DNA from: Pseudomonas sp. Tri1 | GTDB taxonomy: Bacteria > Pseudomonadota > Gammaproteobacteria > Pseudomonadales > Pseudomonadaceae | NCBI RefSeq assembly: GCF_017968885.1 | Contig: NZ_CP072913.1 | Location: 4,448,001 to 4,512,000, forward strand | Reading direction: 5' to 3' | Length of the DNA: 64,000 nucleotides | In this document: piece after piece, positions 1-64,000 of the stretch | Layout: the number at the start of each line of letters is the position of its first letter | How positions within the stretch are numbered: position 1 is the first letter of the stretch | The notes under the pieces: generated by a model | What the model was told of the DNA's origin: nothing | Seen by the model: the letters and a program-made list of their open reading frames with translations, nothing else | The model's database searches: none | Position numbers and translations under genes: made by a program

Positions 1-507
1 CGCCGGGTGTTTCCGACGCCCAGACGCGCCTTCATGCGGGCTTTCGGACTTTCGCGGCTCTCAGCACTTTTCCCATCGCTGTTTTCCGACTTTTTACTGC
101 ACAAGGAACCGCTACCCAGCGCCCCCATTGTCGTTGAAGCCATCTCCGGGGCTTGCATGCTGGTCAAGCGCGAAGCGATCGAGAGCGTCGGGTTGTGGGA
201 CGAAAACTATTTCCTCCATTGCGAGGACCTGGACTGGTGCATGCGCTTCCATCGCAGCGGCTGGAGCGTCCTGTTCGTGCCGGATGCCCAGGTGATGCAT
301 GTATTCGGTGCTTGCAGTCGTCATCGTCCCTATTTCGTCGAATGGCACAAACACCTGGGGATCCTGCGTTTCTATCGCAAGTTTTTCCGCCGTAAATACC
401 CTGCGGCCCTATGGGTCAGCGTGGTTATCGCGGTCTGGTTTCGATTCAGTCTGATGGTCCTTCGCCACGCAACTACCCGGCTTAAAAATGCATGGAACCT
501 ACGATAA
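1..507 (+). CDS. Glycosyltransferase family 2, C-terminal part (cut by window edge)
   Basis: The frame is open from the first base, so the N-terminal part lies outside the window; about 168 residues are seen. The visible part is the end of a GT-A domain of the rhamnosyltransferase type: a G-A-C-M-L-V-K-R stretch, then G-L-W-D-E-N-Y-F and the acidic C-E-D-L-D-W-C-M-R motif that usually carries the catalytic base. A hydrophobic segment near the C-terminus (W-V-S-V-V-I-A-V-W-F) suggests membrane association. It probably adds a sugar to a lipid-linked O-antigen intermediate at the cytoplasmic face. The next gene overlaps it by 20 bases on the same strand, so the two are co-transcribed. The donor sugar cannot be read from the sequence. 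Confidence 0.85.
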   Translation, partial: RRVFPTPRRAFMRAFGLSRLSALFPSLFSDFLLHKEPLPSAPIVVEAISGACMLVKREAIESVGLWDENYFLHCEDLDWCMRFHRSGWSVLFVPDAQVMHVFGACSRHRPYFVEWHKHLGILRFYRKFFRRKYPAALWVSVVIAVWFRFSLMVLRHATTRLKNAWNLR

Positions 508-1369
508 GAGACCTCAATTGCGAATAGGGATAATGGGCGGTTCCAGCCTCCTCGGCGAGCACGCCCTGCCATTGCTGGCACAAATCGGCCACTCGACAAG
601 CGCCTTCACTCGAGGTCTCCCCAAGGAGTCCCGCCCTGGTGTGACATGGCGAAACGCTGACAACTGGAACGGACTAACGCTGGACACCTTCCTGTCATTT
701 GCCCCCATCTGGGTGTTACCCGACTATCTGGAGCGCCTTGCCAGCACCCACGTCAAACGCATTGTCGCGCTGTCCTCCACAAGCCGTTTTGCCAAGCAAG
801 CATCGCCCGACGCTCGGGAAAGGGAGGTGGCGCAACGCTTGATACGCGCAGAAGAACAGCTCGAGAAGTGGGCTATCGAACGGCAAATCGAATGGGTGAT
901 CCTGCGACCGACCATGATCTATGGCTTTGGCCGCGACAAGAACATCTCGCAAATTGCCCGTTTCATTCAACGCTTTGGTTTTTTCCCGCTCATCGGCGGC
1001 GGAACCGGACTGCGCCAGCCGGTGCATGCTAATGACGTGATCCAGGCGTGCCTGTCCGCCATCAGCGCGCCTGGCCTGCCCAGCGGCAGCTACAACCTCT
1101 CAGGGGGGGAAGTGTTGCCTTATCACACAATGGTAAGGCGAATATTCCAGGCCATGGGATGCCCTGAACGAACACTACCCCTCCCCGCCAAGGCATTAAG
1201 TCGGGTCGTTTCGATCATGCGCTGCCTGCCTCGCTATCGACATCTTTCGAGCGCGCTGGTGGCACGCATGAACCAGGATCTGATATTCGACCATTCCGAC
1301 GCCAGTGACCGGCTTGGCTTTGCGCCCAGGACGTTTTACCTGATGGGCGAAGACTTGCCTGGGCGCTGA
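488..1369 (+). CDS. NAD(P)-dependent sugar epimerase/dehydratase-like protein
   Basis: This is an extended SDR-type Rossmann protein of 293 residues. The first strand and glycine loop read I-G-I-M-G-G-S-S-L-L-G-E-H near residue 14. Because that strand is needed, the start at 488 is preferred over the internal ATG at 533, although no good Shine-Dalgarno is visible for either. A conserved L-R-P-T-M-I-Y-G-F-G segment follows in the middle. The usual Tyr-x3-Lys catalytic pair is not apparent after the V-A-L-S-S-T-S strand, so it may bind nucleotide sugar without classic SDR chemistry, or use other residues. It overlaps the upstream glycosyltransferase by 20 bases and probably supplies or modifies an O-antigen sugar. 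The substrate is unknown. Confidence 0.8.
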   Translation: MHGTYDKRPQLRIGIMGGSSLLGEHALPLLAQIGHSTSAFTRGLPKESRPGVTWRNADNWNGLTLDTFLSFAPIWVLPDYLERLASTHVKRIVALSSTSRFAKQASPDAREREVAQRLIRAEEQLEKWAIERQIEWVILRPTMIYGFGRDKNISQIARFIQRFGFFPLIGGGTGLRQPVHANDVIQACLSAISAPGLPSGSYNLSGGEVLPYHTMVRRIFQAMGCPERTLPLPAKALSRVVSIMRCLPRYRHLSSALVARMNQDLIFDHSDASDRLGFAPRTFYLMGEDLPGR

Positions 1370-1408
1370 AATAGTCTTTGGCGAATGTTGGGTCTACTGA
1401 AGACTGAG

Positions 1409-1498
1409 TGTGGGAGCGAGCCTGCTCGCGATAGCGGTGGCTCAGTTTACGGTGATGTTGCATGTGCCGACGTCATCGCGAGCAAGCTCGCTCCCACA
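1409..1498. repeat. REP-type inverted repeat pair (Pseudomonas BIME-like)
   Basis: Positions 1409-1432 and 1475-1498 hold two REP-like units in opposite orientation, each of about 24 bases with the core tgggagcgag-c-tgctcgcg and its complement. They are separated by about 42 bases. They lie in the 189-base gap between two convergent genes, the usual site for Pseudomonas REP pairs. They can fold into a long hairpin and may act as a bidirectional terminator or mRNA-end stabiliser. Confidence 0.85.
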
Positions 1499-1558
1499 GG
1501 GATCTGTGGGGTATATGAATTTTATGTCCACTGTAAACAGCCTCACGAGCATCGCGAT

Positions 1559-3736
1559 TTAGTCTTTCTCGCCCGTCTCCACGCCAGACTCGTCGCGATG
1601 AACGTGGGCTTGCCAAGTCCCCCATTTGCTTTCGAAGTACGCCTGGTTCTTGTCCCAGAGGGGCTGATACTCACCACTGGCAATCAGCTTCCTGAAAGAT
1701 GCCTGCCCGTAATGATGGATAAACACATCCTCGGCACAGACAGTCCGGTAGCCGGCCGCCTGCACACGACGGCTGTAGTCGTCGTCTTCGAACATCCCGA
1801 TACCGAATGCTTCATCCAGATACCCCACTTCTTCGAGAATGCCACGACGAAAGGCGACACAAAACATGGCGAGCATCGAGATATCGAACGACCGTCCCTT
1901 GTGGGCTTCGATGTAGCGGTCTGCGAAATCTTGCATCTGTTGAATGTCGGTGTAGGAAACTTCTATTTTCGCTTCGTTTCCTACTGCATTCGTGACCGGT
2001 CCAACCAAGCCGATACTTGGGTCTCTCAAATGCCTGACCAGCGGATCCAGCCAGCCTTCAGGCACGACAGTGTCGTTATTGAGCAACACCAGGATGTCGC
2101 CGTCGGCTTCTCGCAAACCCTGGTTATTGGCCGCAGCGAAGCCCCGGTTGTCCGGGTTGAGGATGATCTTCGCGGTGGGCATCTCTTGGCGCAGGCGCTC
2201 AAGATAGTCGCCCGTACCATCATCCGAGCCGTTATCGACGACAATGAGCTGGTAATTGGGCCAGGTGGTATTACGTAGAATGCTGTTTACACATTGAACG
2301 GTCAGATTGAGGTTGTTGTACGTCACAAGCACGATGGAGACTTTTTCGTACAACCCGACGATAGCCAGTTGCATGCTATTGAATCGGTCTTTCCAATCAT
2401 TGGCCCGGGCGAGTTCTACGCGTCGTTTGTACAGGGCCAGGTCGCGCTCGGCCAAGGCACGCTCGATCTGCTCGATGAACTCATCGACCCCGGTTGCGAA
2501 GTACAGCAGGTCTTTATAAATGCTCATCTCCGTCAATGGAGTGGAGATCACCGGTTTGCCTGAACTGATGTACTCGTAGAACTTCACCGGATCTACCGCA
2601 TGCGTCACGTTGTAGAGTCTGAAGGGAATCAGGCAGACATCGAAATGATCCAGGTAGAGCGGCATTTGCGAGTAAGGCTTCTTGCCCAACAACTGCACAT
2701 TGGGCTTGTGCTCAAGGCCGGCCAGATCGTCGACGAAAATATCCCCTACCAGGATGAAATTCCACTCTGGCCGCCTGTCCGCCAGCGCCGCCAGTAATGG
2801 ATAGTCGAGCCATTGTGCCAGGGCGCCGTAAAAGCCAATCACCGGGCCGACAAGCCCACTCAACACATCATTGGTAAAACAGTGCTGTCGAAAAAAAGCG
2901 AAGTCCACCGCGTTTCGGACCAAGACGCAACGCGGGTTGTGGGCGCACCACTTCTGATGAAGCAACGCGGCGGAAACGGTCACCAGATCCGCCTGGGCAA
3001 CCAGGGTCTGTTCCTCGCTCAGCAGCTGCTCACCGATGTTCGGGAACCCATCCCAGTCATCCATGCAGTCATAGTGAATGCACCAGCCATGCATGGCTCG
3101 CAGGCTGAGAGCCACCGGGCTCCAGTAAGCAATATGCACCACCGAGAGGGCGGTTCTTATCTGCATATCGGCGACCAGTGCAGCCATGGCGAGCAGCAAA
3201 GCCTGATGATTCTCAGGCGTCACTATCTTTTTGTAATACGCCTCTTGCGCATCCCGTTGCAGTGCCACTTCAAAGATGTTGGGCGCCACCGACGTCAATC
3301 GATAGAGCTGTCCCTGCTCCGGCACACTGGAGGGGACGATATAAAACACTCGATAACCATTGCTCGCAAACTGGCTCATCAACTGCTGCGGTCGCTGGAA
3401 TCGCGCAGCCCAATCAATGTTGGCGAAGCAGAGAATATCCAGGTGTCTTTTCGCGCTGAAATCTGGTTCCACATCAAGGTTCGGCAATGGCTCCGGTGCT
3501 GCCGGATAGACGACTGCAGCGGCCATCTCGGGCAACTCCTGCGTTGCGCTAAAACCATAACGCATCCATCGGAAAAGCGAGCGCAAGGGTCGGGTGAAAC
3601 GCCACGAACGGGTGTTTTGCAGGAAGTCGACTTTTGCCAAGGCAATATCACGTTCATTGATGGCCGCATCTCTTTGGGCCAAGGCGGCATCGCGGTCGAT
3701 CAAGGTGCTGTCGAGCTTAAGCACGTGGGTACCCAT
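1559..3736 (-). CDS. Two-domain glycosyltransferase (GT4-like + GT2) with N-terminal coiled coil
   Basis: The 725-residue protein opens with a short heptad-rich segment rich in R-D and N-E-R-D repeats, followed by the basic amphipathic motif S-W-R-F-T-R-P-L-R-S near residue 43. Residues about 90-460 resemble a GT-B (family 4/1) glycosyltransferase, with P-V-K-F-Y-E-Y-I-S-S-G-K-P-V in the donor-binding region. Residues about 468-725 are a GT-A (family 2) domain with V-S-I-V-L-V-T-Y-N-N, L-L-N-N-D-T as the DXD-equivalent, and F-E-D-D-D-Y-S-R-R. Two transferase activities in one chain suggest a chain-extending O-antigen enzyme. Its start overlaps the 2OG-oxygenase gene by 20 bases, making it the last gene of a minus-strand operon with the Wzt fusion. 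A paralogue of the same architecture lies at 8238-10721. Confidence 0.88.
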   Translation of the reverse strand: MGTHVLKLDSTLIDRDAALAQRDAAINERDIALAKVDFLQNTRSWRFTRPLRSLFRWMRYGFSATQELPEMAAAVVYPAAPEPLPNLDVEPDFSAKRHLDILCFANIDWAARFQRPQQLMSQFASNGYRVFYIVPSSVPEQGQLYRLTSVAPNIFEVALQRDAQEAYYKKIVTPENHQALLLAMAALVADMQIRTALSVVHIAYWSPVALSLRAMHGWCIHYDCMDDWDGFPNIGEQLLSEEQTLVAQADLVTVSAALLHQKWCAHNPRCVLVRNAVDFAFFRQHCFTNDVLSGLVGPVIGFYGALAQWLDYPLLAALADRRPEWNFILVGDIFVDDLAGLEHKPNVQLLGKKPYSQMPLYLDHFDVCLIPFRLYNVTHAVDPVKFYEYISSGKPVISTPLTEMSIYKDLLYFATGVDEFIEQIERALAERDLALYKRRVELARANDWKDRFNSMQLAIVGLYEKVSIVLVTYNNLNLTVQCVNSILRNTTWPNYQLIVVDNGSDDGTGDYLERLRQEMPTAKIILNPDNRGFAAANNQGLREADGDILVLLNNDTVVPEGWLDPLVRHLRDPSIGLVGPVTNAVGNEAKIEVSYTDIQQMQDFADRYIEAHKGRSFDISMLAMFCVAFRRGILEEVGYLDEAFGIGMFEDDDYSRRVQAAGYRTVCAEDVFIHHYGQASFRKLIASGEYQPLWDKNQAYFESKWGTWQAHVHRDESGVETGEKD

Positions 3737-4403
3737 GCAGAGGAGTGCTGTCGCCCGGCGGCCACATGGAACTCAGGGAGCCCGGTCGATAGAACGTTGC
3801 TGTCAGGCTGCGGCGGGAAGAACGGCAGCCGCTCACCACGGGCGTGACGGCATGCCAGGAGTTATCCGAGCGCACCAGAATCGCCGAGTTGCCCACCAGG
3901 GGTTCGATCTCGGCCGCCACGGCAGTGGGGTCGTTGCGGTGCAGGATGTTCAGGCACCCGCCGTCGTTGCGGTCCCAGGACTCATTGAAATACAGGATAT
4001 GAGTAACCAGTTTATCGGGTAGGTCCGGATGGGCCCCCAAGCTGGCGCCAGGACCGTAATGAAAGACGTTGACCTCCATCGGCACGGTGCGCAGGTCTAT
4101 CCCGGTCAGCTCCGACATGGCTTCTCGATAGCCGACCGAGCCAAGGTCCTGCGCCAGCCTCAACCACGCCTCGCTCAGTTCTTCGGGGAAAGCGATGGTG
4201 TTGGTGCCCATGCCCACCAGGGCGCGGGCTTCATAGTCATAGTTTTTCTCACCGCCATAACCACTCACCGTCTTGAAGTGATCATGAGGAAAGGAGGCCG
4301 CCAACGCGGCGGCGTCCTCGACCGAATACAGGCTGCCGATTTCAGCCCATGAGAACGGGTGAGCCTTTAGAGCCGCTGGCGTGAGACGAGAGAGATCTAG
4401 CAT
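3717..4403 (-). CDS. 2-oxoglutarate/Fe(II)-dependent dioxygenase (prolyl-4-hydroxylase-like)
   Basis: This 228-residue protein has the facial triad of the 2OG-Fe(II) family: His125-x-Asp127 within G-A-H-P-D-L-P and a distal His184 in S-W-H-A-V. It also has the lead-in F-H-Y-G-P-G and the G-G-x-L strand (G-G-C-L-N-I-L) expected for the jelly-roll fold. Basic residues near 198 could bind 2-oxoglutarate. It lies between the Wzt-pyruvyltransferase fusion (7-base overlap) and a glycosyltransferase (20-base overlap), so it is translationally coupled to O-antigen export. It may hydroxylate or terminate a sugar chain. A protein target cannot be excluded. Confidence 0.85.
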   Translation of the reverse strand: MLDLSRLTPAALKAHPFSWAEIGSLYSVEDAAALAASFPHDHFKTVSGYGGEKNYDYEARALVGMGTNTIAFPEELSEAWLRLAQDLGSVGYREAMSELTGIDLRTVPMEVNVFHYGPGASLGAHPDLPDKLVTHILYFNESWDRNDGGCLNILHRNDPTAVAAEIEPLVGNSAILVRSDNSWHAVTPVVSGCRSSRRSLTATFYRPGSLSSMWPPGDSTPLHGYPRA

Positions 4404-7120
4404 TGTCTGTTCTTGTTCGCTGTCAGGTTTCTGATACCACGGGCGATGGAGCGCAGTGGTGCGGTCATTCGGAATGAATTGGAGTTCTGCAACTCAAGCA
4501 TCCTGGCATCACTGAGGGCCAGTTGCTGACTGAGCTGAACGATCCGTTGCTGCTGGGCAAGCGCTTGTACTGCCGGGTCTTGCACCGGTTCGATGAGCTC
4601 AGGCTCCGACACGACAGGGCTCACCGCAGATTCAGCCGGCAATGGGTCACGGTCCTCGGCTGCGGCTTCGAGCAGATTGGGCAGATGCTGTAGAAAGCCC
4701 CCCAACACCGGCGGGGACGACGTTTTACCTGCGCGAATGATCGCAGCGACCCGGTCCCAGTGCTCGACCAACTGATCCGCCGCCGCACGAGCCGCGGGCG
4801 ATGGGCGGGTCTTGCCCATGCGCTCGATAAACCATTGCGGATCGATCGTCGCCACTTCCGGCAACGCGTGGAGTGAGTCGAACCCCGCCAGTGCCGTGTA
4901 TTTGCCCGCCGTCAGATCCGCCGAGCAAAACACCGGGACGCCAAACGCCAAGGCGGTTATTGCCAAGTGGTAGCTATGGCCGATCACCGCTTGGGCCTGA
5001 CTGAGAATTTCCGCCATCAGCAGCGGTTCTGGCCAGAATGACAAGGTAATGGCCCGGGGCAGGCGCGCCGCAATGACCGACGGATCGTCCCCCAGGACGG
5101 GGCCAATCGGCACCACCAGGAACTGATAGCCCTGGAACGTCTCGGCGTGGTCTTCGAACAGTTTTACAAAGGATTCCACCACGTGAATGGCGTGGATCAC
5201 GATGTAGGGCCCGGTCAGCCCGGCGCGCTCGCGCAATCGAATGAACTCGGTGGAGGGCTGCTGCTCATCGATCAGGCGGGGCAAGCCAAACGCGGTATCG
5301 GGCAGCACTTGGATCTCGGCCTGTTGAGTGAGCGCACCGAGGGTATCGCGCGACAGCGCATCACGGACCCGCACGTACTGGCTTTGCTCAAGGGCCATCG
5401 TCAACAACGGCCTGGCCCAGTCGGGGATACTGTTGCAATGCATCCCGGGGGCATTCCACATGACCGGGACCGCGTGCTGTTGCGCGATGAGCGCAGGCGT
5501 CAGCCAATAACCGGTAGGGTGATGGATATTGGCGGTTGTCGGCCCATAGCCATGGGCAACGACTTTATCGAATCGGATCAGGAAGCCACCACCGATCAAA
5601 ACGCCATCCAGGCTGGCCACCACCTGAGGCAGCTCTGTCAGCGAGGTCACCGCATAGGGCCATTCAGGTCGTTTTTTAGCGTGATAGGAAAACCGATGCA
5701 GGTAGACTGAACCCAAGCGCCGGGCCAACTCCGCCTCGGCAATGATTGGAAACAGTAGATCGCCGTAGTTTTCTACGTCGAAGGTGCCGAATATAGCGAC
5801 CTGCCAGGCGCGCTCATCCAGGTGTTCCGTCAAAACCCTCTCTCCTGGAGTGCCGCAGGCCTTGGGAAGCGACTCGACGGGACGAGGGTCGACCCTCTGC
5901 AACCCCAGGTCAACCATGCCCAGAAAATTCCTGTGGTTCGGCAACATGTCGAACGCCAATGGCGCAACCTGCTTCTCGATCAGTTGCGAGGTGTCTTCCG
6001 TCGCGCCGTGCAACAGCTTGAGCGTGACATGATAGCGCCCCTCGGCGAGGTTGGCCGGGAAGCGCACCGTGATCGCCGTACGCCGCCAGCCGTTTTCGAC
6101 GGGGCCCGGTTGCAGCGCGAAGTTGCCTCCACCAATCACCAGCAGCCTTGCTTCCTGGATAGTGAAGCTGATGTTGGGTTGAGTGATCGACTCATGCAGC
6201 AACGCCTCGACGCAAATTTCGATGTCGTCGCCATACAGGTAACTGGAGCAAAGCTGCTGGGTGTTGGTAAAGCAGGCAGCGCTGATATGCCCCTCTTCGG
6301 TACCAAAGGCCATCCCCTCCTGTCCGCCCATGAATGACTTGCGCGTAACCGGTATGACCCCGCCACTGGCCCAGCGGCGTTGCTCGTCACGCATGTCGAG
6401 CAAGTGCAGCTCGGCCATTTCATCGGGCGAGCCACTGGCAACGACCCGGCCCGCGCGCAGATAGATGACCCGGTGGCAAAAGCGCTTGACCATGCTCATG
6501 TCATGGGAGACGAACAGCAGCGTCGTGCCCTTGGCAGCCAGTTCTTCCAGCCGACTCAGGCATTTGAACTGAAAGGATGCGTCGCCGACGGAGAGGGCCT
6601 CATCGACGATCAGGATCTCGGGCTCTACACAGACCGAAACGGCGAAGGCCAGCCGTACCAGCATGCCACTGGAATAGATTTTGGTGGGCTGGTCGATAAA
6701 GTCGCCGATATTGGCAAAGGCTATGATGTCATCGAAGCGAGCGTTGATTTCCGAGCGACTCAAACCCAGCACCGCCGCATTCACATAGACGTTTTCCCGG
6801 CCAGTGAATTCCGGATTGAAACCAGACCCCAACTCCAACAACGCCGCAATCCGGCCATGCCCCTGGACGCGGCCCCGGGTCGGCATCAACGTTCCGCAGA
6901 TCAGTTGCAACAGGGTGGATTTGCCACTGCCATTACGGCCGATGATACCGACGGTCTCCCCCCTTGCGATGGTCAGGGAAACATCGTCCAAGGCCCAGAA
7001 CTCGCGATAGAAACGCTTCCTGCCGCGCATAAGCATCTGCAACAGGCGGTCCTTGGGCGAATCATAAATCTGATAACACTTGCTCAGGTTTTCGGCGCTG
7101 ATGGCCACTTCAAACGACAT
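4397..7120 (-). CDS. wzt: O-antigen ABC exporter ATPase (Wzt) fused to polysaccharide pyruvyl transferase
   Basis: About 907 residues. Residues 1-250 are an ABC ATPase of the Wzt type: Walker A G-R-N-G-S-G-K-S-T near 61-69, signature Y-S-S-G-M, Walker B I-L-I-V-D-E-A-L and a switch His in F-V-S-H-D. Residues about 270-420 fit the Wzt C-terminal beta-sandwich that recognises the O-chain end. From about 440 (W-Q-V-A-I-F-G-T-F-D-V-E-N-Y-G-D) to about 760 comes a second, GT-B-like domain of the polysaccharide pyruvyl transferase (CsaB) family, which normally adds ketal pyruvate. The tail is a coiled coil ending in S-F-R-M-T-A-P-L-R-S. The ATG at 7120 is chosen over 7150 because GGAAGGG lies 8 bases upstream. 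The partner permease is encoded divergently at 7305. Confidence 0.88.
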   Translation of the reverse strand: MSFEVAISAENLSKCYQIYDSPKDRLLQMLMRGRKRFYREFWALDDVSLTIARGETVGIIGRNGSGKSTLLQLICGTLMPTRGRVQGHGRIAALLELGSGFNPEFTGRENVYVNAAVLGLSRSEINARFDDIIAFANIGDFIDQPTKIYSSGMLVRLAFAVSVCVEPEILIVDEALSVGDASFQFKCLSRLEELAAKGTTLLFVSHDMSMVKRFCHRVIYLRAGRVVASGSPDEMAELHLLDMRDEQRRWASGGVIPVTRKSFMGGQEGMAFGTEEGHISAACFTNTQQLCSSYLYGDDIEICVEALLHESITQPNISFTIQEARLLVIGGGNFALQPGPVENGWRRTAITVRFPANLAEGRYHVTLKLLHGATEDTSQLIEKQVAPLAFDMLPNHRNFLGMVDLGLQRVDPRPVESLPKACGTPGERVLTEHLDERAWQVAIFGTFDVENYGDLLFPIIAEAELARRLGSVYLHRFSYHAKKRPEWPYAVTSLTELPQVVASLDGVLIGGGFLIRFDKVVAHGYGPTTANIHHPTGYWLTPALIAQQHAVPVMWNAPGMHCNSIPDWARPLLTMALEQSQYVRVRDALSRDTLGALTQQAEIQVLPDTAFGLPRLIDEQQPSTEFIRLRERAGLTGPYIVIHAIHVVESFVKLFEDHAETFQGYQFLVVPIGPVLGDDPSVIAARLPRAITLSFWPEPLLMAEILSQAQAVIGHSYHLAITALAFGVPVFCSADLTAGKYTALAGFDSLHALPEVATIDPQWFIERMGKTRPSPAARAAADQLVEHWDRVAAIIRAGKTSSPPVLGGFLQHLPNLLEAAAEDRDPLPAESAVSPVVSEPELIEPVQDPAVQALAQQQRIVQLSQQLALSDARMLELQNSNSFRMTAPLRSIARGIRNLTANKNRQC

Positions 7121-7304
7121 CGGCAAAACCCTTCCATGAACCACGACCATTATTGCGGCGCTACTGAATCAGTCCTTTGCGGGGCGCTGCGGATGAGTTA
7201 AGCACAGATGGGATAAAAAACTGCGAATGAATCTACACTTGGCCTACCCTCCATGGGGATGCGACTCAACGAGCATCCGATATTGTCTTGAGGATCAAGC
7301 ACCA
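7121..7304. promoter_or_regulatory. Divergent promoter region between wzt and wzm
   Basis: This 184-base gap separates the starts of the ATPase (minus) and permease (plus) of the same ABC exporter. It must hold both promoters, so the two halves of the transporter are transcribed separately from one control region. It contains AT-rich stretches (for example tggataaaaaactgcgaatgaat), but no promoter box was assigned with confidence. Confidence 0.5.
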
Positions 7305-8123
7305 ATGCAGTCGTTCAACACGTCCCCTGCCGCCATGGTCAAGAGTGTCCTGATCAATCGAATATTGATCTACGTGTTGATCCGCAGAGAGGTCATCGGT
7401 CGCTACAAAGGCTCGATGCTCGGTATTCTATGGTCGTTCTTCACGCCGGCTTTCATGCTGGTGGTCTACACGTTCGTGTTCAGTGTCGTTTTCAAGGCCC
7501 GCTGGTCTGGCGGCGGTGAATCCAAGAGCGAATTCGCCCTGGTGCTGTTCGCTGGTCTGCTGGTGTTCAACCTGTTTTCCGAATGCGTGAACCGTGCGCC
7601 GGGCCTGGTGCTGGCCAACACCAACTACGTCAAGAAGATTGTGTTCCCACTGGAGGCCCTGCCCCTGGTTTCGCTCGGTGCAGCGCTGTTCCACATGGCT
7701 GTCAGCCTGCTGGCCTGGCTGGTCTTCTATGTCGTCCTGTTCGGCACCCCGCCGGTAACCGCTCTTCTGCTGCCACTGGTACTGCTCCCATTGGTGTTGC
7801 TGACGCTGGGCATCTCCTGGTTTCTCGCCTCGATAAGCGTCTACCTGCGCGATATTGGCCAGTTCATCGGCATTGTCATCACGGCGATGCTGTTTCTCTC
7901 ACCGATTTTCTATCCACTCTCGACACTGCCCCAGAGCTATCAGATCGCCTTGCAGGCAAACCCGCTGACGCTGCCAGTGGAAATGGTTCGCGATGTACTG
8001 TTCTGGGGCAAGGCGCCGAAATGGGAGCACCTGGCGGCCTATTCGGCAATCTCAGTGCTGATTGCCTGCTCCGGGTTCGCCTGGTTCCAGAGGACACGCA
8101 AAGGCTTCGCCGACGTTATATGA
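7305..8123 (+). CDS. wzm: O-antigen ABC exporter permease (Wzm, ABC-2 type)
   Basis: This protein of about 272 residues has six predicted membrane segments and the ABC-2 permease signature near its start: L-I-R-R-E-V-I-G-R-Y-K-G-S-M-L-G, followed by L-W-S-F-F-T-P-A-F-M. A later V-Y-L-R-D-I-G-Q-F-I-G motif is typical of Wzm/TagG proteins. The ATG at 7305 is preferred over 7227 because gagg lies upstream and the N-terminal extension is not hydrophobic. Wzm forms the inner-membrane channel that exports undecaprenyl-linked O-polysaccharide, powered by the divergent Wzt fusion at 4397-7120. It is the first gene of the long plus-strand operon. Confidence 0.92.
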   Translation: MQSFNTSPAAMVKSVLINRILIYVLIRREVIGRYKGSMLGILWSFFTPAFMLVVYTFVFSVVFKARWSGGGESKSEFALVLFAGLLVFNLFSECVNRAPGLVLANTNYVKKIVFPLEALPLVSLGAALFHMAVSLLAWLVFYVVLFGTPPVTALLLPLVLLPLVLLTLGISWFLASISVYLRDIGQFIGIVITAMLFLSPIFYPLSTLPQSYQIALQANPLTLPVEMVRDVLFWGKAPKWEHLAAYSAISVLIACSGFAWFQRTRKGFADVI

Positions 8124-8237
8124 GTGGTTCGCCATGGCGACCCGCCCAGCAAACGCTATGATGGTCTATGGCACCGTTGGAGCCCGGGGCTGGCTTGCCA
8201 TTGAAGCCGACATCGATCCTGGAGGATCGATTGTGCG

Positions 8238-10721
8238 TTGACCGTATTGACCAAAGGACCAGAAAACCGCATGGACCAGATCAACCGTCTTGTTGATTGC
8301 ATTGACCAACTGACTCGCTCAACACAATCCAGATCCATTGAAGCCTTGCATCTGGTCAAGGAAATCGAGAATCGAGATCGGCTTATCAAACAACTGAACC
8401 TCGATTCAAAGGCGCTTCGCACTCGCGTGTCACTTCAAGAAGGTGAGGCCGGGCTGCTGCGCGAGCAACTGCGGGCGGCTGAAAAGCGCCTCAAAGAGAC
8501 AGAGGCATTACTCCAGACAAAAGAAAGCGAGGCCGTGGCGTTGTCCGATCGGGCGGTGGACTTGCGCGCCCAACTGGCAACGAAGCAAGCTGAGCTGCTC
8601 AAGCTTTCTGACTGGAGCAGCGCCATCGAACGCGCACCGCTGCGTTATTCGATACGCAAGCAGCTGTATCGGTTATCGCGCTGGGTCTACGCTTGGCTGC
8701 CACTCGACGCACAGCGGAAAAGCAAACTGGCGCGCCGACTTCGAAGCTGGTTGAAGCGCCGCAAGGCAACACCAGGCGAATCTGCAGCGCCAGCAAGTTT
8801 CATCCCATTGCAACACCTGCCACCGCCCGTAAACCTTGAAATACCGTCTTGCCCCGGGCAGCCCATGATCCTGATGTTCGGCGTGATTGACTGGCACTTC
8901 CGCATCCAGCGCCCACAGAACCTGGCCAAAGAGTTGGCCCGGGCAGGACAAACGACATTCTATATCTCGAACAACTTTATCGACGATGAGGCCTCCGGCT
9001 TCGAAGTAGAACCCTTGGAAGGCTCCAATCGGCTGTTCCAGATCCGTTTCAAGGTGCTCGGCGCACCGGTCATTTATCACGCACCGCCGTCAGCCGCGGC
9101 GATCCACCAGTTATGCCAAGGTATGGCCATGCTCCTGCAATGGGCGAACGTCGGTGCCGTGGATTGCATTGTCCAGCACGCCTACTGGTTCCCGCTGGCA
9201 AGGCGCATCCCCAACGCCACGCTGGTCTATGACTGCATGGATCACCATGAAGGCTTCGGCAACGTTGCCCAGGAATTGCTCGACCTTGAAATCGCTCTGA
9301 TGCGCAGGGCGGATCTGCTGGTGGCGACATCCAACTGGATCGAACAACACGGCAAGCGGGAAAACCGCAACGTAGAGGTGATTCGCAACGCCTGCGAGTT
9401 CAGCTTTTTCAGCCAACGCCCCGATAAGGTCTACCATGACCCCGCCAACAGAAAAATCATCGGTTACTACGGCGTCATTGCCGAATGGTTCGATCTGGAT
9501 TTGGTCAAGCAAGTCGCCCAATCCTCCCCACAGCACCTGATACTGTTGATCGGCAGCGATACTGTCCAGGCAAAAAAACACTTCAAGGGCTGCCCGAATG
9601 TGATCCTGGAGGGCGAGGTCCCGTATGCTTGCCTGCCTTATTATCTCTATGCCATGGACGTTTGCCTGCTTCCGTTCAAGGTCATGCCGTTGACCCTCGC
9701 CACCAATCCGGTCAAGGTCTATGAATACCTGAGCGCGGGAAAACCGGTGGTGTCGGTGAAACTGCCGGAGTTGAGCCAGTTCGGCAAACTGGTCTGGACG
9801 GTTGAAGAGCCGACTGAGTTCATCTCGACCATAGCCGATGTCCTGGACGCAGTGCCAGAACCCGGCTCCACGCTGGAGGCGCGTCAATCGTTTGCCCGGG
9901 GCCAGACCTGGCAGCATCGGGCCGCCAGCTTGCGCGAGGCCATCGCGACCTTGCCCCTACCTAAAGTCAGTGTCGTGGTGTTGACCTATAACAACCTCGA
10001 ACTGACCAAGGCCTGCCTCGACAGCCTCTTGACCCAGGGTCAATACCCGAACCTTGAAATCATCGTCGTCGATAACCACTCCAGCGACCAAACCCCAGCC
10101 TACCTCACCGCCTGGGCCGACGGACATCCAGACCGGATCGTCATCCTCAACCCGGACAACAAAGGATTCGCCGCCGGCAACAACCTGGGCCTCGCGGCAG
10201 CCAGCGGCGACTATCTGGTTGTCCTGAACAACGACACGGTCGTCACCGCCGGCTGGATCAAAGGCTTGATCCGTCATCTGCAGGACAACAAGGAAATCGG
10301 CATCATCGGCCCGATCACCAATAACATCGGCAATGAGGCCAAAGTCAGCACCCGCTATGACCGCATAGAAGACATGCCCGCCGAAGCCGCGCAACTGACC
10401 CGCGCTCGCATGGGTGAGTGGTTCGAAATCAACACCCTGGCCTTTTTCTGCGTGATGTTCCCACGCTCGACCTACGAGCAAGTCGGTGGTCTGTGCGAAG
10501 AATATGGCCTGGGGCTTTTCGAGGATGACGATTACTGCCGTCGCGTGCAGCGTCGTGGCATGCGCGCTGCCTGCGCCGAAGACGTCTTCGTTCATCACCA
10601 CCTGTCGGCCTCGTTCAACACTTTGGGTGCCGAAAAAAAACAGGCACTTTTCGAAAAGAACCGGGCGATCTACGAGAGCAAGTGGGGGGCCTGGGTCCCG
10701 CACACGTACCGAGACATATAA
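8238..10721 (+). CDS. Two-domain glycosyltransferase (GT4-like + GT2) with long coiled coil
   Basis: 827 residues if translation starts at TTG 8238 (GGAGG at 8221-8225, spacing 12); ATG 8271, giving M-D-Q-I-N-R-L, is an equally possible start. Residues about 12-125 are a strongly heptad-rich coiled coil. Residues about 205-560 form a GT-B domain (T-N-P-V-K-V-Y-E-Y-L-S-A-G-K-P-V). Residues about 575-827 form a GT2 domain with V-S-V-V-V-L-T-Y-N-N, V-L-N-N-D-T and F-E-D-D-D-Y-C-R-R. It is a paralogue of 1559-3736, with a longer coiled coil and without the S-W-R-x-T-x-P-L-R motif. It probably polymerises or caps the O-chain together with that protein. Confidence 0.88.
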   Translation: MTVLTKGPENRMDQINRLVDCIDQLTRSTQSRSIEALHLVKEIENRDRLIKQLNLDSKALRTRVSLQEGEAGLLREQLRAAEKRLKETEALLQTKESEAVALSDRAVDLRAQLATKQAELLKLSDWSSAIERAPLRYSIRKQLYRLSRWVYAWLPLDAQRKSKLARRLRSWLKRRKATPGESAAPASFIPLQHLPPPVNLEIPSCPGQPMILMFGVIDWHFRIQRPQNLAKELARAGQTTFYISNNFIDDEASGFEVEPLEGSNRLFQIRFKVLGAPVIYHAPPSAAAIHQLCQGMAMLLQWANVGAVDCIVQHAYWFPLARRIPNATLVYDCMDHHEGFGNVAQELLDLEIALMRRADLLVATSNWIEQHGKRENRNVEVIRNACEFSFFSQRPDKVYHDPANRKIIGYYGVIAEWFDLDLVKQVAQSSPQHLILLIGSDTVQAKKHFKGCPNVILEGEVPYACLPYYLYAMDVCLLPFKVMPLTLATNPVKVYEYLSAGKPVVSVKLPELSQFGKLVWTVEEPTEFISTIADVLDAVPEPGSTLEARQSFARGQTWQHRAASLREAIATLPLPKVSVVVLTYNNLELTKACLDSLLTQGQYPNLEIIVVDNHSSDQTPAYLTAWADGHPDRIVILNPDNKGFAAGNNLGLAAASGDYLVVLNNDTVVTAGWIKGLIRHLQDNKEIGIIGPITNNIGNEAKVSTRYDRIEDMPAEAAQLTRARMGEWFEINTLAFFCVMFPRSTYEQVGGLCEEYGLGLFEDDDYCRRVQRRGMRAACAEDVFVHHHLSASFNTLGAEKKQALFEKNRAIYESKWGAWVPHTYRDI

Positions 10722-10743
10722 GCCCCTTTTGCATGGCACTGAG

Positions 10744-13176
10744 GTGCTGAACAGCCGAGACGATATTTTGCCCAGATACAACCTGAAATACGCAGTGGTG
10801 TTGTTGGTTTTACTGGCGAGTGCGGTGGTCGGCGTGTACGGTTTTTCGACGCTTGAGCTAGCGTCCATGAACAGCGGCACCCGGACGATTCTGCTGTCAG
10901 TGGCAGGCCTGGCCGCCCTCACCATCTTCACTGGCAAGCCACCGATCATTCTTTGCCTGGGTTTACTGACGTGCCTGTCCATTGCCTGCGCGCAGACTTG
11001 GCCGGTAATTGTCGTCGCAGTCTTCGGGCTGTCTGCCACCGTGCTCGGCAGGTGGATGCTCAGGCAGAAAGCCTCGACCGATTGGAGCGTTCACCTGCTG
11101 ATGGGAGCGGGTACGTTCGGTACGCTGATAGGCCTGGCGGCCTACTTTCCGATCAACTACCCCTGGCTGTATGGCGCGCTGCTGTTGTTGCCGCTTGTAT
11201 TGGGCCACAGACACGTCACGTCGATAGGTCGTGAACTGCTGCGGCAAATCCAGGCCACCCGCTCAGCGCAAACACCCCTCCAGACGGGGCTCGACGTACT
11301 GATCTGCAGCTTCGCCTGCCTCTACGTGTTGGTCGCCTTCATGCCGGAGGTCGGCCATGACGCATTGGCCATGCACCTCTTCGTCCCGTCCCACCTGGCC
11401 CAACGGCACCAATGGAAGTTCGATGCAAATACCTATGTGTGGGCGGTCATGCCCATGCTGGCCGACTGGATATACAGCATTGTCTATATGCTGGCTGGTG
11501 AAACCGCATCGCGCCTGAGCAACAGCGCATTCACCTTGCTGCTGGCATGGCAAATCCGCAACATGACCCTCTGGGCCGGCGGCTCTGCCACAAGCGCCCG
11601 CTGGGCAAGCCTGATCTTTCTGTCGACGCCCCTCGCCTTCGCTGAAAACAGCAGCCTCCACATAGAGTCGGCGTGGACCGCCTTCATGATGGCCGCGACG
11701 CTTGCGATCCTGAAAGTCTCAAGCTTCACGCCTGATCCCAGGGAGCGCCTGTCACAATTGCTCCTGGCCGCTCTCCTGCTGGGCTTCGCCATGGCGACCA
11801 AGGCCGTGACCCTGAGCGTCCTGCCGATCCTGCTGGTGGTCCTCTTGCTGCACTACAAAGCCTGGGCTATCCAAGGGATCATCAAGACGCTCCTGCTGGG
11901 CAGTGTCGGCCTGGTATTGGCAGGGGCTACCCCTTACGTCTCTGCCGGGTACTTGACCGGCAACCCCGTGTTCCCGTTTTTCAATGCCATTTTCCATTCG
12001 CCGCTCTGGCCGAACATCAACTTCGAACCGCCGGCCGCTTTCGGTACCGGGGTGACCTGGGACACCCTCTATCGAATGGTCTTCAATTCGCCTCAGTTCA
12101 TCGAGGGGCGAGTTGGCGCGGCAGGCTTTCAATGGCTGTTGCTGCCCACGGCCGCCGCCGCCGTGCTGTTGAGCGGCAACAGAAAAGCCTTGTGCATCCT
12201 CCTGGTCGGCGCCGGCGCGTTGTTCATGACGTACCACTCAACGGCCTATCTGCGTTATGTGTTCCCCTCCTTCGCGCTCTTCTCTGTGATCCTCGCCCTG
12301 CCCTTTTCCGACGCCAGGATTTTCCCGCGCAGCCTCGCCATCGTGGCCGGTGCCTTGTTGATCCTGACCAACACCCGCTTCATCCAGGCCGCTACTTACT
12401 ATGGCGAAATCAAACCCTCTGCACTGTTGAGCAAGGCCGGTCGGGATGCCTATCTATTGGAACGGCTGCCTATCCGAAACATGGTCGACACCGTCAACGC
12501 TTTGAACACCGGGCATCAGCCCGTGGCGGTCTTTGCGTCACCCTTGATGGCGGGTTTGCATGGCGATGCCCTTTACGCGTCGTGGTACAACCTGAAGTGG
12601 AAAAGCGAATTCGACGCGGCGGCCTCGCCATCAGAACTTGCCCAACGCTTGCGCCAGCGCCAGGTGAACTGGCTGGTGATCGACCTCAAGTCCCTTCCCC
12701 AGGCGAAACTGGACCTGCTGCTCAACGTGTCCACGTCGTATGCCAGACTGGGTGACCTGGACCTGCGCAAACTCAACGACACCCACTACGAACACCTGCT
12801 CGACCCAGAGCTGTCCAGCCTCGAGGGCTGGAGCCTGACTTCGCCCTCGACCTATGACCCGTCGCGCAAGATCCTGACCGTCAATGTCAAGACACCAGCG
12901 ACACAGCGTGTCGAAGTGACGCCAGGGCTGACGTACGTCAACAGCGTGTCCGCACGCTGCGCAACGACAACCACGGTCGGAAGAATCCAGGCCAATTGGC
13001 TGGACGAGCAAGGCAATTTCATCACCACCAGCATCGAGACGTTTGACTGCACCACGCAATGGCAGACCCATGAAATGAACGTCATAGCCCCTGCGAATGC
13101 CACGTCCGTGATCATTTTTGCGTCCGGTCATACGGACACTCCCCTGGAGTTCAAGTCACTTTCATTCAGGCAATAG
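10744..13176 (+). CDS. Polytopic membrane protein, GT-C-like glycosyltransferase
   Basis: About 810 residues, of which roughly the first 560 are a run of hydrophobic helices. A short loop holds E-V-G-H-D-A-L-A-M-H-L after about the sixth helix; an acidic residue in a first periplasmic loop is typical of GT-C enzymes that use polyprenyl-phosphate sugars. The C-terminal 250 residues are soluble and end in a beta-rich region that may bind carbohydrate. The open frame begins at 10486 inside the previous gene, so the start was moved to GTG 10744 (TTG 10768 is an alternative); neither has a strong ribosome site. Next to it lie a GtrB-like and a GtrA-like gene, so it is a good candidate for the serotype-specific third component of a Gtr system. 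The assignment rests on topology and context. Confidence 0.72.
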   Translation: MLNSRDDILPRYNLKYAVVLLVLLASAVVGVYGFSTLELASMNSGTRTILLSVAGLAALTIFTGKPPIILCLGLLTCLSIACAQTWPVIVVAVFGLSATVLGRWMLRQKASTDWSVHLLMGAGTFGTLIGLAAYFPINYPWLYGALLLLPLVLGHRHVTSIGRELLRQIQATRSAQTPLQTGLDVLICSFACLYVLVAFMPEVGHDALAMHLFVPSHLAQRHQWKFDANTYVWAVMPMLADWIYSIVYMLAGETASRLSNSAFTLLLAWQIRNMTLWAGGSATSARWASLIFLSTPLAFAENSSLHIESAWTAFMMAATLAILKVSSFTPDPRERLSQLLLAALLLGFAMATKAVTLSVLPILLVVLLLHYKAWAIQGIIKTLLLGSVGLVLAGATPYVSAGYLTGNPVFPFFNAIFHSPLWPNINFEPPAAFGTGVTWDTLYRMVFNSPQFIEGRVGAAGFQWLLLPTAAAAVLLSGNRKALCILLVGAGALFMTYHSTAYLRYVFPSFALFSVILALPFSDARIFPRSLAIVAGALLILTNTRFIQAATYYGEIKPSALLSKAGRDAYLLERLPIRNMVDTVNALNTGHQPVAVFASPLMAGLHGDALYASWYNLKWKSEFDAAASPSELAQRLRQRQVNWLVIDLKSLPQAKLDLLLNVSTSYARLGDLDLRKLNDTHYEHLLDPELSSLEGWSLTSPSTYDPSRKILTVNVKTPATQRVEVTPGLTYVNSVSARCATTTTVGRIQANWLDEQGNFITTSIETFDCTTQWQTHEMNVIAPANATSVIIFASGHTDTPLEFKSLSFRQ

Positions 13177-13188
13177 TTGGCGATATCG

Positions 13189-14211
13189 ATGAACTCAAAA
13201 ACAGCGCTTTTCACGGACGAGCAACGAGTCGCCGTCGTCATCCCCAGCTATCGGGTCACCGCTCATATAGTGGGTGTCATAGAGGCCATCGGACCGGAGG
13301 TGTGGCGCATCTACGTCATCGATGATGCCTGCCCGGACGGCTCAGGCGAGCATGTCCTGGCCTCCTGTAGCGACCCCCGGGTCAAGGTGCTGCCTCATGA
13401 CGTCAACAAAGGTGTCGGCGGCGCGGTCATGACTGGCTATCGGGCAGCCCTCGCCGAGGGTGCGAGCATCATCGTCAAAGTCGATGGAGACGGCCAGATG
13501 GACCCAACCCTGATCCCGCTGTTCATCGAGCCGATCCTGGCGGGGGAAGCCGATTACACCAAGGGCAATCGGTTTTTCGATCTGGAGGAAGTCCAATCGA
13601 TGCCGCGAATTCGCCTGTTCGGCAACGCCGTGTTGTCGCTGATGGCCAAACTGTCGACGGGTTACTGGGATCTGTTCGATCCCACCAACGGCTACACCGC
13701 GATTCACCGCGACGTCGCCAGGCTATTACCTCTGGACAAGGTCAGCCAACGCTACTTTTTCGAGACCGACATTCTGTTTCGCCTGAATACCGTGCGCGCC
13801 GTCGTGGTTGATGTTCCGATGGAAGCCCGGTACGGCGACGAAGTCAGTCACCTCAATATCTCGAAAATCGTGGGTGAGTTCCTCTTCAAACACCTGCGCA
13901 ATTTCACCAAGCGCGTGCTCTACAACTATTATCTGCGCGACATGTCCCTGGCTTCGATCGAACTGCCGATCGGGATTCTCATGTTCTTGTTCGGCATCCT
14001 CTTCGGCAGTTATCACTGGTTTGAATCGGCGCAAAACGGCATCGCGACACCAGCCGGAACCGTGATGCTCAGCGCACTGCCCATGCTCATGGGGTTGCAG
14101 CTGATCATGGCGTTCCTCGGTTATGACATCGCCTCCGTACCCAGTAGGCCACGGCAATCCAGGCGTGGTAAAGCAAGGTCATTGCAGGAAGAAAACTCAT
14201 TAAAGCGCTGA
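13189..14211 (+). CDS. Polyprenyl-phosphate glycosyltransferase (DPM1/GtrB-like, GT2)
   Basis: The 340-residue protein has an N-terminal GT2 domain: V-A-V-V-I-P-S-Y-R-V, I-D-D-A-C-P-D-G-S, then V-K-V-D-G-D-G-Q-M-D-P as the DXD motif, and D-P-T-N-G-Y. A C-terminal region has two hydrophobic helices (I-E-L-P-I-G-I-L-M-F-L-F-G and a later one around M-L-M-G-L-Q-L-I-M-A-F-L). That is the layout of DPM1/GtrB proteins, which move a sugar from a nucleotide donor to undecaprenyl phosphate. ATG 13189 is preferred over TTG 13177. Its tail after V-P-S-R is basic and low in complexity. The downstream methyltransferase frame begins within or just after its end. Confidence 0.87.
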   Translation: MNSKTALFTDEQRVAVVIPSYRVTAHIVGVIEAIGPEVWRIYVIDDACPDGSGEHVLASCSDPRVKVLPHDVNKGVGGAVMTGYRAALAEGASIIVKVDGDGQMDPTLIPLFIEPILAGEADYTKGNRFFDLEEVQSMPRIRLFGNAVLSLMAKLSTGYWDLFDPTNGYTAIHRDVARLLPLDKVSQRYFFETDILFRLNTVRAVVVDVPMEARYGDEVSHLNISKIVGEFLFKHLRNFTKRVLYNYYLRDMSLASIELPIGILMFLFGILFGSYHWFESAQNGIATPAGTVMLSALPMLMGLQLIMAFLGYDIASVPSRPRQSRRGKARSLQEENSLKR

Positions 14212-14243
14212 GAGATTTTTTATCGGACCCCTCGCTCAAGACT

Positions 14244-14990
14244 TTGGATGTCGATGGCACTGAACGCCTCGAACTTCATGGCAAAGTGCTTGAACGCAAG
14301 CGAATGCTTCAGGAAGTATTCGTCGAGTTCCACTACGCGTTTCATCGCCTGGCAGACCGCTACTTCAAGGTCGAGGGTCTTGAGGTGGAGTTGGGGGCGG
14401 GCATCGCGCCCATGCGTAATTCGTACCCTGAAGTATTGGCTACGGACATTGTCGCTACCGAGAAACTGGACATGGCACTCAATGCCGAGGCAATGAGCCT
14501 GGATGATCACTCGGTCAGGGCCTTTTATGGCCAGAACTGTTTTCACCACTTCCCTCATCCCGATCGGTTCTTCACAGAGCTGGAAAGAACACTCAAGACC
14601 GGCGGCGGTGCCATTTTGATCGAACCCTTCCACGGCCCCTTTGCCGCTTTTCTCTATAAGCGTCTGTTCAAGTCCGAAGGCTTCGACATGCACTTCCCAT
14701 CCTGGGAAACACCATCGACCGGCCCTATGAACGGCGCCAACCAGGCCCTCAGCTACATCGTCTTCGTTCGCGACAGGCAGACGTTCGAGCGCAAGCACCC
14801 AGGCTTGGAAATCGTCCACCAGGAAATCTGCGGCAATTATCTGCGCTACCTGATTTCCGGCGGCTTGAACTTTCGCCAGTTGTTGCCTGATGTGCTGATT
14901 CCTGTGCTCAAGGTCGTTGAAAAGCTGCTGTATCCGTTGAGAAAGGTATTGGCACTGCATCACATCGTGGTCATCCGGAGGAAGTCTTGA
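14244..14990 (+). CDS. Class I SAM-dependent methyltransferase
   Basis: About 248 residues. Motif I is degenerate but recognisable: V-E-L-G-A-G-I-A-P near residue 48, followed by A-T-D-I-V as the acidic strand end and G-G-G-A-I-L-I-E-P-F-H as motif III. The first in-frame common start codon is TTG 14244, which has no ribosome site. Reading the same frame upstream gives a plausible protein sequence, A-L-R-D-F-L-S-D-P-S-L-K, back to an ATT at 14199 that has AGGAAG 7 bases ahead, so the true start may be a rare ATT. Its stop overlaps the GtrA-like gene (TTGA). It probably methylates a sugar or the lipid-linked intermediate. Confidence 0.8.
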   Translation: MDVDGTERLELHGKVLERKRMLQEVFVEFHYAFHRLADRYFKVEGLEVELGAGIAPMRNSYPEVLATDIVATEKLDMALNAEAMSLDDHSVRAFYGQNCFHHFPHPDRFFTELERTLKTGGGAILIEPFHGPFAAFLYKRLFKSEGFDMHFPSWETPSTGPMNGANQALSYIVFVRDRQTFERKHPGLEIVHQEICGNYLRYLISGGLNFRQLLPDVLIPVLKVVEKLLYPLRKVLALHHIVVIRRKS

Positions 14991-15394
14991 CCTTTATCAG
15001 GTACGGCGCCATCCAGCTCATGGCTTATGCGTTGGACATGGGTACCTTTGTGCTATTGATGACGCTATTCCAGGATCACCCCGTACTGGCCAATATTGCC
15101 GGCAAAGGCGTCGCTGGTGTGTTCGCGTTCTTTTTGCATCGGCACTTCACATTCCAGTCGAGTCACCGCAGCAGCAAGGCTCAAGCGGTGCGCTACTTCT
15201 CGTTGCTTGCCATCAATATTCCGCTCGCTTCGGCGCTATTGAGCGCGGGACTGTATTTCGTCAATAGCCCTGCCCCGGTGAAATTTGTCTCCGATGTGGC
15301 CTGCGTGGTGCTGACTTACTGGATCAGCAAGCTGTTCGTGTTTCGATCCGATACGCGCCCGCCTGCTCCCGCTGACCGTACCGAAGGCGCATGA
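14987..15394 (+). CDS. GtrA-like membrane protein (putative polyprenyl-phosphate-sugar flippase)
   Basis: This 135-residue protein has four hydrophobic segments and the family features R-Y-G-A-I-Q-L near the start, H-R-H-F-T-F-Q after helix two, and a final S-K-L-F-V-F-R-S. The start codon is TTG 14987, supported by GGAGG five bases upstream, and it overlaps the methyltransferase stop. GtrA proteins are thought to move undecaprenyl-phosphate-linked sugars across the inner membrane. Here it sits two genes after the GtrB-like protein that would make such a substrate and three genes after the GT-C-like protein that would use it. The next gene overlaps by ATGA. Confidence 0.85.
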   Translation: MTFIRYGAIQLMAYALDMGTFVLLMTLFQDHPVLANIAGKGVAGVFAFFLHRHFTFQSSHRSSKAQAVRYFSLLAINIPLASALLSAGLYFVNSPAPVKFVSDVACVVLTYWISKLFVFRSDTRPPAPADRTEGA

Positions 15395-16680
15395 CGATGA
15401 CGCTACTGATTACCGGCGCGACAGGTTACATCGGACAACGCTTGTCAGCCCTCGCGACGGCAAGCGGACACGAGGTCATTTGCGCCACGCGCCAACCGTG
15501 TCCCGCCCCCTATGCCTGGCTTCCTTATGACCTGCGAGGCCCAGCCCCCGAGTGCCCGACCGGCACGCAGGCACTGATCCATTTGGCCGCCGACACATCG
15601 ACAGGTGTTCACACCGGCGCAGACGACGAAGTAAAGGCGGCCCAGGCATTGATCCGTTGCGCCCAACAAGGCTCGGCCAGGTTTATCTTCGTCTCCAGCC
15701 AGACTGCCGACGCCACGGCCTCTAGCGCTTATGGCCGGACAAAATGGCGTATCGAGCAAGAGGTACTGGCCGCCGGCGGGATCGTGGTCCGTCCCGGCCA
15801 AGTGTATGGCGGCCCCGAACGCGGGCTCTTTGGTTTGCTAACAGGGCTGGTTCGCCGAAGCCCGTTTATTCCGATCATCATGCCAGCGCCTTGCGTGCAA
15901 CCCATTCATGTCGACGATCTCGCGGCCTCGATCTTAGCCATCGTCGAGCGGGACGACATTCACGCCGAGATCCTCAATCTGGGCGCCGTGCAGCCGATTG
16001 CCTTTGGTCGCTTCCTGAAGTCGATTGCGGTACACCGGGTTCGTGCCACTCGCCTGCCAATCCCTCTGCCGGTGGCATTGCTTAGGCTATTGCGCCTGTC
16101 ACTCGGACAATCCTTGAGCTCCAAACTGGGCCTGGAACGGTTTTTTTCCCTCATCCACCTACCGCCCATGGACAGCGCGCGTTCCCTGCAAAAACTCGGT
16201 ATCCAGTTGCGTCCCCTTGCCCACGGCATGCATCGCTCCGGCCATGGGCAACGTCGAGGACTTCTTCAAGAAGCCGCGATCCTCTTGAACTACCTGCTCA
16301 AACGCCCGCCGCAAAGAAGCCTGGTCAGGCGCTACGCCCGGGCATTGGAGCGGGCGGATAAAAACCGCCCCATCATCCATTCCCGCGTGATGATGCGCTG
16401 GCCGATCCTCCTGACACTCCTGGACAATCCCGGTGTCCTGCACCAGCCCGAGGGCCGGGAACTGTCCTGGCGCCTTCAAGTTGCACTCGGTATCGCCGAA
16501 GCCAGTCCCCAGGGCGCGCAGGTGTTTCTCGCAGCCCAACGACCGTGCAGCCTTTTCGCCACGCTGATTGCACTGGGACTCACCTCGGTCAAGGCGCTGA
16601 TGTGGCAGATAGCGGCTCTGTTAGGCCGCCCCTTTACCCGTCAGCTGTTGCTTGGAAGTGAAGCCCACCGTGAAGCCTGA
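15391..16680 (+). CDS. NAD-dependent epimerase/dehydratase with extra C-terminal region
   Basis: The 429-residue protein starts with the extended-SDR loop T-G-A-T-G-Y-I-G, has F-V-S-S-Q as the Ser strand and Y-G-R-T-K as the Tyr-x3-Lys catalytic pair, and ends the fold with P-I-H-V-D-D-L. The SDR part occupies about residues 1-290. The remaining 140 residues are rich in Arg and Leu, not part of the usual fold, and unrecognised. Its start overlaps the GtrA-like gene by four bases, and its end overlaps the start of the next oxidoreductase. It may act with that oxidoreductase on a sugar in an oxidation/reduction pair. Confidence 0.85.
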   Translation: MTMTLLITGATGYIGQRLSALATASGHEVICATRQPCPAPYAWLPYDLRGPAPECPTGTQALIHLAADTSTGVHTGADDEVKAAQALIRCAQQGSARFIFVSSQTADATASSAYGRTKWRIEQEVLAAGGIVVRPGQVYGGPERGLFGLLTGLVRRSPFIPIIMPAPCVQPIHVDDLAASILAIVERDDIHAEILNLGAVQPIAFGRFLKSIAVHRVRATRLPIPLPVALLRLLRLSLGQSLSSKLGLERFFSLIHLPPMDSARSLQKLGIQLRPLAHGMHRSGHGQRRGLLQEAAILLNYLLKRPPQRSLVRRYARALERADKNRPIIHSRVMMRWPILLTLLDNPGVLHQPEGRELSWRLQVALGIAEASPQGAQVFLAAQRPCSLFATLIALGLTSVKALMWQIAALLGRPFTRQLLLGSEAHREA

Positions 16681-18256
16681 ATTCGATGTGATCATTGTCG
16701 GCAGTGGCCCGGCCGGCACTTCGGCGGCCTATCCGCTGGTCAAGGCGGGCCTGAAAGTCCTCATGGTCGATGCCCAGGCCGATGCAGGCTCGGCGACGCC
16801 GCCGACGCGTCCATTTCTCAGCGCCAGGGCAAACGACGAGCATCAGTGGAAATGGATGATCGGCGAAAACTTCCATGCCTTGAACCAACTGGACGCGGTA
16901 TCGCCCAAGCTGAAAACGCCGACCCATGCCCATGTCTTCGAGGGGTTCAGCGCCCGCAATCGCATCGAGACCGACAACTTTGTCGGCATAGGCTCTCTGG
17001 CAACCGGTGGCCTCTCCAATGCCTGGGGTTGCGGCGTGGCGACGCTCGGCGCCAGCGACTTTACCGGGCTGCCTGTCGATTATCCCGAGATGCTGGCGTC
17101 CTACGAAACGGTCGCTCGCCGGATCGGTATCAGTGGCCGGATCGATGACGACCTCTCAAGCTACTTCGGCCTCGATGAGTGGTCGCAACCGCCCCTGCCA
17201 CTGGACACACTGCATCAACGCCTGCTCGATCAGTATACCCAGCGCCACCCGAGCTTTCCCGAACCAGGGTTTCGCCTTGGCCGCTCCAGGGTGGCTGTCC
17301 TGAGCCAGCCCCTGGACGAGCGCAAGGCCTGCGACCTGTCTGGAAACTGCTTGTGGGGCTGTCAGAACCAGGCGCTGTATAGCGCGTCGCAAGAGCTGCA
17401 AAAACTCAAGCAATACCCTGGGTTCCAGCACGTCCAGGACTTTTTGGTGGAAGATCTGCAGCAACAGGACGGTGCCTGGGCGGTCACCGATCAGCGCTCC
17501 GCCCGCCGCTTCTGTGCCACGCGCCTGCTGCTGGCAGCGGGCACCCTGGCCTCGACCAGGCTCGCCCTCAAGGGCCTGAACCATTGCGCCCCAGTACCGC
17601 TGCTGTCATCGCCGACGGCAGCCTTCCTGTTATGGCTGCCGAGAATGCTCGGGACCCCAAGGGCGCCGACATTTGGCCTGGGCCAGCTATCGTTCGCCCT
17701 GGCGCTGACGTCCAACGCAACGGCTTTCGGTTCGACGTTCAGCACCACAGGCTTGCCGATGGCCGAGTTTGTCAGCCGGGTCCCCATGAGCAAACGCTAC
17801 AGCATCGAACTGCTGAAAAACCTGCTCAGCGCTTGCCTCGTGGGAAATATCTTCCTTCCCGGCCACCTGTCCAACAACACGGCGGTCTTGCGTCCCGACG
17901 GATCGTTGAGCATCAACGGCCACGTGCATCCCGAGCTCCCCGGACTCATGAAGACCGCCGAGATAAAGCTGCGTCGAATCTACTGGAGAATGGGCGCGCT
18001 GTTGATGCCCACGAGTTTCACCATCGGCAGACCGGGGGCGGATATCCATTATGCGGCCACCCTGCCCATGCACTCGACGCCCAGGATCGGGCAGACCGAC
18101 CGCCTTGGCGAAGTCGCAGGCCTTTGCGGTGTGCATATTGTCGACGGTGCCTGTCTGCCCAGCCTTACCGAGAAATCCCACACGCTGACCATCATGGCCA
18201 ACGCGGACCGGATAGCACGTTCACTCGTCACAATGATAGGAAATCACAAGGCATGA
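16670..18256 (+). CDS. GMC-type FAD-dependent oxidoreductase
   Basis: About 528 residues. It begins with the dinucleotide-binding motif F-D-V-I-I-V-G-S-G-P-A-G-T and an acidic strand end, L-M-V-D-A. A G-S-L-A-T-G-G-L-S-N-A-W-G segment matches the flavin-contacting loop of GMC proteins. The C-terminus has V-H-I-V-D-G-A-C-L-P and E-K-S-H-T-L-T-I-M-A-N-A, the usual GMC ending. GTG 16670 was chosen because it gives the first strand directly after the start; TTG 16652 is also open. The gene lies between a sugar SDR and wecB in a tightly overlapping operon, so a sugar alcohol oxidation is likely. The substrate is unknown. Confidence 0.82.
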   Translation: MKPEFDVIIVGSGPAGTSAAYPLVKAGLKVLMVDAQADAGSATPPTRPFLSARANDEHQWKWMIGENFHALNQLDAVSPKLKTPTHAHVFEGFSARNRIETDNFVGIGSLATGGLSNAWGCGVATLGASDFTGLPVDYPEMLASYETVARRIGISGRIDDDLSSYFGLDEWSQPPLPLDTLHQRLLDQYTQRHPSFPEPGFRLGRSRVAVLSQPLDERKACDLSGNCLWGCQNQALYSASQELQKLKQYPGFQHVQDFLVEDLQQQDGAWAVTDQRSARRFCATRLLLAAGTLASTRLALKGLNHCAPVPLLSSPTAAFLLWLPRMLGTPRAPTFGLGQLSFALALTSNATAFGSTFSTTGLPMAEFVSRVPMSKRYSIELLKNLLSACLVGNIFLPGHLSNNTAVLRPDGSLSINGHVHPELPGLMKTAEIKLRRIYWRMGALLMPTSFTIGRPGADIHYAATLPMHSTPRIGQTDRLGEVAGLCGVHIVDGACLPSLTEKSHTLTIMANADRIARSLVTMIGNHKA

Positions 18257-19356
18257 CCCGCAAGGTACTCTGCATCGTCGGTACGCGTCCGGAGGCCATC
18301 AAGATGGCGCCCGTGATCAAGGCGCTCCAGGCCGAAAAACATATCGTTTGCCGGGTGCTCGCCACCGCCCAGCACCGAGGCCTGCTGGACCAGGTGCTTG
18401 AAGGTTTCGCAATCACCGCTGACCTGGACCTGGATATCATGCGCCCCAACCAGTCATTGACGGCACTGACCTCACGCCTGCTGCTTGAACTCGACGGCGT
18501 ACTGCAAGCCGAGAGACCGGATGTCGTACTGGCTCAAGGCGACACGACCACGGCCATGAGTGCTGCACTGGCGTGTTTCTACCTACGGATTCCCTTTGGC
18601 CATGTCGAAGCGGGCCTGCGTACCGGAGACCTCTACAATCCATTCCCCGAAGAAGCCAACCGGGTGATCGTCAGCAAGCTGACTCGCTGGCATTTCGCAC
18701 CCACCCAGCACGCGGTGGATAACCTGCTGCGCGAGGGTGTCGCCGCCACCGATATCACCCTGACTGGCAATACCGTGATCGATGCCTTGCTGATGACTGC
18801 CGCACAAGACTCAGCCCTGGCCATCCAACTGGACGCCAACAAGCGCCTGGTGCTGGTGACCTCCCATCGTCGGGAAAACTTCGGCGAACCCTTCCAGAAT
18901 ATCTGCCATGCACTCAAGCGCCTGGCCGAACGAAACCCGGACATCCAGATACTTTACCCCGTACACCCCAATCCGAACGTCAAGGATGTCGCGCATCAAT
19001 TGCTCGGCCAGACCCCGAACATCATCCTCTGCGCGCCACTGGATTACGCTCCGTTTATCGCGGCAATGAAGCGCTCGTACCTGATCATCAGCGACTCCGG
19101 GGGCGTGCAGGAAGAAGCCCCGGCCCTGGGCAAACCCGTGCTGGTTCTGCGCGAGGAAACCGAACGCCCGGAGGCGGTCCACCTCGGCGTGGTCAAGCTG
19201 GTCGGCGCCAACCGGGACGCCATCGTCGAACGGGCACAGCGTCTGCTCGATGACCCGCAGGCTTATCAGGGCATGGCACGTGGGATTTCCCCCTACGGCG
19301 ACGGCAAGGCCGCAGCGCGCATCGTCGACGTTTTACGGCAGTATTTCCAGCCATGA
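18253..19356 (+). CDS. wecB: UDP-N-acetylglucosamine 2-epimerase (non-hydrolysing)
   Basis: The 367-residue protein matches WecB: C-I-V-G-T-R-P-E-A-I-K-M-A-P at the N-terminus, V-L-A-Q-G-D-T-T-T, G-H-V-E-A-G-L-R-T near residue 116, N-P-F-P-E-E-x-N-R, and S-D-S-G-G-V-Q-E-E-A-P near residue 278, followed by L-R-E-E-T-E-R-P-E. These are the UDP- and substrate-binding residues. It interconverts UDP-GlcNAc and UDP-ManNAc in the cytosol to supply ManNAc-type sugars. The start at 18253 (ATGA overlap with the oxidoreductase stop) replaces a much longer open frame beginning at 17584. Confidence 0.93.
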   Translation: MTRKVLCIVGTRPEAIKMAPVIKALQAEKHIVCRVLATAQHRGLLDQVLEGFAITADLDLDIMRPNQSLTALTSRLLLELDGVLQAERPDVVLAQGDTTTAMSAALACFYLRIPFGHVEAGLRTGDLYNPFPEEANRVIVSKLTRWHFAPTQHAVDNLLREGVAATDITLTGNTVIDALLMTAAQDSALAIQLDANKRLVLVTSHRRENFGEPFQNICHALKRLAERNPDIQILYPVHPNPNVKDVAHQLLGQTPNIILCAPLDYAPFIAAMKRSYLIISDSGGVQEEAPALGKPVLVLREETERPEAVHLGVVKLVGANRDAIVERAQRLLDDPQAYQGMARGISPYGDGKAAARIVDVLRQYFQP

Positions 19357-20459
19357 GAATGATCTACCTGTCCCCCATGCCATGGGCCAGCTTCAGCCAG
19401 CGCCCCCATCACTTCGTCAACTGGTATCACAACCAGACGGGGGCGCCGGTACTCTGGATCGATCCGTACCCTACGCGCCTACCCACGCTGAACGATTTCA
19501 GGCGCAAGCCGCCTGTTGCCGACCAGCAAAACGCCACCGTTCCCCCTTGGTTGCAGGTCTGCAAACCTCAGAGCTTACCCATCGAGCCCATTCCAGGCTC
19601 GGCAATGCTCCTCAAGCGACTGTGGCGCAACCTGTTCAAACAGGCTGCGGCATTTTCCGCCGGCAGCCCGTGCATGATGTGTGTCGGCAAGCCTTCCGAA
19701 CTGGCCTTGCAGCTGCTGGCGCTGATCCCGCAAAGCCATGCCGTCTACGATGCGATGGATGATTTCCCGGCCTTTTATCAGGGCCTGTCCCGCAGGTCCA
19801 TGGAGCGTCGCCAGGCGCAGCTCATTCGACGGGTATCCAAAGTACTGGCGTCCTCCACCCCCCTTTGCGACAGACTCCTGGGCATGACCGACCAAGTAGA
19901 ACTGGCCCTCAATGCCTGCGACATGCACGAACTGGCGCCAGTCGAAAACCTGGACCTGGGTGCCAAGCAACGGGTACTCGGCTACGTCGGCACGCTGGGA
20001 CGTTGGTTCGATTGGGACCTGGTCATCGCGCTGGCGCACGCTAATCCTGGAAACCGGATCCGCCTGATCGGCCCCCTCTTCACACCGCCGCCTTGCGCAC
20101 TGCCTGCCAACATCGAGTTGCTCCCCGAGTGTCCCCACGCTAAGGCAATTGAGGCCATGGCAACGTTTTCCGTGGGTTTGATCCCGTTCAAGCTCAACCG
20201 CCTGACCGCCTCGGTGGACCCGATCAAGTATTACGAGTACCGCGCCCTCGGCCTGCCCGTCATCTCCACCCGCTTCGGTGAAATGGCCTTGCGCGACCGG
20301 GAACCGGGCGTCTGGATCGTGGATGAAGGCACCGATCTGCGTAAAACCACCGTTGAAGCGCTCGCCAGTCAAAGTGATTGTTCGACAGTTCATCAATTTC
20401 GTGAGGCACACCTTTGGACGCAGCGTTTTTCTGCGATAAATCTCAAAAATGGCAAATAA
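19353..20459 (+). CDS. Glycosyltransferase, GT-B fold (family 4-like)
   Basis: The 368-residue protein has the pattern of GT-B enzymes related to the N-terminal halves of the two large transferases in this locus: W-A-S-F-S-Q-R-P-H-H-F, a central Y-D-A-M-D-D-F-P-A-F, G-Y-V-G-T-L-G-R-W-F-D-W-D-L, and D-P-I-K-Y-Y-E-Y-R-A-L-G-L-P-V-I-S in the donor-binding helix. It lacks a GT2 domain. Its ATG overlaps the wecB stop, so it ends the plus-strand LPS operon. Acceptor and donor are unknown; use of a ManNAc derivative would fit the neighbour. Confidence 0.87.
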   Translation: MRMIYLSPMPWASFSQRPHHFVNWYHNQTGAPVLWIDPYPTRLPTLNDFRRKPPVADQQNATVPPWLQVCKPQSLPIEPIPGSAMLLKRLWRNLFKQAAAFSAGSPCMMCVGKPSELALQLLALIPQSHAVYDAMDDFPAFYQGLSRRSMERRQAQLIRRVSKVLASSTPLCDRLLGMTDQVELALNACDMHELAPVENLDLGAKQRVLGYVGTLGRWFDWDLVIALAHANPGNRIRLIGPLFTPPPCALPANIELLPECPHAKAIEAMATFSVGLIPFKLNRLTASVDPIKYYEYRALGLPVISTRFGEMALRDREPGVWIVDEGTDLRKTTVEALASQSDCSTVHQFREAHLWTQRFSAINLKNGK

Positions 20460-20519
20460 CGGCCGATACCCAGGATAAGCCCCCGCGACTGGGACGCTGG
20501 ACAGAACGGTAGGTCAGTC

Positions 20520-20783
20520 ATGACAGAGATTTATTTGCTGATTGCACACGGCACGGATCAGGGCGAAGCGTACGTCCTGGGTTGGTTCGATGACAGGGCC
20601 AAAGCCAGGGAAGTGGCCGAGCAGAAAGAATGGGAGGCTTACCGCGCAAGCCTGAAGGCAGAGCATCCATGGTCAACCCACAAACCCTTGGCGCCGGACC
20701 AGACGGACTATCGGCGCTACTGGATCAAGACCATCTCAAAATTCGAGCATGTGCCAGTGCCAAGGTCCTTTGCGGTTCATTGA
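20520..20783 (+). CDS. Small hypothetical protein
   Basis: This 87-residue soluble protein is not recognised. It starts M-T-E-I-Y-L-L-I-A-H-G and has a charged helix D-D-R-A-K-A-R-E-V-A-E-Q-K near the middle and several aromatic residues in the second half. There is no signal peptide or membrane segment. It lies 60 bases after the LPS operon on the same strand and before a tiny membrane protein. The codon usage looks normal for the region. Confidence 0.6.
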   Translation: MTEIYLLIAHGTDQGEAYVLGWFDDRAKAREVAEQKEWEAYRASLKAEHPWSTHKPLAPDQTDYRRYWIKTISKFEHVPVPRSFAVH

Positions 20784-20864
20784 TCACCACGAATGAATAT
20801 TCAACGAAACGAGCGTTATCGGTAGCGGTCTAGACGATTAAGCCCATCCGATGAGAGCGTTCTT

Positions 20865-20951
20865 ATGTTGAAATTCCTTGGCGGCACCGTAGGTATCATT
20901 TTCCTGATTGGCCTGATCGTGGTGATCGCGCTGTTCAAGTTCATTTTCTAA
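20865..20951 (+). CDS. 28-residue single-span membrane peptide
   Basis: A short frame from ATG 20865 to TAA 20951 encodes M-L-K-F-L-G-G-T-V-G-I-I-F and then an almost fully hydrophobic helix, ending in L-F-K-F-I-F. GAGAG lies seven bases upstream of the start. The size, single helix and good ribosome site suggest a genuine small membrane protein. No function can be assigned. Confidence 0.55.
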   Translation: MLKFLGGTVGIIFLIGLIVVIALFKFIF

Positions 20952-20981
20952 GCGCGGCAGCGGCGGCCATTGGCTTGGCTC

Positions 20982-21069
20982 TGTAGGCGCTGGCGAAGCC
21001 TGCGATCTTTTGATCTTTCGCTTGGGATTCAAAAGATCGCAACCTCGTTGCACTCGTTAGCTCCTACAC
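20982..21069. repeat. Imperfect inverted repeat element with gcgatcttttgatc core
   Basis: An 88-base element begins ctgtaggcgctggcgaagcc and ends with the complementary-type sequence actcgttagctcctacac. The inner arms tgcgatcttttgatc and gattcaaaagatcgca pair with each other. It is of a kind dispersed in fluorescens-group genomes between genes. It can form a hairpin and may end transcription from the small genes upstream. Confidence 0.65.
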
Positions 21070-21122
21070 GGCTGCCACAGGCTCAGTGGGGGCTTGGCTA
21101 TGTAAATTCGCGGACCTCATCC

Positions 21123-21328
21123 TTACCCTTCTTTGGCTCGGAAGGACTCAAAGTAGTCGCCATTCACTGGAACAGCGGGAGCTGACTCCGCCCCAGCCAA
21201 TACCAGGCTACGCAGGTGCTGCCGATTCTGATCGTTGCGAATCAGTTCCCGTGCATATTCACTACGGGTACTGTAATAAAGAATTTGAGAGCGTCTGGCA
21301 GGGTGATGCTCAGGGTAGTCACCACCAT
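21123..21328 (-). pseudogene. parD-type antitoxin remnant (internal deletion, frameshift)
   Basis: Two minus-strand segments together resemble a ParD antitoxin. The first, from ATG 21328, reads V-V-T-T-L-S-I-T-L-P-D-A-L-K-F-F-I, the usual ribbon strand and start of the first helix. The frame then changes near 21275, and a second segment reads Y-S-T-R-S-E-Y-A-R-E-L-I-R-N-D-Q, then L-V-L-A-G-A-E-S, and ends at TAA 21123-21125. The loop between them appears lost. No ParE-like toxin frame follows on the minus strand, so the operon is probably a decayed remnant. Confidence 0.6.
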
Positions 21329-21350
21329 CAGACGTTCAGGTCGCAATGAC

Positions 21351-23360
21351 ATGACAGACTTAGACACGGCTATTGCTGACTGGGAGCCGCTGCAGCTTGA
21401 ATGGCATCTAGGTTTCGCGTTCATGGACGGTGTGCTGCTGGGCGATGGGCAAGTGCCTGATGTGTACATCATGCTCAACCCCGAAGGCGCACGACCTGAC
21501 GCGTTAGCTCAATGTGCCAGCGCTGGGCACTATCCGCCCTCGCCTTTGCTGGCCGGTCAGCCGACTTGGCGGCATCGACGCAACCCTTGGGTCTTGCGCG
21601 ATGCTCTGCGCGATTACTACCTGCTTCCAGCCTACCGGGAGCGCCATGGCTACCACGCGCTTCAGGCCCTGCCGTTTCGGTTCGACAAAGGCCTGGAAAG
21701 CCTCGGCTACCAGTACTGGCGTGACGAAACCGGCGCCTATTGGTTCGGCGAATACGCGATCACTGAAATCCCGCAGGCACGCCCCGGCAGCCTGGCCCTG
21801 CTGGTATCGTCGTCTGCCTCTTTGACCGCAGCTTCTGCCCTGTTCAGCGATGGTGTGAATATCTTCCTGCATGGGCAATTTATCGCCAACGCCACGGAGC
21901 GGGTACGTTATTGCAATCACCCTTCCTATCGAGTGATCGACAATCAGGTCTACAAGGGCTTCAACCCCCTGCACCAGAAGGACGGCACGCCGCTGCCAAT
22001 CGCCAACCCGGACGACTTCCAGATGCTCGCGCGTCGCTGGGGAACCGATGGGCAGTCAATCATCGTGCAAGCGCAGCAAGGCTCAAGCATTTCATATGAG
22101 TACTTCTACCGCATCGACAATGCCGACCTGGCAACCTTCACCGTGCTTAACGAACGCTACGCCAAAGACCGACAACGCGCCTATTACCTGACCGGCAAGA
22201 GCATTCGCTACGTTGGCGATTTCCACCTGCTCAAGTGCTGGCAACCAGTGTTCGATGAGTGCGGCCGTGTGGTCAGCGCCAGCGAGCGCGAGGATGACTA
22301 TTTTGCCGTGGACGAAACGTTCGTCTATGCCGCCGGGACCCGTTTGCGTGATGCCCATGGCCCGAGCTTTCGCCACTTGGGATTCGATTACTACCGCGAT
22401 CATCAGCACGTCTACAGGCGCCAGAAACGCCTTGATGTCGACGTTGAGAGCTTCGTGGTGACCCAGCTCTATCGCAATGACCAGGATTACTCGCCTGTAC
22501 TGGCAGGCGACAAGAATGGCCCGCTGGGCTCTGGCGGCGTCATCGATGCGGCCATGCAACTGCAATGGGCACCCTACTTCGAGGCGCATCCACAGCTGAA
22601 GGACTATTGGTGGCACCGTCTGCAAGCCCTGCCTGAAGCATCGCAACACCACACCGAAACGCAGCCCTTACGGGCCATCGGCCTCGGTTTCGAGCTGGGC
22701 CGCCAAGTGTATTTCCATGGTCGCGTGATCAACGGGCTGGACGCGGCGAGTTTCAAATTGCTCGACACTCACCTGTGCGGCGACGCCCAGGGCTTGTATC
22801 TGATTCCGTTTCATAACGCCGAAACTGAAGTACCCGAACGGTTCTCCCAGGAGCCCGCCGAGCATTTCCGCTCACTGGGTGCGCCCTACCTGACTGACGG
22901 TAAGACCGTGTTCTGTCACCGGATCTTCTATCATCCCCCCGAACCGATTCGTAAGGCGCAAGCGGCCACGTTCGAGTCCTGCGGGCATGGCTGGGCCAAG
23001 GATCGGGACACGGTGTATTACTACGGTGAGGCGAAAAGACATCTACACCCCTCCAATACCCGCATGCTCGGTACGTATGCTGTCAGCCCGACCCTGATCC
23101 TCTCGGAAGGCAAGCCGCTGGATGTGCAGTTCGATCCCGACGAGGTTCGCGTGCCGCACCCCGATTTCCTGCAGCTGGGCACGCGTAAGTTGTTCTGTCA
23201 CCGACGCCCGTTGAGCGCCAAGCGGATCGACCTGGCCACCTTCGAATTTCTGACTGAGCGCTATGCCCGTGACCAGCATCGAATCTACCAGTACGACGGT
23301 TATGCGACCCTGACCGAAGTTGACGAAGCGCAGTATCGGGAATCGCTCAGTCATCGCTGA
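21351..23360 (+). CDS. DKNYY-type repeat protein, function unknown
   Basis: About 669 residues from ATG 21351, preferred over 21216 because the upstream part is not protein-like and overlaps an antitoxin remnant. The protein carries repeated motifs of the form (Y/F)-x-(K/R)-D-x-x-x-(V/A/I)-Y-x-x, such as Y-A-K-D-R-Q-R-A-Y-Y, F-D-Y-Y-R-D-H-Q-H-V-Y and A-K-D-R-D-T-V-Y-Y, which match DKNYY-family repeats. There is no signal peptide and no membrane helix. The family's role is unknown. The gene stands alone, convergent with the porin gene that follows. Confidence 0.75.
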   Translation: MTDLDTAIADWEPLQLEWHLGFAFMDGVLLGDGQVPDVYIMLNPEGARPDALAQCASAGHYPPSPLLAGQPTWRHRRNPWVLRDALRDYYLLPAYRERHGYHALQALPFRFDKGLESLGYQYWRDETGAYWFGEYAITEIPQARPGSLALLVSSSASLTAASALFSDGVNIFLHGQFIANATERVRYCNHPSYRVIDNQVYKGFNPLHQKDGTPLPIANPDDFQMLARRWGTDGQSIIVQAQQGSSISYEYFYRIDNADLATFTVLNERYAKDRQRAYYLTGKSIRYVGDFHLLKCWQPVFDECGRVVSASEREDDYFAVDETFVYAAGTRLRDAHGPSFRHLGFDYYRDHQHVYRRQKRLDVDVESFVVTQLYRNDQDYSPVLAGDKNGPLGSGGVIDAAMQLQWAPYFEAHPQLKDYWWHRLQALPEASQHHTETQPLRAIGLGFELGRQVYFHGRVINGLDAASFKLLDTHLCGDAQGLYLIPFHNAETEVPERFSQEPAEHFRSLGAPYLTDGKTVFCHRIFYHPPEPIRKAQAATFESCGHGWAKDRDTVYYYGEAKRHLHPSNTRMLGTYAVSPTLILSEGKPLDVQFDPDEVRVPHPDFLQLGTRKLFCHRRPLSAKRIDLATFEFLTERYARDQHRIYQYDGYATLTEVDEAQYRESLSHR

Positions 23361-23424
23361 TAATCATCTCCCGGTGCCCCGCGCTGATACCGAGCCTCTG
23401 CGCCAGCGGCCAAGGCAAACGATT

Positions 23425-24669
23425 CTAAAGAATTCCCAAGGGGTAACTGATGATCACGCGATTCTCATCGTAATCCAGGCTGTTGAATCCACGGCGTACA
23501 CTTGAGTTACGCCAACGCAAGGCCAAATTTTTCAGCCGACCGCTCTGGATCACATACCCAAGCTCACTCTCCCGCACCCACTCCGACCCATTTTCGACGC
23601 GTTGCAACCTCACATCGTCGCCGTGAACATAACGGGTCATGAGCGACAATCCCGGTACGCCATAACCGGCAAAATCCAGGTCGTAGCGCAGTTGCCAGGA
23701 TCGCTCTCCAGGGTTATCGAAGGCATGGTTGAACGTATTGTTCGCCAGGTAGATACCTCCAGTCCCGGAGACTCTCATCCAGCCAGTCTCACCGCTGACC
23801 TGTTGCCAACCAAGACTGAACGTGTGCTGATCAATGCCCAGGCCAACCATCAATGACGCCGTGCGATTATCCAAACGACCAGCTTTGGCGGCACCGTCGT
23901 GCTTACCCCAGAAATACCCCAGGTTAGTATTCAATGCGACGCTCGAGGATAACGACCAGCGCTGGTTCAGACCGACATAGTGCTGCTGGTAGATATCCTT
24001 CAACTGCCCACTCCATAGACGAAATGTGGTGTTTTTAGATGCTGAACGGTAGTCGGCCCCCAAATAGTTGAACGCGTCGCTATGAGCACTACCGAAAGCC
24101 AGATCCTCCATGGATGAATCGTTACGCAGGCTGGTTTTATTGAATTGCCCGGCGAAAAGTGTCCAGTACTTCACATCCTGCGAAGACAACTGCGTCCCTT
24201 CGAACGTTTGTGGCAATGCGCGAAAATCGTCGGCGGTGATAATTGGCAGATTGGGCATCCATTCGCCTACCTTCAATTCAGTGGCGGAAATTTTCGCTTT
24301 AAGGGCGACGCCAAGTCGGCCAAAGCTGCCCGCCGGCTCCCCATCACCATCCTTAGGCAACAACAACGCACCATAACGTCCCGCCCCACCGTCCAGCTTG
24401 ACGGCATACTTGCCCAATACGTCGGCACCCACACCCACGGTACCCGAGGTAAAGCCGGATCGAAGATCGAAAATAAAACTCTGTGTCCACTCCCGTGCCT
24501 GGCCCTGTACGGCATCAGGCGCAGTGAAATGACGTTCGAAGAAGAAATTTCTGAGGGTTAGCGTTGCCTTGCTGTCATCAACCAAACCTTGGGCGAACAC
24601 CCGAGGCGACAGCAATCCGACGCACAATAAAGTGCCAGCGAGACGCAGGGTTATTGTTTTCACGACCAT
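23425..24669 (-). CDS. OprD-family outer-membrane porin
   Basis: About 414 residues from ATG 24669, which has AGGGGA directly upstream and gives a signal peptide (basic M-V-V-K, hydrophobic core, cleavage near R-V-F-A-Q). The mature protein begins with acidic D-D-S-K-A-T-L and has the OprD strand pattern: R-N-F-F-F-E-R-H, a V-G-E-W-M-P loop and an aromatic end, S-Y-P-L-G-I-L. OprD porins take up small carboxylates and amino acids. It lies in the same orientation as the DapA-family lyase, with a hairpin between them, so its specificity probably matches that pathway. Confidence 0.9.
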   Translation of the reverse strand: MVVKTITLRLAGTLLCVGLLSPRVFAQGLVDDSKATLTLRNFFFERHFTAPDAVQGQAREWTQSFIFDLRSGFTSGTVGVGADVLGKYAVKLDGGAGRYGALLLPKDGDGEPAGSFGRLGVALKAKISATELKVGEWMPNLPIITADDFRALPQTFEGTQLSSQDVKYWTLFAGQFNKTSLRNDSSMEDLAFGSAHSDAFNYLGADYRSASKNTTFRLWSGQLKDIYQQHYVGLNQRWSLSSSVALNTNLGYFWGKHDGAAKAGRLDNRTASLMVGLGIDQHTFSLGWQQVSGETGWMRVSGTGGIYLANNTFNHAFDNPGERSWQLRYDLDFAGYGVPGLSLMTRYVHGDDVRLQRVENGSEWVRESELGYVIQSGRLKNLALRWRNSSVRRGFNSLDYDENRVIISYPLGIL

Positions 24670-24843
24670 GATTCCCCTGTTGTTGTTATTGAAGGGCACA
24701 CGCGGTCTGCTCTCCCCCAGGAAACGACTTATCGAATCGCGCAAGGGATGGAGCTGATCGATGGTTGGATCGGATATTTCAGTAGGTGCTAATCGAGCAA
24801 AAGGGTCCCGAGATCACGGAACCCTGTTCGGCCAGGCACAACA

Positions 24844-24870
24844 GGAGGGGCGCATTGTCAGCGCCCCTCC
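24844..24870 (-). terminator. GC-rich hairpin between dapA-like gene and porin gene
   Basis: The arms ggaggggcgc and gcgcccctcc pair perfectly around a seven-base loop (attgtca), just after the end of the minus-strand lyase gene. No clear U-run follows on the minus strand, so it may be a partial terminator or an mRNA-processing hairpin rather than a strong stop. Confidence 0.45.
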
Positions 24871-24875
24871 TCGGG

Positions 24876-25805
24876 TCAGATCAGCCCAGCGGAACGCAAG
24901 GCGTCGGCGATCTCGCGATCAGCACCTTCCGCCAGTGGCAGCAACGGCGAACGCACCGTGGCGTGGTCCAGAATGCCCCGCGCCACCAGGCCATGCTTGA
25001 GCGCCACCGTGCCTTCCATGTGAGAGCCACGGTGGTAGACGTTGCGCGTAACCGGCAGCAATTTGTCATGGATGGCGCGAGCGGTCGGATAATCCCTGCG
25101 CTTGCCGGCGGCGATCAACTCGATCAACGGCTCAGGCGTCAGACTGCCGTAGCCCACCAACGCCCCGTCCACATCGAACATGGTGTGCAACAGGTACTCA
25201 TCATGGCAGGTGAGGATCTGCAGGTCCGGAACCTCACGACGTACCACTGGGATCTCAGTGTCCCAACGGCGCATGTTACGCACGCCGTTCTTCATGGCGA
25301 AAACCCCTGGCTGCCTGGCGATTTCCAATTGAGTTTCCAGGTCATAGGTGGCCTTGGTCACATCTGGGTACTGGAACAGAATCAGTGGCAGACCGCTGTG
25401 CTCATAAATCGCCCGATAACGATCCTGTGCGGCTCCCTTCTGGTAGCCAAAACGCAGCCAGCCATGAGAGGGATAAACCAAGCCCGCGCTGGCACCAGCG
25501 TCAACGGCACGCTGGGCTTCTTCAGCTGCCACTTGGGTGCCTTCCCCTGTGATGCCGGCAATGATCGGGATCCGCCCGCCAACCGACTCCTTGAAGCTCT
25601 GAATCACCGCGGCTTGCTCGGCTTGGGTGAGGAACGTGCCCTCGCCTGCGTGCCCCAGCACCACCAAGCCCTTGACGCCATCGAAGCTACCCAACCAGGA
25701 ACCCAACTTCTGGATCGCGTCATGGTCGACCTTGCCGTCACGGGTAAACGGAGTGACTGGAGCTGGTACCAGGCCTTTTAGATCAATCGTGTTCTTAGTA
25801 CTCAT
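24876..25805 (-). CDS. DapA/N-acetylneuraminate-lyase family aldolase
   Basis: A 309-residue TIM-barrel protein with G-L-V-P-A-P-V-T-P-F near the start, a Schiff-base Lys172 in F-A-M-K-N-G-V and the partner Tyr146 in L-F-Q-Y-P-D. The usual G-T-T-G-E loop is G-H-A-G-E-G-T, so it is unlikely to be true dihydrodipicolinate synthase. Its neighbours on the same strand are an MFS transporter, an IclR regulator and an OprD porin, which together indicate uptake and retro-aldol or dehydratase cleavage of a sugar acid or substituted 2-oxo acid. The exact substrate is not decided by the sequence. Confidence 0.85.
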   Translation of the reverse strand: MSTKNTIDLKGLVPAPVTPFTRDGKVDHDAIQKLGSWLGSFDGVKGLVVLGHAGEGTFLTQAEQAAVIQSFKESVGGRIPIIAGITGEGTQVAAEEAQRAVDAGASAGLVYPSHGWLRFGYQKGAAQDRYRAIYEHSGLPLILFQYPDVTKATYDLETQLEIARQPGVFAMKNGVRNMRRWDTEIPVVRREVPDLQILTCHDEYLLHTMFDVDGALVGYGSLTPEPLIELIAAGKRRDYPTARAIHDKLLPVTRNVYHRGSHMEGTVALKHGLVARGILDHATVRSPLLPLAEGADREIADALRSAGLI

Positions 25806-25939
25806 TTTATTTCCTCTGGTTTACTAAGTGTCCGCAACTGACGCGTGCAGGAACGCAAGCAATACAATCAAATATCACTTGAGGTTTATTGGAAAATTAA
25901 GTGTGCAGCTAATTAATCAATGATCCGGCGCAACATTTA

Positions 25940-27331
25940 TTAAGGGGAAAGTTCTTCCAGTATTCGCCCCTTGGTTTCAACAGCAAATAATGCAGTGACA
26001 CAACCGGTGATGATTAATATCACTGCGAATATTCCAAACACATAATGCGCACCGACATTGGATACTGTCAGCCCCACCACCAACGGCCCAGTGGCGGACC
26101 CCAAGCGCAACCAGGCACTGCCCAGTCCGGTACCCAATGCACGCAGGCGCGTGGGATATAGCTCTGCCGAGTAAAGATAAAGTGAGAACGTAACGGTTTG
26201 CACCAGTGCGTACCCAAGGCCGGCCAAGAGCAGGATCTGCAAGGGTGACGTCGCACCAGTCAGCGCCAGGACCGACAAGGGAATTGCAGCGAGAAACAGC
26301 GCTCCCATATACCAGCGGCGACGACCGACCTTGTCGATTAACAAGGCACAGATAACAGCTGCAACCACGCCAGCACCCGAAGTGATGAAACCATAGGCCA
26401 AACTGGTGTCCAGAGGCAGATTGAAATGCTGGCGATAAAGCGTTGGCAACCAAGTGATCAAACCATTGGCAACCATGTAGGCACCAAACCACATTGCCCA
26501 GATGACCATGGATCGTTTGAAATACATGCCATGGAACAGTTCACGCCAACCTTGGGCACCTTTGGTTTTTTCTATCTGTGGCACTTCTACAGCGGGCGCA
26601 AGTTGCTTGCCTGCTTTCAACACGCTGTTTTCCAGGCGCGTCACAATGCGATCGGCCTCCTGCAGTCGGCCTTTGGAGGCCAACCAACGTGGCGACTCGA
26701 AGAGAAAAAAACGCAGGGGGATCAAAATCATGGCAGGGACAAGGCCCACCGCGAACATGGCCTTCCAGCCGTAGATCGGTACCAGCAGGTAACCAATGAT
26801 TCCCGCACCTACCAAGCCGAGGAGGAACATGACTTCATAGAGTAGAAAAAACTTGCCGCGCTTTTTCGAGCCGATCAGTTCATTGACATAAGCGCTGGCG
26901 ACCGGCACCTCGCCTCCCGTGCCGATGCCTTGCAGGAAGCGGAATAGGATCATGGAGCCGGCGCTCCAGGCGAACAGGCAGGCCACGTCCATGGCAACGA
27001 ATAGAAGAATGGTGAACGTCAGTACTTTCATCCGACCAATACGTTCCGCCAACCAGCCGAAAAACACGGCTCCGAATAACTGGCCGAGGTAACCGAACGA
27101 AAGAATCATGCCGATCTGGGTCGCGCTCAGATTCCACTCTTTGGCCAGCACGGGCATTGCATAGGCAATCGCGATGACCGTATAGCCGTCAAAGAACGTG
27201 GCGGCACCAATAATATTCCTGGCCCAGAAGACTTGCCGGGTAATAGGCAAGCGCTCAAGTCTCGCACTTATATTCGCTTGGCTTTTAAGCCCATCAATCC
27301 CGGGCTCTGTTTCTAGGTTCTGCATCAACAT
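25940..27331 (-). CDS. MFS transporter (sugar porter/aromatic acid:H+ symporter type)
   Basis: About 463 residues from ATG 27331 (AAGGAAGTGCC upstream; the frame is open to 27394). Twelve hydrophobic helices are visible, with the MFS loop G-W-L-A-E-R-I-G-R-M-K between helices 2 and 3, the second copy I-D-K-V-G-R-R-R, and Y-S-A-E-L-Y-P-T-R-L-R-A after helix 10. That last motif is shared by sugar porters and aromatic-acid symporters. It probably imports the substrate of the adjacent DapA-family lyase. The IclR gene lies just upstream on the same strand. Confidence 0.88.
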   Translation of the reverse strand: MLMQNLETEPGIDGLKSQANISARLERLPITRQVFWARNIIGAATFFDGYTVIAIAYAMPVLAKEWNLSATQIGMILSFGYLGQLFGAVFFGWLAERIGRMKVLTFTILLFVAMDVACLFAWSAGSMILFRFLQGIGTGGEVPVASAYVNELIGSKKRGKFFLLYEVMFLLGLVGAGIIGYLLVPIYGWKAMFAVGLVPAMILIPLRFFLFESPRWLASKGRLQEADRIVTRLENSVLKAGKQLAPAVEVPQIEKTKGAQGWRELFHGMYFKRSMVIWAMWFGAYMVANGLITWLPTLYRQHFNLPLDTSLAYGFITSGAGVVAAVICALLIDKVGRRRWYMGALFLAAIPLSVLALTGATSPLQILLLAGLGYALVQTVTFSLYLYSAELYPTRLRALGTGLGSAWLRLGSATGPLVVGLTVSNVGAHYVFGIFAVILIITGCVTALFAVETKGRILEELSP

Positions 27332-27460
27332 GGCACTTCCTTTCTTATTTTCAATATTGTCGGGGCGTGCAGGTGCTAGCGTTGTGATATTCACAATGCT
27401 TGAAACTCATTGAGGCAATAGACGGGCTTTAACTTGAACCCGCGCGTGAACGACTAATGT

Positions 27461-28312
27461 TTAGAAGTTCGAACCGATACTTCCATTGGCCTCCAATGCC
27501 TTGCCGATGTCCTTGGCGGCTTCCAGGGTAGAACTCAGGGCACGGCTTTTAAGCTCCTGCGCAGTACACCGGACCGAAGGAGCGGCAATACTGATCGCCC
27601 CCACCGGGTATCCGTCGATATCCAGCACGGGGACCGCGAGAATTCTCAATCCATCGGTGAACAGCGATTCGGTCAAGACGAAGCCATCGTCGCGAATTTG
27701 CCCGAGCAGTTCGGCCAGCGGACGCTCCAGGGCATGTGGCTTCATAATAAATGGCGTCGTCGGCGTGAGTTCCTGGACTTTCTGCACCTGTTGCTCCGGC
27801 AGGAAGGCAAGGATCGACTGGCCGATAGCTGTCTGGGTTGCAGGCACCGTGGTGCCGATACGGATATCCACACCCAACCGGGTGATACCCGCCCGCACCC
27901 GCTCCAGATAGAGCACATCGGCGCCCTGCAGGACGGCAAAGCTGGCAGCTTCACTGGTTTCACTGACCAGGCCTCGAAGGATAGGCCGCACGATGCTGCG
28001 CAAGTCTGTCCGAGCAATGGCATGAAAGCCCAGATCCAGCACCTTGAGCGTCAATGCAAAACGGCGGCTTTCTGGAATTCTTGAGACATACCCCAAATCG
28101 ACCAAGGTATTGAGCATGCGGAAGGTGGTACCGGGATCGAGATCAGCGGTTACGGCGATCTGACTCAAGGTCAATTCATCGTTTTCGGCAGTAAACGACT
28201 CCAGTACGCGAAAACCCTTGGCTAAGGATTGAACGGTACTTCGGGCCTTCTTTTCATCCCAGCCCTGGATCGAATCGGCGCTGCGTTCTGAATGTTTTGG
28301 AGTCTTGATCAT
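27461..28312 (-). CDS. IclR-family transcriptional regulator
   Basis: 283 residues. After a short charged extension comes the winged helix typical of IclR: S-L-A-K-G-F-R-V-L-E-S-F, L-T-L-S-Q-I-A-V, D-P-G-T-T-F-R-M-L-N-T-L and L-G-Y-V, residues about 28-90. The effector domain follows, with A-S-F-A-V-L-Q-G-A-D, T-A-I-G-Q-S-I-L-A-F and a C-terminal V-G-A-I-S-I-A-A-P. It probably controls the transporter, lyase and porin downstream on the same strand. The inducer is likely their substrate. Confidence 0.9.
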   Translation of the reverse strand: MIKTPKHSERSADSIQGWDEKKARSTVQSLAKGFRVLESFTAENDELTLSQIAVTADLDPGTTFRMLNTLVDLGYVSRIPESRRFALTLKVLDLGFHAIARTDLRSIVRPILRGLVSETSEAASFAVLQGADVLYLERVRAGITRLGVDIRIGTTVPATQTAIGQSILAFLPEQQVQKVQELTPTTPFIMKPHALERPLAELLGQIRDDGFVLTESLFTDGLRILAVPVLDIDGYPVGAISIAAPSVRCTAQELKSRALSSTLEAAKDIGKALEANGSIGSNF

Positions 28313-28726
28313 TTTTTTCGCTCTTTTTGATTTTTTCGGATTGCGAAATTATTTTCTTTCAATTAGGATATTATTTTGGCAGCGCCTTGTCCTATATCTA
28401 TTGAGACAAGATTTTATTATTTATATGTTTTTTGGCTATATCGGATGACAGCCCCCCGCCGTTCAGCACTCAGGCCTGGACAGTTGGACGCTTTCGATAA
28501 GTGAGAATTGAACGTTCGTCGACCCGAACAATCACCGATCTGACACGATGCACTTGCAAACGCGCTCGAATGCCAGATGAAAAATATTTTTCATCTGGAG
28601 CTTAAAACGTCTGATTTAGGGGCCCCTGCTTTCCCACTCTGAGATGCAGGCAACGAATTGCCTGCATTCCTTCATCCTCCCGCCCACTAGAACGCAATCG
28701 ATAGTGGAGAACGTCACCGTTACCAC
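28313..28726. other. Gene-free AT-rich interval with palindromes
   Basis: These 414 bases lie between the start of the IclR gene and the end of the alcohol dehydrogenase gene. The 130 bases next to the IclR gene are AT-rich and probably hold its promoter. Further left are a 26-base perfect palindrome (28573-28598) and a hairpin with arms atgcaggcaa and ttgcctgcat (28644-28667). A short minus-strand frame ending near 28482 resembles the tail of an unknown protein, but has no start. No convincing gene is present. Confidence 0.6.
28573..28598. promoter_or_regulatory. Perfect 26-base palindrome
   Basis: The half-site ccagatgaaaaat is followed directly by its exact complement, giving an uninterrupted 26-base palindrome with an AT-rich centre. 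A zero-loop palindrome fits a dimeric-protein operator better than a terminator. The nearest promoters are those of the IclR gene, about 260 bases away, so which gene it would control is unclear. Confidence 0.45.
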
Positions 28727-29767
28727 TTAGAACTCCGTCACAACCGTAACACCTGTCGTGTCAAACCGGTCCATGTTCATGAGCGCATCAATGGACTGCT
28801 CAAGGCTGATGGTCTTGCCGACCAGCTTTTCAGGCGCCAGCTTGCCGGACGTGATCATCTCCAGCATCGCGCCGTAACGGTGAGCCTGCATGCCATGGCT
28901 GCCACAGATCTCCAGCTCGTAGGCAATGACCTTGCTCATTGGAATCGCCGGCGTGCTCTGGTCGGCCAGCATCAAACCGACCTGGACATGCTTGCCGCGC
29001 CGTCTCAGATTATTGATGGAGTTGAAGCAGGTGGTTGGATGACCGAGAGCATCCAGCGAAACGTGCGCGCCGCCCTTGGTGATTTCAAGTACCGCCTCAG
29101 TGACATCAGCGACGCGGCTCGCATTGACGGTAGCGACGGCACCGAGCGATTGGGCCAGCTTCAGTTTGTCGTCCGAGATATCGATGGCGATGACGTTCGC
29201 TCCGATCGCTTGAGCGATCATGACAGCGGACAACCCCACCCCACCGCAGCCATGAACCGCCACCCACTGACCTGCCGTGACCTTGCCTTGATCGACAACC
29301 GCACGGAACGACGTGACGAAACGACAGCCAAGACTCGCCGCCGTGGCGAAATCCATGCTTTCAGGCAGCGCGACCAAGTTCAGATCCGCCTTGTGAATCC
29401 CCACATACTCGGCGAAAGACCCCCAATGGGTGAAACCGGGCTGAAATTGGCTGTGACACACTTGTTGGTTGCCGCTATTGCACTCCGGGCAAGCACCACA
29501 ACCACCGACAAAAGGAACGGTGATGCGATCGCCAACCTTCCATCTTGTGACATCTTTGCCGACCTCAGCCACGATCCCTGCCAACTCGTGACCGGGCACA
29601 TGAGGCAACCGGATGTCAGGGTCATGACCTTTCCAGCCATGCCAGTCGCTTCGGCATACGCCGGTGCCGAGCACTTGAACCACAACACCATGAGGCTCAG
29701 GCGTCGGGTCTTCGACCGTCATCAAACGTGGGGGTTGGGAAAAGGCTTCGTAAACTACGGCTTTCAT
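28727..29767 (-). CDS. Zinc-dependent alcohol dehydrogenase (MDR family)
   Basis: 346 residues with the full MDR zinc pattern. Catalytic ligands are Cys38 (G-V-C-R-S-D) and His60-Glu61 (P-G-H-E), with a third Cys in S-L-G-C-R-F. Structural zinc cysteines are at about 90, 93, 96 and 104 (C-G-A-C-P-E-C, then Q-Q-V-C). The coenzyme loop is G-C-G-G-V-G, followed by an acidic V-I-A-I-D-I that favours NAD. It should oxidise an alcohol or reduce an aldehyde. It sits alone beside a porin remnant; no pathway partner is visible. Confidence 0.9.
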
Positions 29768-29867
29768 GAGGATCCCTCTGCTTTAGAAAAGCGCTGTACG
29801 CGAATGCGACCAAGCGGCTCGGGGTCAAGCGACTATCGGGTGGCCAATACAGTAGCTGATCCGCGCC

Positions 29868-30281
29868 ATGCCTGGCGCGCGCGCTGCCGGCCTGCAGCAA
29901 GTCAGCGGCGACAGCGATGCGGTCTGGTTGAACCAGGGTGACGGCTCTACCGCCTACTTCATGACGGAATCGATGATCGGCAAGTTCCAGCGCGCAGGGG
30001 AAACTACCTGGCAGGTTCGCTATGGCTATGATTTCGCCAAGGTCGGGGTTCCCGGCTTGAGTTTCCTGGGCATGTACGAAAGCGGCTCGAACATCCGTAC
30101 CCCCACCGGCGACAAGAGCGAGTGGGAGCGCAACCTGACGGTGAGCTATGTCATCCAGCAAGGTCCGCTCAAGGACCTGAGCATTGCCTTGCGTCACGCC
30201 TCATTGCGCACCGAAGTGTCTACGCAACGGGACAGTGATGAGCATCGGGTGATCGTCAGCTATCCGTTGAACATTCTGTAA
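29868..30281 (+). pseudogene. OprD-family porin, 3' remnant
   Basis: About 130 residues of the C-terminal end of an OprD porin: G-L-Q-Q-V-S-G-D, T-A-Y-F-M-T-E-S, W-Q-V-R-Y-G-Y-D-F, V-P-G-L-S-F-L-G-M-Y and the final aromatic S-Y-P-L-N-I-L. The signal peptide and about two thirds of the barrel are missing; sequence before about 29885 is not porin-like. No promoter or ribosome site is visible for the fragment. It is probably left from a deletion or recombination that placed the alcohol dehydrogenase gene beside it. Confidence 0.8.
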
Positions 30282-30288
30282 ATACCGA

Positions 30289-30321
30289 CACGCTGGGTGA
30301 TGCGCATCGTCGCCCAGCGTG
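30289..30321 (+). terminator. Hairpin after the OprD remnant
   Basis: Arms cacgctggg and cccagcgtg enclose an inner palindrome, gatgcgcatc, starting eight bases after the stop of the porin remnant. This is the expected site for the original porin terminator. No U-run follows. Confidence 0.45.
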
Positions 30322-30537
30322 GTGGGACTACGAGAGTCCAGTAACGTCTATCTCGGAAGCCCGCACCAGTGCTTGCGTATCGATATACCTTCGGATATTT
30401 GTCAGTTTTCCATTTCGCAAGCCTTCTGAAGCAAATCCGCCAATTCCTGGTGCCCGCGGTGCATGCCGGCCAGCGGCCAGCCCTCGCCCTAACCGGACTC
30501 GTTGTTGGCCTGCGGGTGAGGACGTGGTGTCGGTGAT

Positions 30538-31158
30538 TCAGCCGATATCGACTTTCATGGCGATATCCCAAGTGCCGGCGCCGTTTTTAGCCAGGCCGAT
30601 CATCATCAGACCGAGCCACTCGAGCGTCTGGGCCATCTGCAGGCCGCCGACATCCAACGGACGCAGCCCGAGGCTCTCGAGGAGGGTCGAGACGCGCGCC
30701 TTGGCGTGCGCATCGTCCGCCGCAATGAACGCGTCAAGGCGTTCATCCTTCACCAGTACATGGCCGAAGAGGGTATTGAACGCCTTGACGATATGCGCGC
30801 TGGCCGGGGCGCCCTTGGCGATCTCCTGCGCACCGGAACTGCCGTGGGGGGTAACGAGGGCCGAGAGATCGGGAGCGACCGGGTTGGTGATATCGATGAT
30901 CACCTTACCGTCGAGCGCTTTCCCAAAGTCGGCCAGTACCGCCACCGCATTGGTGTACGGTACGGCGAGAATAACGATGTCGCCCGCCGGAGTGGCGCCG
31001 TAAGTTCCTGTGATCGCTCCGGAGGCGAGCTTGTCGACAAGCGCCTGCGCCTTGGCGGGATCGCGGCTGACAACCTCGACGGTGTGTCCGGCCTTGGCGA
31101 TACGGCCGCCGACAGCCGCGGCCATGCCTCCCGAACCGATGATGCTGATAGTGCTCAT
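30538..31158 (-). CDS. NADP/F420-type reductase (NAD(P)-binding)
   Basis: The 206-residue protein has an N-terminal Rossmann motif, I-S-I-I-G-S-G-G-M-A-A-A-V-G, and V-V-S-R-D-P as a phosphate-binding turn that favours NADP. I-D-I-T-N-P-V follows in the middle, and K-A-F-N-T-L is typical of the family annotated as NADPH-dependent F420 reductase. Pseudomonas does not make F420 in quantity, so the real acceptor is unknown. It is the last gene of the minus-strand set with two SDR proteins. A truncated copy of its 5' end lies at 33327-33440. Confidence 0.83.
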   Translation of the reverse strand: MSTISIIGSGGMAAAVGGRIAKAGHTVEVVSRDPAKAQALVDKLASGAITGTYGATPAGDIVILAVPYTNAVAVLADFGKALDGKVIIDITNPVAPDLSALVTPHGSSGAQEIAKGAPASAHIVKAFNTLFGHVLVKDERLDAFIAADDAHAKARVSTLLESLGLRPLDVGGLQMAQTLEWLGLMMIGLAKNGAGTWDIAMKVDIG

Positions 31159-31270
31159 AAGCTGTCTCCGTTCTGAAATCAGGTATTTCGATCTTTTCTG
31201 GACGGGTTACGCCGTCGCTGTTGGGCCACCCGCCGGGCGCAGTACGACCCGGTGGTGTGCCGTCACCTCA

Positions 31271-32212
31271 TCAGTCGGCCGGGAAGTAATGACCGCTATC
31301 AAGATCGGCGAAGAGTCCGGGCTGGGTCGGTTCCCAGCCAAGAACCCGGCGCGTGATGGCGTTCGATGTCGGGGTGTCCAGCGTGACCAGATTCGCAAGG
31401 AACCCGAAGTAGCCAGGCAGCATCAGCACGTCCGCGGGAATAGACACGGCCGGCAGATTCAACCGGCTGGCAATGGCTTCGGCGATCTGGCGGTACGGGA
31501 CAGCTACGTCGGCGATTGCATGCCAGCTTCTGCCCGCGGCGCCTTTCTCCAGCGCCAGGCGAAACACGGTGGCGAGGTCACGGGCATGCACGGCCCCCCA
31601 ACGGTTGGCACCTTCTGCGGGGTAACCGACGACACCCTTTTCCTTGGCCAGCCCGATCAACAGCGGAAGGAAACCGGCGTTATCGGTGGAGCTGTGCATG
31701 ATTTCAGGGATCCGCACGATCGAAGACCGTATGCCCTTTTCGGCGAGACCGATCACCGTGGTTTCCACGATGTTCCGAACCCGCAGGGTATTCTTGTACG
31801 GATCACCGCCAGGAAGGGGCGGATCCTCCTCGGTGGCCGGCCGGCCCAAGCCCTCCCAACCAGGCGAGCCGACGCTTCCAGACACGACCAACGGCTTTGC
31901 GCTTCCGGCCAATGCTTCGCCATAGGCGAGCATGATCTCAAGCTCCGCGGCCGCAACTGCGTTGATACCGCCGGTTGGAATCAGGTCCTGCCGATGCGCG
32001 AGGTGAATGACGCCGTCCGAGGCTGCGGCCGCTTCCTTTAGCCCGTCGAGATCCTCGAGGTTGCCGCGACGTACCTTGGCGCCGAGCGCAGCAGCCTGCG
32101 CCGCAGCCGTGTCGGACCGAGCCAGAGCAGTGACCTCATGGCCGGCGGCGATAAGATCGGAGATGATGTACGGACCGGAATGGCCGGTGCCGCCGGTAAC
32201 AAAAACATGCAT
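31271..32212 (-). CDS. Extended SDR protein (NAD-dependent epimerase/dehydratase family)
   Basis: 313 residues from ATG 32212, which has GAGGAA upstream; the longer frame to 32275 lacks support. The N-terminus H-V-F-V-T-G-G-T-G-H-S-G is the coenzyme loop, A-L-A-R-S-D follows strand two, and V-V-S-G-S-V is the Ser strand. A Tyr-x3-Lys pair is not obvious, as in many NmrA/atypical SDRs. It is a close paralogue of the next gene upstream (32297-33274): both share A-V-H-A-R-D-L-A, E-K-G-A-A-G and L-M-L-P-G-Y-F-G-F-L-A. The function is unknown. Confidence 0.83.
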   Translation of the reverse strand: MHVFVTGGTGHSGPYIISDLIAAGHEVTALARSDTAAAQAAALGAKVRRGNLEDLDGLKEAAAASDGVIHLAHRQDLIPTGGINAVAAAELEIMLAYGEALAGSAKPLVVSGSVGSPGWEGLGRPATEEDPPLPGGDPYKNTLRVRNIVETTVIGLAEKGIRSSIVRIPEIMHSSTDNAGFLPLLIGLAKEKGVVGYPAEGANRWGAVHARDLATVFRLALEKGAAGRSWHAIADVAVPYRQIAEAIASRLNLPAVSIPADVLMLPGYFGFLANLVTLDTPTSNAITRRVLGWEPTQPGLFADLDSGHYFPAD

Positions 32213-32296
32213 ATGCGTGTTCCTCGTGGGTGATGGGGTGCGGAAAAAGGTGCTGGGGGACTGTGCCGGGCGCATTAACGATCCAGCGCCCCGCCG

Positions 32297-33274
32297 TCAG
32301 CTCAAGTCAGTCGGTGGAAAGTAATGGCCGTTGTCGAGGTCCTCGATCAGACCGAGTTGAACGGGGTCCCAGCCAAGAGCCTGGCGGGTGATGGCGTTCG
32401 ATGCGGGGAGGTCTAGCGTGGCCACTGCCGCCAGGAACCCAAAGTAGCCCGGCAGCATCAGTTCGTCCGCGGGGATGCTCACGGCGGGTATTCCCAGGCG
32501 AGCGGCTATCGCCTCGGCGATCTCGCGGAACGGGATTCCCTCTTCGCCGATCGCGTGCCAGGTTTTGCCTGCGGCCCCCTTCTCGAGCGCCAGGCGGAAC
32601 AGAGAGGCAAGATCGCGGGCGTGCACAGCGGGCCACCGGTTCTTGCCTTCTCCCGGATAGCCAGCGAAACCCTTTGTTTTCGCGAGCATGATCAGTTGCA
32701 GGCGACCGGTCGCACTGTGTAAGAGAGTCGGAATCCGCACGACCGACGATCTGACACCTCGCTCGGCCAGGCCCACGACAGCGGTTTCCACGACATTGCG
32801 TGCCAACAGAGTGCCTGAATCGATCGGGCCGCTAGGTAAGGCGGGATCATCCTCGGTCGCCGGGCGGCCCAGACTGACCGGTGCGCCGATAGGCGCCGCT
32901 CTGCCCACGTTCATGGGCGTGCCAATACTGCCTGCAACGACCAATGGCTTATTCGTGCCCGCCAGCGCCTCGCCGAACGCGAGGACGGTCGCGAGTTCTG
33001 ATTCGACTAAGGCGGCGATCCCGCCGGACGGAAGCAGGTCGGCCCTGTATCCGAGGTGGATGACGCCGTCGGATTCGACCGCCGCCGCCTTGAGCCCTTC
33101 GAGGTCGGCAAGATCTCCACGACGCACCTTGGCGCCGAGCGCGGACGCCGCTGACGCCGCTGACGCGGACGCGTCTGACCTTGCCAGAGCGACGACCTCG
33201 TGGCCGGCTGCGATGAGGTCGGGGATGACGTATGAACCGACGTGGCCGGTGCCGCCAGTGACGAAAACGAGCAT
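32297..33274 (-). CDS. Extended SDR protein, paralogue of the neighbour
   Basis: 325 residues from ATG 33274; the frame is open to 33412, but the extra codons cover a reductase remnant. The start L-V-F-V-T-G-G-T-G-H-V-G matches the downstream paralogue along its whole length. Two insertions differ: a short Ala/Ser repeat after A-R-S-D, encoded by near-identical gacgcc/gct units at about 33139-33180, and a segment around G-T-P-M-N-V-G-R. The two genes probably arose by tandem duplication. The divergent HxlR regulator at 33595 is the likely controller. Confidence 0.83.
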   Translation of the reverse strand: MLVFVTGGTGHVGSYVIPDLIAAGHEVVALARSDASASAASAASALGAKVRRGDLADLEGLKAAAVESDGVIHLGYRADLLPSGGIAALVESELATVLAFGEALAGTNKPLVVAGSIGTPMNVGRAAPIGAPVSLGRPATEDDPALPSGPIDSGTLLARNVVETAVVGLAERGVRSSVVRIPTLLHSATGRLQLIMLAKTKGFAGYPGEGKNRWPAVHARDLASLFRLALEKGAAGKTWHAIGEEGIPFREIAEAIAARLGIPAVSIPADELMLPGYFGFLAAVATLDLPASNAITRQALGWDPVQLGLIEDLDNGHYFPPTDLS

Positions 33275-33326
33275 GTTATTGGCCCTTTTGAACAGTGTGA
33301 TACGAGACGCGCGGGAACGCGTACGC

Positions 33327-33440
33327 TCAGCCAGGAAGGCTGACGCCGATCGCGAAATCGACGATGTATCCGGCCTTGGCGGTAAGGCCGCCGATCGCTG
33401 CGGCCATGTCACCTGAGCCGATGACGCTGATCGTGCTCAT
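33327..33440 (-). pseudogene. 5' remnant of a second NADP/F420-type reductase gene
   Basis: From ATG 33440 the minus strand reads M-S-T-I-S-V-I-G-S-G-D-M-A-A-A-I-G-G and then A-K-A-G-Y-I-V, nearly the same as the start of the reductase at 31158. It then departs and stops at 33327 after 37 codons. It is the first reading frame after the HxlR-controlled promoter. It shows that the region once held another reductase upstream of the SDR pair. Confidence 0.75.
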
Positions 33441-33528
33441 GTGCAGTTTCCTTGCAGGGTTGATCATTCTTAGGTTGCTGGTGCGATCCGGAGAACTCAC
33501 TCAACGTAGGATCCATGCTGGTCTTTTC

Positions 33529-33577
33529 ACTTGCAAAAAGCAAGCGATCCATGGAGTTTTACTTGCTCTATGCAAGT
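33529..33577. promoter_or_regulatory. Twin 17-base operators before the HxlR gene
   Basis: Two inverted repeats of the same form, acttgc-N5-gcaag(c/t), occupy 33529-33545 and 33561-33577. Their centres are 32 bases apart, about three helical turns. They lie between the divergent HxlR gene (start 33595) and the reductase/SDR set (first start 33440), next to the HxlR start. They are the probable binding sites of that HxlR dimer, giving autoregulation and control of the divergent genes. Confidence 0.65.
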
Positions 33578-33594
33578 GATGCTAAGATCCAGCG

Positions 33595-34047
33595 ATGAAG
33601 ACAACTCTTAAAGAAGACTTTCGGTCCCATTGCGCGGTGAACTACGGCGTGGAGATCTTCGGCGACCGGTGGTCGCTCTTGATCATTCGCGACATCGTTT
33701 TTGTGGGCAAAAAGACGTATGGCGAGTTCCGGAAATCGGAAGAAGGCATCGCGACCAATGTGCTGGCTTCACGCCTTGCCTTTCTTGAGGAGCAAGGCGT
33801 TCTCTCGCGGGTGCCCAGCCCCGATGACGGGCGCAAAGACTTCTACTCGCTGACTGAGAAGGGCCTGGACCTCATTCCCATCGTGCTCAACATTGTCCTT
33901 TGGAGTGCGAAGCACGATTCGGAGTCGTATGTACGGCGCCGCGAGGAGTTCGTTGCTCGACTGAGTCAAAACCCGATGCAGGTGAGCGAAGAGGTAAAGA
34001 CGCTGGTGCGCAATGGCGGATGTATCTTTTCTGAGAACAAGGAATGA
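33595..34047 (+). CDS. HxlR-family transcriptional regulator
   Basis: The 150-residue protein has the HxlR winged helix: a Cys near the start (H-C-A-V-N-Y-G), I-F-G-D-R-W-S-L-L-I-I-R-D, Y-G-E-F-R-K-S-E-E-G-I-A-T-N-V-L-A-S-R-L and the wing G-V-L-S-R-V-P, then Y-S-L-T-E-K-G. The N-terminal Cys is the residue many family members use to sense thiol-reactive compounds. It is divergent from the reductase/SDR genes and has two operator-like palindromes just before its start, so it is probably autoregulated and controls redox genes in response to electrophiles. Confidence 0.9.
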   Translation: MKTTLKEDFRSHCAVNYGVEIFGDRWSLLIIRDIVFVGKKTYGEFRKSEEGIATNVLASRLAFLEEQGVLSRVPSPDDGRKDFYSLTEKGLDLIPIVLNIVLWSAKHDSESYVRRREEFVARLSQNPMQVSEEVKTLVRNGGCIFSENKE

Positions 34048-34098
34048 GCAAGATGCCAAGCGCGCCCCGTCACGCCGCACGACGATTGCAGCGATTGA

Positions 34099-34698
34099 TC
34101 AGTCGAACTTGACCAAGTCCTTGAAGATCAGTTGACCCCAGCTATTTCCGCGCGCCTGCACAAGCAGCCCCCCTTCCGAAAGCCCGCCCAGTTTGATCGG
34201 CGAGAAACCGAGATTTTCCGCAAGCGCACCAATCTCCGCTGCGGCGCCGTCATCATCGCTCGCCAGGAACACGACTCTCCTGCCACCCTGTACGGCCGGG
34301 TCCTGGTCTAGAACGGCAGCGACCAAATGGTTGAAGCCCTTGACCAGTCTTGCACCCGTGAAGGCTTGCGCGACGACCTTTGAAGAAGGCAGTCCTCCCA
34401 GTTCCTCGGGGGGCACGCCGTAGGCGTTGGTCACATCGACGACGGTCTTGCCCTTCCAGCTCGGCAGCGCCTTCGCGACTTCCCGGTGCGACTCGTAGCG
34501 GACAGCCAAAAAGACAATGTCCGCCTCGATGGCTTGCGCCAGTGTTCTTGGAATAATCCCGGGGCCGATCGCGGCAGCATCGGCTGCAAAACTTTCCGGA
34601 TCGCGCGTGGTTGCAACGGATACTTCGATGCCTTTGCGGGCAAACGCCCTGGCAAGCGCCTGGCCGAGTTTGCCGAAGCCGATAATTGCATAGCTCAT
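34099..34698 (-). CDS. NADP/F420-type reductase (second family member)
   Basis: 199 residues with the Rossmann start M-S-Y-A-I-I-G-F-G-K-L-G-Q-A-L-A, a T-T-R-D-P phosphate-binding turn, V-V-D-V-T-N-A-Y-G in the middle and V-K-G-F-N-H-L later. It is the same family as 30538-31158 but clearly divergent in sequence. It is convergent with the first HxlR gene and runs in the same direction as the SDR gene upstream (34770-35513), 71 bases away, so these two are probably one unit under the second HxlR regulator. Confidence 0.83.
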   Translation of the reverse strand: MSYAIIGFGKLGQALARAFARKGIEVSVATTRDPESFAADAAAIGPGIIPRTLAQAIEADIVFLAVRYESHREVAKALPSWKGKTVVDVTNAYGVPPEELGGLPSSKVVAQAFTGARLVKGFNHLVAAVLDQDPAVQGGRRVVFLASDDDGAAAEIGALAENLGFSPIKLGGLSEGGLLVQARGNSWGQLIFKDLVKFD

Positions 34699-34769
34699 AT
34701 ATTTTCCTCAGGTTGACCACGCCCTACGGGCTCCGCACTTCGAGTGGAGTGCCCGGCGGGCGTCGTGAG

Positions 34770-35513
34770 TCAGATTTGCGCCAGGCCGCCGTCGACCGCT
34801 ATTTCGCTGGCGGTCATGAAGCTGCTGTCCTGCGACGCAAGAAAGGCGGCCGCTGCGCCGATCTCCATCGGCTCGGCCATGCGCTGGAGCGGGTTCATCG
34901 CGGCGAAGACCTTCATGCCTTCCTCGCCCAGCGCTTGTTTCGCAAGTTCGGTCGCCGTCGGCCCGGGCGACAGCACGTTGACCCGGATGCCGGAACCCTT
35001 CAGGTCCTGCGCCCAGGTCCGCGCGAGGTTGCGCACTGCCGCCTTGCTCGCGCTGTAGACGCTGAATGCGGGGGCGCCCGTGGTGCCGGCGCTCGATCCG
35101 GTCAGGATGATCGAACCACCCTGGCCCATCAGTGGCAGCGCCTTCTGGACGGTGAAGATCGTACCCTTCACGTTGGTGTCAAAGGTTTCGTCAATGTGCT
35201 CGACAGTGATTTCGCCGAGCGCAAGCGGGCTTCCCGCCCCAGCGTTGGCGAAGACGATGTCGAGGGCTCCGCGCTCGGCCTTCACCACCGCGTAGAGCCG
35301 GTCGAGGTCAGCGAGATTGGAGACCGAGCCCTTCACCGCGCGGGCATTGGGCCCGAGCTCAGCTACAGCAGCGTCGAGCGCTTCCTGTCGGCGGCCGAAG
35401 ATGAAGACGAAGGCGCCCTCCTCGATGAAGCGTTTTGCTGCGGCGAGGCCGATGCCGGTAGCGCCACCGGTAATCACGGCGGTCTTTCCATTCAATCTGG
35501 TCATGACGTGCAT
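34770..35513 (-). CDS. Short-chain dehydrogenase/reductase (classical SDR)
   Basis: 247 residues with all classical SDR features: T-G-G-A-T-G-I-G near residue 15, N-A-G-A-G in the second motif, catalytic Ser in L-T-G-S-S-A-G, Y-S-A-S-K as Tyr-x3-Lys, and S-P-G-P-T-A-T-E-L. The turn F-G-R-R-Q suggests NADP preference. ATG 35504 (M-T-R-L-N-G) is an alternative start. The second HxlR gene is divergent from it, the usual arrangement for an HxlR-controlled oxidoreductase. The substrate is unknown. Confidence 0.88.
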   Translation of the reverse strand: MHVMTRLNGKTAVITGGATGIGLAAAKRFIEEGAFVFIFGRRQEALDAAVAELGPNARAVKGSVSNLADLDRLYAVVKAERGALDIVFANAGAGSPLALGEITVEHIDETFDTNVKGTIFTVQKALPLMGQGGSIILTGSSAGTTGAPAFSVYSASKAAVRNLARTWAQDLKGSGIRVNVLSPGPTATELAKQALGEEGMKVFAAMNPLQRMAEPMEIGAAAAFLASQDSSFMTASEIAVDGGLAQI

Positions 35514-35616
35514 CCTTCATTGGAGTTGTACCCAAGCAGGAATTTGCTTGCTTGAGACGAGGATGCAGCGCTGATAACCTAAGGACAAGTATGCACCTTT
35601 TGGTAAGTATCAAAAA

Positions 35617-35979
35617 ATGACGACGACATCTGAAATCTGCGACACCGGATGCGGGCTCAACGCCACGCTGCGCATCATCTCGGGCAAGTGGAAACCGCTG
35701 GTCCTGTTTTTCCTGCGCGGCGGCCCGAAACGCTATGGCGAGCTCAAGCGTTTGATCCCTGGAGTCAGCGACAAGGTCCTGATCCAGCAGTTGAAGGATC
35801 TGGAAGCCGATCAGGTGCTTGCACGGACCGACTACAAGGAAGTGCCCCCGCGCGTGGACTACACGCTGACCCCGCTGGGCCGTAGTCTGGCGGATGCGAT
35901 CATCCCGCTGTGCACCTGGGGAACCGAGAACGCGGCGCAAATGGCAAGCATCTTCGCCAAGCGCGACGCTTTGGCCTAG
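35617..35979 (+). CDS. HxlR-family transcriptional regulator (second)
   Basis: The 120-residue protein has Cys residues near the start (I-C-D-T-G-C-G), then L-R-I-I-S-G-K-W-K-P-L-V-L-F-F-L, K-R-Y-G-E-L-K-R-L-I-P-G-V-S, K-V-L-I-Q-Q-L-K-D-L and the wing R-V-D-Y-T-L-T-P-L-G, all HxlR signatures. It is divergent from the classical SDR gene. The 103-base gap holds a direct aagtat repeat (35587 and 35605) and an acc-tttt-ggt palindrome as possible sites. Its operators differ from those of the first HxlR gene, so the two regulators are probably independent. Confidence 0.88.
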   Translation: MTTTSEICDTGCGLNATLRIISGKWKPLVLFFLRGGPKRYGELKRLIPGVSDKVLIQQLKDLEADQVLARTDYKEVPPRVDYTLTPLGRSLADAIIPLCTWGTENAAQMASIFAKRDALA

Positions 35980-36108
35980 CGGGATGCAGACGAACCGCTG
36001 AGCGGGACTATTTTGCGCAGGCGTGCGCCGTCTTTTCGCCGAGCGAACACCTGAGCCATGCGCCAACCATGTTTAAGGGGCACACGAGCCAAGAGAATGA
36101 CCGTTGGC

Positions 36109-37032
36109 TCAAAGCATGTGTCCGGCCCAGATATTGCGATTGACCAGATCGGTGGCAATCTCGATGAAGGCATCCCCGACAAATTTGGCAGCCGGACTGA
36201 CACGCCTGTCGGCAGGAAAAACCTGAACAAGCTTGCGCATGGGAATGGGGTCGACCAAGGGGGCTGCACTGAGCACACCGGCTTCGATTTGCGCGTAAAT
36301 TGATGCCAAAGGCAAAGCAGTCAAACCGAAGCCATTACGGACCAGGTCGATCATGGCGCCGAAGGAGTCTGCTTCAACGCTGGTCTTGAGCTTGATCCCG
36401 AGCTCACGCGCACAATTATCCAGAATCACGCGAAGGCTATGTCGAGCGCTTGGCAATACCAATGCCTGCTCAGCCAATGACTCAAAGGACACCGGCGTAT
36501 CAAGACGCAGGTTGGCGCTGGCGGGACCGACCAGCAGCAAGTTTTCCATCATCACCGGCACGATACGCAGCGTATGCAACGGTTGGGGGTCGTAAGAAAT
36601 CGCCAGTTCCAATTCGCCACGCTGGACCCAATCCAGCAGATAGCCGCTGAAGGCTGAGGAAAACCTGACGGCAAGATTCGGATGCACCTCCTTGATCTTG
36701 CGTACCAATGGAACGGTGACAATTTCCGCGACCGTCGGCGTCGTACCGATGACGACCGTTCCCCGAAAAGAGGTCTTTCCGCCCACAACAGAACTTCGAA
36801 TGGACTCCATTTCTTCCATGATTCGGGTGGCATGTGCCAGCACTTCACGGCCCGCATCGGTGATCTCCATGCCTCGTCCATGTCGATCAAACAGGTAGGC
36901 CCCGAGTTCTTTTTCCAACAGACGAATTTGCCTGCTCAGTGCCGGTTGTGCGATGTGAAGCCGGTCGGAGGCCTTGCTGAGACTGCCAAGCTCGGCCACA
37001 TGAATTAGGGTCTTGAGTTGAACGACATCCAT
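36109..37032 (-). CDS. LysR-family transcriptional regulator
   Basis: 307 residues from ATG 37032; the longer frame to 37281 is not protein-like. The N-terminal winged helix is complete: L-K-T-L-I-H-V-A-E-L-G-S-L-S-K-A-S, L-H-I-A-Q-P-A-L-S-R-Q-I-R and L-E-K-E-L-G-A-Y-L-F-D-R, followed by a substrate-binding domain with G-T-V-V-I-G-T-T-P-T. It is divergent from the MHS transporter gene that precedes the catabolic operon, so it most likely activates both in response to the imported acid or a CoA-pathway intermediate. Confidence 0.9.
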   Translation of the reverse strand: MDVVQLKTLIHVAELGSLSKASDRLHIAQPALSRQIRLLEKELGAYLFDRHGRGMEITDAGREVLAHATRIMEEMESIRSSVVGGKTSFRGTVVIGTTPTVAEIVTVPLVRKIKEVHPNLAVRFSSAFSGYLLDWVQRGELELAISYDPQPLHTLRIVPVMMENLLLVGPASANLRLDTPVSFESLAEQALVLPSARHSLRVILDNCARELGIKLKTSVEADSFGAMIDLVRNGFGLTALPLASIYAQIEAGVLSAAPLVDPIPMRKLVQVFPADRRVSPAAKFVGDAFIEIATDLVNRNIWAGHML

Positions 37033-37536
37033 TACCTGGCCAGTCAAAGTCGGGCTCGGCGCGAAATGCGTCGAAGGTAGAGTCAGTGTAAACGCATTAG
37101 CGCCCCTTGGAATGCCGCAGAAGCCGTGTCGCATGGGGAGTCGCGGCTTACGAGCGGCGGTATACCCTAGCCAGCCGGGGCTGCAAGACAAGTTATAGAA
37201 TTTCGGTATATCAGTTAGACCTGGCTGACGGCTTATTACCCTCGTCACTCTGCGGTAGCGTGCAATCAACGTCGACGCCAAGAGCGATCGACTGACTACA
37301 AGAATAAGATTCGAGGGTTTACGCCATGATTGACTACATTTCCCGTTACCTGACCGACCCGCCTGATACCGTCAGTGAGCAACTGACCTCTCATATACAT
37401 CCCCCCTCTTCATGTGCCTTGGTCGTCAAAGGATCACTGCAACTGCGCTAAGCACTTCAACACATCGAGTTAGCAACGTCGGACACGCATCAGCGTGCGC
37501 CTCGTATCGTCTCGCCTTGAAAAAAGGGTGAACAAA
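37033..37536. promoter_or_regulatory. Divergent control region of LysR and MHS transporter genes
   Basis: These 504 bases separate the two starts. A TATA-gaatttcgg-TATA inverted repeat near 37193-37211 has the size of a LysR box and lies where an activator could act on the rightward promoter. A 41-codon frame from ATG 37326 to TAA 37451, with gaggg nine bases ahead, could be a leader peptide or chance. No other coding signal is visible. Confidence 0.45.
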
Positions 37537-38913
37537 ATGTCCGCATCAACCAGCGACTCAACAATCCACGCTGCAAAGGCCGATCAGATGAAAAGTCCGA
37601 ATCGCGTCAGAGCAATCATGGGTGCCTGTTCGGGCAATCTCGTGGAGTGGTACGACTTTTTCATTTACGCCTACACCGCCATCTACTTCGCGGCTTCGTT
37701 TTTTCCCAAAGGTGACACCACGAGCCAACTGCTCGCTACAGCCGGCGTTTTTGCCGTCGGTTTTTTCATGCGCCCTCTGGGCGGTTGGATTTTTGGCTGG
37801 ATTGCCGATACCCGCGGCCGAAAGGTGTCGATGATTATCTCGGTATTCATGATGTGCGCCGGCTCCCTGCTGATTGCCGTTATGCCAACCTATGAAACCA
37901 TTGGTGTGGCTGCGCCGGTTTTGCTCGTCGTCGCCAGGCTGATTCAGGGCCTGTCCGTAGGTGCGGAGTACGGCACCGGCGCCACCTACATCAGCGAAAT
38001 CGCGACACCGGGCCGTCGCTGTTTCTATGGCTCGTTTCAGTACTTCACCATCATTGCCGGTCAGCTGCTGGCCTTGATGACCGTAGTCATTCTCCAGCAA
38101 ACCCTGACCGGCGAAGAGTTGCGCGAATGGGGATGGAGGATTCCGTTCTTCATCGGCGCACTGAGCTCGATCGTGGTGGTGTATCTGCGCCGCGCCATGC
38201 ATGAAACGGCCACCAAGAAGGACATGAGCCGCAAGGACGCCGGCTCTCTGCGCGGCATGTTCAAACACAAGCGCGCGGTTGCCCTGGTGGTGGCGTTCAC
38301 CATCGGCGGCTCGCTGTATTTCTATACCTTCACTACCTACATGCAGAAGTTCCTGGTGATCTCCGCCGGTTTCAGCCCGGAAACGGTCAGCTTCATCATG
38401 ACCGCGGCCCTGGTCGGTTTCATGCTTTGCCAGCCGCTGTTCGGCTTGCTCGCCGACCGTATCGGTATCAAGGCGCACATGCTGATGTTCTCCGGGCTGG
38501 CCATGTTGCTGGTGATCCCCCTGCTCTACTCGCTGCAGTCGGTCAGCAACCCATTCATGGCATTCGTGCTCGTGTTTGGCGGCCTGGCCATTGCGTCGCT
38601 CTACACGCCGATTGCCGGGATCGTCAAAGCCGAACTGTTCCCACCGGCTGTCCGTGCACTGGGGGTTGGATTTCCCTACGCGGTGGGCAACGCAGCATTT
38701 GGCGGCACCGCCGAATACGTGGCCTTGTCGCTTCGCTCACAAGACGTCGAGGCGTACTTTTTCTTCTACGTAGCGGCGGTCGTGAGTATCACCTTCATCG
38801 CCGCGATGCTGATGCCAAACCTGTCGCGTTACGGTTATATCAGCGGCTCAGGGGAGATTGAAGAACGCACCGGTTTGAAGGGCTGTCTTAAGCCGCATGC
38901 TGTGCGAGTCTGA
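37537..38913 (+). CDS. MFS transporter of the metabolite:H+ symporter (KgtP-like) family
   Basis: About 458 residues from ATG 37537 (AAGGGTG seven bases upstream). Twelve hydrophobic helices and MHS-family motifs are clear: G-N-L-V-E-W-Y-D-F-F-I-Y before helix 1, G-W-I-A-D-T-R-G-R-K between helices 2 and 3, R-L-I-Q-G-L-S-V-G-A-E-Y-G, and A-E-L-F-P-P-A-V-R in the second half. MHS members carry 2-oxoglutarate, citrate, itaconate and related acids with protons. A terminator follows, so it is a separate transcript from the catabolic operon. It is the probable uptake system for that pathway's dicarboxylate. Confidence 0.88.
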   Translation: MSASTSDSTIHAAKADQMKSPNRVRAIMGACSGNLVEWYDFFIYAYTAIYFAASFFPKGDTTSQLLATAGVFAVGFFMRPLGGWIFGWIADTRGRKVSMIISVFMMCAGSLLIAVMPTYETIGVAAPVLLVVARLIQGLSVGAEYGTGATYISEIATPGRRCFYGSFQYFTIIAGQLLALMTVVILQQTLTGEELREWGWRIPFFIGALSSIVVVYLRRAMHETATKKDMSRKDAGSLRGMFKHKRAVALVVAFTIGGSLYFYTFTTYMQKFLVISAGFSPETVSFIMTAALVGFMLCQPLFGLLADRIGIKAHMLMFSGLAMLLVIPLLYSLQSVSNPFMAFVLVFGGLAIASLYTPIAGIVKAELFPPAVRALGVGFPYAVGNAAFGGTAEYVALSLRSQDVEAYFFFYVAAVVSITFIAAMLMPNLSRYGYISGSGEIEERTGLKGCLKPHAVRV

Positions 38914-38939
38914 TTGACGGAGGATCTCCAGACTAACTT

Positions 38940-38970
38940 CAAGGGCCCATGTTTTATCTTGGGCCCTTTT
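38940..38970 (+). terminator. Rho-independent terminator after the MHS transporter gene
   Basis: Arms aagggccca and tgggccctt pair around an AT-rich loop and are followed by tttt. It sits 27 bases after the transporter stop and separates it from the catabolic operon. Confidence 0.8.
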
Positions 38971-39262
38971 CTTCGTCATCGTATGGCAGATGCAGCTGCC
39001 ACCTGCGTAACAGACCCCGCGCGCTACCAGATATGCCCAATTACTATGGCGGCGCACTCAAACCCCGCGCGTTCGTGAACGACAACTTTCCGGCCTCCCC
39101 TGCCCAGGTTTCGTGGTTATCGCCGCGAACAGCCGCGCCACGCATTCACCGCCAAGCTATACAAAACGGGCATATCTCAAAGACAAAAACGGTAGTCGTC
39201 GTTCTCCTTCAGCGCTCCCAGAATGTGTGAAACACAAAAGCAGCACTGCTTGGGAGATGGGC
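38971..39262 (+). promoter_or_regulatory. Upstream region of the catabolic operon
   Basis: These 292 bases lie between a terminator and the first operon gene, so they must hold its promoter. A 10-base inverted repeat, agatatgccc (39029-39038) and gggcatatct (39168-39177), has its arms about 130 bases apart. This could be two half-operators for a looping regulator, possibly the LysR protein encoded at 36109-37032. No gene is seen. Confidence 0.45.
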
Positions 39263-39802
39263 ATGTCAACAGAAGCTGAACATACCGTGGGACAGGATTG
39301 GCAGGAGGACGTATTCCGCGTGCTCAAGGCCCACGACGTTAAACACGTGGTCTTCGTACCGGATGCAGGTCACTCGGCGGCCATCCGCATGTCGTATGCC
39401 GACCCGGACATCAAGGCCGTTGTCCTCACCACCGAAGAAGAAGGTATCGGCTACCTCGCCGGCGCCTGGCTCGGCGGTGAACGGGGCGCCCTCTTGATGC
39501 AATCGAGCGGTGTCGGTAACTGCATCAATACCCTGGCGCTTCAGGTGTGTGCCGGCTTCCCGCTGTTGATGGTGGTGACCATGCGCGGCGACTGGGCCGA
39601 ATTCAACGCATGGCAGAACCCGATGGGCCAGGCCACCGAAGCCTCTCTGAACCTGATGAAGGTCATGACCTGGCGCGCAGACGTTCCAGAAGACGTCGCC
39701 CCGCTGCTGCACGGTGCCGCGACCATGGCCTTCAACGGCGATTCGTCCACTGCCCTGCTGCTCGGCCAGCGCCTGATTGGAGAAAAGAAATGGGTCAAGT
39801 AA
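39263..39802 (+). CDS. ThDP-dependent 2-oxoacid decarboxylase, alpha subunit (sulfopyruvate/phosphonopyruvate decarboxylase-like)
   Basis: 179 residues from ATG 39263, supported by GGGAG six bases upstream; the open frame to 39113 is ignored. The protein is the pyrimidine-binding half of a ThDP enzyme: H-V-V-F-V-P-D-A-G-H near residue 28, the ThDP-activating Glu in T-T-E-E-E-G-I-G-Y-L-A-G-A-W-L, and L-L-M-Q-S-S-G-V-G-N. Split small subunits are typical of sulfopyruvate (ComDE) and phosphonopyruvate decarboxylases. The beta subunit gene overlaps by 13 bases. Together they would decarboxylate a 2-oxo acid to an aldehyde; the acid group of the substrate may be carboxylate rather than sulfonate. 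Confidence 0.85.
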   Translation: MSTEAEHTVGQDWQEDVFRVLKAHDVKHVVFVPDAGHSAAIRMSYADPDIKAVVLTTEEEGIGYLAGAWLGGERGALLMQSSGVGNCINTLALQVCAGFPLLMVVTMRGDWAEFNAWQNPMGQATEASLNLMKVMTWRADVPEDVAPLLHGAATMAFNGDSSTALLLGQRLIGEKKWVK

Positions 39803-40386
39803 GCGCAAACCACACCCTGTGCCGCCGCGAAGTGGTCAAGGCCTTGCTGGCCGACCGCAAAGACGTGCTGGTCGTGACCGGCCTGGGTTCGGCGTCCTAC
39901 GACGTCATGGCTGCCGGTGACAATGATCTGAATTATTACCTGTGGGCTGCCATGGGCAGCGCAATCACTGTGGGCCTGGGCCTGGCGAATGCGCAGCCAG
40001 ACAAATCGGTGGTGGTGGTCACCGGTGACGGCGAGTTGCTCATGGGGTTCGGCGCACTGGCCACGGTGGCACTGCAAAAGCCCGCCAACCTGACCATCGC
40101 GGTGCTGGATAACGGTCACTTTGGTGAAACCGGCATGCAAGTCAGCCACGCCGGCTTTGGTATTTCCCTGGATCAGGTCGCAAAGACTTGCGGCTTTAGC
40201 TGGACCGATGAAATCCGTGACATGGCAGGCGTACACGACCTGCGCGAACGCTTTGCAACGCGCGATGGCGTCAAGCTCGCGACGATCAAAATCAAGGCGC
40301 AAAACCCACCACGGGTGCTGCCACCGCGCGATGGTCACTACATCAAGAATCGCTTTCGTGCCGCTCTGGGTTTCAACCCGATCTGA
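39790..40386 (+). CDS. ThDP-dependent 2-oxoacid decarboxylase, beta subunit
   Basis: 198 residues from ATG 39790, a 13-base overlap with the alpha gene, with ggaga upstream. It carries the diphosphate-binding motif V-V-T-G-D-G-E-L-L-M near residue 79, ending at L-D-N (residue 108), the GDG-N Mg2+ signature. An earlier A-A-M-G-S-A-I-T-V-G-L-G segment also matches ThDP enzymes. It completes the active site with the alpha subunit. The product aldehyde could be the substrate of the semialdehyde dehydrogenase encoded at the end of the same operon. Confidence 0.86.
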   Translation: MGQVSANHTLCRREVVKALLADRKDVLVVTGLGSASYDVMAAGDNDLNYYLWAAMGSAITVGLGLANAQPDKSVVVVTGDGELLMGFGALATVALQKPANLTIAVLDNGHFGETGMQVSHAGFGISLDQVAKTCGFSWTDEIRDMAGVHDLRERFATRDGVKLATIKIKAQNPPRVLPPRDGHYIKNRFRAALGFNPI

Positions 40387-40452
40387 TTGCTCCCTACCCG
40401 GCCCCCGTCACGCAGGGCCGATGCCATGCGTGACGTGTTAAGGAGAATAATA

Positions 40453-41616
40453 ATGACTGACCGCAACTCTGAAGAGCTCAATGCCATCCGCGAGGGCGTA
40501 CGCGCTCTTTGCGCTGAATTCGATGCGGCTTACTGGCGTAAAGTCGACGAAGAAAAAGGCTTCCCGCAAACCTTCGTCAAGGCCCTGACCGATGCCGGCT
40601 GGCTGGCGGCGATGATTCCTGTCGAGTACGGCGGCTCCGGCCTCGGGCTGGCCGAGGCCTCGGTAATCCTGGAAGAAGTGAATCGCTGCGGCGGCAACTC
40701 CGGCACCGTACACGGGCAGATGTACAACATGTTCACCCTGCTGCGTAACGGTAGCGAGGCACAGAAAAGTTACTACCTGCCGAAACTGGCCAGCGGCGAA
40801 TTGCGCCTGCAATCAATGGGTGTGACCGAGCCGACTACCGGCACCGACACCACCAAGATCAAGACCACCGCCGTACGCAAAGGTGACAAGTACGTCATCA
40901 ACGGACAGAAGGTCTGGATCTCGCGAATTCAGCATTCCGACCTGATGATCCTGCTGGCGCGTACGACCCCTCTGGCCGACGTGAAGAAAAAGTCCGAAGG
41001 CATGTCGATCTTTCTCGTCGACCTGCGTGAGGCCATCGGTAACGGCATGACCGTGCAGCCGATCGCCAACATGGTCAACCACGAAACCAACGAGTTGTTC
41101 TTCGACAACCTCGAAATTCCTGCCGACAGCCTCATCGGCGAGGAAGGCAAAGGTTTCCGCTACATCCTGGATGGCCTGAACGCCGAGCGCACACTGATCG
41201 CCGCCGAATGCATTGGCGATGGTCGCTGGTTTATCGAGAAGGCCAGCGCCTATGCACGTGATCGCGTCGTGTTCGGACGCCCTATCGGGCAGAACCAAGG
41301 CGTGCAGTTCCCCATCGCTGAAGCACACATTGAAATCGAAGCGGCGGACCTGATGCGCTGGCGTGCCTGCGAGGAATACGACAGCGGCATCAATGCCGGG
41401 GCCAGCGCCAACATGGCCAAGTACCTGGCGGCGAAAGCCTCTTGGGAAGCCGCGAATGCCTGTTTGCAGACCCACGGTGGTTTTGGTTTTGCCTGCGAGT
41501 ACGACGTCGAGCGCAAATTCCGTGAAACCCGTCTGTATCAGGTGGCGCCTATCTCCACCAACCTGATTCTGTCGTACGTTGCCGAACACCTGCTTGAACT
41601 GCCGCGCTCCTTTTAA
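40453..41616 (+). CDS. Acyl-CoA dehydrogenase (branched-chain/methylsuccinyl-CoA-type candidate)
   Basis: 387 residues from ATG 40453 (AAGGAGA upstream). Fold landmarks are M-G-V-T-E-P-T-T-G-T-D near 122-132, a flavin strand V-W-I-S-R, F-G-R-P-I-G-Q-N-Q and T-H-G-G-F-G-F. The usual catalytic Glu of the Y-E-G-T motif is absent: the site reads L-Y-Q-V-A-P-I-S-T. A Glu245 in G-L-N-A-E-R-T lies at the position used by isovaleryl- and long-chain acyl-CoA dehydrogenases, which fits a branched substrate. ETF genes follow in the same operon, so electrons pass to ETF. A substituted succinyl-CoA is the likely substrate. Confidence 0.86.
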   Translation: MTDRNSEELNAIREGVRALCAEFDAAYWRKVDEEKGFPQTFVKALTDAGWLAAMIPVEYGGSGLGLAEASVILEEVNRCGGNSGTVHGQMYNMFTLLRNGSEAQKSYYLPKLASGELRLQSMGVTEPTTGTDTTKIKTTAVRKGDKYVINGQKVWISRIQHSDLMILLARTTPLADVKKKSEGMSIFLVDLREAIGNGMTVQPIANMVNHETNELFFDNLEIPADSLIGEEGKGFRYILDGLNAERTLIAAECIGDGRWFIEKASAYARDRVVFGRPIGQNQGVQFPIAEAHIEIEAADLMRWRACEEYDSGINAGASANMAKYLAAKASWEAANACLQTHGGFGFACEYDVERKFRETRLYQVAPISTNLILSYVAEHLLELPRSF

Positions 41617-41690
41617 AGGATCAGCGTAAAACCCAGTGCGTCTGCTTAAGCAGGCGCGACTGGGGAGCCATGACAGGAGAGATAATAATC

Positions 41691-42893
41691 ATGAGCCACC
41701 CCAAAGGCATCCGTCCGCTCGATGGCATTACCGTCGTCAGCCTTGAACATGCCATTGCAGCGCCCTTCTGCACCCGACAACTGGCCGATCTCGGCGCACG
41801 TGTCATCAAGGTCGAACGACCAGGCACGGGTGACTTCGCCAGGGGTTACGACCAACGCGTCAACGGCCTCGCCTCGCACTTTGTATGGACCAATCGCTCG
41901 AAAGAAAGCCTGACCCTCGATCTGAAACAAGATTCGGCCACCGAGGTGCTGGACAGTTTGCTGGCCACTGCTGATGTGCTGGTGCAGAACCTGGCGCCGG
42001 GTGCCGCAGCACGAATGGGACTTTCATTTGAGGCTTTACATCAGCGGTTTCCGCGCCTGATCGTTTGTGACATTTCAGGCTACGGCGCAGGCGGCCCCTA
42101 TGAAAAGAAAAAAGCCTATGACCTGTTGATCCAGAGCGAAGGCGGGTTCCTGTCGGTCACCGGCGGACCAGGTGAAGAAGAAATGGCCAAGGCCGGTTGC
42201 TCGATTGCTGACATCGCGGCCGGCATGTACGCCTACACCGGAATTCTGTCTGCATTGCTGTTGCGTGGACGCACTGGCGAAGGTAGCCACCTCGATGTGT
42301 CCATGCTGGAAAGCCTGGTCGAGTGGATGACCTACCCGATGTACTACGCCTACGACGGCGCTACACCTCCCCCTCGCGCTGGCGCCGCGCACGCCACGAT
42401 TTATCCCTATGGTCCCTTCCCCATCGGTGACGGCACCACAGTGATGCTGGGTTTGCAGAACGAACGAGAGTGGCAGCTGTTTTGCGACAAGGTACTGCTG
42501 ACTCCTGAACTGGCGAAAGACAAACGTTTCTCTGCCAACTTCAAGCGCGTCGAAAACCGCCAGGCGCTGCGGGCACTCATTGTTGAATCGTTCTCCACAC
42601 TCAATTACGACGCCGTGTTTGATCGGTTGGAGCATGCGCAAATTGCTAATGCCCAGGTCAATGACATGCAAGGTGTTTGGGACCATCCGCAACTTCAGGC
42701 GCGTGGCCGCTGGCGGGAAGTCGAAACCTCTGCCGGCACCGTGCCCAGCCTGATACCTCCAGGCAGCAATAGCGCATTCGAGCCACGTATGGATGCCGTA
42801 CCGGGCCTCGGCCAGCACACCGAACAGGTGCTCAAGGAACTGGGGCTAGGTACGGATCGTATTGAACAAATGCGCGCAGCCGGGGCGATTTAG
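41691..42893 (+). CDS. CaiB/BaiF family (class III) CoA-transferase
   Basis: 400 residues from ATG 41691; AGGAGA lies upstream. Class III signatures are present: P-L-D-G-I-T-V-V-S-L-E near the start, L-G-A-R-V-I-K-V-E-R-P near 35, R-S-K-E-S-L-T-L-D-L, and the catalytic Asp144 in K-A-Y-D-L-L-I-Q-S-E-G-G. G-S-H-L-D-V-S-M-L-E and later motifs complete the fold. It should transfer CoA, probably from succinyl-CoA, to the dicarboxylate. With the hydratase and lyase below it resembles the Ict/Ich/Ccl itaconate set of Pseudomonas. Confidence 0.9.
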   Translation: MSHPKGIRPLDGITVVSLEHAIAAPFCTRQLADLGARVIKVERPGTGDFARGYDQRVNGLASHFVWTNRSKESLTLDLKQDSATEVLDSLLATADVLVQNLAPGAAARMGLSFEALHQRFPRLIVCDISGYGAGGPYEKKKAYDLLIQSEGGFLSVTGGPGEEEMAKAGCSIADIAAGMYAYTGILSALLLRGRTGEGSHLDVSMLESLVEWMTYPMYYAYDGATPPPRAGAAHATIYPYGPFPIGDGTTVMLGLQNEREWQLFCDKVLLTPELAKDKRFSANFKRVENRQALRALIVESFSTLNYDAVFDRLEHAQIANAQVNDMQGVWDHPQLQARGRWREVETSAGTVPSLIPPGSNSAFEPRMDAVPGLGQHTEQVLKELGLGTDRIEQMRAAGAI

Positions 42894-42955
42894 CCTTGAG
42901 CTGAAAACAAAAAGCCTGCCTGCAACGATCAAAGTTTTTGAGAGAACACTGCCCA

Positions 42956-43705
42956 ATGAAGATCCTGGTAGCTGTGAAACGAGTGGTCGACTACAACGTT
43001 AAAGTTCGCGTCAAAGCAGACAATTCCGGCGTCGACCTCACCAACGTCAAAATGTCGATGAACCCTTTCTGCGAAATCGCCGTAGAAGAAGCCGTACGCC
43101 TGAAAGAAAAAGGCGTGGCGACTGAGATCGTCATCGTCTCCATCGGCCCGATCACCGCCCAGGAACAACTGCGCACCGCGCTGGCACTGGGTGCCGATCG
43201 CGCCATCCTCGTCGAATCCGCCGAAGACCTGACTTCCCTGGCCGTGGCCAAGCTGCTCAAGGCCGTTGTCGACAAGGAACAGCCATCGCTGGTGATCCTC
43301 GGCAAGCAAGCCATCGACAGCGACAACAACCAGACCGGCCAGATGCTCGCGGCATTGAGCGGCTATGGTCAGGGTACGTTTGCGTCCAAGGTTGAAGTGT
43401 CCGGCGACAGCGTTGCCGTGACCCGCGAAATCGACGGCGGCGCGCAGACGGTTTCCTTGAAACTGCCGGCTATCGTCACCACCGACCTGCGTTTGAACGA
43501 GCCGCGCTACGCGTCCCTGCCAAACATCATGAAAGCCAAGAAGAAGCCGCTTGAAGTGCTGACGCCTGACGCTTTGGGCGTTTCCACCGCCTCCACCAAC
43601 AAGACCGTAAAAGTCGAAGCGCCGGCTGCACGCAGCGCGGGCATCAAGGTCAAGTCGGTGGCTGAACTGGTCGAGAAACTGAAAAACGAAGCGAAGGTGC
43701 TTTGA
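42956..43705 (+). CDS. etfB: Electron transfer flavoprotein beta subunit
   Basis: 249 residues from ATG 42956. It starts [13 protein letters not shown], with [11 protein letters not shown] as the following helix, and later D-S-D-N-N-Q-T-G-Q and [19 protein letters not shown]. The last segment is the ETF-beta recognition loop with the conserved Leu that contacts acyl-CoA dehydrogenases. It carries AMP and pairs with the alpha subunit encoded 16 bases downstream. An ETF pair inside this operon indicates a dedicated electron carrier for the dehydrogenase at 40453-41616. Confidence 0.95.
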
Positions 43706-43721
43706 ATTGGGGAGCCTGATC

Positions 43722-44651
43722 ATGACTATCTTGGTAATCGCCGAACACGATAACAAGGCGCTGGCTCCGGCCACGCTGAACACCGTTGCTGCCGCTGCCA
43801 AAATCGGTGGCGATGTCCACGTCCTGGTAGCCGGGCAGGGCGCTGGCGCCGTTGCCGAAGCTGCTGCGAAAATCGCTGGCGTGGCAAAAGTGCTGGTGGC
43901 CGACAACGCCGCCTACGCTCACCAACTGCCGGAAAACGTTGCTCCTCTGGTTGCAGAGTTGGGCAAGGGCTACAGCCACATCCTGGCTGCCGCTACTTCC
44001 AATGGCAAAAACATCCTGCCGCGCGTTGCCGCTGCCCTGGATGTCGACCAGATCTCCGAGATTATCTCGGTGGAAAGCGCCGACACCTTCAAGCGTCCGA
44101 TCTACGCCGGTAACGCGATCGCAACCGTTCAATCGAACGCTGCGGTCAAGGTCATCACCGTCCGCGCCACCGGTTTCGACCCGGTTGCCGCCGAAGGTGG
44201 TTCGGCTGCCGTTGAAGCCGTAGGCGCTGCCCACGACGCCGGTATCTCCAGCTTCGTCAACGAAGAACTGGCCAAGTCCGATCGTCCGGAACTGACCGCT
44301 GCCAAGATCGTCGTTTCCGGCGGGCGTGGCATGCAGAACGGTGACAACTTCAAGCACCTGTACGCCCTGGCCGACAAGCTGGGCGCTGCCGTCGGCGCTT
44401 CCCGCGCGGCGGTCGACGCAGGTTTCGTACCCAACGACATGCAGGTCGGCCAGACCGGCAAGATCGTTGCGCCGCAGCTGTACATCGCCGTCGGTATCTC
44501 CGGCGCGATCCAGCACCTGGCCGGCATGAAAGACTCCAAGGTGATCGTTGCGATCAACAAGGACGAAGAAGCGCCGATCTTCCAGGTGGCCGATTACGGG
44601 CTAGTGGCGGATCTCTTTGAAGCGATTCCAGAAATGGCCGCCCTGGCCTGA
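43722..44651 (+). CDS. etfA: Electron transfer flavoprotein alpha subunit
   Basis: 309 residues from ATG 43722. N-terminal [10 protein letters not shown], a middle [10 protein letters not shown], then the C-terminal FAD domain with [26 protein letters not shown] and G-I-S-G-A-I-Q-H identify ETF alpha. It binds FAD and delivers electrons from the operon's acyl-CoA dehydrogenase to ETF:ubiquinone oxidoreductase at the inner membrane. It may duplicate housekeeping etfBA elsewhere in the genome; that cannot be seen here. Confidence 0.95.
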
Positions 44652-44676
44652 TCACTGACCGATTGGAGCGAACAAC

Positions 44677-45522
44677 ATGAACGGCAGTTCCGATTTTTCC
44701 GCCTGGATTGGACGACGTCAGGAAAGCCAGGACCGGATCAGTTTCACTCTGGTCAGACGCATCGCCGCGACATTGGGCGAGCCGGCACCACGACCTGGTG
44801 AGCCACTGCCGCCCCTGTGGCACTGGGCATTTTTTCAGGAGCCGGTGGGCGCCAGCGAACTGGGACCGGATGGCCATCCAGCACTTGGGGGCTTTTTGCC
44901 GCCGGCCCATAACCGCAATCGTATGTGGGCGGGTAGTCGACTTGAGTTTTACCAGCCATTGATGGTGGAGGCTGACGTGACCTGTGTATCAACCATTCTC
45001 AACGTCGAAGAGAAGCACGGTCGCACGGGCTCCTTGTTGTTTGTCACGGTACGCCATGAGTATTTCCAGGACGGCAAACGTGCTCTTCAAGATGAACAAG
45101 ACATCGTCTATCGGGAACCCACTCCTCCCAAATTGAGCGGCACCGAAGCACTCCCTGAAGGCCAATGGCTGGCACGGGTCGAGCCCTCAGCGACCCTGCT
45201 GTTCCGCTACTCCGCCGTCACCTTCAATGGCCATCGTATTCACTATGACTGGCCATACGTCACAGAGACCGAAGGTTACCCGGGATTGGTGGTGCATGGT
45301 CCTTTGATCGCCACCCTGAATCTGCGTGCCTTTACCAAAGCGCACCCGAACGCGCGCTTGATGCGCTTCACCTTCCGTGGCGTCCGGCCTTTGATTTCCC
45401 CTCACCCTTTCGAAGTCGGCGGACGCCTGATAGACAGCGGCAAGGCACAGCTCTGGGCAGGCAATCAGGACGGTACAGCGCAGATCGGTGAAGTCGAGTT
45501 CAACGCGGGAGAAACACCATGA
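44677..45522 (+). CDS. Itaconyl/mesaconyl-CoA hydratase-like protein (hot-dog, FAS1-like dehydratase)
   Basis: 281 residues forming a tandem hot-dog fold. The first half has W-H-W-A-F-F-Q-E-P and H-P-A-L-G-G-F-L-P. The second has the hydratase signature F-N-G-H-R-I-H-Y-D near residues 188-196, then Y-P-G-L-V-V-H-G-P-L. This is the arrangement of mesaconyl-C4-CoA and itaconyl-CoA hydratases. It should add water to an unsaturated dicarboxylyl-CoA, giving a citramalyl-CoA-type product. The downstream lyase overlaps by four bases, so the two are coupled. Confidence 0.87.
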   Translation: MNGSSDFSAWIGRRQESQDRISFTLVRRIAATLGEPAPRPGEPLPPLWHWAFFQEPVGASELGPDGHPALGGFLPPAHNRNRMWAGSRLEFYQPLMVEADVTCVSTILNVEEKHGRTGSLLFVTVRHEYFQDGKRALQDEQDIVYREPTPPKLSGTEALPEGQWLARVEPSATLLFRYSAVTFNGHRIHYDWPYVTETEGYPGLVVHGPLIATLNLRAFTKAHPNARLMRFTFRGVRPLISPHPFEVGGRLIDSGKAQLWAGNQDGTAQIGEVEFNAGETP

Positions 45523-46334
45523 ATACGTCCATTGTTCGCTCCGCCCTGTTTGTGCCGGCCACTCGTCCAGAGCGCATACCCAAGGCCATCGCTACCGGAG
45601 CGGACCGGGTCATTGTTGATCTGGAAGATGCCGTGCAGGAAAACCTCAAGGAACAGGCCAGGGATAACCTGGAGCGCTTCTTGAGTGACAATCCGGACGC
45701 CTCGATTCTGGTGCGAGTGAATGCCCTTGATCACTGGGCTCACGTAGCAGATCTGGAGCTGTGTCGACGACACACCGGCGTGATCGGAGTTTTGCTGCCC
45801 AAAGCAGAAAGCGCGGAGCACGTCCTCACGGCTGCCAATACCCAAAAGCCGATCTGGCCCATCATCGAAAGCGCCCTGGGCCTGGCCGAACTCCAAGCGA
45901 TTGCCCAGGCCCAGGGCGTTGAACGCTTGTCGTTCGGAAGCCTTGATCTGGGCTTAGACCTGAACTTGACCACCGGCAGCCATGCCGCCGAAGAGATCCT
46001 GAGTCACGCTCGATACGCAGTACTGCTTGCAACTCGGGTGGCTGGTCTCGCTCCGGCGCTGGATGGCGTGTTTCCTTCCATACAGGACACCGTCGGCCTG
46101 CACAGCACCGTTCAGTTTGCCCGCGACATGGGATTTGGTGGCGCGTTGTGCATCCATCCGAGCCAGGTGGCAATCATCCATCAGGCGTTAAAACCAAGCC
46201 CTGAAGAATTGCGCTGGGCGCAACGCATTATCGAAGCCGCCAGCTCAGGTGACGGCGTCTTCGTGCTGGATGGGCAAATGGTCGACGCACCGGTCATCGG
46301 TCGAGCGCGCTCCATTCTGGCGCGCGCTACCTGA
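45519..46334 (+). CDS. CitE-like CoA-ester lyase (HpcH/HpaI family; citramalyl-CoA lyase candidate)
   Basis: 271 residues of the CitE TIM barrel: R-S-A-L-F-V-P-A at the start, I-V-D-L-E-D-A-V with metal-binding acidic residues, L-V-R-V-N-A, W-P-I-I-E-S-A-L-G-L, L-S-F-G-S-L-D-L and C-I-H-P-S-Q-V near the end. These match the malyl/citramalyl-CoA and beta-subunit citrate lyase group. The ATGA overlap with the hydratase supports consecutive steps. It would cleave the hydroxyacyl-CoA to acetyl-CoA and a 2-oxo acid such as pyruvate. It could also handle a homologous chain. Confidence 0.9.
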   Translation: MNTSIVRSALFVPATRPERIPKAIATGADRVIVDLEDAVQENLKEQARDNLERFLSDNPDASILVRVNALDHWAHVADLELCRRHTGVIGVLLPKAESAEHVLTAANTQKPIWPIIESALGLAELQAIAQAQGVERLSFGSLDLGLDLNLTTGSHAAEEILSHARYAVLLATRVAGLAPALDGVFPSIQDTVGLHSTVQFARDMGFGGALCIHPSQVAIIHQALKPSPEELRWAQRIIEAASSGDGVFVLDGQMVDAPVIGRARSILARAT

Positions 46335-46401
46335 TACCTGACTCAGCGACGGCAGTTTGCTTCGAAGCTACGCATTCATTCCCACCTCGCAGGACGGTGT
46401 C

Positions 46402-47793
46402 ATGACTAATGTTTCCAGCCTTACCCATGCCATTTCGATCAACCCCGCCAATGGCGAACAGATCGGCCACTACCCATTCGAATCCGAGTCGGCACTGGAG
46501 GCTGCACTGTCGCGTGCCACTGCCGGGTTCTCGGTCTGGCGACGAAAAACCGTAGAAGATCGCTCGCAGTCGTTGATCGCTTTGGCTCAGGCATTACGCG
46601 ACAACGCTGTAACAATGGCGAACATGATCACCCTGGAGATGGGCAAGCCCACCATGCAGGCGCGCGGTGAAATTGAAAAATGTGCACAGCTTTGCGAGTG
46701 GTACGCCGAACACGGCCCCGCCATGTTGGCTGCCGAACCCACACAGGTTGAGGGCGGCAAGGCACGAATTGAATATCGTCCACTGGGCCCGATTCTCGCT
46801 GTGATGCCGTGGAACTTTCCTGTCTGGCAGGTGCTTCGCGGCGCCGTTCCGGCGTTGATTGCCGGCAATACCTACGTTCTCAAACATGCGCCGAACGTGA
46901 TGGGATGCGCTTACCTGCTGCTGGAAGCCTTCAAGCAAGCCGAGTTCCCTGAAGGCGTGTTCGAGGTCATCAACGTCACCCCAAAGGGCGTTTCCACAGC
47001 CATCGCTGATCCACGCATCGCCGCAGTGACGCTCACTGGCAGTGTTCGAGCTGGCATGGCTATTGGCTCGCAGGCGGGTGCAGCCTTGAAGAAGTGCGTG
47101 TTGGAACTGGGTGGCTCAGATCCATTCATTGTGCTCAACGACGCCGACCTGGACGAAGCCGTCAAAGCCGCTGTGATTGGCCGCTACCAAAACACCGGAC
47201 AAGTCTGCGCGGCGGCCAAACGCCTGATTGTCGAGCAAGGCGTTGTCGAGGAGTTTACCCGCAAGTTTGTCGAATCTACCTGCAAGTTGGTCGTTGGCGA
47301 TCCGCTGGCCACAGACACTTACATCGGCCCCATGGCCCGCTTTGATCTGCGCGATGAACTGGATCGTCAGGTCCGAGACACCTTGGAAGAAGGCGCGACC
47401 TTGTTGTTGGGCGGCAGAAAGGCTGAAGGGCCTGGCAACTTCTACGAGCCTACGGTGCTCGGAGATGTCACCGACCAGATGACCTCATTCAAACAGGAAT
47501 TGTTTGGACCCGTCGCATCGATCATCACTGCGCGGGACGCCGCACATGCACTCCAACTGGCCAATGACAGTGAGTTCGGGCTCGCCTCGACCATCTACAC
47601 ACGCAATCTCGAACTGGCCCAGAAGCTGGCCGGCGAACTGGAAACCGGAGGCGTGTTCATCAATGGTTATTGCGCAACCGACCCACGCGTCACTTTCGGA
47701 GGCGTAAAGAAAAGCGGTTTTGGCCGTGAGCTGTCGCATTTCGGTGTGCGCGAATTCTGTAATGCGCAGACCGTCTGGCTGGACCGTTACTAA
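46402..47793 (+). CDS. NAD(P)-dependent succinate-semialdehyde dehydrogenase-like aldehyde dehydrogenase
   Basis: 463 residues from ATG 46402; the open frame to 46357 is ignored. ALDH features are complete: V-M-P-W-N-F-P-V-W near residue 135, T-L-T-G-S-V-R-A-G, catalytic Glu235 in L-E-L-G-G-S and Cys269 in N-T-G-Q-V-C, then F-G-P-V-A. The P-W-N-F-P-V-W form and length match YneI/Sad-type succinate-semialdehyde dehydrogenases. It could oxidise the aldehyde made by the decarboxylase at the start of the operon to a substituted succinate, which the CoA-transferase would then activate. Confidence 0.9.
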   Translation: MTNVSSLTHAISINPANGEQIGHYPFESESALEAALSRATAGFSVWRRKTVEDRSQSLIALAQALRDNAVTMANMITLEMGKPTMQARGEIEKCAQLCEWYAEHGPAMLAAEPTQVEGGKARIEYRPLGPILAVMPWNFPVWQVLRGAVPALIAGNTYVLKHAPNVMGCAYLLLEAFKQAEFPEGVFEVINVTPKGVSTAIADPRIAAVTLTGSVRAGMAIGSQAGAALKKCVLELGGSDPFIVLNDADLDEAVKAAVIGRYQNTGQVCAAAKRLIVEQGVVEEFTRKFVESTCKLVVGDPLATDTYIGPMARFDLRDELDRQVRDTLEEGATLLLGGRKAEGPGNFYEPTVLGDVTDQMTSFKQELFGPVASIITARDAAHALQLANDSEFGLASTIYTRNLELAQKLAGELETGGVFINGYCATDPRVTFGGVKKSGFGRELSHFGVREFCNAQTVWLDRY

Positions 47794-47888
47794 CAACAAT
47801 CAAGTCGCCAAGCCCCGCGAGACCTCTCGCCGAGCCAAAGATGAGCGAGTCCGAAAAAGACTCGTCTCCCCCTCATGAGGAGCTTTTG

Positions 47889-48802
47889 ATGCGTGCCTTC
47901 CCTGTAATCCTGGGCGCTACCCTAACTGCGGCCTTAATCAGTACCCCACTCATGGCTGCCGAACCTACCGGCACGCTCGAGAAAATCAAGACCTCGGGAC
48001 CATCACCCTGGGCCACCGAGACTCGTCCATTCCCTTCTCTTACATTGCCGACGGATCCGGTCAGCCGGTGGGCTACTCCCATGACATTCAATTAAAGATT
48101 GTCGAGGCGATCAAGCAAGAACTCGGTATGCCCAAGCTGAACGTACGATACAACCTGGTGACATCACAGACGCGAATCCCGCTGGTGCAAAACGGCACTG
48201 TGGATCTGGAGTGCGGCTCCACAACCAATACCGCCGAGAGAGCCCGGCAGGTCGACTTCTCGGTCGGTATTTTTGAAGCCAGCACCCGCCTGTTGGTCAG
48301 GAAGGATTCGGTCTACAAAGATTTCCAGGATCTCTACGGAAAGAACGTAGTAACGACTGCTGGCAGCACTGCCGAGCGGATGCTCAAGGTCATGAATGCC
48401 GAGAAAAAGATGGGCATGAACGTCATCTCAGCCAAAGACATTGGCGAGTCTTATCAAATGCTCGAGTCCGGTCGCGCCGTTGCGTTCATGCAGGACGACG
48501 CATTGTTGGCGGGTGAGATGGCCAAGGCAAAGAAACCGGAAGATTGGGTGGTGACCGGCACCCCGCAATCCAACGAGATCTATGGTTGCACAATGCGTCG
48601 GGGGGATCCTGATCTCAAAAAGATCGTGGATGACTCGATCAAGTCACTTTTCGCCTCGGGAGAAATCAACACCATCTACGATAAATGGTTTACTCAGCCC
48701 ATCCCTCCCAAAGGCTTGAATCTCAAATTCCCCATGAGCACAGAGCTCAAAACAATCATCGCCCACCCCAATGACCAACCGGCGCCAGAAAAGGCTCTTT
48801 AG
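47889..48802 (+). pseudogene. Amino-acid-type ABC periplasmic binding protein, frameshifted
   Basis: The gene starts at ATG 47889 with GAGGAG upstream and a signal peptide ending M-A-A-E-P. After K-I-K-T-S-G the frame is lost near 47998. A one-base gain there would give T-I-T-L-G-H-R-D-S-S-I-P-F-S and continue into the second frame, G-Q-P-V-G-Y-S-H-D-I-Q, which runs to 48802 with C-G-S-T-T-N-T and W-F-T-Q-P-I-P-P. The family (glutamate/aspartate-binding, GltI-like) is clear. No permease or ATPase gene follows. Either the gene is a recent pseudogene or the assembly lacks one base. Confidence 0.85.
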
Positions 48803-48964
48803 GTCGCCCCTTCTGTTGGAGCGACCAAGACACAGCAAGGTTGTCTTTTTGTGCCATAACCTTGGTATCAGCTGAAGATTCCACCCAGAGCCAGTCGTTT
48901 TGTAGGGTAAAAACGACCAAAAATAAAAAAGGGTCGCGAGATAAAATCTCGCAACCCTTTGAAT
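48803..48964. other. Gap between catabolic operon and island
   Basis: It holds no gene. It contains the terminator at 48931-48957, probably the original terminator of tRNA-Pro before the island inserted, and ends at the left copy of the tRNA-derived direct repeat. Confidence 0.6.
48920..48957 (-). terminator. Rho-independent terminator (minus strand)
   Basis: On the minus strand, arms gggttgcgag and ctcgcgaccc pair around attttat and are followed by ttttttattttt. It stands just downstream of the displaced tRNA-Pro 3' end, so it was probably that gene's terminator before the island separated them. Confidence 0.8.
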
Positions 48965-49011
48965 ATATGGTCGGGACGGAGTGATTCGAACACTCGACCC
49001 CTAGCACCCCA
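48965..49011. repeat. Attachment-site repeat, left copy (3' part of tRNA-Pro)
   Basis: These 47 bases are identical to 57346-57392, which contain the CCA end, T-arm, variable loop and part of the anticodon arm of tRNA-Pro. After position 49011 the sequences diverge. This is the duplicated attachment site left by integration into the tRNA gene; the copy here has no 5' tRNA half. Confidence 0.92.
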
Positions 49012-49145
49012 CGCTGGGAGCTATATAGAGATAACCTGCTGATAATAAAGAAATTTAACGCCATCATCGGATGCCAAATAACGCCATTTCTTGTGCTTAT
49101 GCAAACGGTAGCCCGTGGCCTGTAGCGTAGGTTTTGCGCGAAGAT

Positions 49146-49405
49146 TTATCCAAACCTGATAGCACAGGAGTCGCAATATTGACGTCCCGCCAACGTCTGA
49201 TTGCTGCATTGTTGGTTGTAGCAGCCTTCCATCAATGATGGATCAACATGGTTTTTAAACACGCTCAGCTGTTTTTTTGTAAGTGAGTCGAGTCCTTCTG
49301 CCAAGACCAGTTTTGCGATCCCGCCAACTGCACCGTCCAGTCCCGCCTCGATAAGTTCCTTCAGTGCTTCCTCTTGATCTTCTCAGTAAGTGTCTCGTAA
49401 ATCAC
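49146..49405 (-). pseudogene. Small phage-type gene with Cys pairs, frameshifted
   Basis: From GTG 49405 (gaggtg six bases upstream) the minus strand reads I-Y-E-T-L-T-E-K-I and then loses frame near 49378. The other frame continues E-E-A-L-K-E-L-I-E-A-G-L-D and ends G-C-Y-N-Q-Q-C, then Y-C-D-S-C-A-I-R-F-G before TAA at 49146. The two cysteine pairs could bind zinc. One missing or extra base would restore an 86-residue protein. Its role is unknown. Confidence 0.5.
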
Positions 49406-49631
49406 TTGCTCACCTCAAAGTCACTAAATGCTCATTTTTGAACGTGAAATAGGCCGCTTGCTACCTCACTCGTCTTTGTACCATCAAATTTTGACGTTAC
49501 TCAACGTTCGAACTCATTACTCGGCAATCCTAGCCACCCGAATGAACTCCCCTCCGCGCCCAACGGCAACCAGCGGAAGGATCGTGTGCATCCGGAATTT
49601 GTTGGATCGACACCGTCCCCTGGAGGCAACA

Positions 49632-50051
49632 ATGAACGCAGCACTGAAGATTTGTCAGGCCATGCACGACGGCCAGTTGCCTTCGACGGTGAGCGAAAGC
49701 CCTTGGGAGGTTGCGCGGGCTGAGTGGCTGTACAACGCGACTGAGGATCTGTTGCGGGGTGTGGATATGAAGGTCCAGCGCCGTATACGTCAGCCTCAGG
49801 GTGTCACCGTGGCCGCCCTTGCCTTGGCCGTGGATGAGCACGTGAACAACCGGCTGGCGGACTGCAAGGTCAACACCCCTGCCCTGGGCTGGCTGCGGCT
49901 ATCGGCAGATGGCCGGGCCGACAGGAACGCCATGGCCGAACTCCTAGGCCCCAGCGCCCCCCTCGGCAAGCTCGTCGAAATCGCACAGACCCTACTTGAG
50001 ACCTTGGTCGATGAAGCCTTGACCGCTCAGGCAGAGGACGCAGAACTGTGA
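49632..50051 (+). CDS. Phage-type hypothetical protein
   Basis: 139 residues from ATG 49632, which has GGAGG five bases upstream; the longer frame to 49428 is ignored. The protein is helical and acidic at the end (A-L-T-A-Q-A-E-D-A-E-L), with R-A-E-W-L-Y-N-A-T-E-D-L-L-R-G-V near the middle. It is not recognised. It overlaps the next gene by four bases (GTGA), so the two are coupled. Confidence 0.65.
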   Translation: MNAALKICQAMHDGQLPSTVSESPWEVARAEWLYNATEDLLRGVDMKVQRRIRQPQGVTVAALALAVDEHVNNRLADCKVNTPALGWLRLSADGRADRNAMAELLGPSAPLGKLVEIAQTLLETLVDEALTAQAEDAEL

Positions 50052-50230
50052 GCCCTCACATCCTCATCGACCAGGCACTGGAAAGCCTGGAGCCCCCGGA
50101 GAGTCCTCCAGGATCCAGCAAAGTCGTGCTGCACATGATCACCAAAATGATGGAAGGCGGCGTCATCTCAGTCGAAGAGTTCAACCACTACTGCAAGCGC
50201 CTCCTGAAAATCACCAGGCAGCGCACGTAG
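50048..50230 (+). CDS. Small phage-type hypothetical protein
   Basis: 60 residues from GTG 50048, overlapping the previous stop. It has a Pro/Ser-rich first third and a basic helix, H-Y-C-K-R-L-L-K-I-T-R-Q-R, at the end. No function is recognised; phage early regions often hold such small genes. Confidence 0.55.
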   Translation: MSPHILIDQALESLEPPESPPGSSKVVLHMITKMMEGGVISVEEFNHYCKRLLKITRQRT

Positions 50231-50247
50231 GCGTTATGAGTACTGCA

Positions 50248-50604
50248 CCGGTCTGACGCCATCAAGAAGGCCTTGTCGATGCCTGGCTTCAGCGCAGACG
50301 TGTTCCTGGGATTGTTCGACGATGAAACCTATGTCGAGCAGAGCTGAAGGAAGAACAGGCCATTGAGCAGGCTGTGGACAAAGACGCCGAGGTCCTGCGC
50401 CAGAAACAGGAACGCCCTGACTGGCTCAACTCAGCGATCGAGACGATCGGCAAGGCCGTAACCAGCCACGAACTGAAGATGCTGAACGTCAAGTACATCC
50501 GCGAAGCGACCCGCCGCAACGAGCCGACTTTCATCGCCCGTATCACTCGCGCTTTTGAAGAGCGCAAAGCCGTCCTGGAGCCAGGCAAGGAGAACGCAGC
50601 ATGA
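50248..50604 (+). pseudogene. Remnant of a phage recombination/replication gene, frameshifted
   Basis: One frame reads S-D-A-I-K-K-A-L-S-M-P-G-F-S-A-D-V-F-L-G-L-F-D with no start, then stops near 50346. The next frame continues A-E-L-K-E-E-Q-A-I-E-Q-A-V, then R-P-D-W-L-N-S-A-I-E-T-I-G-K and ends E-P-G-K-E-N-A-A at 50604. Together they look like the C-terminal part of one phage gene lying before Gp157 and SSB, where single-strand annealing proteins are usual. The 5' part is missing. Confidence 0.5.
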
Positions 50605-51160
50605 CCCAGCTCTACGCGCTCACCGGCAAGCTGAACTCCAGGCCATGGCCGACACGGATGATGAGGGCCTGAGAGAGGCCTTGCAGCACGCAATAGACGA
50701 GATCCAAAGCGAGTTCGAGGTGAAGGCCGACAACATCGTCATGCTGCGCCGGAACATCGAAAGCGATGTAACCGCGATTGAAAACGAGATCGAACGCCTG
50801 GCCGAGCTCAAGCGCATCAAGACCAACAGTGTGTCGCAGATCAGCGACTACCTTCGCCGGAACATGGAGGCTGCCGGGCTCAAGTCGATCAAGCGTCCGC
50901 TGTTCACCATCACCCTGGCACTGGGCAAGGAGAAGGTCATCGTCGACAACGAAGATGCGGTGCCGGACGAGCTGACCGCCGTGAAAACCAGCATCGCACC
51001 GGACAAAAACGCCATCGCCGCCAAGCTCAAGGAAATCCGCGAACACAACGAGGCGGTCCGCAAGCGCATGGCCACCGGCGAAGACGCCGAGCACGAACTT
51101 CTGCCCGAACCCACGTGGGCCCACCTTGAGCGCGGTGATAGCGCCATTCGCATCAAATAG
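50601..51160 (+). pseudogene. Siphovirus Gp157-like protein, frameshifted near the start
   Basis: ATG 50601 begins M-T-Q-L-Y-A-L-T-G-K-L, then the frame is lost near 50632 by what looks like a four-base deletion. The other frame continues A-E-L-Q-A-M-A-D-T-D-D-E-G and runs to 51160 with D-N-I-V-M-L-R-R-N-I-E-S-D, Y-L-R-R-N-M-E-A-A-G and W-A-H-L-E-R-G-D. This is the coiled, charged pattern of Gp157 (phage-resistance/early protein). About 165 of 187 residues remain in one frame, so a shorter product from an internal start is possible. Confidence 0.7.
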
Positions 51161-51168
51161 GAGGCCCC

Positions 51169-51681
51169 ATGGCCCGTGGAGTAAACAAAGTCATCCTGGT
51201 CGGCACCTGTGGCCAGGAGCCAGATGTCCGCTACCTGCCCAACGGCAACGCGGTCACGAACTTGAGCCTTGCCACTAGCGAGCAATGGACGGACAAGCAG
51301 ACCGGCCAGAAGGTCGAGAAGACCGAGTGGCACCGCGTCACGTTGTTCGGGAAGGTGGCCGAGATCGCCGGCGAGTACCTGACAAAGGGGTCCCAGGTCT
51401 ACATCGAGGGCAAGCTGCAAACTCGGGAGTGGGAGAAGGACGGCATCAAGCGCTACAGCACTGAGGTGCACGTCGACATGCGCGGCACGATGCAGATCCT
51501 GGGATCGCCGGCGCACCGCCAGGCTGGCACGAATGCCCAGCGTCCCACCGGGCAACGTCAGCAACAACCCAGGCCACAACAGGCTTCCCCGCAAAACAGC
51601 CAGCAAGGCGCGCCGCCGGACTTCGACAGCTTCGACGACGACATCCCCTTCGCCCCTCATCACCATTTAAACGGTGCCTGA
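51169..51681 (+). CDS. ssb: Single-stranded DNA-binding protein (phage type)
   Basis: 170 residues. The OB-fold is standard: [36 protein letters not shown] and [13 protein letters not shown] Gln/Pro-rich linker leads to the acidic tail [10 protein letters not shown]. Unlike chromosomal SSB, nine extra residues (A-P-H-H-H-L-N-G-A) follow the tip, which may weaken binding of host SSB partners. It protects ssDNA during phage replication or annealing. Confidence 0.95.
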
Positions 51682-51682
51682 C

Positions 51683-52039
51683 ATGGACCAAGCAATCGCA
51701 GAAGCCGCCAAGCGGCAGAGTGCACTGGAGGCGGCGAAAGCTGCCTTCTTCGCATCTGGAGGAACGGCCCAGCAAATCCCGACCGGCGTCGGCAAGGACA
51801 GCCCTAGTGCCGTGAAGGTTTCGAAAACGCCATACGGCTATCGAAACATCGAAGCGCAGAAGACCAAGCGCGGCCGCATCATCACCCAGGAAGAGCGCGA
51901 CAAGATCGCTGTCGAGCTGATGGAGTGCAAGGCAACCGGCATGACCCGAAACAAGGCCTGCAAGCACCTGGACATCAGCACGACGCTCGCCCGGCGGATC
52001 GTTGCGGACTACTCGCTCGATTACCCGACAAGCGCCTGA
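51683..52039 (+). CDS. Phage-type hypothetical protein with C-terminal helix-turn-helix-like region
   Basis: 118 residues from ATG 51683 (GTG 51674, overlapping ssb, is an alternative). The second half reads I-T-Q-E-E-R-D-K-I-A-V-E-L-M-E, then T-R-N-K-A-C-K-H-L-D-I-S-T-T-L-A-R-R-I-V-A-D-Y, which resembles a helix-turn-helix. It may bind DNA. The role is not known. Confidence 0.6.
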   Translation: MDQAIAEAAKRQSALEAAKAAFFASGGTAQQIPTGVGKDSPSAVKVSKTPYGYRNIEAQKTKRGRIITQEERDKIAVELMECKATGMTRNKACKHLDISTTLARRIVADYSLDYPTSA

Positions 52040-52123
52040 TGCGCAGATTCAGCAGTCGCACCCAACAACGCAAACGACAGACCTGGCTGGACTTGCCGGC
52101 CAGCGGAATTGAAGAGGTAGGCC

Positions 52124-52438
52124 ATGGCCAAGAGCAATGCAGAATTGCAAAAGGACAAGCGCGCCAAGGAGAAGGCGCTGCTCGACCGGATCGGCGCCGA
52201 GAAGCGCACGCTGATTGTTTCGAAGGCGCTTGATGATGCGCTTCAGATCCTTGGCGAGCGCCACGGATTCGAGGAGTGGCAGGAGACGGTGTCGACGCTG
52301 ATCCTGAATCTGGCCTCGGCGCAGGCCGAAGAATCGGCACGTTTCGCAAGCATGTCGCGACCGGAATTAGTCGTTAAGGAAAAGTGGTCGAGGCAGCTTG
52401 AAGATTTTGCGGAAACCGGCACCGAGAATTTCCAGTGA
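52124..52438 (+). CDS. Phage-type hypothetical protein
   Basis: 104 residues, helical and strongly charged: K-S-N-A-E-L-Q-K-D-K-R-A-K-E-K at the start, then L-I-V-S-K-A-L-D-D-A-L-Q-I-L and T-V-S-T-L-I-L-N-L-A. The N-terminal part followed by a ribbon-like segment might suit a DNA-binding protein, but it is not recognised. It follows the HTH-like gene by 84 bases. Confidence 0.6.
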   Translation: MAKSNAELQKDKRAKEKALLDRIGAEKRTLIVSKALDDALQILGERHGFEEWQETVSTLILNLASAQAEESARFASMSRPELVVKEKWSRQLEDFAETGTENFQ

Positions 52439-52464
52439 AATCCATTCGGTGCCAATCAACTGTA

Positions 52465-52677
52465 TTACCGTGGGCCGGGCATCGAGCTTGGTTTGCTTTT
52501 CGAGTCGAGATCATCAGCTGCAGCAATGGCTGAATCAAGATCATAAATCCAAGTTGAGTCTGCACCAGGGCCAATCAATTGATAGCCCACAACCTCTCTC
52601 GTATTGTCGAGGTGAATCATCACCCTTTCGTAAACGGTGAATTTCCCTTTTGTGTAAACCGCAGCGCCTCGTTGCAT
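52465..52677 (-). CDS. Small hypothetical protein
   Basis: 70 residues with alternating strand-like segments: F-T-V-Y-E-R-V-M-I-H-L, R-E-V-V-G-Y-Q-L-I-G-P and S-T-W-I-Y-D-L-D-S-A. It runs opposite to the phage replication genes, in the same direction as 52806-53237. The sequence looks coding and is not recognised. Confidence 0.5.
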   Translation of the reverse strand: MQRGAAVYTKGKFTVYERVMIHLDNTREVVGYQLIGPGADSTWIYDLDSAIAAADDLDSKSKPSSMPGPR

Positions 52678-52805
52678 TTCTTGCTCCTTGATCCGGCCCC
52701 ATGCCGATCACCCGTAATACCTCAACCAAAACCAAATTGCCACCATCGGTCAAGGAGGGCGGCGCTTTCTCCGGCCTCTAAGTCATCCAAGGGTTAGTTG
52801 GAGGT

Positions 52806-53237
52806 TCAGCTTCTCTCCACAAATTCAACATGAACGACCAGTGCAGCAGGAATTTCTCCGCCGTCGGCAGCGCGAATTGTTACTTCCTGCTCTCTCGCGA
52901 TATCTGGGTTCTCTGGCTCTACCGCTAGAACGCCATGCGACTCAAATTCACTATCGTCAATCCAGTAAATAACGCCTTGGTCATCAGCATACAAAGCGAA
53001 GCGTTTGGCCTCATCGTGTGAACGAGTAGTGGAAACGGAGCAGCCACCATACAGTCCCGTTTCAATTTGGTGCGCTGCAACCCGGTTGGCTTCGGTCGGC
53101 CCCAATGTGAAGCGCCCATCAAGGCTGAATTGCCCATCCAACAGTACAACAACCTCTTTTTCACCATTCAGGTTCTTGGGGAAAATCTTCCCATTGTTTG
53201 AATCATGTACGGCCCTGCACTCGCCCCGATAAAGCAT
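52806..53237 (-). CDS. Hypothetical protein
   Basis: 143 residues from ATG 53237, with gagggtg upstream; the frame is open to 53300. It reads M-L-Y-R-G-E-C-R-A-V-H-D-S near the start, V-V-V-L-L-D-G-Q-F-S-L-D-G-R-F-T and, later, R-F-A-L-Y-A-D-D-Q-G-V-I-Y-W. There is no signal peptide or helix of membrane type. It is not recognised and may be cargo of the island. Confidence 0.55.
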   Translation of the reverse strand: MLYRGECRAVHDSNNGKIFPKNLNGEKEVVVLLDGQFSLDGRFTLGPTEANRVAAHQIETGLYGGCSVSTTRSHDEAKRFALYADDQGVIYWIDDSEFESHGVLAVEPENPDIAREQEVTIRAADGGEIPAALVVHVEFVERS

Positions 53238-53321
53238 CGACGCACCCTCAATCCGGCCCCATGCCGGGCCATCAACCAATAGCCCACAAACTCTAATCAC
53301 GCCAACCGGCGAGGATCACGC

Positions 53322-54245
53322 ATGGATACAGCAATCGACTTGTTCGCCGGTCTCGGCGGATGGACCACTGGTGGCCGCGCCGCCGGACTTAACGTTCTCT
53401 GGGCGGCAAACCACTGACCCGCCGCGGTGGAATGGCACAGCGCCAACCATCCTGAAACGCAGCACGTCTGCCAGGATCTGCACCAAGCTGACTGGTCGCA
53501 GGTGCCAAAGCATGACCTGATGCTTGCCTCCCCCTGCTGCCAGGGCCACACGAAGGCCAGGGGCCGAGATAACGGAAACCCAAAGCACGACAATTCACGC
53601 TCAACAGCTTGGTCGCCGGTATCGAACGCTGAAGTTAACCGTCCAGATTTCGCCATCATCGAGAACGTTCCGGAGTTCATGGATTGGGTTCTGTATCCGG
53701 CCTGGGCGGATGCGATGCAGCGCTTGGGTTATGCACTGGCACCTCACATCGTTGACTGCGCCGACCTTGGCGTTCCCCAGCACCGAGTTCGACTGTTCAT
53801 GGTCTGCTCCCGCAGTAAGGCGCCGTTGCATCTTCAGCTACCTCAATGCCAGCACGTACCCGCGCGTGACATCCTCGACTTCGAGTCCGGCAAGTGGAGC
53901 AAGATCGATAAACCCGGTCGCGCCAAGTCGACACTGCTTCGCGTGAAGAGCGGCCGGGAGCGCTTCGGCGAACGATTCATCATGCCGTATTACGGCTCTG
54001 GCTCCGGCCTGACCGGCCGAAGCCTGGACCGGCCAATCGGCACCATCACGACGCTGGACCGCTGGGCCCTGGTGCGCGGTGACGAAATGCGCATGCTGTC
54101 TGCGGATGAAGCCTTGGCAGCCCAATCCTTTGGACCGGACACCAAGCGCCCGAACAACCACCGGCTGACCATGCACATGACTGGCAATGCGGTACCACCA
54201 CTGGCCGGGCAACGAGTCATTGATGCACTGCGAGCGGCCGCTTAA
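53322..54245 (+). pseudogene. Phage C5-cytosine DNA methyltransferase with internal stop
   Basis: From ATG 53322 the protein reads A-I-D-L-F-A-G-L-G-G-W (SAM motif I), then reaches TGA at 53415-53417, codon 32, where homologues have Trp (TGG). The frame continues V-E-W-H-S-A-N-H-P, the catalytic Pro-Cys in A-S-P-C-C-Q-G-H, I-E-N-V-P-E-F, Q-H-R-V-R-L-F and G-N-A-V-P-P. All catalytic motifs remain except for this one stop. A TGG-to-TGA change would inactivate it. The part from 53427 is open but lacks the SAM motif. Confidence 0.85.
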
Positions 54246-54259
54246 AACTCAATGGTTAC

Positions 54260-54940
54260 TTACAAGGAAGCGCGCTGGTCGTTAATATCTATGCTACGTG
54301 CTAAGTACCGTCTCAGCTTTTTGTCATTTATTATTACGGGCGATATGTCCTGATTTTTAATCGGTTTCCATATCGCCCTTACTTCAAACTGCCTAGAATA
54401 TTCTGACGACTTCCTGTTTATCGGGGAAAATCCGAAATTCTCCCCATTAAAATTTTCACTTTTACTTCCATACACTACCTCCGTATACCCCAAGAACTCA
54501 ACCGGAACTAAATTATTTAAAGAGTACGTCAGTCTTCTAAAAAAAAACTGTGGATTTTCTATCTCCACACACGTTTCAGAGCCCTCTAACTCATCAAAAA
54601 GTGAGTATGATTTAACTGATGACATGCAAAAAATAAAATGGTCCTCTAGTTCGGCAACATGAACAAGTGTAGGCCCTCCCACTATCTGAAAATTAGTTAT
54701 AGTTCCGGACTCAATCATCCCAAAGGCCGAAAGCGCTTTCTCATCTAGAGGATTTGGACTATCAACATCGTAGATCGAGCTTAGTGTGTGTACGATCTCC
54801 TTTTTCCCTTCCATCTCATCAGAAATACCACGCTTATGCTCGAGGCTTCTAAACTCTTTCAGCGTGCCAATGCGTAGATTGCCGCTACTTAGAAAGTTTT
54901 CATTATGTACTCGTGATTGATATCTGAAAAAACCTTCCAT
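54260..54940 (-). CDS. Unknown AT-rich cargo gene
   Basis: 226 residues, encoded in DNA much richer in A and T than its surroundings, with codons such as ATA and AGA frequent. The N-terminus F-F-R-Y-Q-S, S-S-G-N-L-R-I-G-T-L-K-E-F-R and G-I-S-D-E-M-E-G-K-K resemble a group of small uncharacterised proteins I cannot name with certainty. There is no signal peptide or membrane segment. It is transcribed against the phage genes, as accessory (moron) genes often are. The origin is probably foreign. Confidence 0.65.
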   Translation of the reverse strand: MEGFFRYQSRVHNENFLSSGNLRIGTLKEFRSLEHKRGISDEMEGKKEIVHTLSSIYDVDSPNPLDEKALSAFGMIESGTITNFQIVGGPTLVHVAELEDHFIFCMSSVKSYSLFDELEGSETCVEIENPQFFFRRLTYSLNNLVPVEFLGYTEVVYGSKSENFNGENFGFSPINRKSSEYSRQFEVRAIWKPIKNQDISPVIINDKKLRRYLARSIDINDQRASL

Positions 54941-55002
54941 GTCTTACTCCAGTTAGCTTCAATTGCTGTCAACCCAATCCTAGCACTTCAGGGGACGTTT
55001 TT

Positions 55003-55356
55003 ATGCACGCCGACAAACCAATGTTGATCTACCTTAGCGGTCCCATGACCAACATGCTGGACCTGAACTTCCCCCTTTTCCACACCACTGCCGCCAGCCT
55101 GCGCGAGTCCGGCCACACCGTCATAAACCCCGCCGAACTCCACCCTGACCCAGGCACCTGGAGCGAGTGCATGCGCCGCGACATCAAAGCGCAGATGGAT
55201 TGCGACACCGTGGCCACCCTGCCCGGCTGGCAGGACTCCCGCGGCGCCAGCCTGGAAGTTCATATCGGCAAGGCGCTCGGCATACGGGTTGTGAATGCCC
55301 ATGATCTGGTAACGAGGGGGAATGCCGCAGTACCAACATTTTCCAAGCTGATGTAA
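55003..55356 (+). CDS. DUF4406 / nucleoside 2-deoxyribosyltransferase-like protein
   Basis: 117 residues with I-Y-L-S-G-P-M-T near the start, V-I-N-P-A-E-L in the middle and L-P-G-W-Q-D-S-R-G-A-S-L-E-V at residues 73-86. These are the landmarks of the DUF4406 family, related to nucleoside 2-deoxyribosyltransferases. GGGGAC lies upstream of ATG 55003. Many phages carry it. The substrate is unknown; it may act on nucleotides. Confidence 0.8.
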   Translation: MHADKPMLIYLSGPMTNMLDLNFPLFHTTAASLRESGHTVINPAELHPDPGTWSECMRRDIKAQMDCDTVATLPGWQDSRGASLEVHIGKALGIRVVNAHDLVTRGNAAVPTFSKLM

Positions 55357-55402
55357 AAAGTACAGCTGCCATTTCAGACATTCACTGGATTCCGACCAAC
55401 AC

Positions 55403-55603
55403 ATGCAGATCATTCGTACTGGAACAGTTTTGACTGGCGAATACGCCGGTTGGACGATAGAAATTCAGGATGACCGCGCAGGTGAAACCGGAGGTTATTA
55501 CCTATTTCTGGTCCAGAACGAATCAAATGGTTTCGATTCTTGGTTTGAACTCATAGAGCAGCTGCAGCAACAAATTTCAGAACTCGACGTTCGCTGGAAT
55601 TAG
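55403..55603 (+). CDS. Small hypothetical protein
   Basis: 66 residues with a strand-rich first half (T-G-T-V-L-T-G-E-Y-A-G-W-T-I-E-I-Q) and a helix, F-E-L-I-E-Q-L-Q-Q-Q-I, at the end. No domain is recognised. It follows the DUF4406 gene on the same strand. Confidence 0.55.
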   Translation: MQIIRTGTVLTGEYAGWTIEIQDDRAGETGGYYLFLVQNESNGFDSWFELIEQLQQQISELDVRWN

Positions 55604-55650
55604 CGCCTCACTCTTTCGTTCCCCCCCTTCCCCATCCCCCCTTCAAAGTC

Positions 55651-55670
55651 AGCCGCTATAGCGGCAAGGA
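55651..55670. repeat. 20-base direct repeat with gccgctatagcggc palindrome, copy 1
   Basis: The same 20 bases, agccgctatagcggcaagga, occur again at 55963-55982. The inner 14 bases are a perfect palindrome. It lies after a C-rich tract and just beyond the end of the minus-strand gene 55677-55907. Confidence 0.8.
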
Positions 55671-55676
55671 GAGGTC

Positions 55677-55907
55677 CTACGGCACAAATTCACCCAGGCT
55701 TTCGCGAGCAGTTGGGATGGCGTACTCAAGCAGCTCTAAAGGGACATCCTGCTCGAACAAGGTCACCTCAAAGCGCAGCGTTTCGTCATTCCTGAATATC
55801 TCAAAGACCATATCGTTCCCGCGCCAGCACTCAATCCCCAAGCCGTCATGCCCCTTTGTCACGTGCGAGGCGGTAAAAAACTTGTATTCAACTCCGTGTA
55901 CGACCAC
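55677..55907 (-). CDS. Small hypothetical protein
   Basis: 76 residues from GTG 55907, chosen because GGGAGGTGCGAT precedes it; the frame is open to TTG 55934. It reads V-V-V-H-G-V-E-Y-K-F-F-T, then L-G-I-E-C-W-R-G-N-D-M-V-F-E-I-F and F-E-V-T-L-F-E-Q-D-V-P-L-E. It is acidic and unrecognised. It is flanked on both sides by the same palindromic 20-base repeat. Confidence 0.55.
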   Translation of the reverse strand: MVVHGVEYKFFTASHVTKGHDGLGIECWRGNDMVFEIFRNDETLRFEVTLFEQDVPLELLEYAIPTARESLGEFVP

Positions 55908-55962
55908 ATCGCACCTCCCTATCTGAGGTGGCAACGATACCTCCCCCCTCTACAAATTTGAT

Positions 55963-55982
55963 AGCCGCTATAGCGGCAAGGA
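55963..55982. repeat. 20-base direct repeat with gccgctatagcggc palindrome, copy 2
   Basis: Identical to 55651-55670 and 312 bases away. It ends 11 bases before the start of the plus-strand gene at 55994, and its last bases, aagga, could serve as that gene's ribosome site. Confidence 0.8.
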
Positions 55983-55993
55983 CGAGCTCGACC

Positions 55994-56260
55994 ATGGAAA
56001 AGATAAAACTCGGCCCGGACCATTATCGCTACGTCGACGAGCTCGACCCAAAAGGCCTGGAAGTCACCTGCAAAAAGTACGTGGTTATCGGCGAAACCGA
56101 TCAGTGCTGGTACATCGTGGACGAATTCCACAACAACCTCTTCGGCGGCTCGCAGCGTGAATCCCTGCTGAAGCAGTACCGCAAGCGTGTGCTAAAGGAT
56201 GGTGGCGAGCATGGCCGGCGATTCGCGTACACCGATAAATCCCTAGCACTGCGCTCGTAA
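55994..56260 (+). CDS. Phage-type hypothetical protein
   Basis: 88 residues from ATG 55994, with AAGGA 11 bases upstream. It is rich in aromatic and basic residues: D-H-Y-R-Y-V-D-E, C-W-Y-I-V-D-E-F and L-L-K-Q-Y-R-K-R-V-L. It is not recognised. The next small frame follows in the same register after the stop. Confidence 0.6.
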   Translation: MEKIKLGPDHYRYVDELDPKGLEVTCKKYVVIGETDQCWYIVDEFHNNLFGGSQRESLLKQYRKRVLKDGGEHGRRFAYTDKSLALRS

Positions 56261-56281
56261 AAGCAGCGCAAATCCTGGCAG

Positions 56282-56425
56282 ATGCGCCATGCCCAGTTGG
56301 CGCTCGAGCGCGCCCAGGCGGCCATTGCGTATTTCGGCGACACCAAGACCGAAAGCACAGTGCCACCCGACCACCTGATGGTTCCGTGCGAATACATCCA
56401 GGCCATGAACTGGAGCGAATGCTGA
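56282..56425 (+). CDS. 47-residue phage-type protein
   Basis: A short frame reads M-R-H-A-Q-L-A-L-E-R-A-Q-A-A-I-A and then A-Y-F-G-D-T-K, ending Q-A-M-N-W-S-E-C. Its stop overlaps the start of the next gene (TGATG). The sequence looks coding, and it is in the same frame as the upstream gene after its stop, so it may be part of a longer ancestral protein. Confidence 0.5.
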   Translation: MRHAQLALERAQAAIAYFGDTKTESTVPPDHLMVPCEYIQAMNWSEC

Positions 56426-56995
56426 TGACCATTTCACCACAACCGAAAGAACGCCCGGTCCTGTTCTCGGCCCCGATGGTGCGAGCCATCCTGGAGGACC
56501 GGAAGACGGTCACGCAGCGGGCATTGAAAGGCTTCCAAATCCCTACCGAGGACACCTCCATTCCGGTTGGCGATCGTCAGCGCTGGAGCGCAATAGGCCA
56601 AAAAGACCCGCGCTACGGCTTCTGCGTATTCGGATCGACCGAGGCAGAGTGCGCCAAGGAGCTGGAAGAGTACGCACCCTGCCCGTATGGCAAACCCGGC
56701 AACCGGCTGTGGGTGCGCGACCACCGAAGTGGACGAACAAACCAGCCCAGTGGTCAGGCTGGCTCGCTACTCTGCGGACCACCAGCCAGTGCTTTACCGC
56801 CACCCTGAAGGCAACGAATACGATGGTTCGGTCGCTCACTGGGACTACCCCAGAAGATCCCGCTCGAGCATCCATATGCAGCGCTGGGCCTGCCGCATCC
56901 TGCTTGAGATCACCGCCGTCCGCGTCGAGCGGTTGCAGGACATCAGCGACGAGCAGGCCAAGGCAGAGGGAATCGTCGGTGTAGCCTTTCGCCCT
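56425..56995 (+). pseudogene. ASCH-like phage protein, frameshifted and truncated
   Basis: From ATG 56425 the protein reads R-P-V-L-F-S-A-P-M-V-R-A-I-L, then C-P-Y-G-K-P-G-N-R-L-W-V-R, typical of phage ASCH-type proteins. The frame breaks near 56721. The other frame continues with S-I-H-M-Q-R-W-A-C-R-I-L-L-E-I-T and V-E-R-L-Q-D-I-S-D-E-Q-A-K-A-E-G-I, the conserved second half. After about 56985 the sequence changes into an integrase end, so the normal C-terminus is missing. Confidence 0.7.
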
Positions 56996-57270
56996 GACGA
57001 CGGCTGGCCGATCTGCACCGGCTTGACGCGAGCCTTTAAGGAGGCCCGGGATGCGGCGGGTTGTTACAAGGGATGGAAGGAAGAGGAAATGCCAGGCTTC
57101 CATGAAGTGCGCGCGCTGTCGCTGCACCTGTATCAGAAAGCCGGAAAGGACGGGCAGAAGATCGCCGGCCATGCCAGCGAGAGCATGACCAAAACTACCA
57201 GAAGGATCACGCGGATATCGTGTGGTCGGAGGCAATCCCGGACCTGAATATCAGCGACATCACCGGTTAG
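56990..57270 (+). pseudogene. Tyrosine-recombinase integrase, C-terminal remnant
   Basis: The segment reads L-T-R-A-F-K-E-A-R-D-A-A-G, then F-H-E-V-R-A-L-S-L-H-L-Y (catalytic Arg box) and I-A-G-H-A-S-E-S-M-T-K (His box). One base is missing near 57195; restoring it gives N-Y-Q-K-D-H with the catalytic Tyr and then D-L-N-I-S-D-I-T-G to TAG at 57268-57270. The N-terminal and core domains are gone. It lies next to the tRNA-Pro attachment site, as integrase genes do. Confidence 0.75.
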
Positions 57271-57295
57271 TTTTGCGCGAGTTTTGCGCAGGCAC

Positions 57296-57320
57296 AAAAA
57301 AGCCGATCTATCTGATCGGC
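57296..57320 (-). terminator. Terminator downstream of tRNA-Pro
   Basis: On the minus strand, gccgatc and gatcggc pair around agata and are followed by TTTTTT. It is inside the island and now ends tRNA-Pro transcription; read the other way it could end the integrase remnant. Confidence 0.8.
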
Positions 57321-57345
57321 TTAACTGCCTGATTTTACTCAGTAA

Positions 57346-57392
57346 ATATGGTCGGGACGGAGTGATTCGAACACTCGACCCCTAGCACCCCA
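57346..57392. repeat. Attachment-site repeat, right copy (within tRNA-Pro)
   Basis: This copy is identical to 48965-49011 and is part of the intact tRNA-Pro gene. Integration therefore restored the tRNA 3' end from the element. Confidence 0.92.
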
Positions 57393-57425
57393 TGCTAGTG
57401 CGCTACCGGACTGCGCTACGCCCCG
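57349..57425 (-). tRNA. tRNA-Pro (anticodon GGG)
   Basis: On the minus strand the 77 bases run from CGGGGCG to CGTCCCG-A-CCA, so the acceptor stem pairs and CCA is encoded. The anticodon arm is CTAGC-ATGGGGT-GCTAG, giving anticodon GGG, and the T-arm contains GTTCGAATC. It follows the ihfA-merR end of the translation block. It is intact despite island insertion. Confidence 0.95.
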
Positions 57426-57514
57426 ACTAGGCGTGAATCTTGTCCCGCTTCTCAACGGAACGCTCAGGAATATATCGCAAGCTTTTGAAAACTGGAAGAT
57501 TTAAAAGCAGAAAT

Positions 57515-57871
57515 TTATTTCTTGAGCACCACCAGCACATCTTCAAGCTCGGCGATCATCTGGCGGATCATTTGTTTGTATTGCGTTGTATCGTCTTTGG
57601 CCTCATCACCGGAGAGGCGCAGACGTGCGCCGCCAATGGTGAACCCTTGGTCGTATAGCAGCGCGCGGATCTGCCGGATCATCAGCACGTCTTGGCGCTG
57701 ATAATACCGGCGGTTCCCGCGACGCTTGACCGGGTTGAGTTGAGGAAACTCCTGCTCCCAATAGCGCAGCACGTGCGGTTTTACCGCACACAGCTCGCTG
57801 ACTTCACCAATGGTGAAGTAGCGTTTGCCCGGGATGACGGGTAGTTCGTCGTTATGACTTGGTTCCAGCAT
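57515..57871 (-). CDS. MerR-family transcriptional regulator
   Basis: 118 residues from ATG 57871 (57880 is also open). The winged helix is clear: [25 protein letters not shown], then K-R-R-G-N-R-R-Y-Y and [12 protein letters not shown]. The C-terminal coiled coil is short, with no metal-binding cysteine cluster. It follows ihfA with about 20 bases of overlap, an arrangement conserved in pseudomonads. The target genes are unknown. Confidence 0.9.
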
Positions 57872-58154
57872 AAGCCTCAACTCGGGCCTTCAACTTCTGC
57901 CCTGGACGAAAGGTGACCACACGGCGAGCCGTGATCGGGATTTCTTCTCCCGTTTTCGGATTGCGGCCAGGCCGCTGGCGTTTGTCCCGAAGGTCAAAAT
58001 TGCCGAAACCGGACAATTTGACCTGCTCGTTGTCTTCCAGAGCGTGCCTGATTTCTTCGAAAAACAGTTCGACCAATTCTTTGGCCTCCCGTTTATTCAG
58101 GCCCAACTCCTCATACAGACGTTCCGCCATCTCAGCTTTCGTCAGAGCCCCCAT
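57852..58154 (-). CDS. ihfA: Integration host factor subunit alpha
   Basis: 100 residues matching IHF-alpha: [24 protein letters not shown] and the DNA-binding arm [14 protein letters not shown], followed by [10 protein letters not shown]. It bends DNA as a heterodimer with IhfB. It directly follows pheT (three bases apart) and overlaps the merR-type gene. Confidence 0.97.
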
Positions 58155-58157
58155 ACG

Positions 58158-60536
58158 TCACTTCCTTAACGTGGCGTTCAACCTGTTTTCGAGCGAGGTG
58201 AGGATGTTCTGCGTTGCGGTATTCACCTCATCGTCATTAAGAGTGCGCGATGGATGCTGCCAGGTCAAGCCGACTGCAAGGCTTTTTCTATGCGGATCAA
58301 TGCCTTTACCCTGATACACGTCAAATAGCCTGAGGTCCGTGAGCCATTCGCCTGCATTTTCACGGATTACGTCCAGTACAGCGCTGGAAGCAACGTCGCG
58401 GTCGGCCAGCAACGCCAGGTCACGCCGCACTTCAGGAAAGCGCGATAACTCCTGGAATTTCGGCATTTTCCCCAACGCCACTTCGGCCAGGACCAGCTCG
58501 AAGACGAACACCGGACGATCAAGGCCCAGGGTCTTCGACAGTTCAGGGTGAATCGCCCCCACATAACCGACTTCACGCCCTTCGCGCTCGATGCGCGCGG
58601 TCTGCCCCGGGTGCAGCGCCGGATGCTTGCCCGGTACGAATGTGAACGCGTCGAGTGCACCGGCAAAACCCAGCACCGCTTCGACGTCGGCCTTGACGTC
58701 GAAGAAATCGACGACATCACGACCTTGCGCCCAGCCTTCCGGCAAACGGCTGCCGCAAACAACACCGGCCAGCATCGGCTCTTGTTTCAAACCTTCCAAC
58801 TGACCAACGAAGCGCAGGCCGCTTTCGAACAGCCGCACGCGATCCTGCTGGCGGTTCAAGTTGTGCTGCAGCGACTTGACCAGACCTGGCCACAGGGACG
58901 AGCGCATGGCCGCCATGTCGTTGGAGATCGGGTTGGCCAGCAACAGCGGCTCGACACCGGGGTTGAACAGCTCGAACTGACGCGGATCGATGAAGCTGTA
59001 AGTGATCGCTTCCTGATACCCACGAGCCACCAGCAGGCGACGCAGTTCCGGCAGGTCGCTACGGGCTTCAGCCTTGGCCTGTGGGGCCAGGCGCGCTTGC
59101 GGGTAGCGAACCGGCAGGCGGTTGTAGCCGTACAGGCGGGCCAGTTCTTCGATCAGGTCGACTTCCAGGCTGATATCGAAGCGATGGCTTGGCACTTCGA
59201 CACGCCACTGCCCTGCCCCATCAGCGCTGATGTTCAGGCCGAGGGCGCTGAGCAGGCGCTCGACTTCGGCCGGGTCCATCTCCATTCCCAGCATTTGGGT
59301 AATGCGTTGGGCACGCAGGGTGACCGGCGCAATCTTGGGCAGGTGCTGTTCGCTGACGGTTTCGATGATCGGGCCAGCTTCGCCACCGGTGATTTCCAGC
59401 AGCAGGCCAGTAGCACGCTCCATGGCTTCACGGGCCAGTTGCCAGTCCACGCCACGCTCGTAACGGTGTGAGGCGTCAGTGTGCAGGCCATAGGAGCGAG
59501 CCTTACCAGCGACAGCGATCTGGTCGAAGAACGCGCTTTCCAGGAATACGTCGCGTGTCGTGGCGGACACACCACTGTGCTCGCCGCCCATCACGCCGGC
59601 AATCGCCAGGGCGCGGGAATGGTCGGCAATCACCAGCGTGTCACTGCGCAGGGTCACTTCCTGGCCGTCGAGCAGGACCAGCTTCTCACCCTCTTCGGCC
59701 ATGCGCACGCGGATGCCGCCGTTGATTTCGGCGAGATCGAACGCATGCAGCGGCTGACCCAGCTCCAGCATCACGTAGTTGGTGATGTCGACGGCAGCGT
59801 CGATGCTGCGCACGTCGGCGCGACGCAGGCGCTCGACCATCCACAGCGGCGTCGGCTTCGACAGGTCGACGTTACGGATCACGCGCCCCAGATAACGTGG
59901 GCACGCCGCTGGTGCCAGTACTTCAACCGAGCGCACTTCATCGTGCACAGCCGGCACACTCGCAACCACAGGACGCGTCACAGGGGCGGCATACAGCGCG
60001 CCGACTTCACGGGCCAGACCAGCCAGGGACAGGCAGTCGCCACGGTTCGGCGTCAGGTCGACCTCGATGCTCGCATCGTCCAGGCCCAGGTACTCACGGA
60101 TGTCCTGGCCCACCGGCGCGTCAGCTGGAAGCTCCATCAGGCCATCGTTGCCTTCGCCAATCTGCAGCTCGGCCTGGGAGCACAACATGCCGTTGGACTC
60201 GACGCCACGCAGCTTGGCTTTCTTGATCTTGAAGTCGCCCGGCAGTTCGGCACCGATCATGGCGAACGGGATCTTCAGGCCTGGGCGCACGTTCGGTGCG
60301 CCGCAGACGACCTGGAATGTTTCCGCACCATTGCTGACCTGGCACACTCGCAGCTTGTCAGCATCCGGGTGCTGTTCGGTGCTCAGCACCTCGCCCACGA
60401 CCACACCGCTGAATTCACCGGCGGCGGGGGTCACGCTATCGACCTCGAGGCCGGCCATCGACAGGCGAGCAACCAGCTCGTCCCGACTTACCTGCGGGCT
60501 TACCCAGCCGCGCAGCCATTGTTCACTGAATTTCAT
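58158..60536 (-). CDS. pheT: Phenylalanine--tRNA ligase beta subunit
   Basis: 792 residues with the expected order: N-terminal F-S-E-Q-W-L-R-G-W-V, an OB-type tRNA-binding domain near 40-150 (E-H-P-D-A-D-K-L-R-V-C-Q), a B3/B4 region with N-R-G-D-C-L-S and G-Q-P-L-H-A-F-D, B5 near 400-475, the catalytic-like core, and a C-terminal ferredoxin-fold anticodon domain (F-P-E-V-R-R-D-L-A-L). It forms the alpha2-beta2 enzyme with PheS, whose gene lies 35 bases upstream. Confidence 0.97.
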   Translation of the reverse strand: MKFSEQWLRGWVSPQVSRDELVARLSMAGLEVDSVTPAAGEFSGVVVGEVLSTEQHPDADKLRVCQVSNGAETFQVVCGAPNVRPGLKIPFAMIGAELPGDFKIKKAKLRGVESNGMLCSQAELQIGEGNDGLMELPADAPVGQDIREYLGLDDASIEVDLTPNRGDCLSLAGLAREVGALYAAPVTRPVVASVPAVHDEVRSVEVLAPAACPRYLGRVIRNVDLSKPTPLWMVERLRRADVRSIDAAVDITNYVMLELGQPLHAFDLAEINGGIRVRMAEEGEKLVLLDGQEVTLRSDTLVIADHSRALAIAGVMGGEHSGVSATTRDVFLESAFFDQIAVAGKARSYGLHTDASHRYERGVDWQLAREAMERATGLLLEITGGEAGPIIETVSEQHLPKIAPVTLRAQRITQMLGMEMDPAEVERLLSALGLNISADGAGQWRVEVPSHRFDISLEVDLIEELARLYGYNRLPVRYPQARLAPQAKAEARSDLPELRRLLVARGYQEAITYSFIDPRQFELFNPGVEPLLLANPISNDMAAMRSSLWPGLVKSLQHNLNRQQDRVRLFESGLRFVGQLEGLKQEPMLAGVVCGSRLPEGWAQGRDVVDFFDVKADVEAVLGFAGALDAFTFVPGKHPALHPGQTARIEREGREVGYVGAIHPELSKTLGLDRPVFVFELVLAEVALGKMPKFQELSRFPEVRRDLALLADRDVASSAVLDVIRENAGEWLTDLRLFDVYQGKGIDPHRKSLAVGLTWQHPSRTLNDDEVNTATQNILTSLENRLNATLRK

Positions 60537-60571
60537 CCTGCTCTCCCAATAGATTCGTTACGGACTGCGGC

Positions 60572-61638
<1,067 letters not shown>

Positions 61639-61697
61639 ATTTATGACGTTTAACACCTGGGCCCACAGAGGTGAGCCCCGGTGACTGTCGGGGGTAC

Positions 61698-62054
61698 TTA
61701 AGCCAAGGTGGCTTTAGCTTTCTCGACAATCGCAGCAAACGCCGCTTTTTCGTTCACTGCCAGATCAGCCAGAACCTTGCGGTCGATCTCGATGGACGCT
61801 TTTTTCAGGCCGGCAATGAAACGGCTGTAGGACAGACCGTTAACACGAGCACCAGCGTTGATACGAGCGATCCACAGAGCGCGGAACTGACGTTTTTTCT
61901 GACGACGGTCACGGTAGGCGTATTGGCCTGCCTTGATTACCGCTTGCTTGGCAACACGGAATACGCGGGAACGCGCGCCGTAGTAGCCTTTAGCAAGTTT
62001 CAGAATTTTCTTGTGACGCTTACGGGCAATGACGCCACGCTTTACACGAGCCAT
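61698..62054 (-). CDS. rplT: 50S ribosomal protein L20
   Basis: 118 residues, strongly basic, with [14 protein letters not shown] at the start, [11 protein letters not shown], then [17 protein letters not shown] and [10 protein letters not shown]. It binds 23S rRNA early in assembly and in enterobacteria also represses rpmI-rplT translation. It lies 30 bases after rpmI. Confidence 0.98.
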
Positions 62055-62084
62055 GAGTTACTTCCTCTATTCTTGATCCAAAAA

Positions 62085-62279
62085 TTAACGAAGGCGCAGC
62101 ATGCGCTCGACTTTTGCCACGTCAGACGGATGCAGCAAGCTGCTACCGCGCAGTTGACGCTTACGCTTGGTCGACATTTTGGTCAGGATGTGGCTCTTGA
62201 AAGCGTGCTTGTGCTTGATACCGTTAGCAGTTTTCAGAAACCGCTTAGCAGCACCACTTTTGGTTTTCATCTTTGGCAT
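62085..62279 (-). CDS. rpmI: 50S ribosomal protein L35
   Basis: 64 residues, [13 protein letters not shown] at the start and [15 protein letters not shown] later, the full length for L35. It lies between infC and rplT as in most gammaproteobacteria. Confidence 0.98.
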
Positions 62280-62339
62280 GTTCGGATACTCCGCATTCAG
62301 TTGATAAACATAATCGCAAGGCCTGCCGTGCCCTGTTGA

Positions 62340-62891
62340 TTACTTCTTCTTTTTCGGGGCGATGACCATGATCAGCTGGCGTCCTTCCATCTTAGGATGC
62401 TGTTCGACCGAACCGTACTCGAGCAGGTCTTGTTCAACCCGCTTGAGGAGTTCCATCCCCAGCTCCTGGTGGGCCATCTCACGGCCGCGGAATCGCAAGG
62501 ATACCTTGGCCCTGTCCCCGTCACTCAGGAAACGTACCAGGTTGCGCAGTTTTACCTGGTAATCCCCTTCCTCCGTCCCTGGACGAAACTTGATTTCTTT
62601 TACCTGAATCTGCTTCTGGTTTTTCTTCGCCGCGGCAATCTGCTTCTTCTTTTCGAAGATCGACTTGCCGTAGTCCATCACCCGGCAAACCGGTGGGACT
62701 GCGTCTGCGGAAATTTCTACCAGATCAAGCTTGGCTTCTTCAGCAATACGAAGCGCTTCATCAATCGAGACGATGCCAATCTGCTCGCCGTCAGCGCCAA
62801 TTAACCGAACCTCGCGTGCCGAGATATTCTCGTTGATCGGGGCTTTCGGTGCAGCTCGTTTATCTTGTCTCATTTCACGCTTAATAATAAT
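62340..62891 (-). CDS. infC: Translation initiation factor IF-3 (ATT start)
   Basis: 183 residues if the start is the ATT at 62891. The minus strand reads GGAGTA-ATT-ATT-ATT-AAG-CGT-GAA-ATG, so GGAG lies just ahead of the ATT. The usual Pseudomonas IF-3 begins [12 protein letters not shown], and the frame matches exactly. The ATG at 62873 would remove six residues. Domains: N-terminal ([12 protein letters not shown]), linker, and C-terminal ([12 protein letters not shown]). AUU starts allow IF-3 to repress its own translation. The start overlaps the thrS stop by one base. Confidence 0.95.
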
Positions 62892-64000
62892 TACTCCAAA
62901 TCTGGGCGACCACGCCGGGAAACCGCTTGCGCGAGAAACTCAGCGAATTCGGCGACGGGCATCGAGCCCAGGTCAGCACCTTCACGAGTACGCACAGCGA
63001 CAGTCTGCATCTCGACCTCCCGATCTCCAATAACCAAGAGAAAGGGAACCTTGAGCAAAGTATGCTCGCGGATTTTAAAGCCGATCTTTTCATTTCTCAA
63101 GTCGGACTTGGCACGAAATCCGCTTTGGTTGAGAGTTTTTTCGACTTCGGCGGCAAAATCTGCCTGTTTATCAGTGATATTCATGATCACTGCCTGGGTC
63201 GGTGCCAGCCACGCGGGGAACGCACCCTCGTAGTGTTCGATCAGGATCCCGACGAAACGCTCGAAGGAACCGAGGATCGCGCGGTGAAGCATGACCGGGT
63301 GCTTGCGGCTGTTGTCTTCGGACACGTATTCGGCGCCCAGACGGATCGGCAGGTTGAAATCGAGCTGCAAGGTACCACACTGCCACACACGGCCGAGGCA
63401 ATCTTTCAGCGAGAATTCAATTTTCGGACCGTAGAAGGCCCCCTCGCCCGGCTGCAGGTCGTACGCAAGGCCCGCGCTATCGAGGGCGGCGGCCAGGGCC
63501 GCTTCGGCGCGATCCCACAGCTCGTCCGAGCCGACGCGTTTTTCCGGACGAGTGGACAACTTCATTTCGACTTCGGTGAAGCCGAAGTCCCGATAGACGT
63601 CCATGGTCAGCTTGATGAAGGCGGCGGATTCGGCCTGCATCTGCTCTTCGGTGCAGAAAATATGTGCATCGTCCTGGGTAAACGCACGCACGCGCATGAT
63701 GCCGTGCAGCGCACCCGATGGCTCGTTACGGTGGCAGGCACCGAACTCGGCCAGGCGCATCGGCAACTCGCGGTAGCTTTTCAGGCCTTGGTTGAACACC
63801 TGCACATGGCAAGGGCAGTTCATTGGCTTGATGGCGTAGTCGCGGTTTTCCGACTGGGTGGTGAACATGTTGTCGGCGTAGTTGGCCCAGTGCCCGGATT
63901 TCTCCCACAGGCTGCGGTCCACCACTTGCGGCGTCTTGATCTCGAGGTAACCGTTTTCACGCTGGACCTGGCGCATGTACTGCTCCAGCACCTGGTACAG
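62891..64000 (-). CDS. thrS: Threonine--tRNA ligase, C-terminal part (cut by window edge)
   Basis: The frame is open past the right edge; at least 369 residues of the catalytic and anticodon-binding domains are seen. Motifs: [10 protein letters not shown] (zinc-binding Cys), [22 protein letters not shown], then [13 protein letters not shown] and P-A-W-L-A-P before the anticodon domain. Its TAA stop shares its last A with the infC ATT start. N-terminal editing domains lie outside the window. Confidence 0.97.

Follow-up and report, generated by a model that had tools for sequence, protein, structure and literature searches.

We asked what a two-subunit ThDP decarboxylase does beside genes of methylsuccinate catabolism in Pseudomonas sp. 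Tri1. The locus was analysed in a 64,000-nucleotide stretch of DNA, referred to here as the window. The list of open reading frames and family searches placed all the enzymes named in a preliminary description of this DNA on the + strand, where nine intact, closely spaced genes occupy positions 39263-47793. From the ThDP alpha subunit through the aldehyde dehydrogenase, neighbouring genes overlapped by up to 13 bases or were separated by at most 74. The same description had counted ten genes in the operon. Nine of them were intact, while the tenth, for a glutamate/aspartate-type periplasmic binding protein (47890..48802, + strand), was broken near its start, with the signal peptide (from 47890) and the mature part (to 48802) in different frames. 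The mature part scored 322.2 bits with NF008063 and missed the cut-off of 375. The frames were open, at 305-320 aa, in three relatives (L031, L032 and L036).

We consider it probable that the nine intact genes form one catabolic route from methyl-2-oxoglutarate to acetyl-CoA and pyruvate. The ThDP enzyme would decarboxylate methyl-2-oxoglutarate to methylsuccinate semialdehyde, which a Sad-like dehydrogenase would oxidise to (R)-methylsuccinate. The CoA-transferase, the methylsuccinyl-C4-CoA dehydrogenase with its own electron transfer flavoprotein (ETF), the hydratase and the lyase would then convert methylsuccinate to acetyl-CoA and pyruvate. We infer the substrate of the decarboxylase (4-methyl- or 3-methyl-2-oxoglutarate), as well as the stereochemistry and the order of the steps; the 4-methyl isomer is no less plausible than the 3-methyl one named in the preliminary description. 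In outline, that description is supported.

Upstream of these genes, positions 37495..38913 on the + strand encode an MFS transporter that resembles the 2-oxoglutarate permease KgtP. It passed the cut-off of NCBIfam NF007710/PRK10406 (583.8 bits, cut-off 550), the model that corresponds to KgtP. Divergent from it is a LysR-type regulator (36109..37281, - strand; Pfam PF00126 and PF03466), in which the family match starts approximately 83 codons into the reading frame. The transporter and the divergent regulator occur together with the operon genes in most of the Pseudomonas relatives fetched, where this type of regulator showed 73-96% identity. A GC-rich hairpin followed by T's was found at 38941..38968 on the + strand (-19.1 kcal/mol, z = -5.1, none of 200 shuffles as low); it was absent from the output of a consensus terminator scan. 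The hairpin is likely the terminator of the MFS gene. Since this strong hairpin with its T's lies directly 3' of that gene, the predicted operon probably begins downstream of it.

Judged by sequence similarity, the back half of the operon is a P. aeruginosa-type methylsuccinate module, orthologous to the characterised one. The acyl-CoA dehydrogenase (40453..41616, + strand) was assigned as an ortholog of (RS)-methylsuccinyl-C4-CoA dehydrogenase (Mcd, PA0879 type) by its identity to copies in versions of the cluster that are free of ThDP genes, which exist in Pseudomonas (L154-L167). It was 91-94% identical to the copies in 13 of 13 such stretches containing one (L154-L159 and L161-L167; L160, which starts after the gene, was left out), and an alignment with three ThDP-free cluster copies gave 91-93%. 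The corresponding activity was reported for PA0879 (PMC12290011). The CaiB/BaiF CoA-transferase (41691..42893, + strand; Pfam PF02515), of the itaconate/(R)-methylsuccinate CoA-transferase (Ict) type, was 78-81% identical to its counterpart in 14 of 14 ThDP-free cluster stretches; it matched 7 NCBIfam families without reaching the cut-off of any. It is followed on the + strand by the ETF beta (42956..43705; Pfam PF01012) and alpha (43722..44651; Pfam PF01012 and PF00766) subunits.

The next gene (44677..45522, + strand) encodes a hydratase of the itaconyl-CoA/mesaconyl-C4-CoA (Ich) type. Its match to PDB 8khg, 'Itaconyl-CoA hydratase' (448.6 bits), spans residues 4-276; it was 63-74% identical to 13 other Pseudomonas cluster copies, and no NCBIfam family was found for it at 1e-5. 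The CitE-type lyase (45519..46334, + strand), of the (S)-citramalyl-CoA lyase (Ccl) type, shared 59-73% identity with the copies in ThDP-free Pseudomonas clusters and was the sole match in the host genome at E 0.001. It matched PDB 8khl, an entry titled 'Probable acyl-CoA lyase beta chain' (393.9 bits), and missed the cut-off of the RipC_Ccl model NF038242 (172.1 bits, cut-off 375).

The four enzyme types, Mcd, Ict, Ich and Ccl, place the operon among itaconate/methylsuccinate clusters, and it shares them with the PA0878-PA0883 cluster (Ich, Mcd, Msi, Ict, Ccl). The operon differs from that cluster in gene order and in having no methylsuccinate isomerase, and it adds the ThDP decarboxylase, the Sad-like dehydrogenase and a dedicated ETF, with the KgtP-like transporter nearby. 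Enzymes of the module convert methylsuccinate to acetyl-CoA and pyruvate (PMC12290011; PMC9875883). Methylsuccinyl-CoA is also oxidised, hydrated and cleaved in the ethylmalonyl-CoA pathway, whose module, however, works on C1-CoA esters and yields glyoxylate and propionyl-CoA, whereas the type found in the operon works on C4 esters and yields pyruvate and acetyl-CoA (contrast in PMC12290011).

It is very unlikely that the route starts with a 2-oxo diacid that is larger or carries other substituents (e.g. 3-carboxymethyl or alkyl), from which the lyase would release a 2-oxo acid other than pyruvate. Extra genes in the Bosea and Paracoccus loci do suggest substituted tricarboxylates as possible inputs elsewhere. 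However, the dehydrogenase and CoA-transferase found in Pseudomonas very closely resemble the characterised type, and those CoA-transferases that have been characterised have itaconate and (R)-methylsuccinate as their main substrates, with only weak activity towards (S)-citramalate, (S)-methylsuccinate and glutarate (PMC12290011).

We then compared the distribution of the decarboxylase with that of the methylsuccinate genes. The Mcd-type gene was present in 16 of 17 sampled Pseudomonadota genomes with the decarboxylase and in 48 of 381 without it (Fisher p = 5e-13), or, counted by genus, in 8/9 versus 39/203 (p = 2.7e-5); 9 of these 17 ThDP genomes come from one genus and relatives are non-independent, so the Fisher values overstate the certainty. 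Within Pseudomonas, the lyase was found in 16 of 17 decarboxylase genomes and 90 of 281 others (p = 4e-7). In a sample of 298 Pseudomonas genomes, ThDP alpha, ThDP beta and the dehydrogenase adjoined in all 17 that carry the decarboxylase (host included), and the arrangement is therefore not due to chance. Among 35 ThDP genomes with no Mcd in the fetched stretch, 30 had it outside, at 60-81% identity; the remaining matches were at or below 49%, except for one partial match of 58% and for second copies that the same genomes carried. In genome G252, a 19.9-kb stretch (L110) contained ThDP, Mcd and Sad-like genes without Ict, Ich and Ccl, and a full cluster (L161) lay approximately 1.1 Mb away. 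The decarboxylase is tied to methylsuccinate catabolism even without close linkage.

These data bear on an unsaturated substrate. 4-Methyleneglutamate is a plant amino acid, and 4-methylene-2-oxoglutarate derived from it could be converted via itaconate semialdehyde to itaconate and itaconyl-CoA, with the dehydrogenase kept for side substrates only. The CoA-transferase and hydratase types also process itaconate (PMC12290011). Such a route would not need the Mcd-type dehydrogenase, and yet the decarboxylase has no partner more tightly conserved than this enzyme, which is also accompanied by ETF in the operon; we regard this alternative as unlikely. A pure itaconate cluster was rejected on the same conserved dehydrogenase and ETF.

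The decarboxylase itself is encoded on the + strand as an alpha (39263..39802; Pfam PF02776) and a beta subunit (39790..40386; Pfam PF02775), which overlap by 13 bases. In the genome_contigs set, an alpha homolog was present in 80 of 80 loci recovered with beta. Both Pfam matches and the GDG...N ThDP motif at residues 79-108 of beta place the enzyme in the ThDP-dependent decarboxylase superfamily. Among named families, sulfopyruvate and phosphonopyruvate decarboxylases come closest to it; it shares the superfamily and the motif with them, and its two separate subunits resemble those of ComDE. It could thus act on an unrelated 2-oxo acid (2-oxoglutarate, sulfo- or phosphonopyruvate) and merely stand beside a methylsuccinate/itaconate cluster, which we consider rather unlikely. 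One plasmid record does label the alpha subunit phosphonopyruvate decarboxylase, and ThDP-free cluster versions also speak for this reading. Every curated cut-off of these families was, however, missed, both for sulfopyruvate decarboxylase ComDE (alpha, TIGR03845, 104.8 bits, cut-off 147.95; beta, TIGR03846, 132.8 bits, cut-off 221.5) and for phosphonopyruvate decarboxylase (TIGR03297, a model of one fused chain; 52.6 bits for alpha and 101.9 for beta, cut-off 312.5). Curated NCBIfam cut-offs were missed also by the operon's CoA-transferase, dehydrogenase, lyase and Sad-like protein. The ThDP alpha label aside, no sulfonate or phosphonate gene was found in the annotations, which are incomplete, of 10 opened plasmid relatives. 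The genome-wide link to methylsuccinyl-CoA dehydrogenase, which holds without close linkage, further separates the enzyme from both families. The sulfo- or phosphono-analogues that the preliminary description had offered as an alternative are therefore disfavoured, and we rejected them as the main reading on cut-offs and neighbour genes. Plain 2-oxoglutarate decarboxylation was rejected because it leads to succinate, which requires none of the downstream genes.

The second step of the preferred route, from methyl-2-oxoglutarate, is assigned to the aldehyde dehydrogenase (46402..47793, + strand). Its nearest solved structure was PDB 8qmq, 'Succinate semialdehyde dehydrogenase [NAD(P)+] Sad', matched over the whole chain (661.3 bits). 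It differs from Sad (YneI) in missing the cut-off of NF010575 (761.8 bits, cut-off 855) and in its predicted substrate, a methylated semialdehyde. In the genome_contigs set, no more than 23 of the 80 stretches, many of which were cut off early, contained an aldehyde dehydrogenase of either type that passed the identity threshold. There was no Sad-like dehydrogenase within approximately 10 kb downstream in L029, L033, L039 and L042, and in L031 it was reduced to a 132-aa frame. The Sad-like dehydrogenase is thus not an invariant partner, which counts against the decarboxylase and semialdehyde dehydrogenase forming a front end, as had been proposed. The co-occurrence, the Sad structure, the 2-oxoglutarate- and glutamate-type transporters and an aminotransferase near related loci speak for it.

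We found no (S)-(R)-methylsuccinate isomerase (MmgE/PrpD family) in the window and no match in the host genome at E 1e-20, and the operon thus lacks the isomerase required for the five-gene form of the cluster. The isomerase was missing from 32 of 32 Pseudomonas ThDP stretches and present in 12 of 14 ThDP-free ones (L157 and L159 were without it). Since the (R) form of methylsuccinate requires no isomerase (PMC9875883), its absence fits a front end yielding only that form. This stereochemical argument is weak, given L157 and L159, an isomerase-like MmgE/PrpD gene in the Mesorhizobium ThDP loci L024, L088 and L091, and one such gene in the second cluster of the ThDP genomes G070, G079 and G252.

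As for the source of the substrate, an aspartate-type aminotransferase was found in 15 of 17 ThDP Pseudomonas genomes and 19 of 281 others (3e-14), on another contig or at a distance in 4 of the 15. In these relatives methyl-2-oxoglutarate would be supplied by transamination of methylglutamate. The host genome had no close copy (best 35%), and so the host may import the 2-oxo acid via the KgtP-like transporter or rely on a different aminotransferase. In some relatives, further genes of glutamate, 2-oxoglutarate or pyroglutamate type were present: a glutamate-type binding protein (at least 60%) in 4 of 80 loci, an Na:dicarboxylate symporter in L043 and L124, and genes for a pyroglutamate hydrolase of the PxpA type in 7 of 80 and in 3 of 10 ThDP loci. 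RraA-type proteins of relatives were dropped as proof of a 4-hydroxy-4-methyl substrate and do not fix the position of the methyl group, because an acidic residue of the aldolase motif was missing in all three. They and the relatives' aminotransferase missed curated NCBIfam cut-offs.

The claim that no operon with all these steps had been described held in the open-licence literature, where none was found among the matches listed. No paper there joined sulfopyruvate decarboxylase, itaconate and Pseudomonas, or methylglutamate, decarboxylase and methylsuccinate, and no catabolic route via decarboxylation of 3- or 4-methyl-2-oxoglutarate was among the matches listed. The predicted novelty is an undescribed front end attached to a known methylsuccinate pathway. 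If true, it would reveal a family of ThDP decarboxylases that act on a new class of substrates, an undescribed bacterial route for consuming methylated glutamate-like compounds and an aerobic intracellular source of methylsuccinate. According to the study in which methylsuccinate degradation was defined (PMC12290011, 2025), no pathway of natural methylsuccinate synthesis was known until itaconate reduction by gut bacteria was recently described. According to PMC11345546, 4-methyl-, 4-hydroxy-4-methyl- and 3-methyl-2-oxoglutarate occur naturally, and in vitro the P. savastanoi ethylene-forming enzyme converts part of the 4-methyl-2-oxoglutarate to methylsuccinate.

More tentatively, the operon may belong to a pathway, widespread in proteobacteria but undescribed, that handles methylated glutamates as well as their lactams and has methylsuccinate as a natural central intermediate. 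The order would be a pyroglutamate-type hydrolase (in some cases), aminotransferase, methyl-2-oxoglutarate decarboxylase, methylsuccinate semialdehyde dehydrogenase and the methylsuccinate module. This would explain why soil bacteria retain methylsuccinate genes. The 4-methylglutamate family comprises plant compounds and 3-methylglutamate occurs in peptide antibiotics; these are our best guess for the natural substrates.

Other neighbours were also observed. The Bosea locus contained an added isocitrate-dehydrogenase-type gene and MmgE/PrpD proteins, and a tricarballylate gene pair lay approximately 10 kb away from the Paracoccus locus. Most of the largest clusters of unassigned neighbour frames are presumed to be antisense shadow frames. 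Among the cluster representatives scanned with Pfam, we identified a TctC receptor, present at 11 loci, an ABC-transporter ATPase, at 8, and an alpha/beta hydrolase, at 4.

The window is part of a one-contig genome of 6.7 Mb, and at this locus the nearest named relatives belong to Pseudomonas. In the window we observed nine intact + strand genes in series (39263-47793), with spacing from a 13-base overlap to 74 bases. By their family matches these were, in order, ThDP alpha and ThDP beta (the two subunits of a decarboxylase), acyl-CoA dehydrogenase, CaiB CoA-transferase (Ict), ETF beta, ETF alpha, FAS1/MaoC-type hydratase (Ich), CitE-like lyase (Ccl) and aldehyde dehydrogenase. The preliminary description proposed a ten-gene operon. 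The nine genes are intact and closely spaced, but in the tenth, which encodes a glutamate/aspartate-type binding protein (47890-48802), the signal peptide and the mature part lie in different frames. This frame is open in the related stretches L031, L032 and L036, so that its break in the window strain is due to recent gene loss or to an error in the sequence. A KgtP-like MFS transporter gene, directly followed by a strong hairpin, and a divergent LysR gene were found upstream of the operon, and a divergent pair encoding an SDR oxidoreductase and an HxlR regulator (34770-35979) upstream of the LysR gene. Approximately 2 kb past the operon there are genes for a Siphovirus Gp157-like protein and a single-strand-binding protein (50555-51681), which probably belong to a prophage or other mobile element.

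The closest solved relative of the hydratase was an itaconyl-CoA hydratase (PDB 8khg, 448.6 bits) and that of the lyase a probable acyl-CoA lyase beta chain (PDB 8khl, 393.9 bits); we take both to be P. aeruginosa proteins. We used the lyase as a query on 298 Pseudomonas genomes (E 1e-60) and 106 were positive. Seventeen lyase stretches were fetched; in 14 (L154-L167) the lyase had no ThDP gene next to it, and the other three extend ThDP loci. Judged by gene content, the 14 ThDP-free clusters are of the PA0878-PA0883 kind. The window CoA-transferase was 78-81% identical to the copies in all 14, and the window dehydrogenase 91-94% identical to the copies in the 13 that have one. PMC12290011 shows PA0879 and its C. 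necator relative to be (RS)-methylsuccinyl-C4-CoA dehydrogenases (Mcd), and the CoA-transferase to have a strong preference for (R)-methylsuccinate. According to PMC9875883, growth on methylsuccinate requires PA0879, and the methylsuccinate isomerase PA0881 is required for the (S) form only; wild-type P. putida KT2440 is unable to use methylsuccinate for growth. Because of the identities to these clusters, the matches to the two structures and the published functions, the back half of the operon is, judged from sequence, a methylsuccinate module without the isomerase. The isomerase (MmgE/PrpD) gene was present in 12 of the 14 ThDP-free stretches, whereas it was missing from the window operon and from all 32 Pseudomonas ThDP stretches (L029-L043, L046, L109-L124; some come from the same genome and several stop at contig edges). 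An isomerase homolog was not found in the host genome at E 1e-20.

The resemblance of the decarboxylase to sulfopyruvate/phosphonopyruvate enzymes, noted in the preliminary description, held for the nearest models but not at their curated cut-offs. Both subunits matched sulfopyruvate decarboxylase models, yet under the cut-offs, and scored far under that of the phosphonopyruvate decarboxylase model; the sole solved relative of ThDP beta at E 1e-4 was a putative phosphonopyruvate decarboxylase beta subunit (63 bits). For the aldehyde dehydrogenase (46402-47793) the nearest structure was Sad, succinate-semialdehyde dehydrogenase (661.3 bits), and the score against NF010575 was 761.8 of 855 bits. 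Since a dehydrogenase of this type sits between a 2-oxo-acid decarboxylase and the methylsuccinate module, methylsuccinate semialdehyde is the implied intermediate, and therefore the 2-oxo acid would be 3- or 4-methyl-2-oxoglutarate. ThDP alpha-beta would decarboxylate this acid to methylsuccinate semialdehyde, which the Sad-like enzyme would convert to methylsuccinate, feeding the downstream module. The 3-methyl-2-oxoglutarate start suggested earlier keeps its class by gene context, with the 4-methyl isomer as an equally good candidate. Of the 80 ThDP stretches, just 23 held an aldehyde dehydrogenase of the two types tested that reached the cut-off, so many ThDP genomes either have the gene for the oxidation step at another site or rely on other enzymes for it. 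A different dehydrogenase family is used in Pseudomonas sp. BN102 (L043), Bosea and Sinorhizobium, with the Bosea and Sinorhizobium copies at most 34% identical to that of the window. As the hydratase and lyase of the last two are just 40-44% identical to the window copies, the exact products of these loci may differ.

The downstream chemistry is already known. In the open papers searched we found no description of the proposed front end of decarboxylase and semialdehyde dehydrogenase, of the operon that carries it or of its genome-wide association, in agreement with the earlier remark that no described operon with all these steps was known to its author. As far as these papers show, the front half is a new addition to the methylsuccinate pathway.

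ThDP beta was detected in 17 of the 298 Pseudomonas genomes, host counted, and in all 17 the ThDP pair adjoins the dehydrogenase. The lyase occurred anywhere in the genome in 16/17 of these and in 90/281 others (p = 4e-7); the exception, G076, is a fragmented assembly. Among 398 Pseudomonadota genomes, ThDP beta was found in 17 (E 1e-40) and the Mcd-type gene in 64 (E 1e-120), that is in 16/17 ThDP genomes (15/16 minus the host; G646 lacks it) and 48/381 others (Fisher, p = 5e-13). Nine of these 17 ThDP genomes represent one genus, and counted by genus the values were 8/9 and 39/203 (p = 2.7e-5). The sampled genomes are related, and the p values for the ThDP associations therefore overstate certainty. 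Both ThDP genes were found at 80 genome_contigs loci, and in 40 of these the Mcd-type gene (at least 60%) lay inside the stretch. From the other 40, 35 whole genomes were searched, and 30 had it outside the stretch (in G306 as a partial match); the remaining five were G303 (58%, partial match), G304, G324, G325 and G327. In G252, ThDP, Mcd and Sad-like genes share one site (L110), a full classical cluster lies approximately 1.1 Mb off (L161) and an aminotransferase is found at a third site (L208). In this genome the transporter gene is separated from the ThDP genes by one for a PAAR-Ntox44 protein (L110, 11489-12607).

A front end delivering the (R) enantiomer alone would need no isomerase. 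Contrary to this idea, L157 and L159 lack both ThDP genes and isomerase, in the Mesorhizobium ThDP loci L024, L088 and L091 an isomerase-like gene adjoins the module (among the reference sequences, the Pseudomonas isomerase genes match the L024 copy best, at 61-64%), and the ThDP genomes G070, G079 and G252 carry such a gene in a second cluster (L160-L162). The L157 and L159 operons contain LysR, Mcd, Ict, Ich and Ccl genes, with ETF also in L157, and are likely a sister or ancestral form of the window operon.

An aspartate-type aminotransferase (PRK06107, 526.2 of 617 bits; PDB 6f77, aspartate aminotransferase A, 504.6 bits) was detected at E 1e-150 in 34 of the 298 Pseudomonas genomes: 15/17 with ThDP and 19/281 others (p = 3e-14). 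At this threshold it was absent from the host and G088; P. mandelii (L030) is one example of a carrier. It lies close to the ThDP genes in 11 of the 15, and on another contig or at a distance in G070, G076, G081 and G252. RraA-family genes, scoring under curated cut-offs, accompany it; one to three distinct ones stand in series ahead of it in L032 (6125-8087) and in L208-L217. Ten stretches around ThDP-distant copies held at least one RraA gene in 10/10, three in 6/10, the same LysR type in 8/10, an alpha/beta hydrolase in 5/10 and a sodium:alanine-type symporter in 2/10. The aminotransferase also tracks the lyase in ThDP-free genomes (14/19 vs 92/279, p = 7e-4), which suggests that its product can reach the branched C5 pool otherwise, or that both genes mark one lifestyle. 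The aminotransferase/RraA module is near ThDP genes in Pseudogulbenkiania (L076), Burkholderia latens (L095) and a B. cenocepacia plasmid (L026), where it is visible in part, the stretch starting within an RraA-type gene, as annotated. In Mesorhizobium L088 and L091 a related aminotransferase is accompanied by genes of the biotin-carboxylase and PxpA types, and in G081 (L210) PxpB, PxpC, PxpA and accBC-type genes begin approximately 2 kb past the aminotransferase. PxpA-type genes were found in 7/80 genome_contigs ThDP loci and in 3/10 plasmid ThDP loci examined (10 of 89 records). Together with the aminotransferase and the KgtP-, GltI- and Na:dicarboxylate-type transporters, they point to glutamate-like substrates able to exist as pyroglutamates, putatively methylglutamates. 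PMC11345546 lists 4-methyl-, 4-hydroxy-4-methyl- and 3-methyl-2-oxoglutarate among natural products, and one enzyme that makes methylsuccinate out of 4-methyl-2-oxoglutarate by different chemistry.

On a Bosea plasmid (NZ_CP042333.1; L019, 2144-18141) the ThDP-Mcd-Ict-Ich-Ccl set is preceded by a gene of the NADP isocitrate-dehydrogenase type, whose product scored 717.6 bits, over its cut-off, and by two MmgE/PrpD genes, an arrangement that would fit production of the 2-oxo acid there from a substituted isocitrate. In rhizobial and related loci (L023, L024, L078, L083, L088, L091) the ThDP pathway was accompanied by several of KefF-like NAD(P)H oxidoreductase, glycine-oxidase-like FAD enzyme, SDR, VOC and Pxp-type genes; these clusters possibly encode a longer route starting from a nitrogen ring compound.
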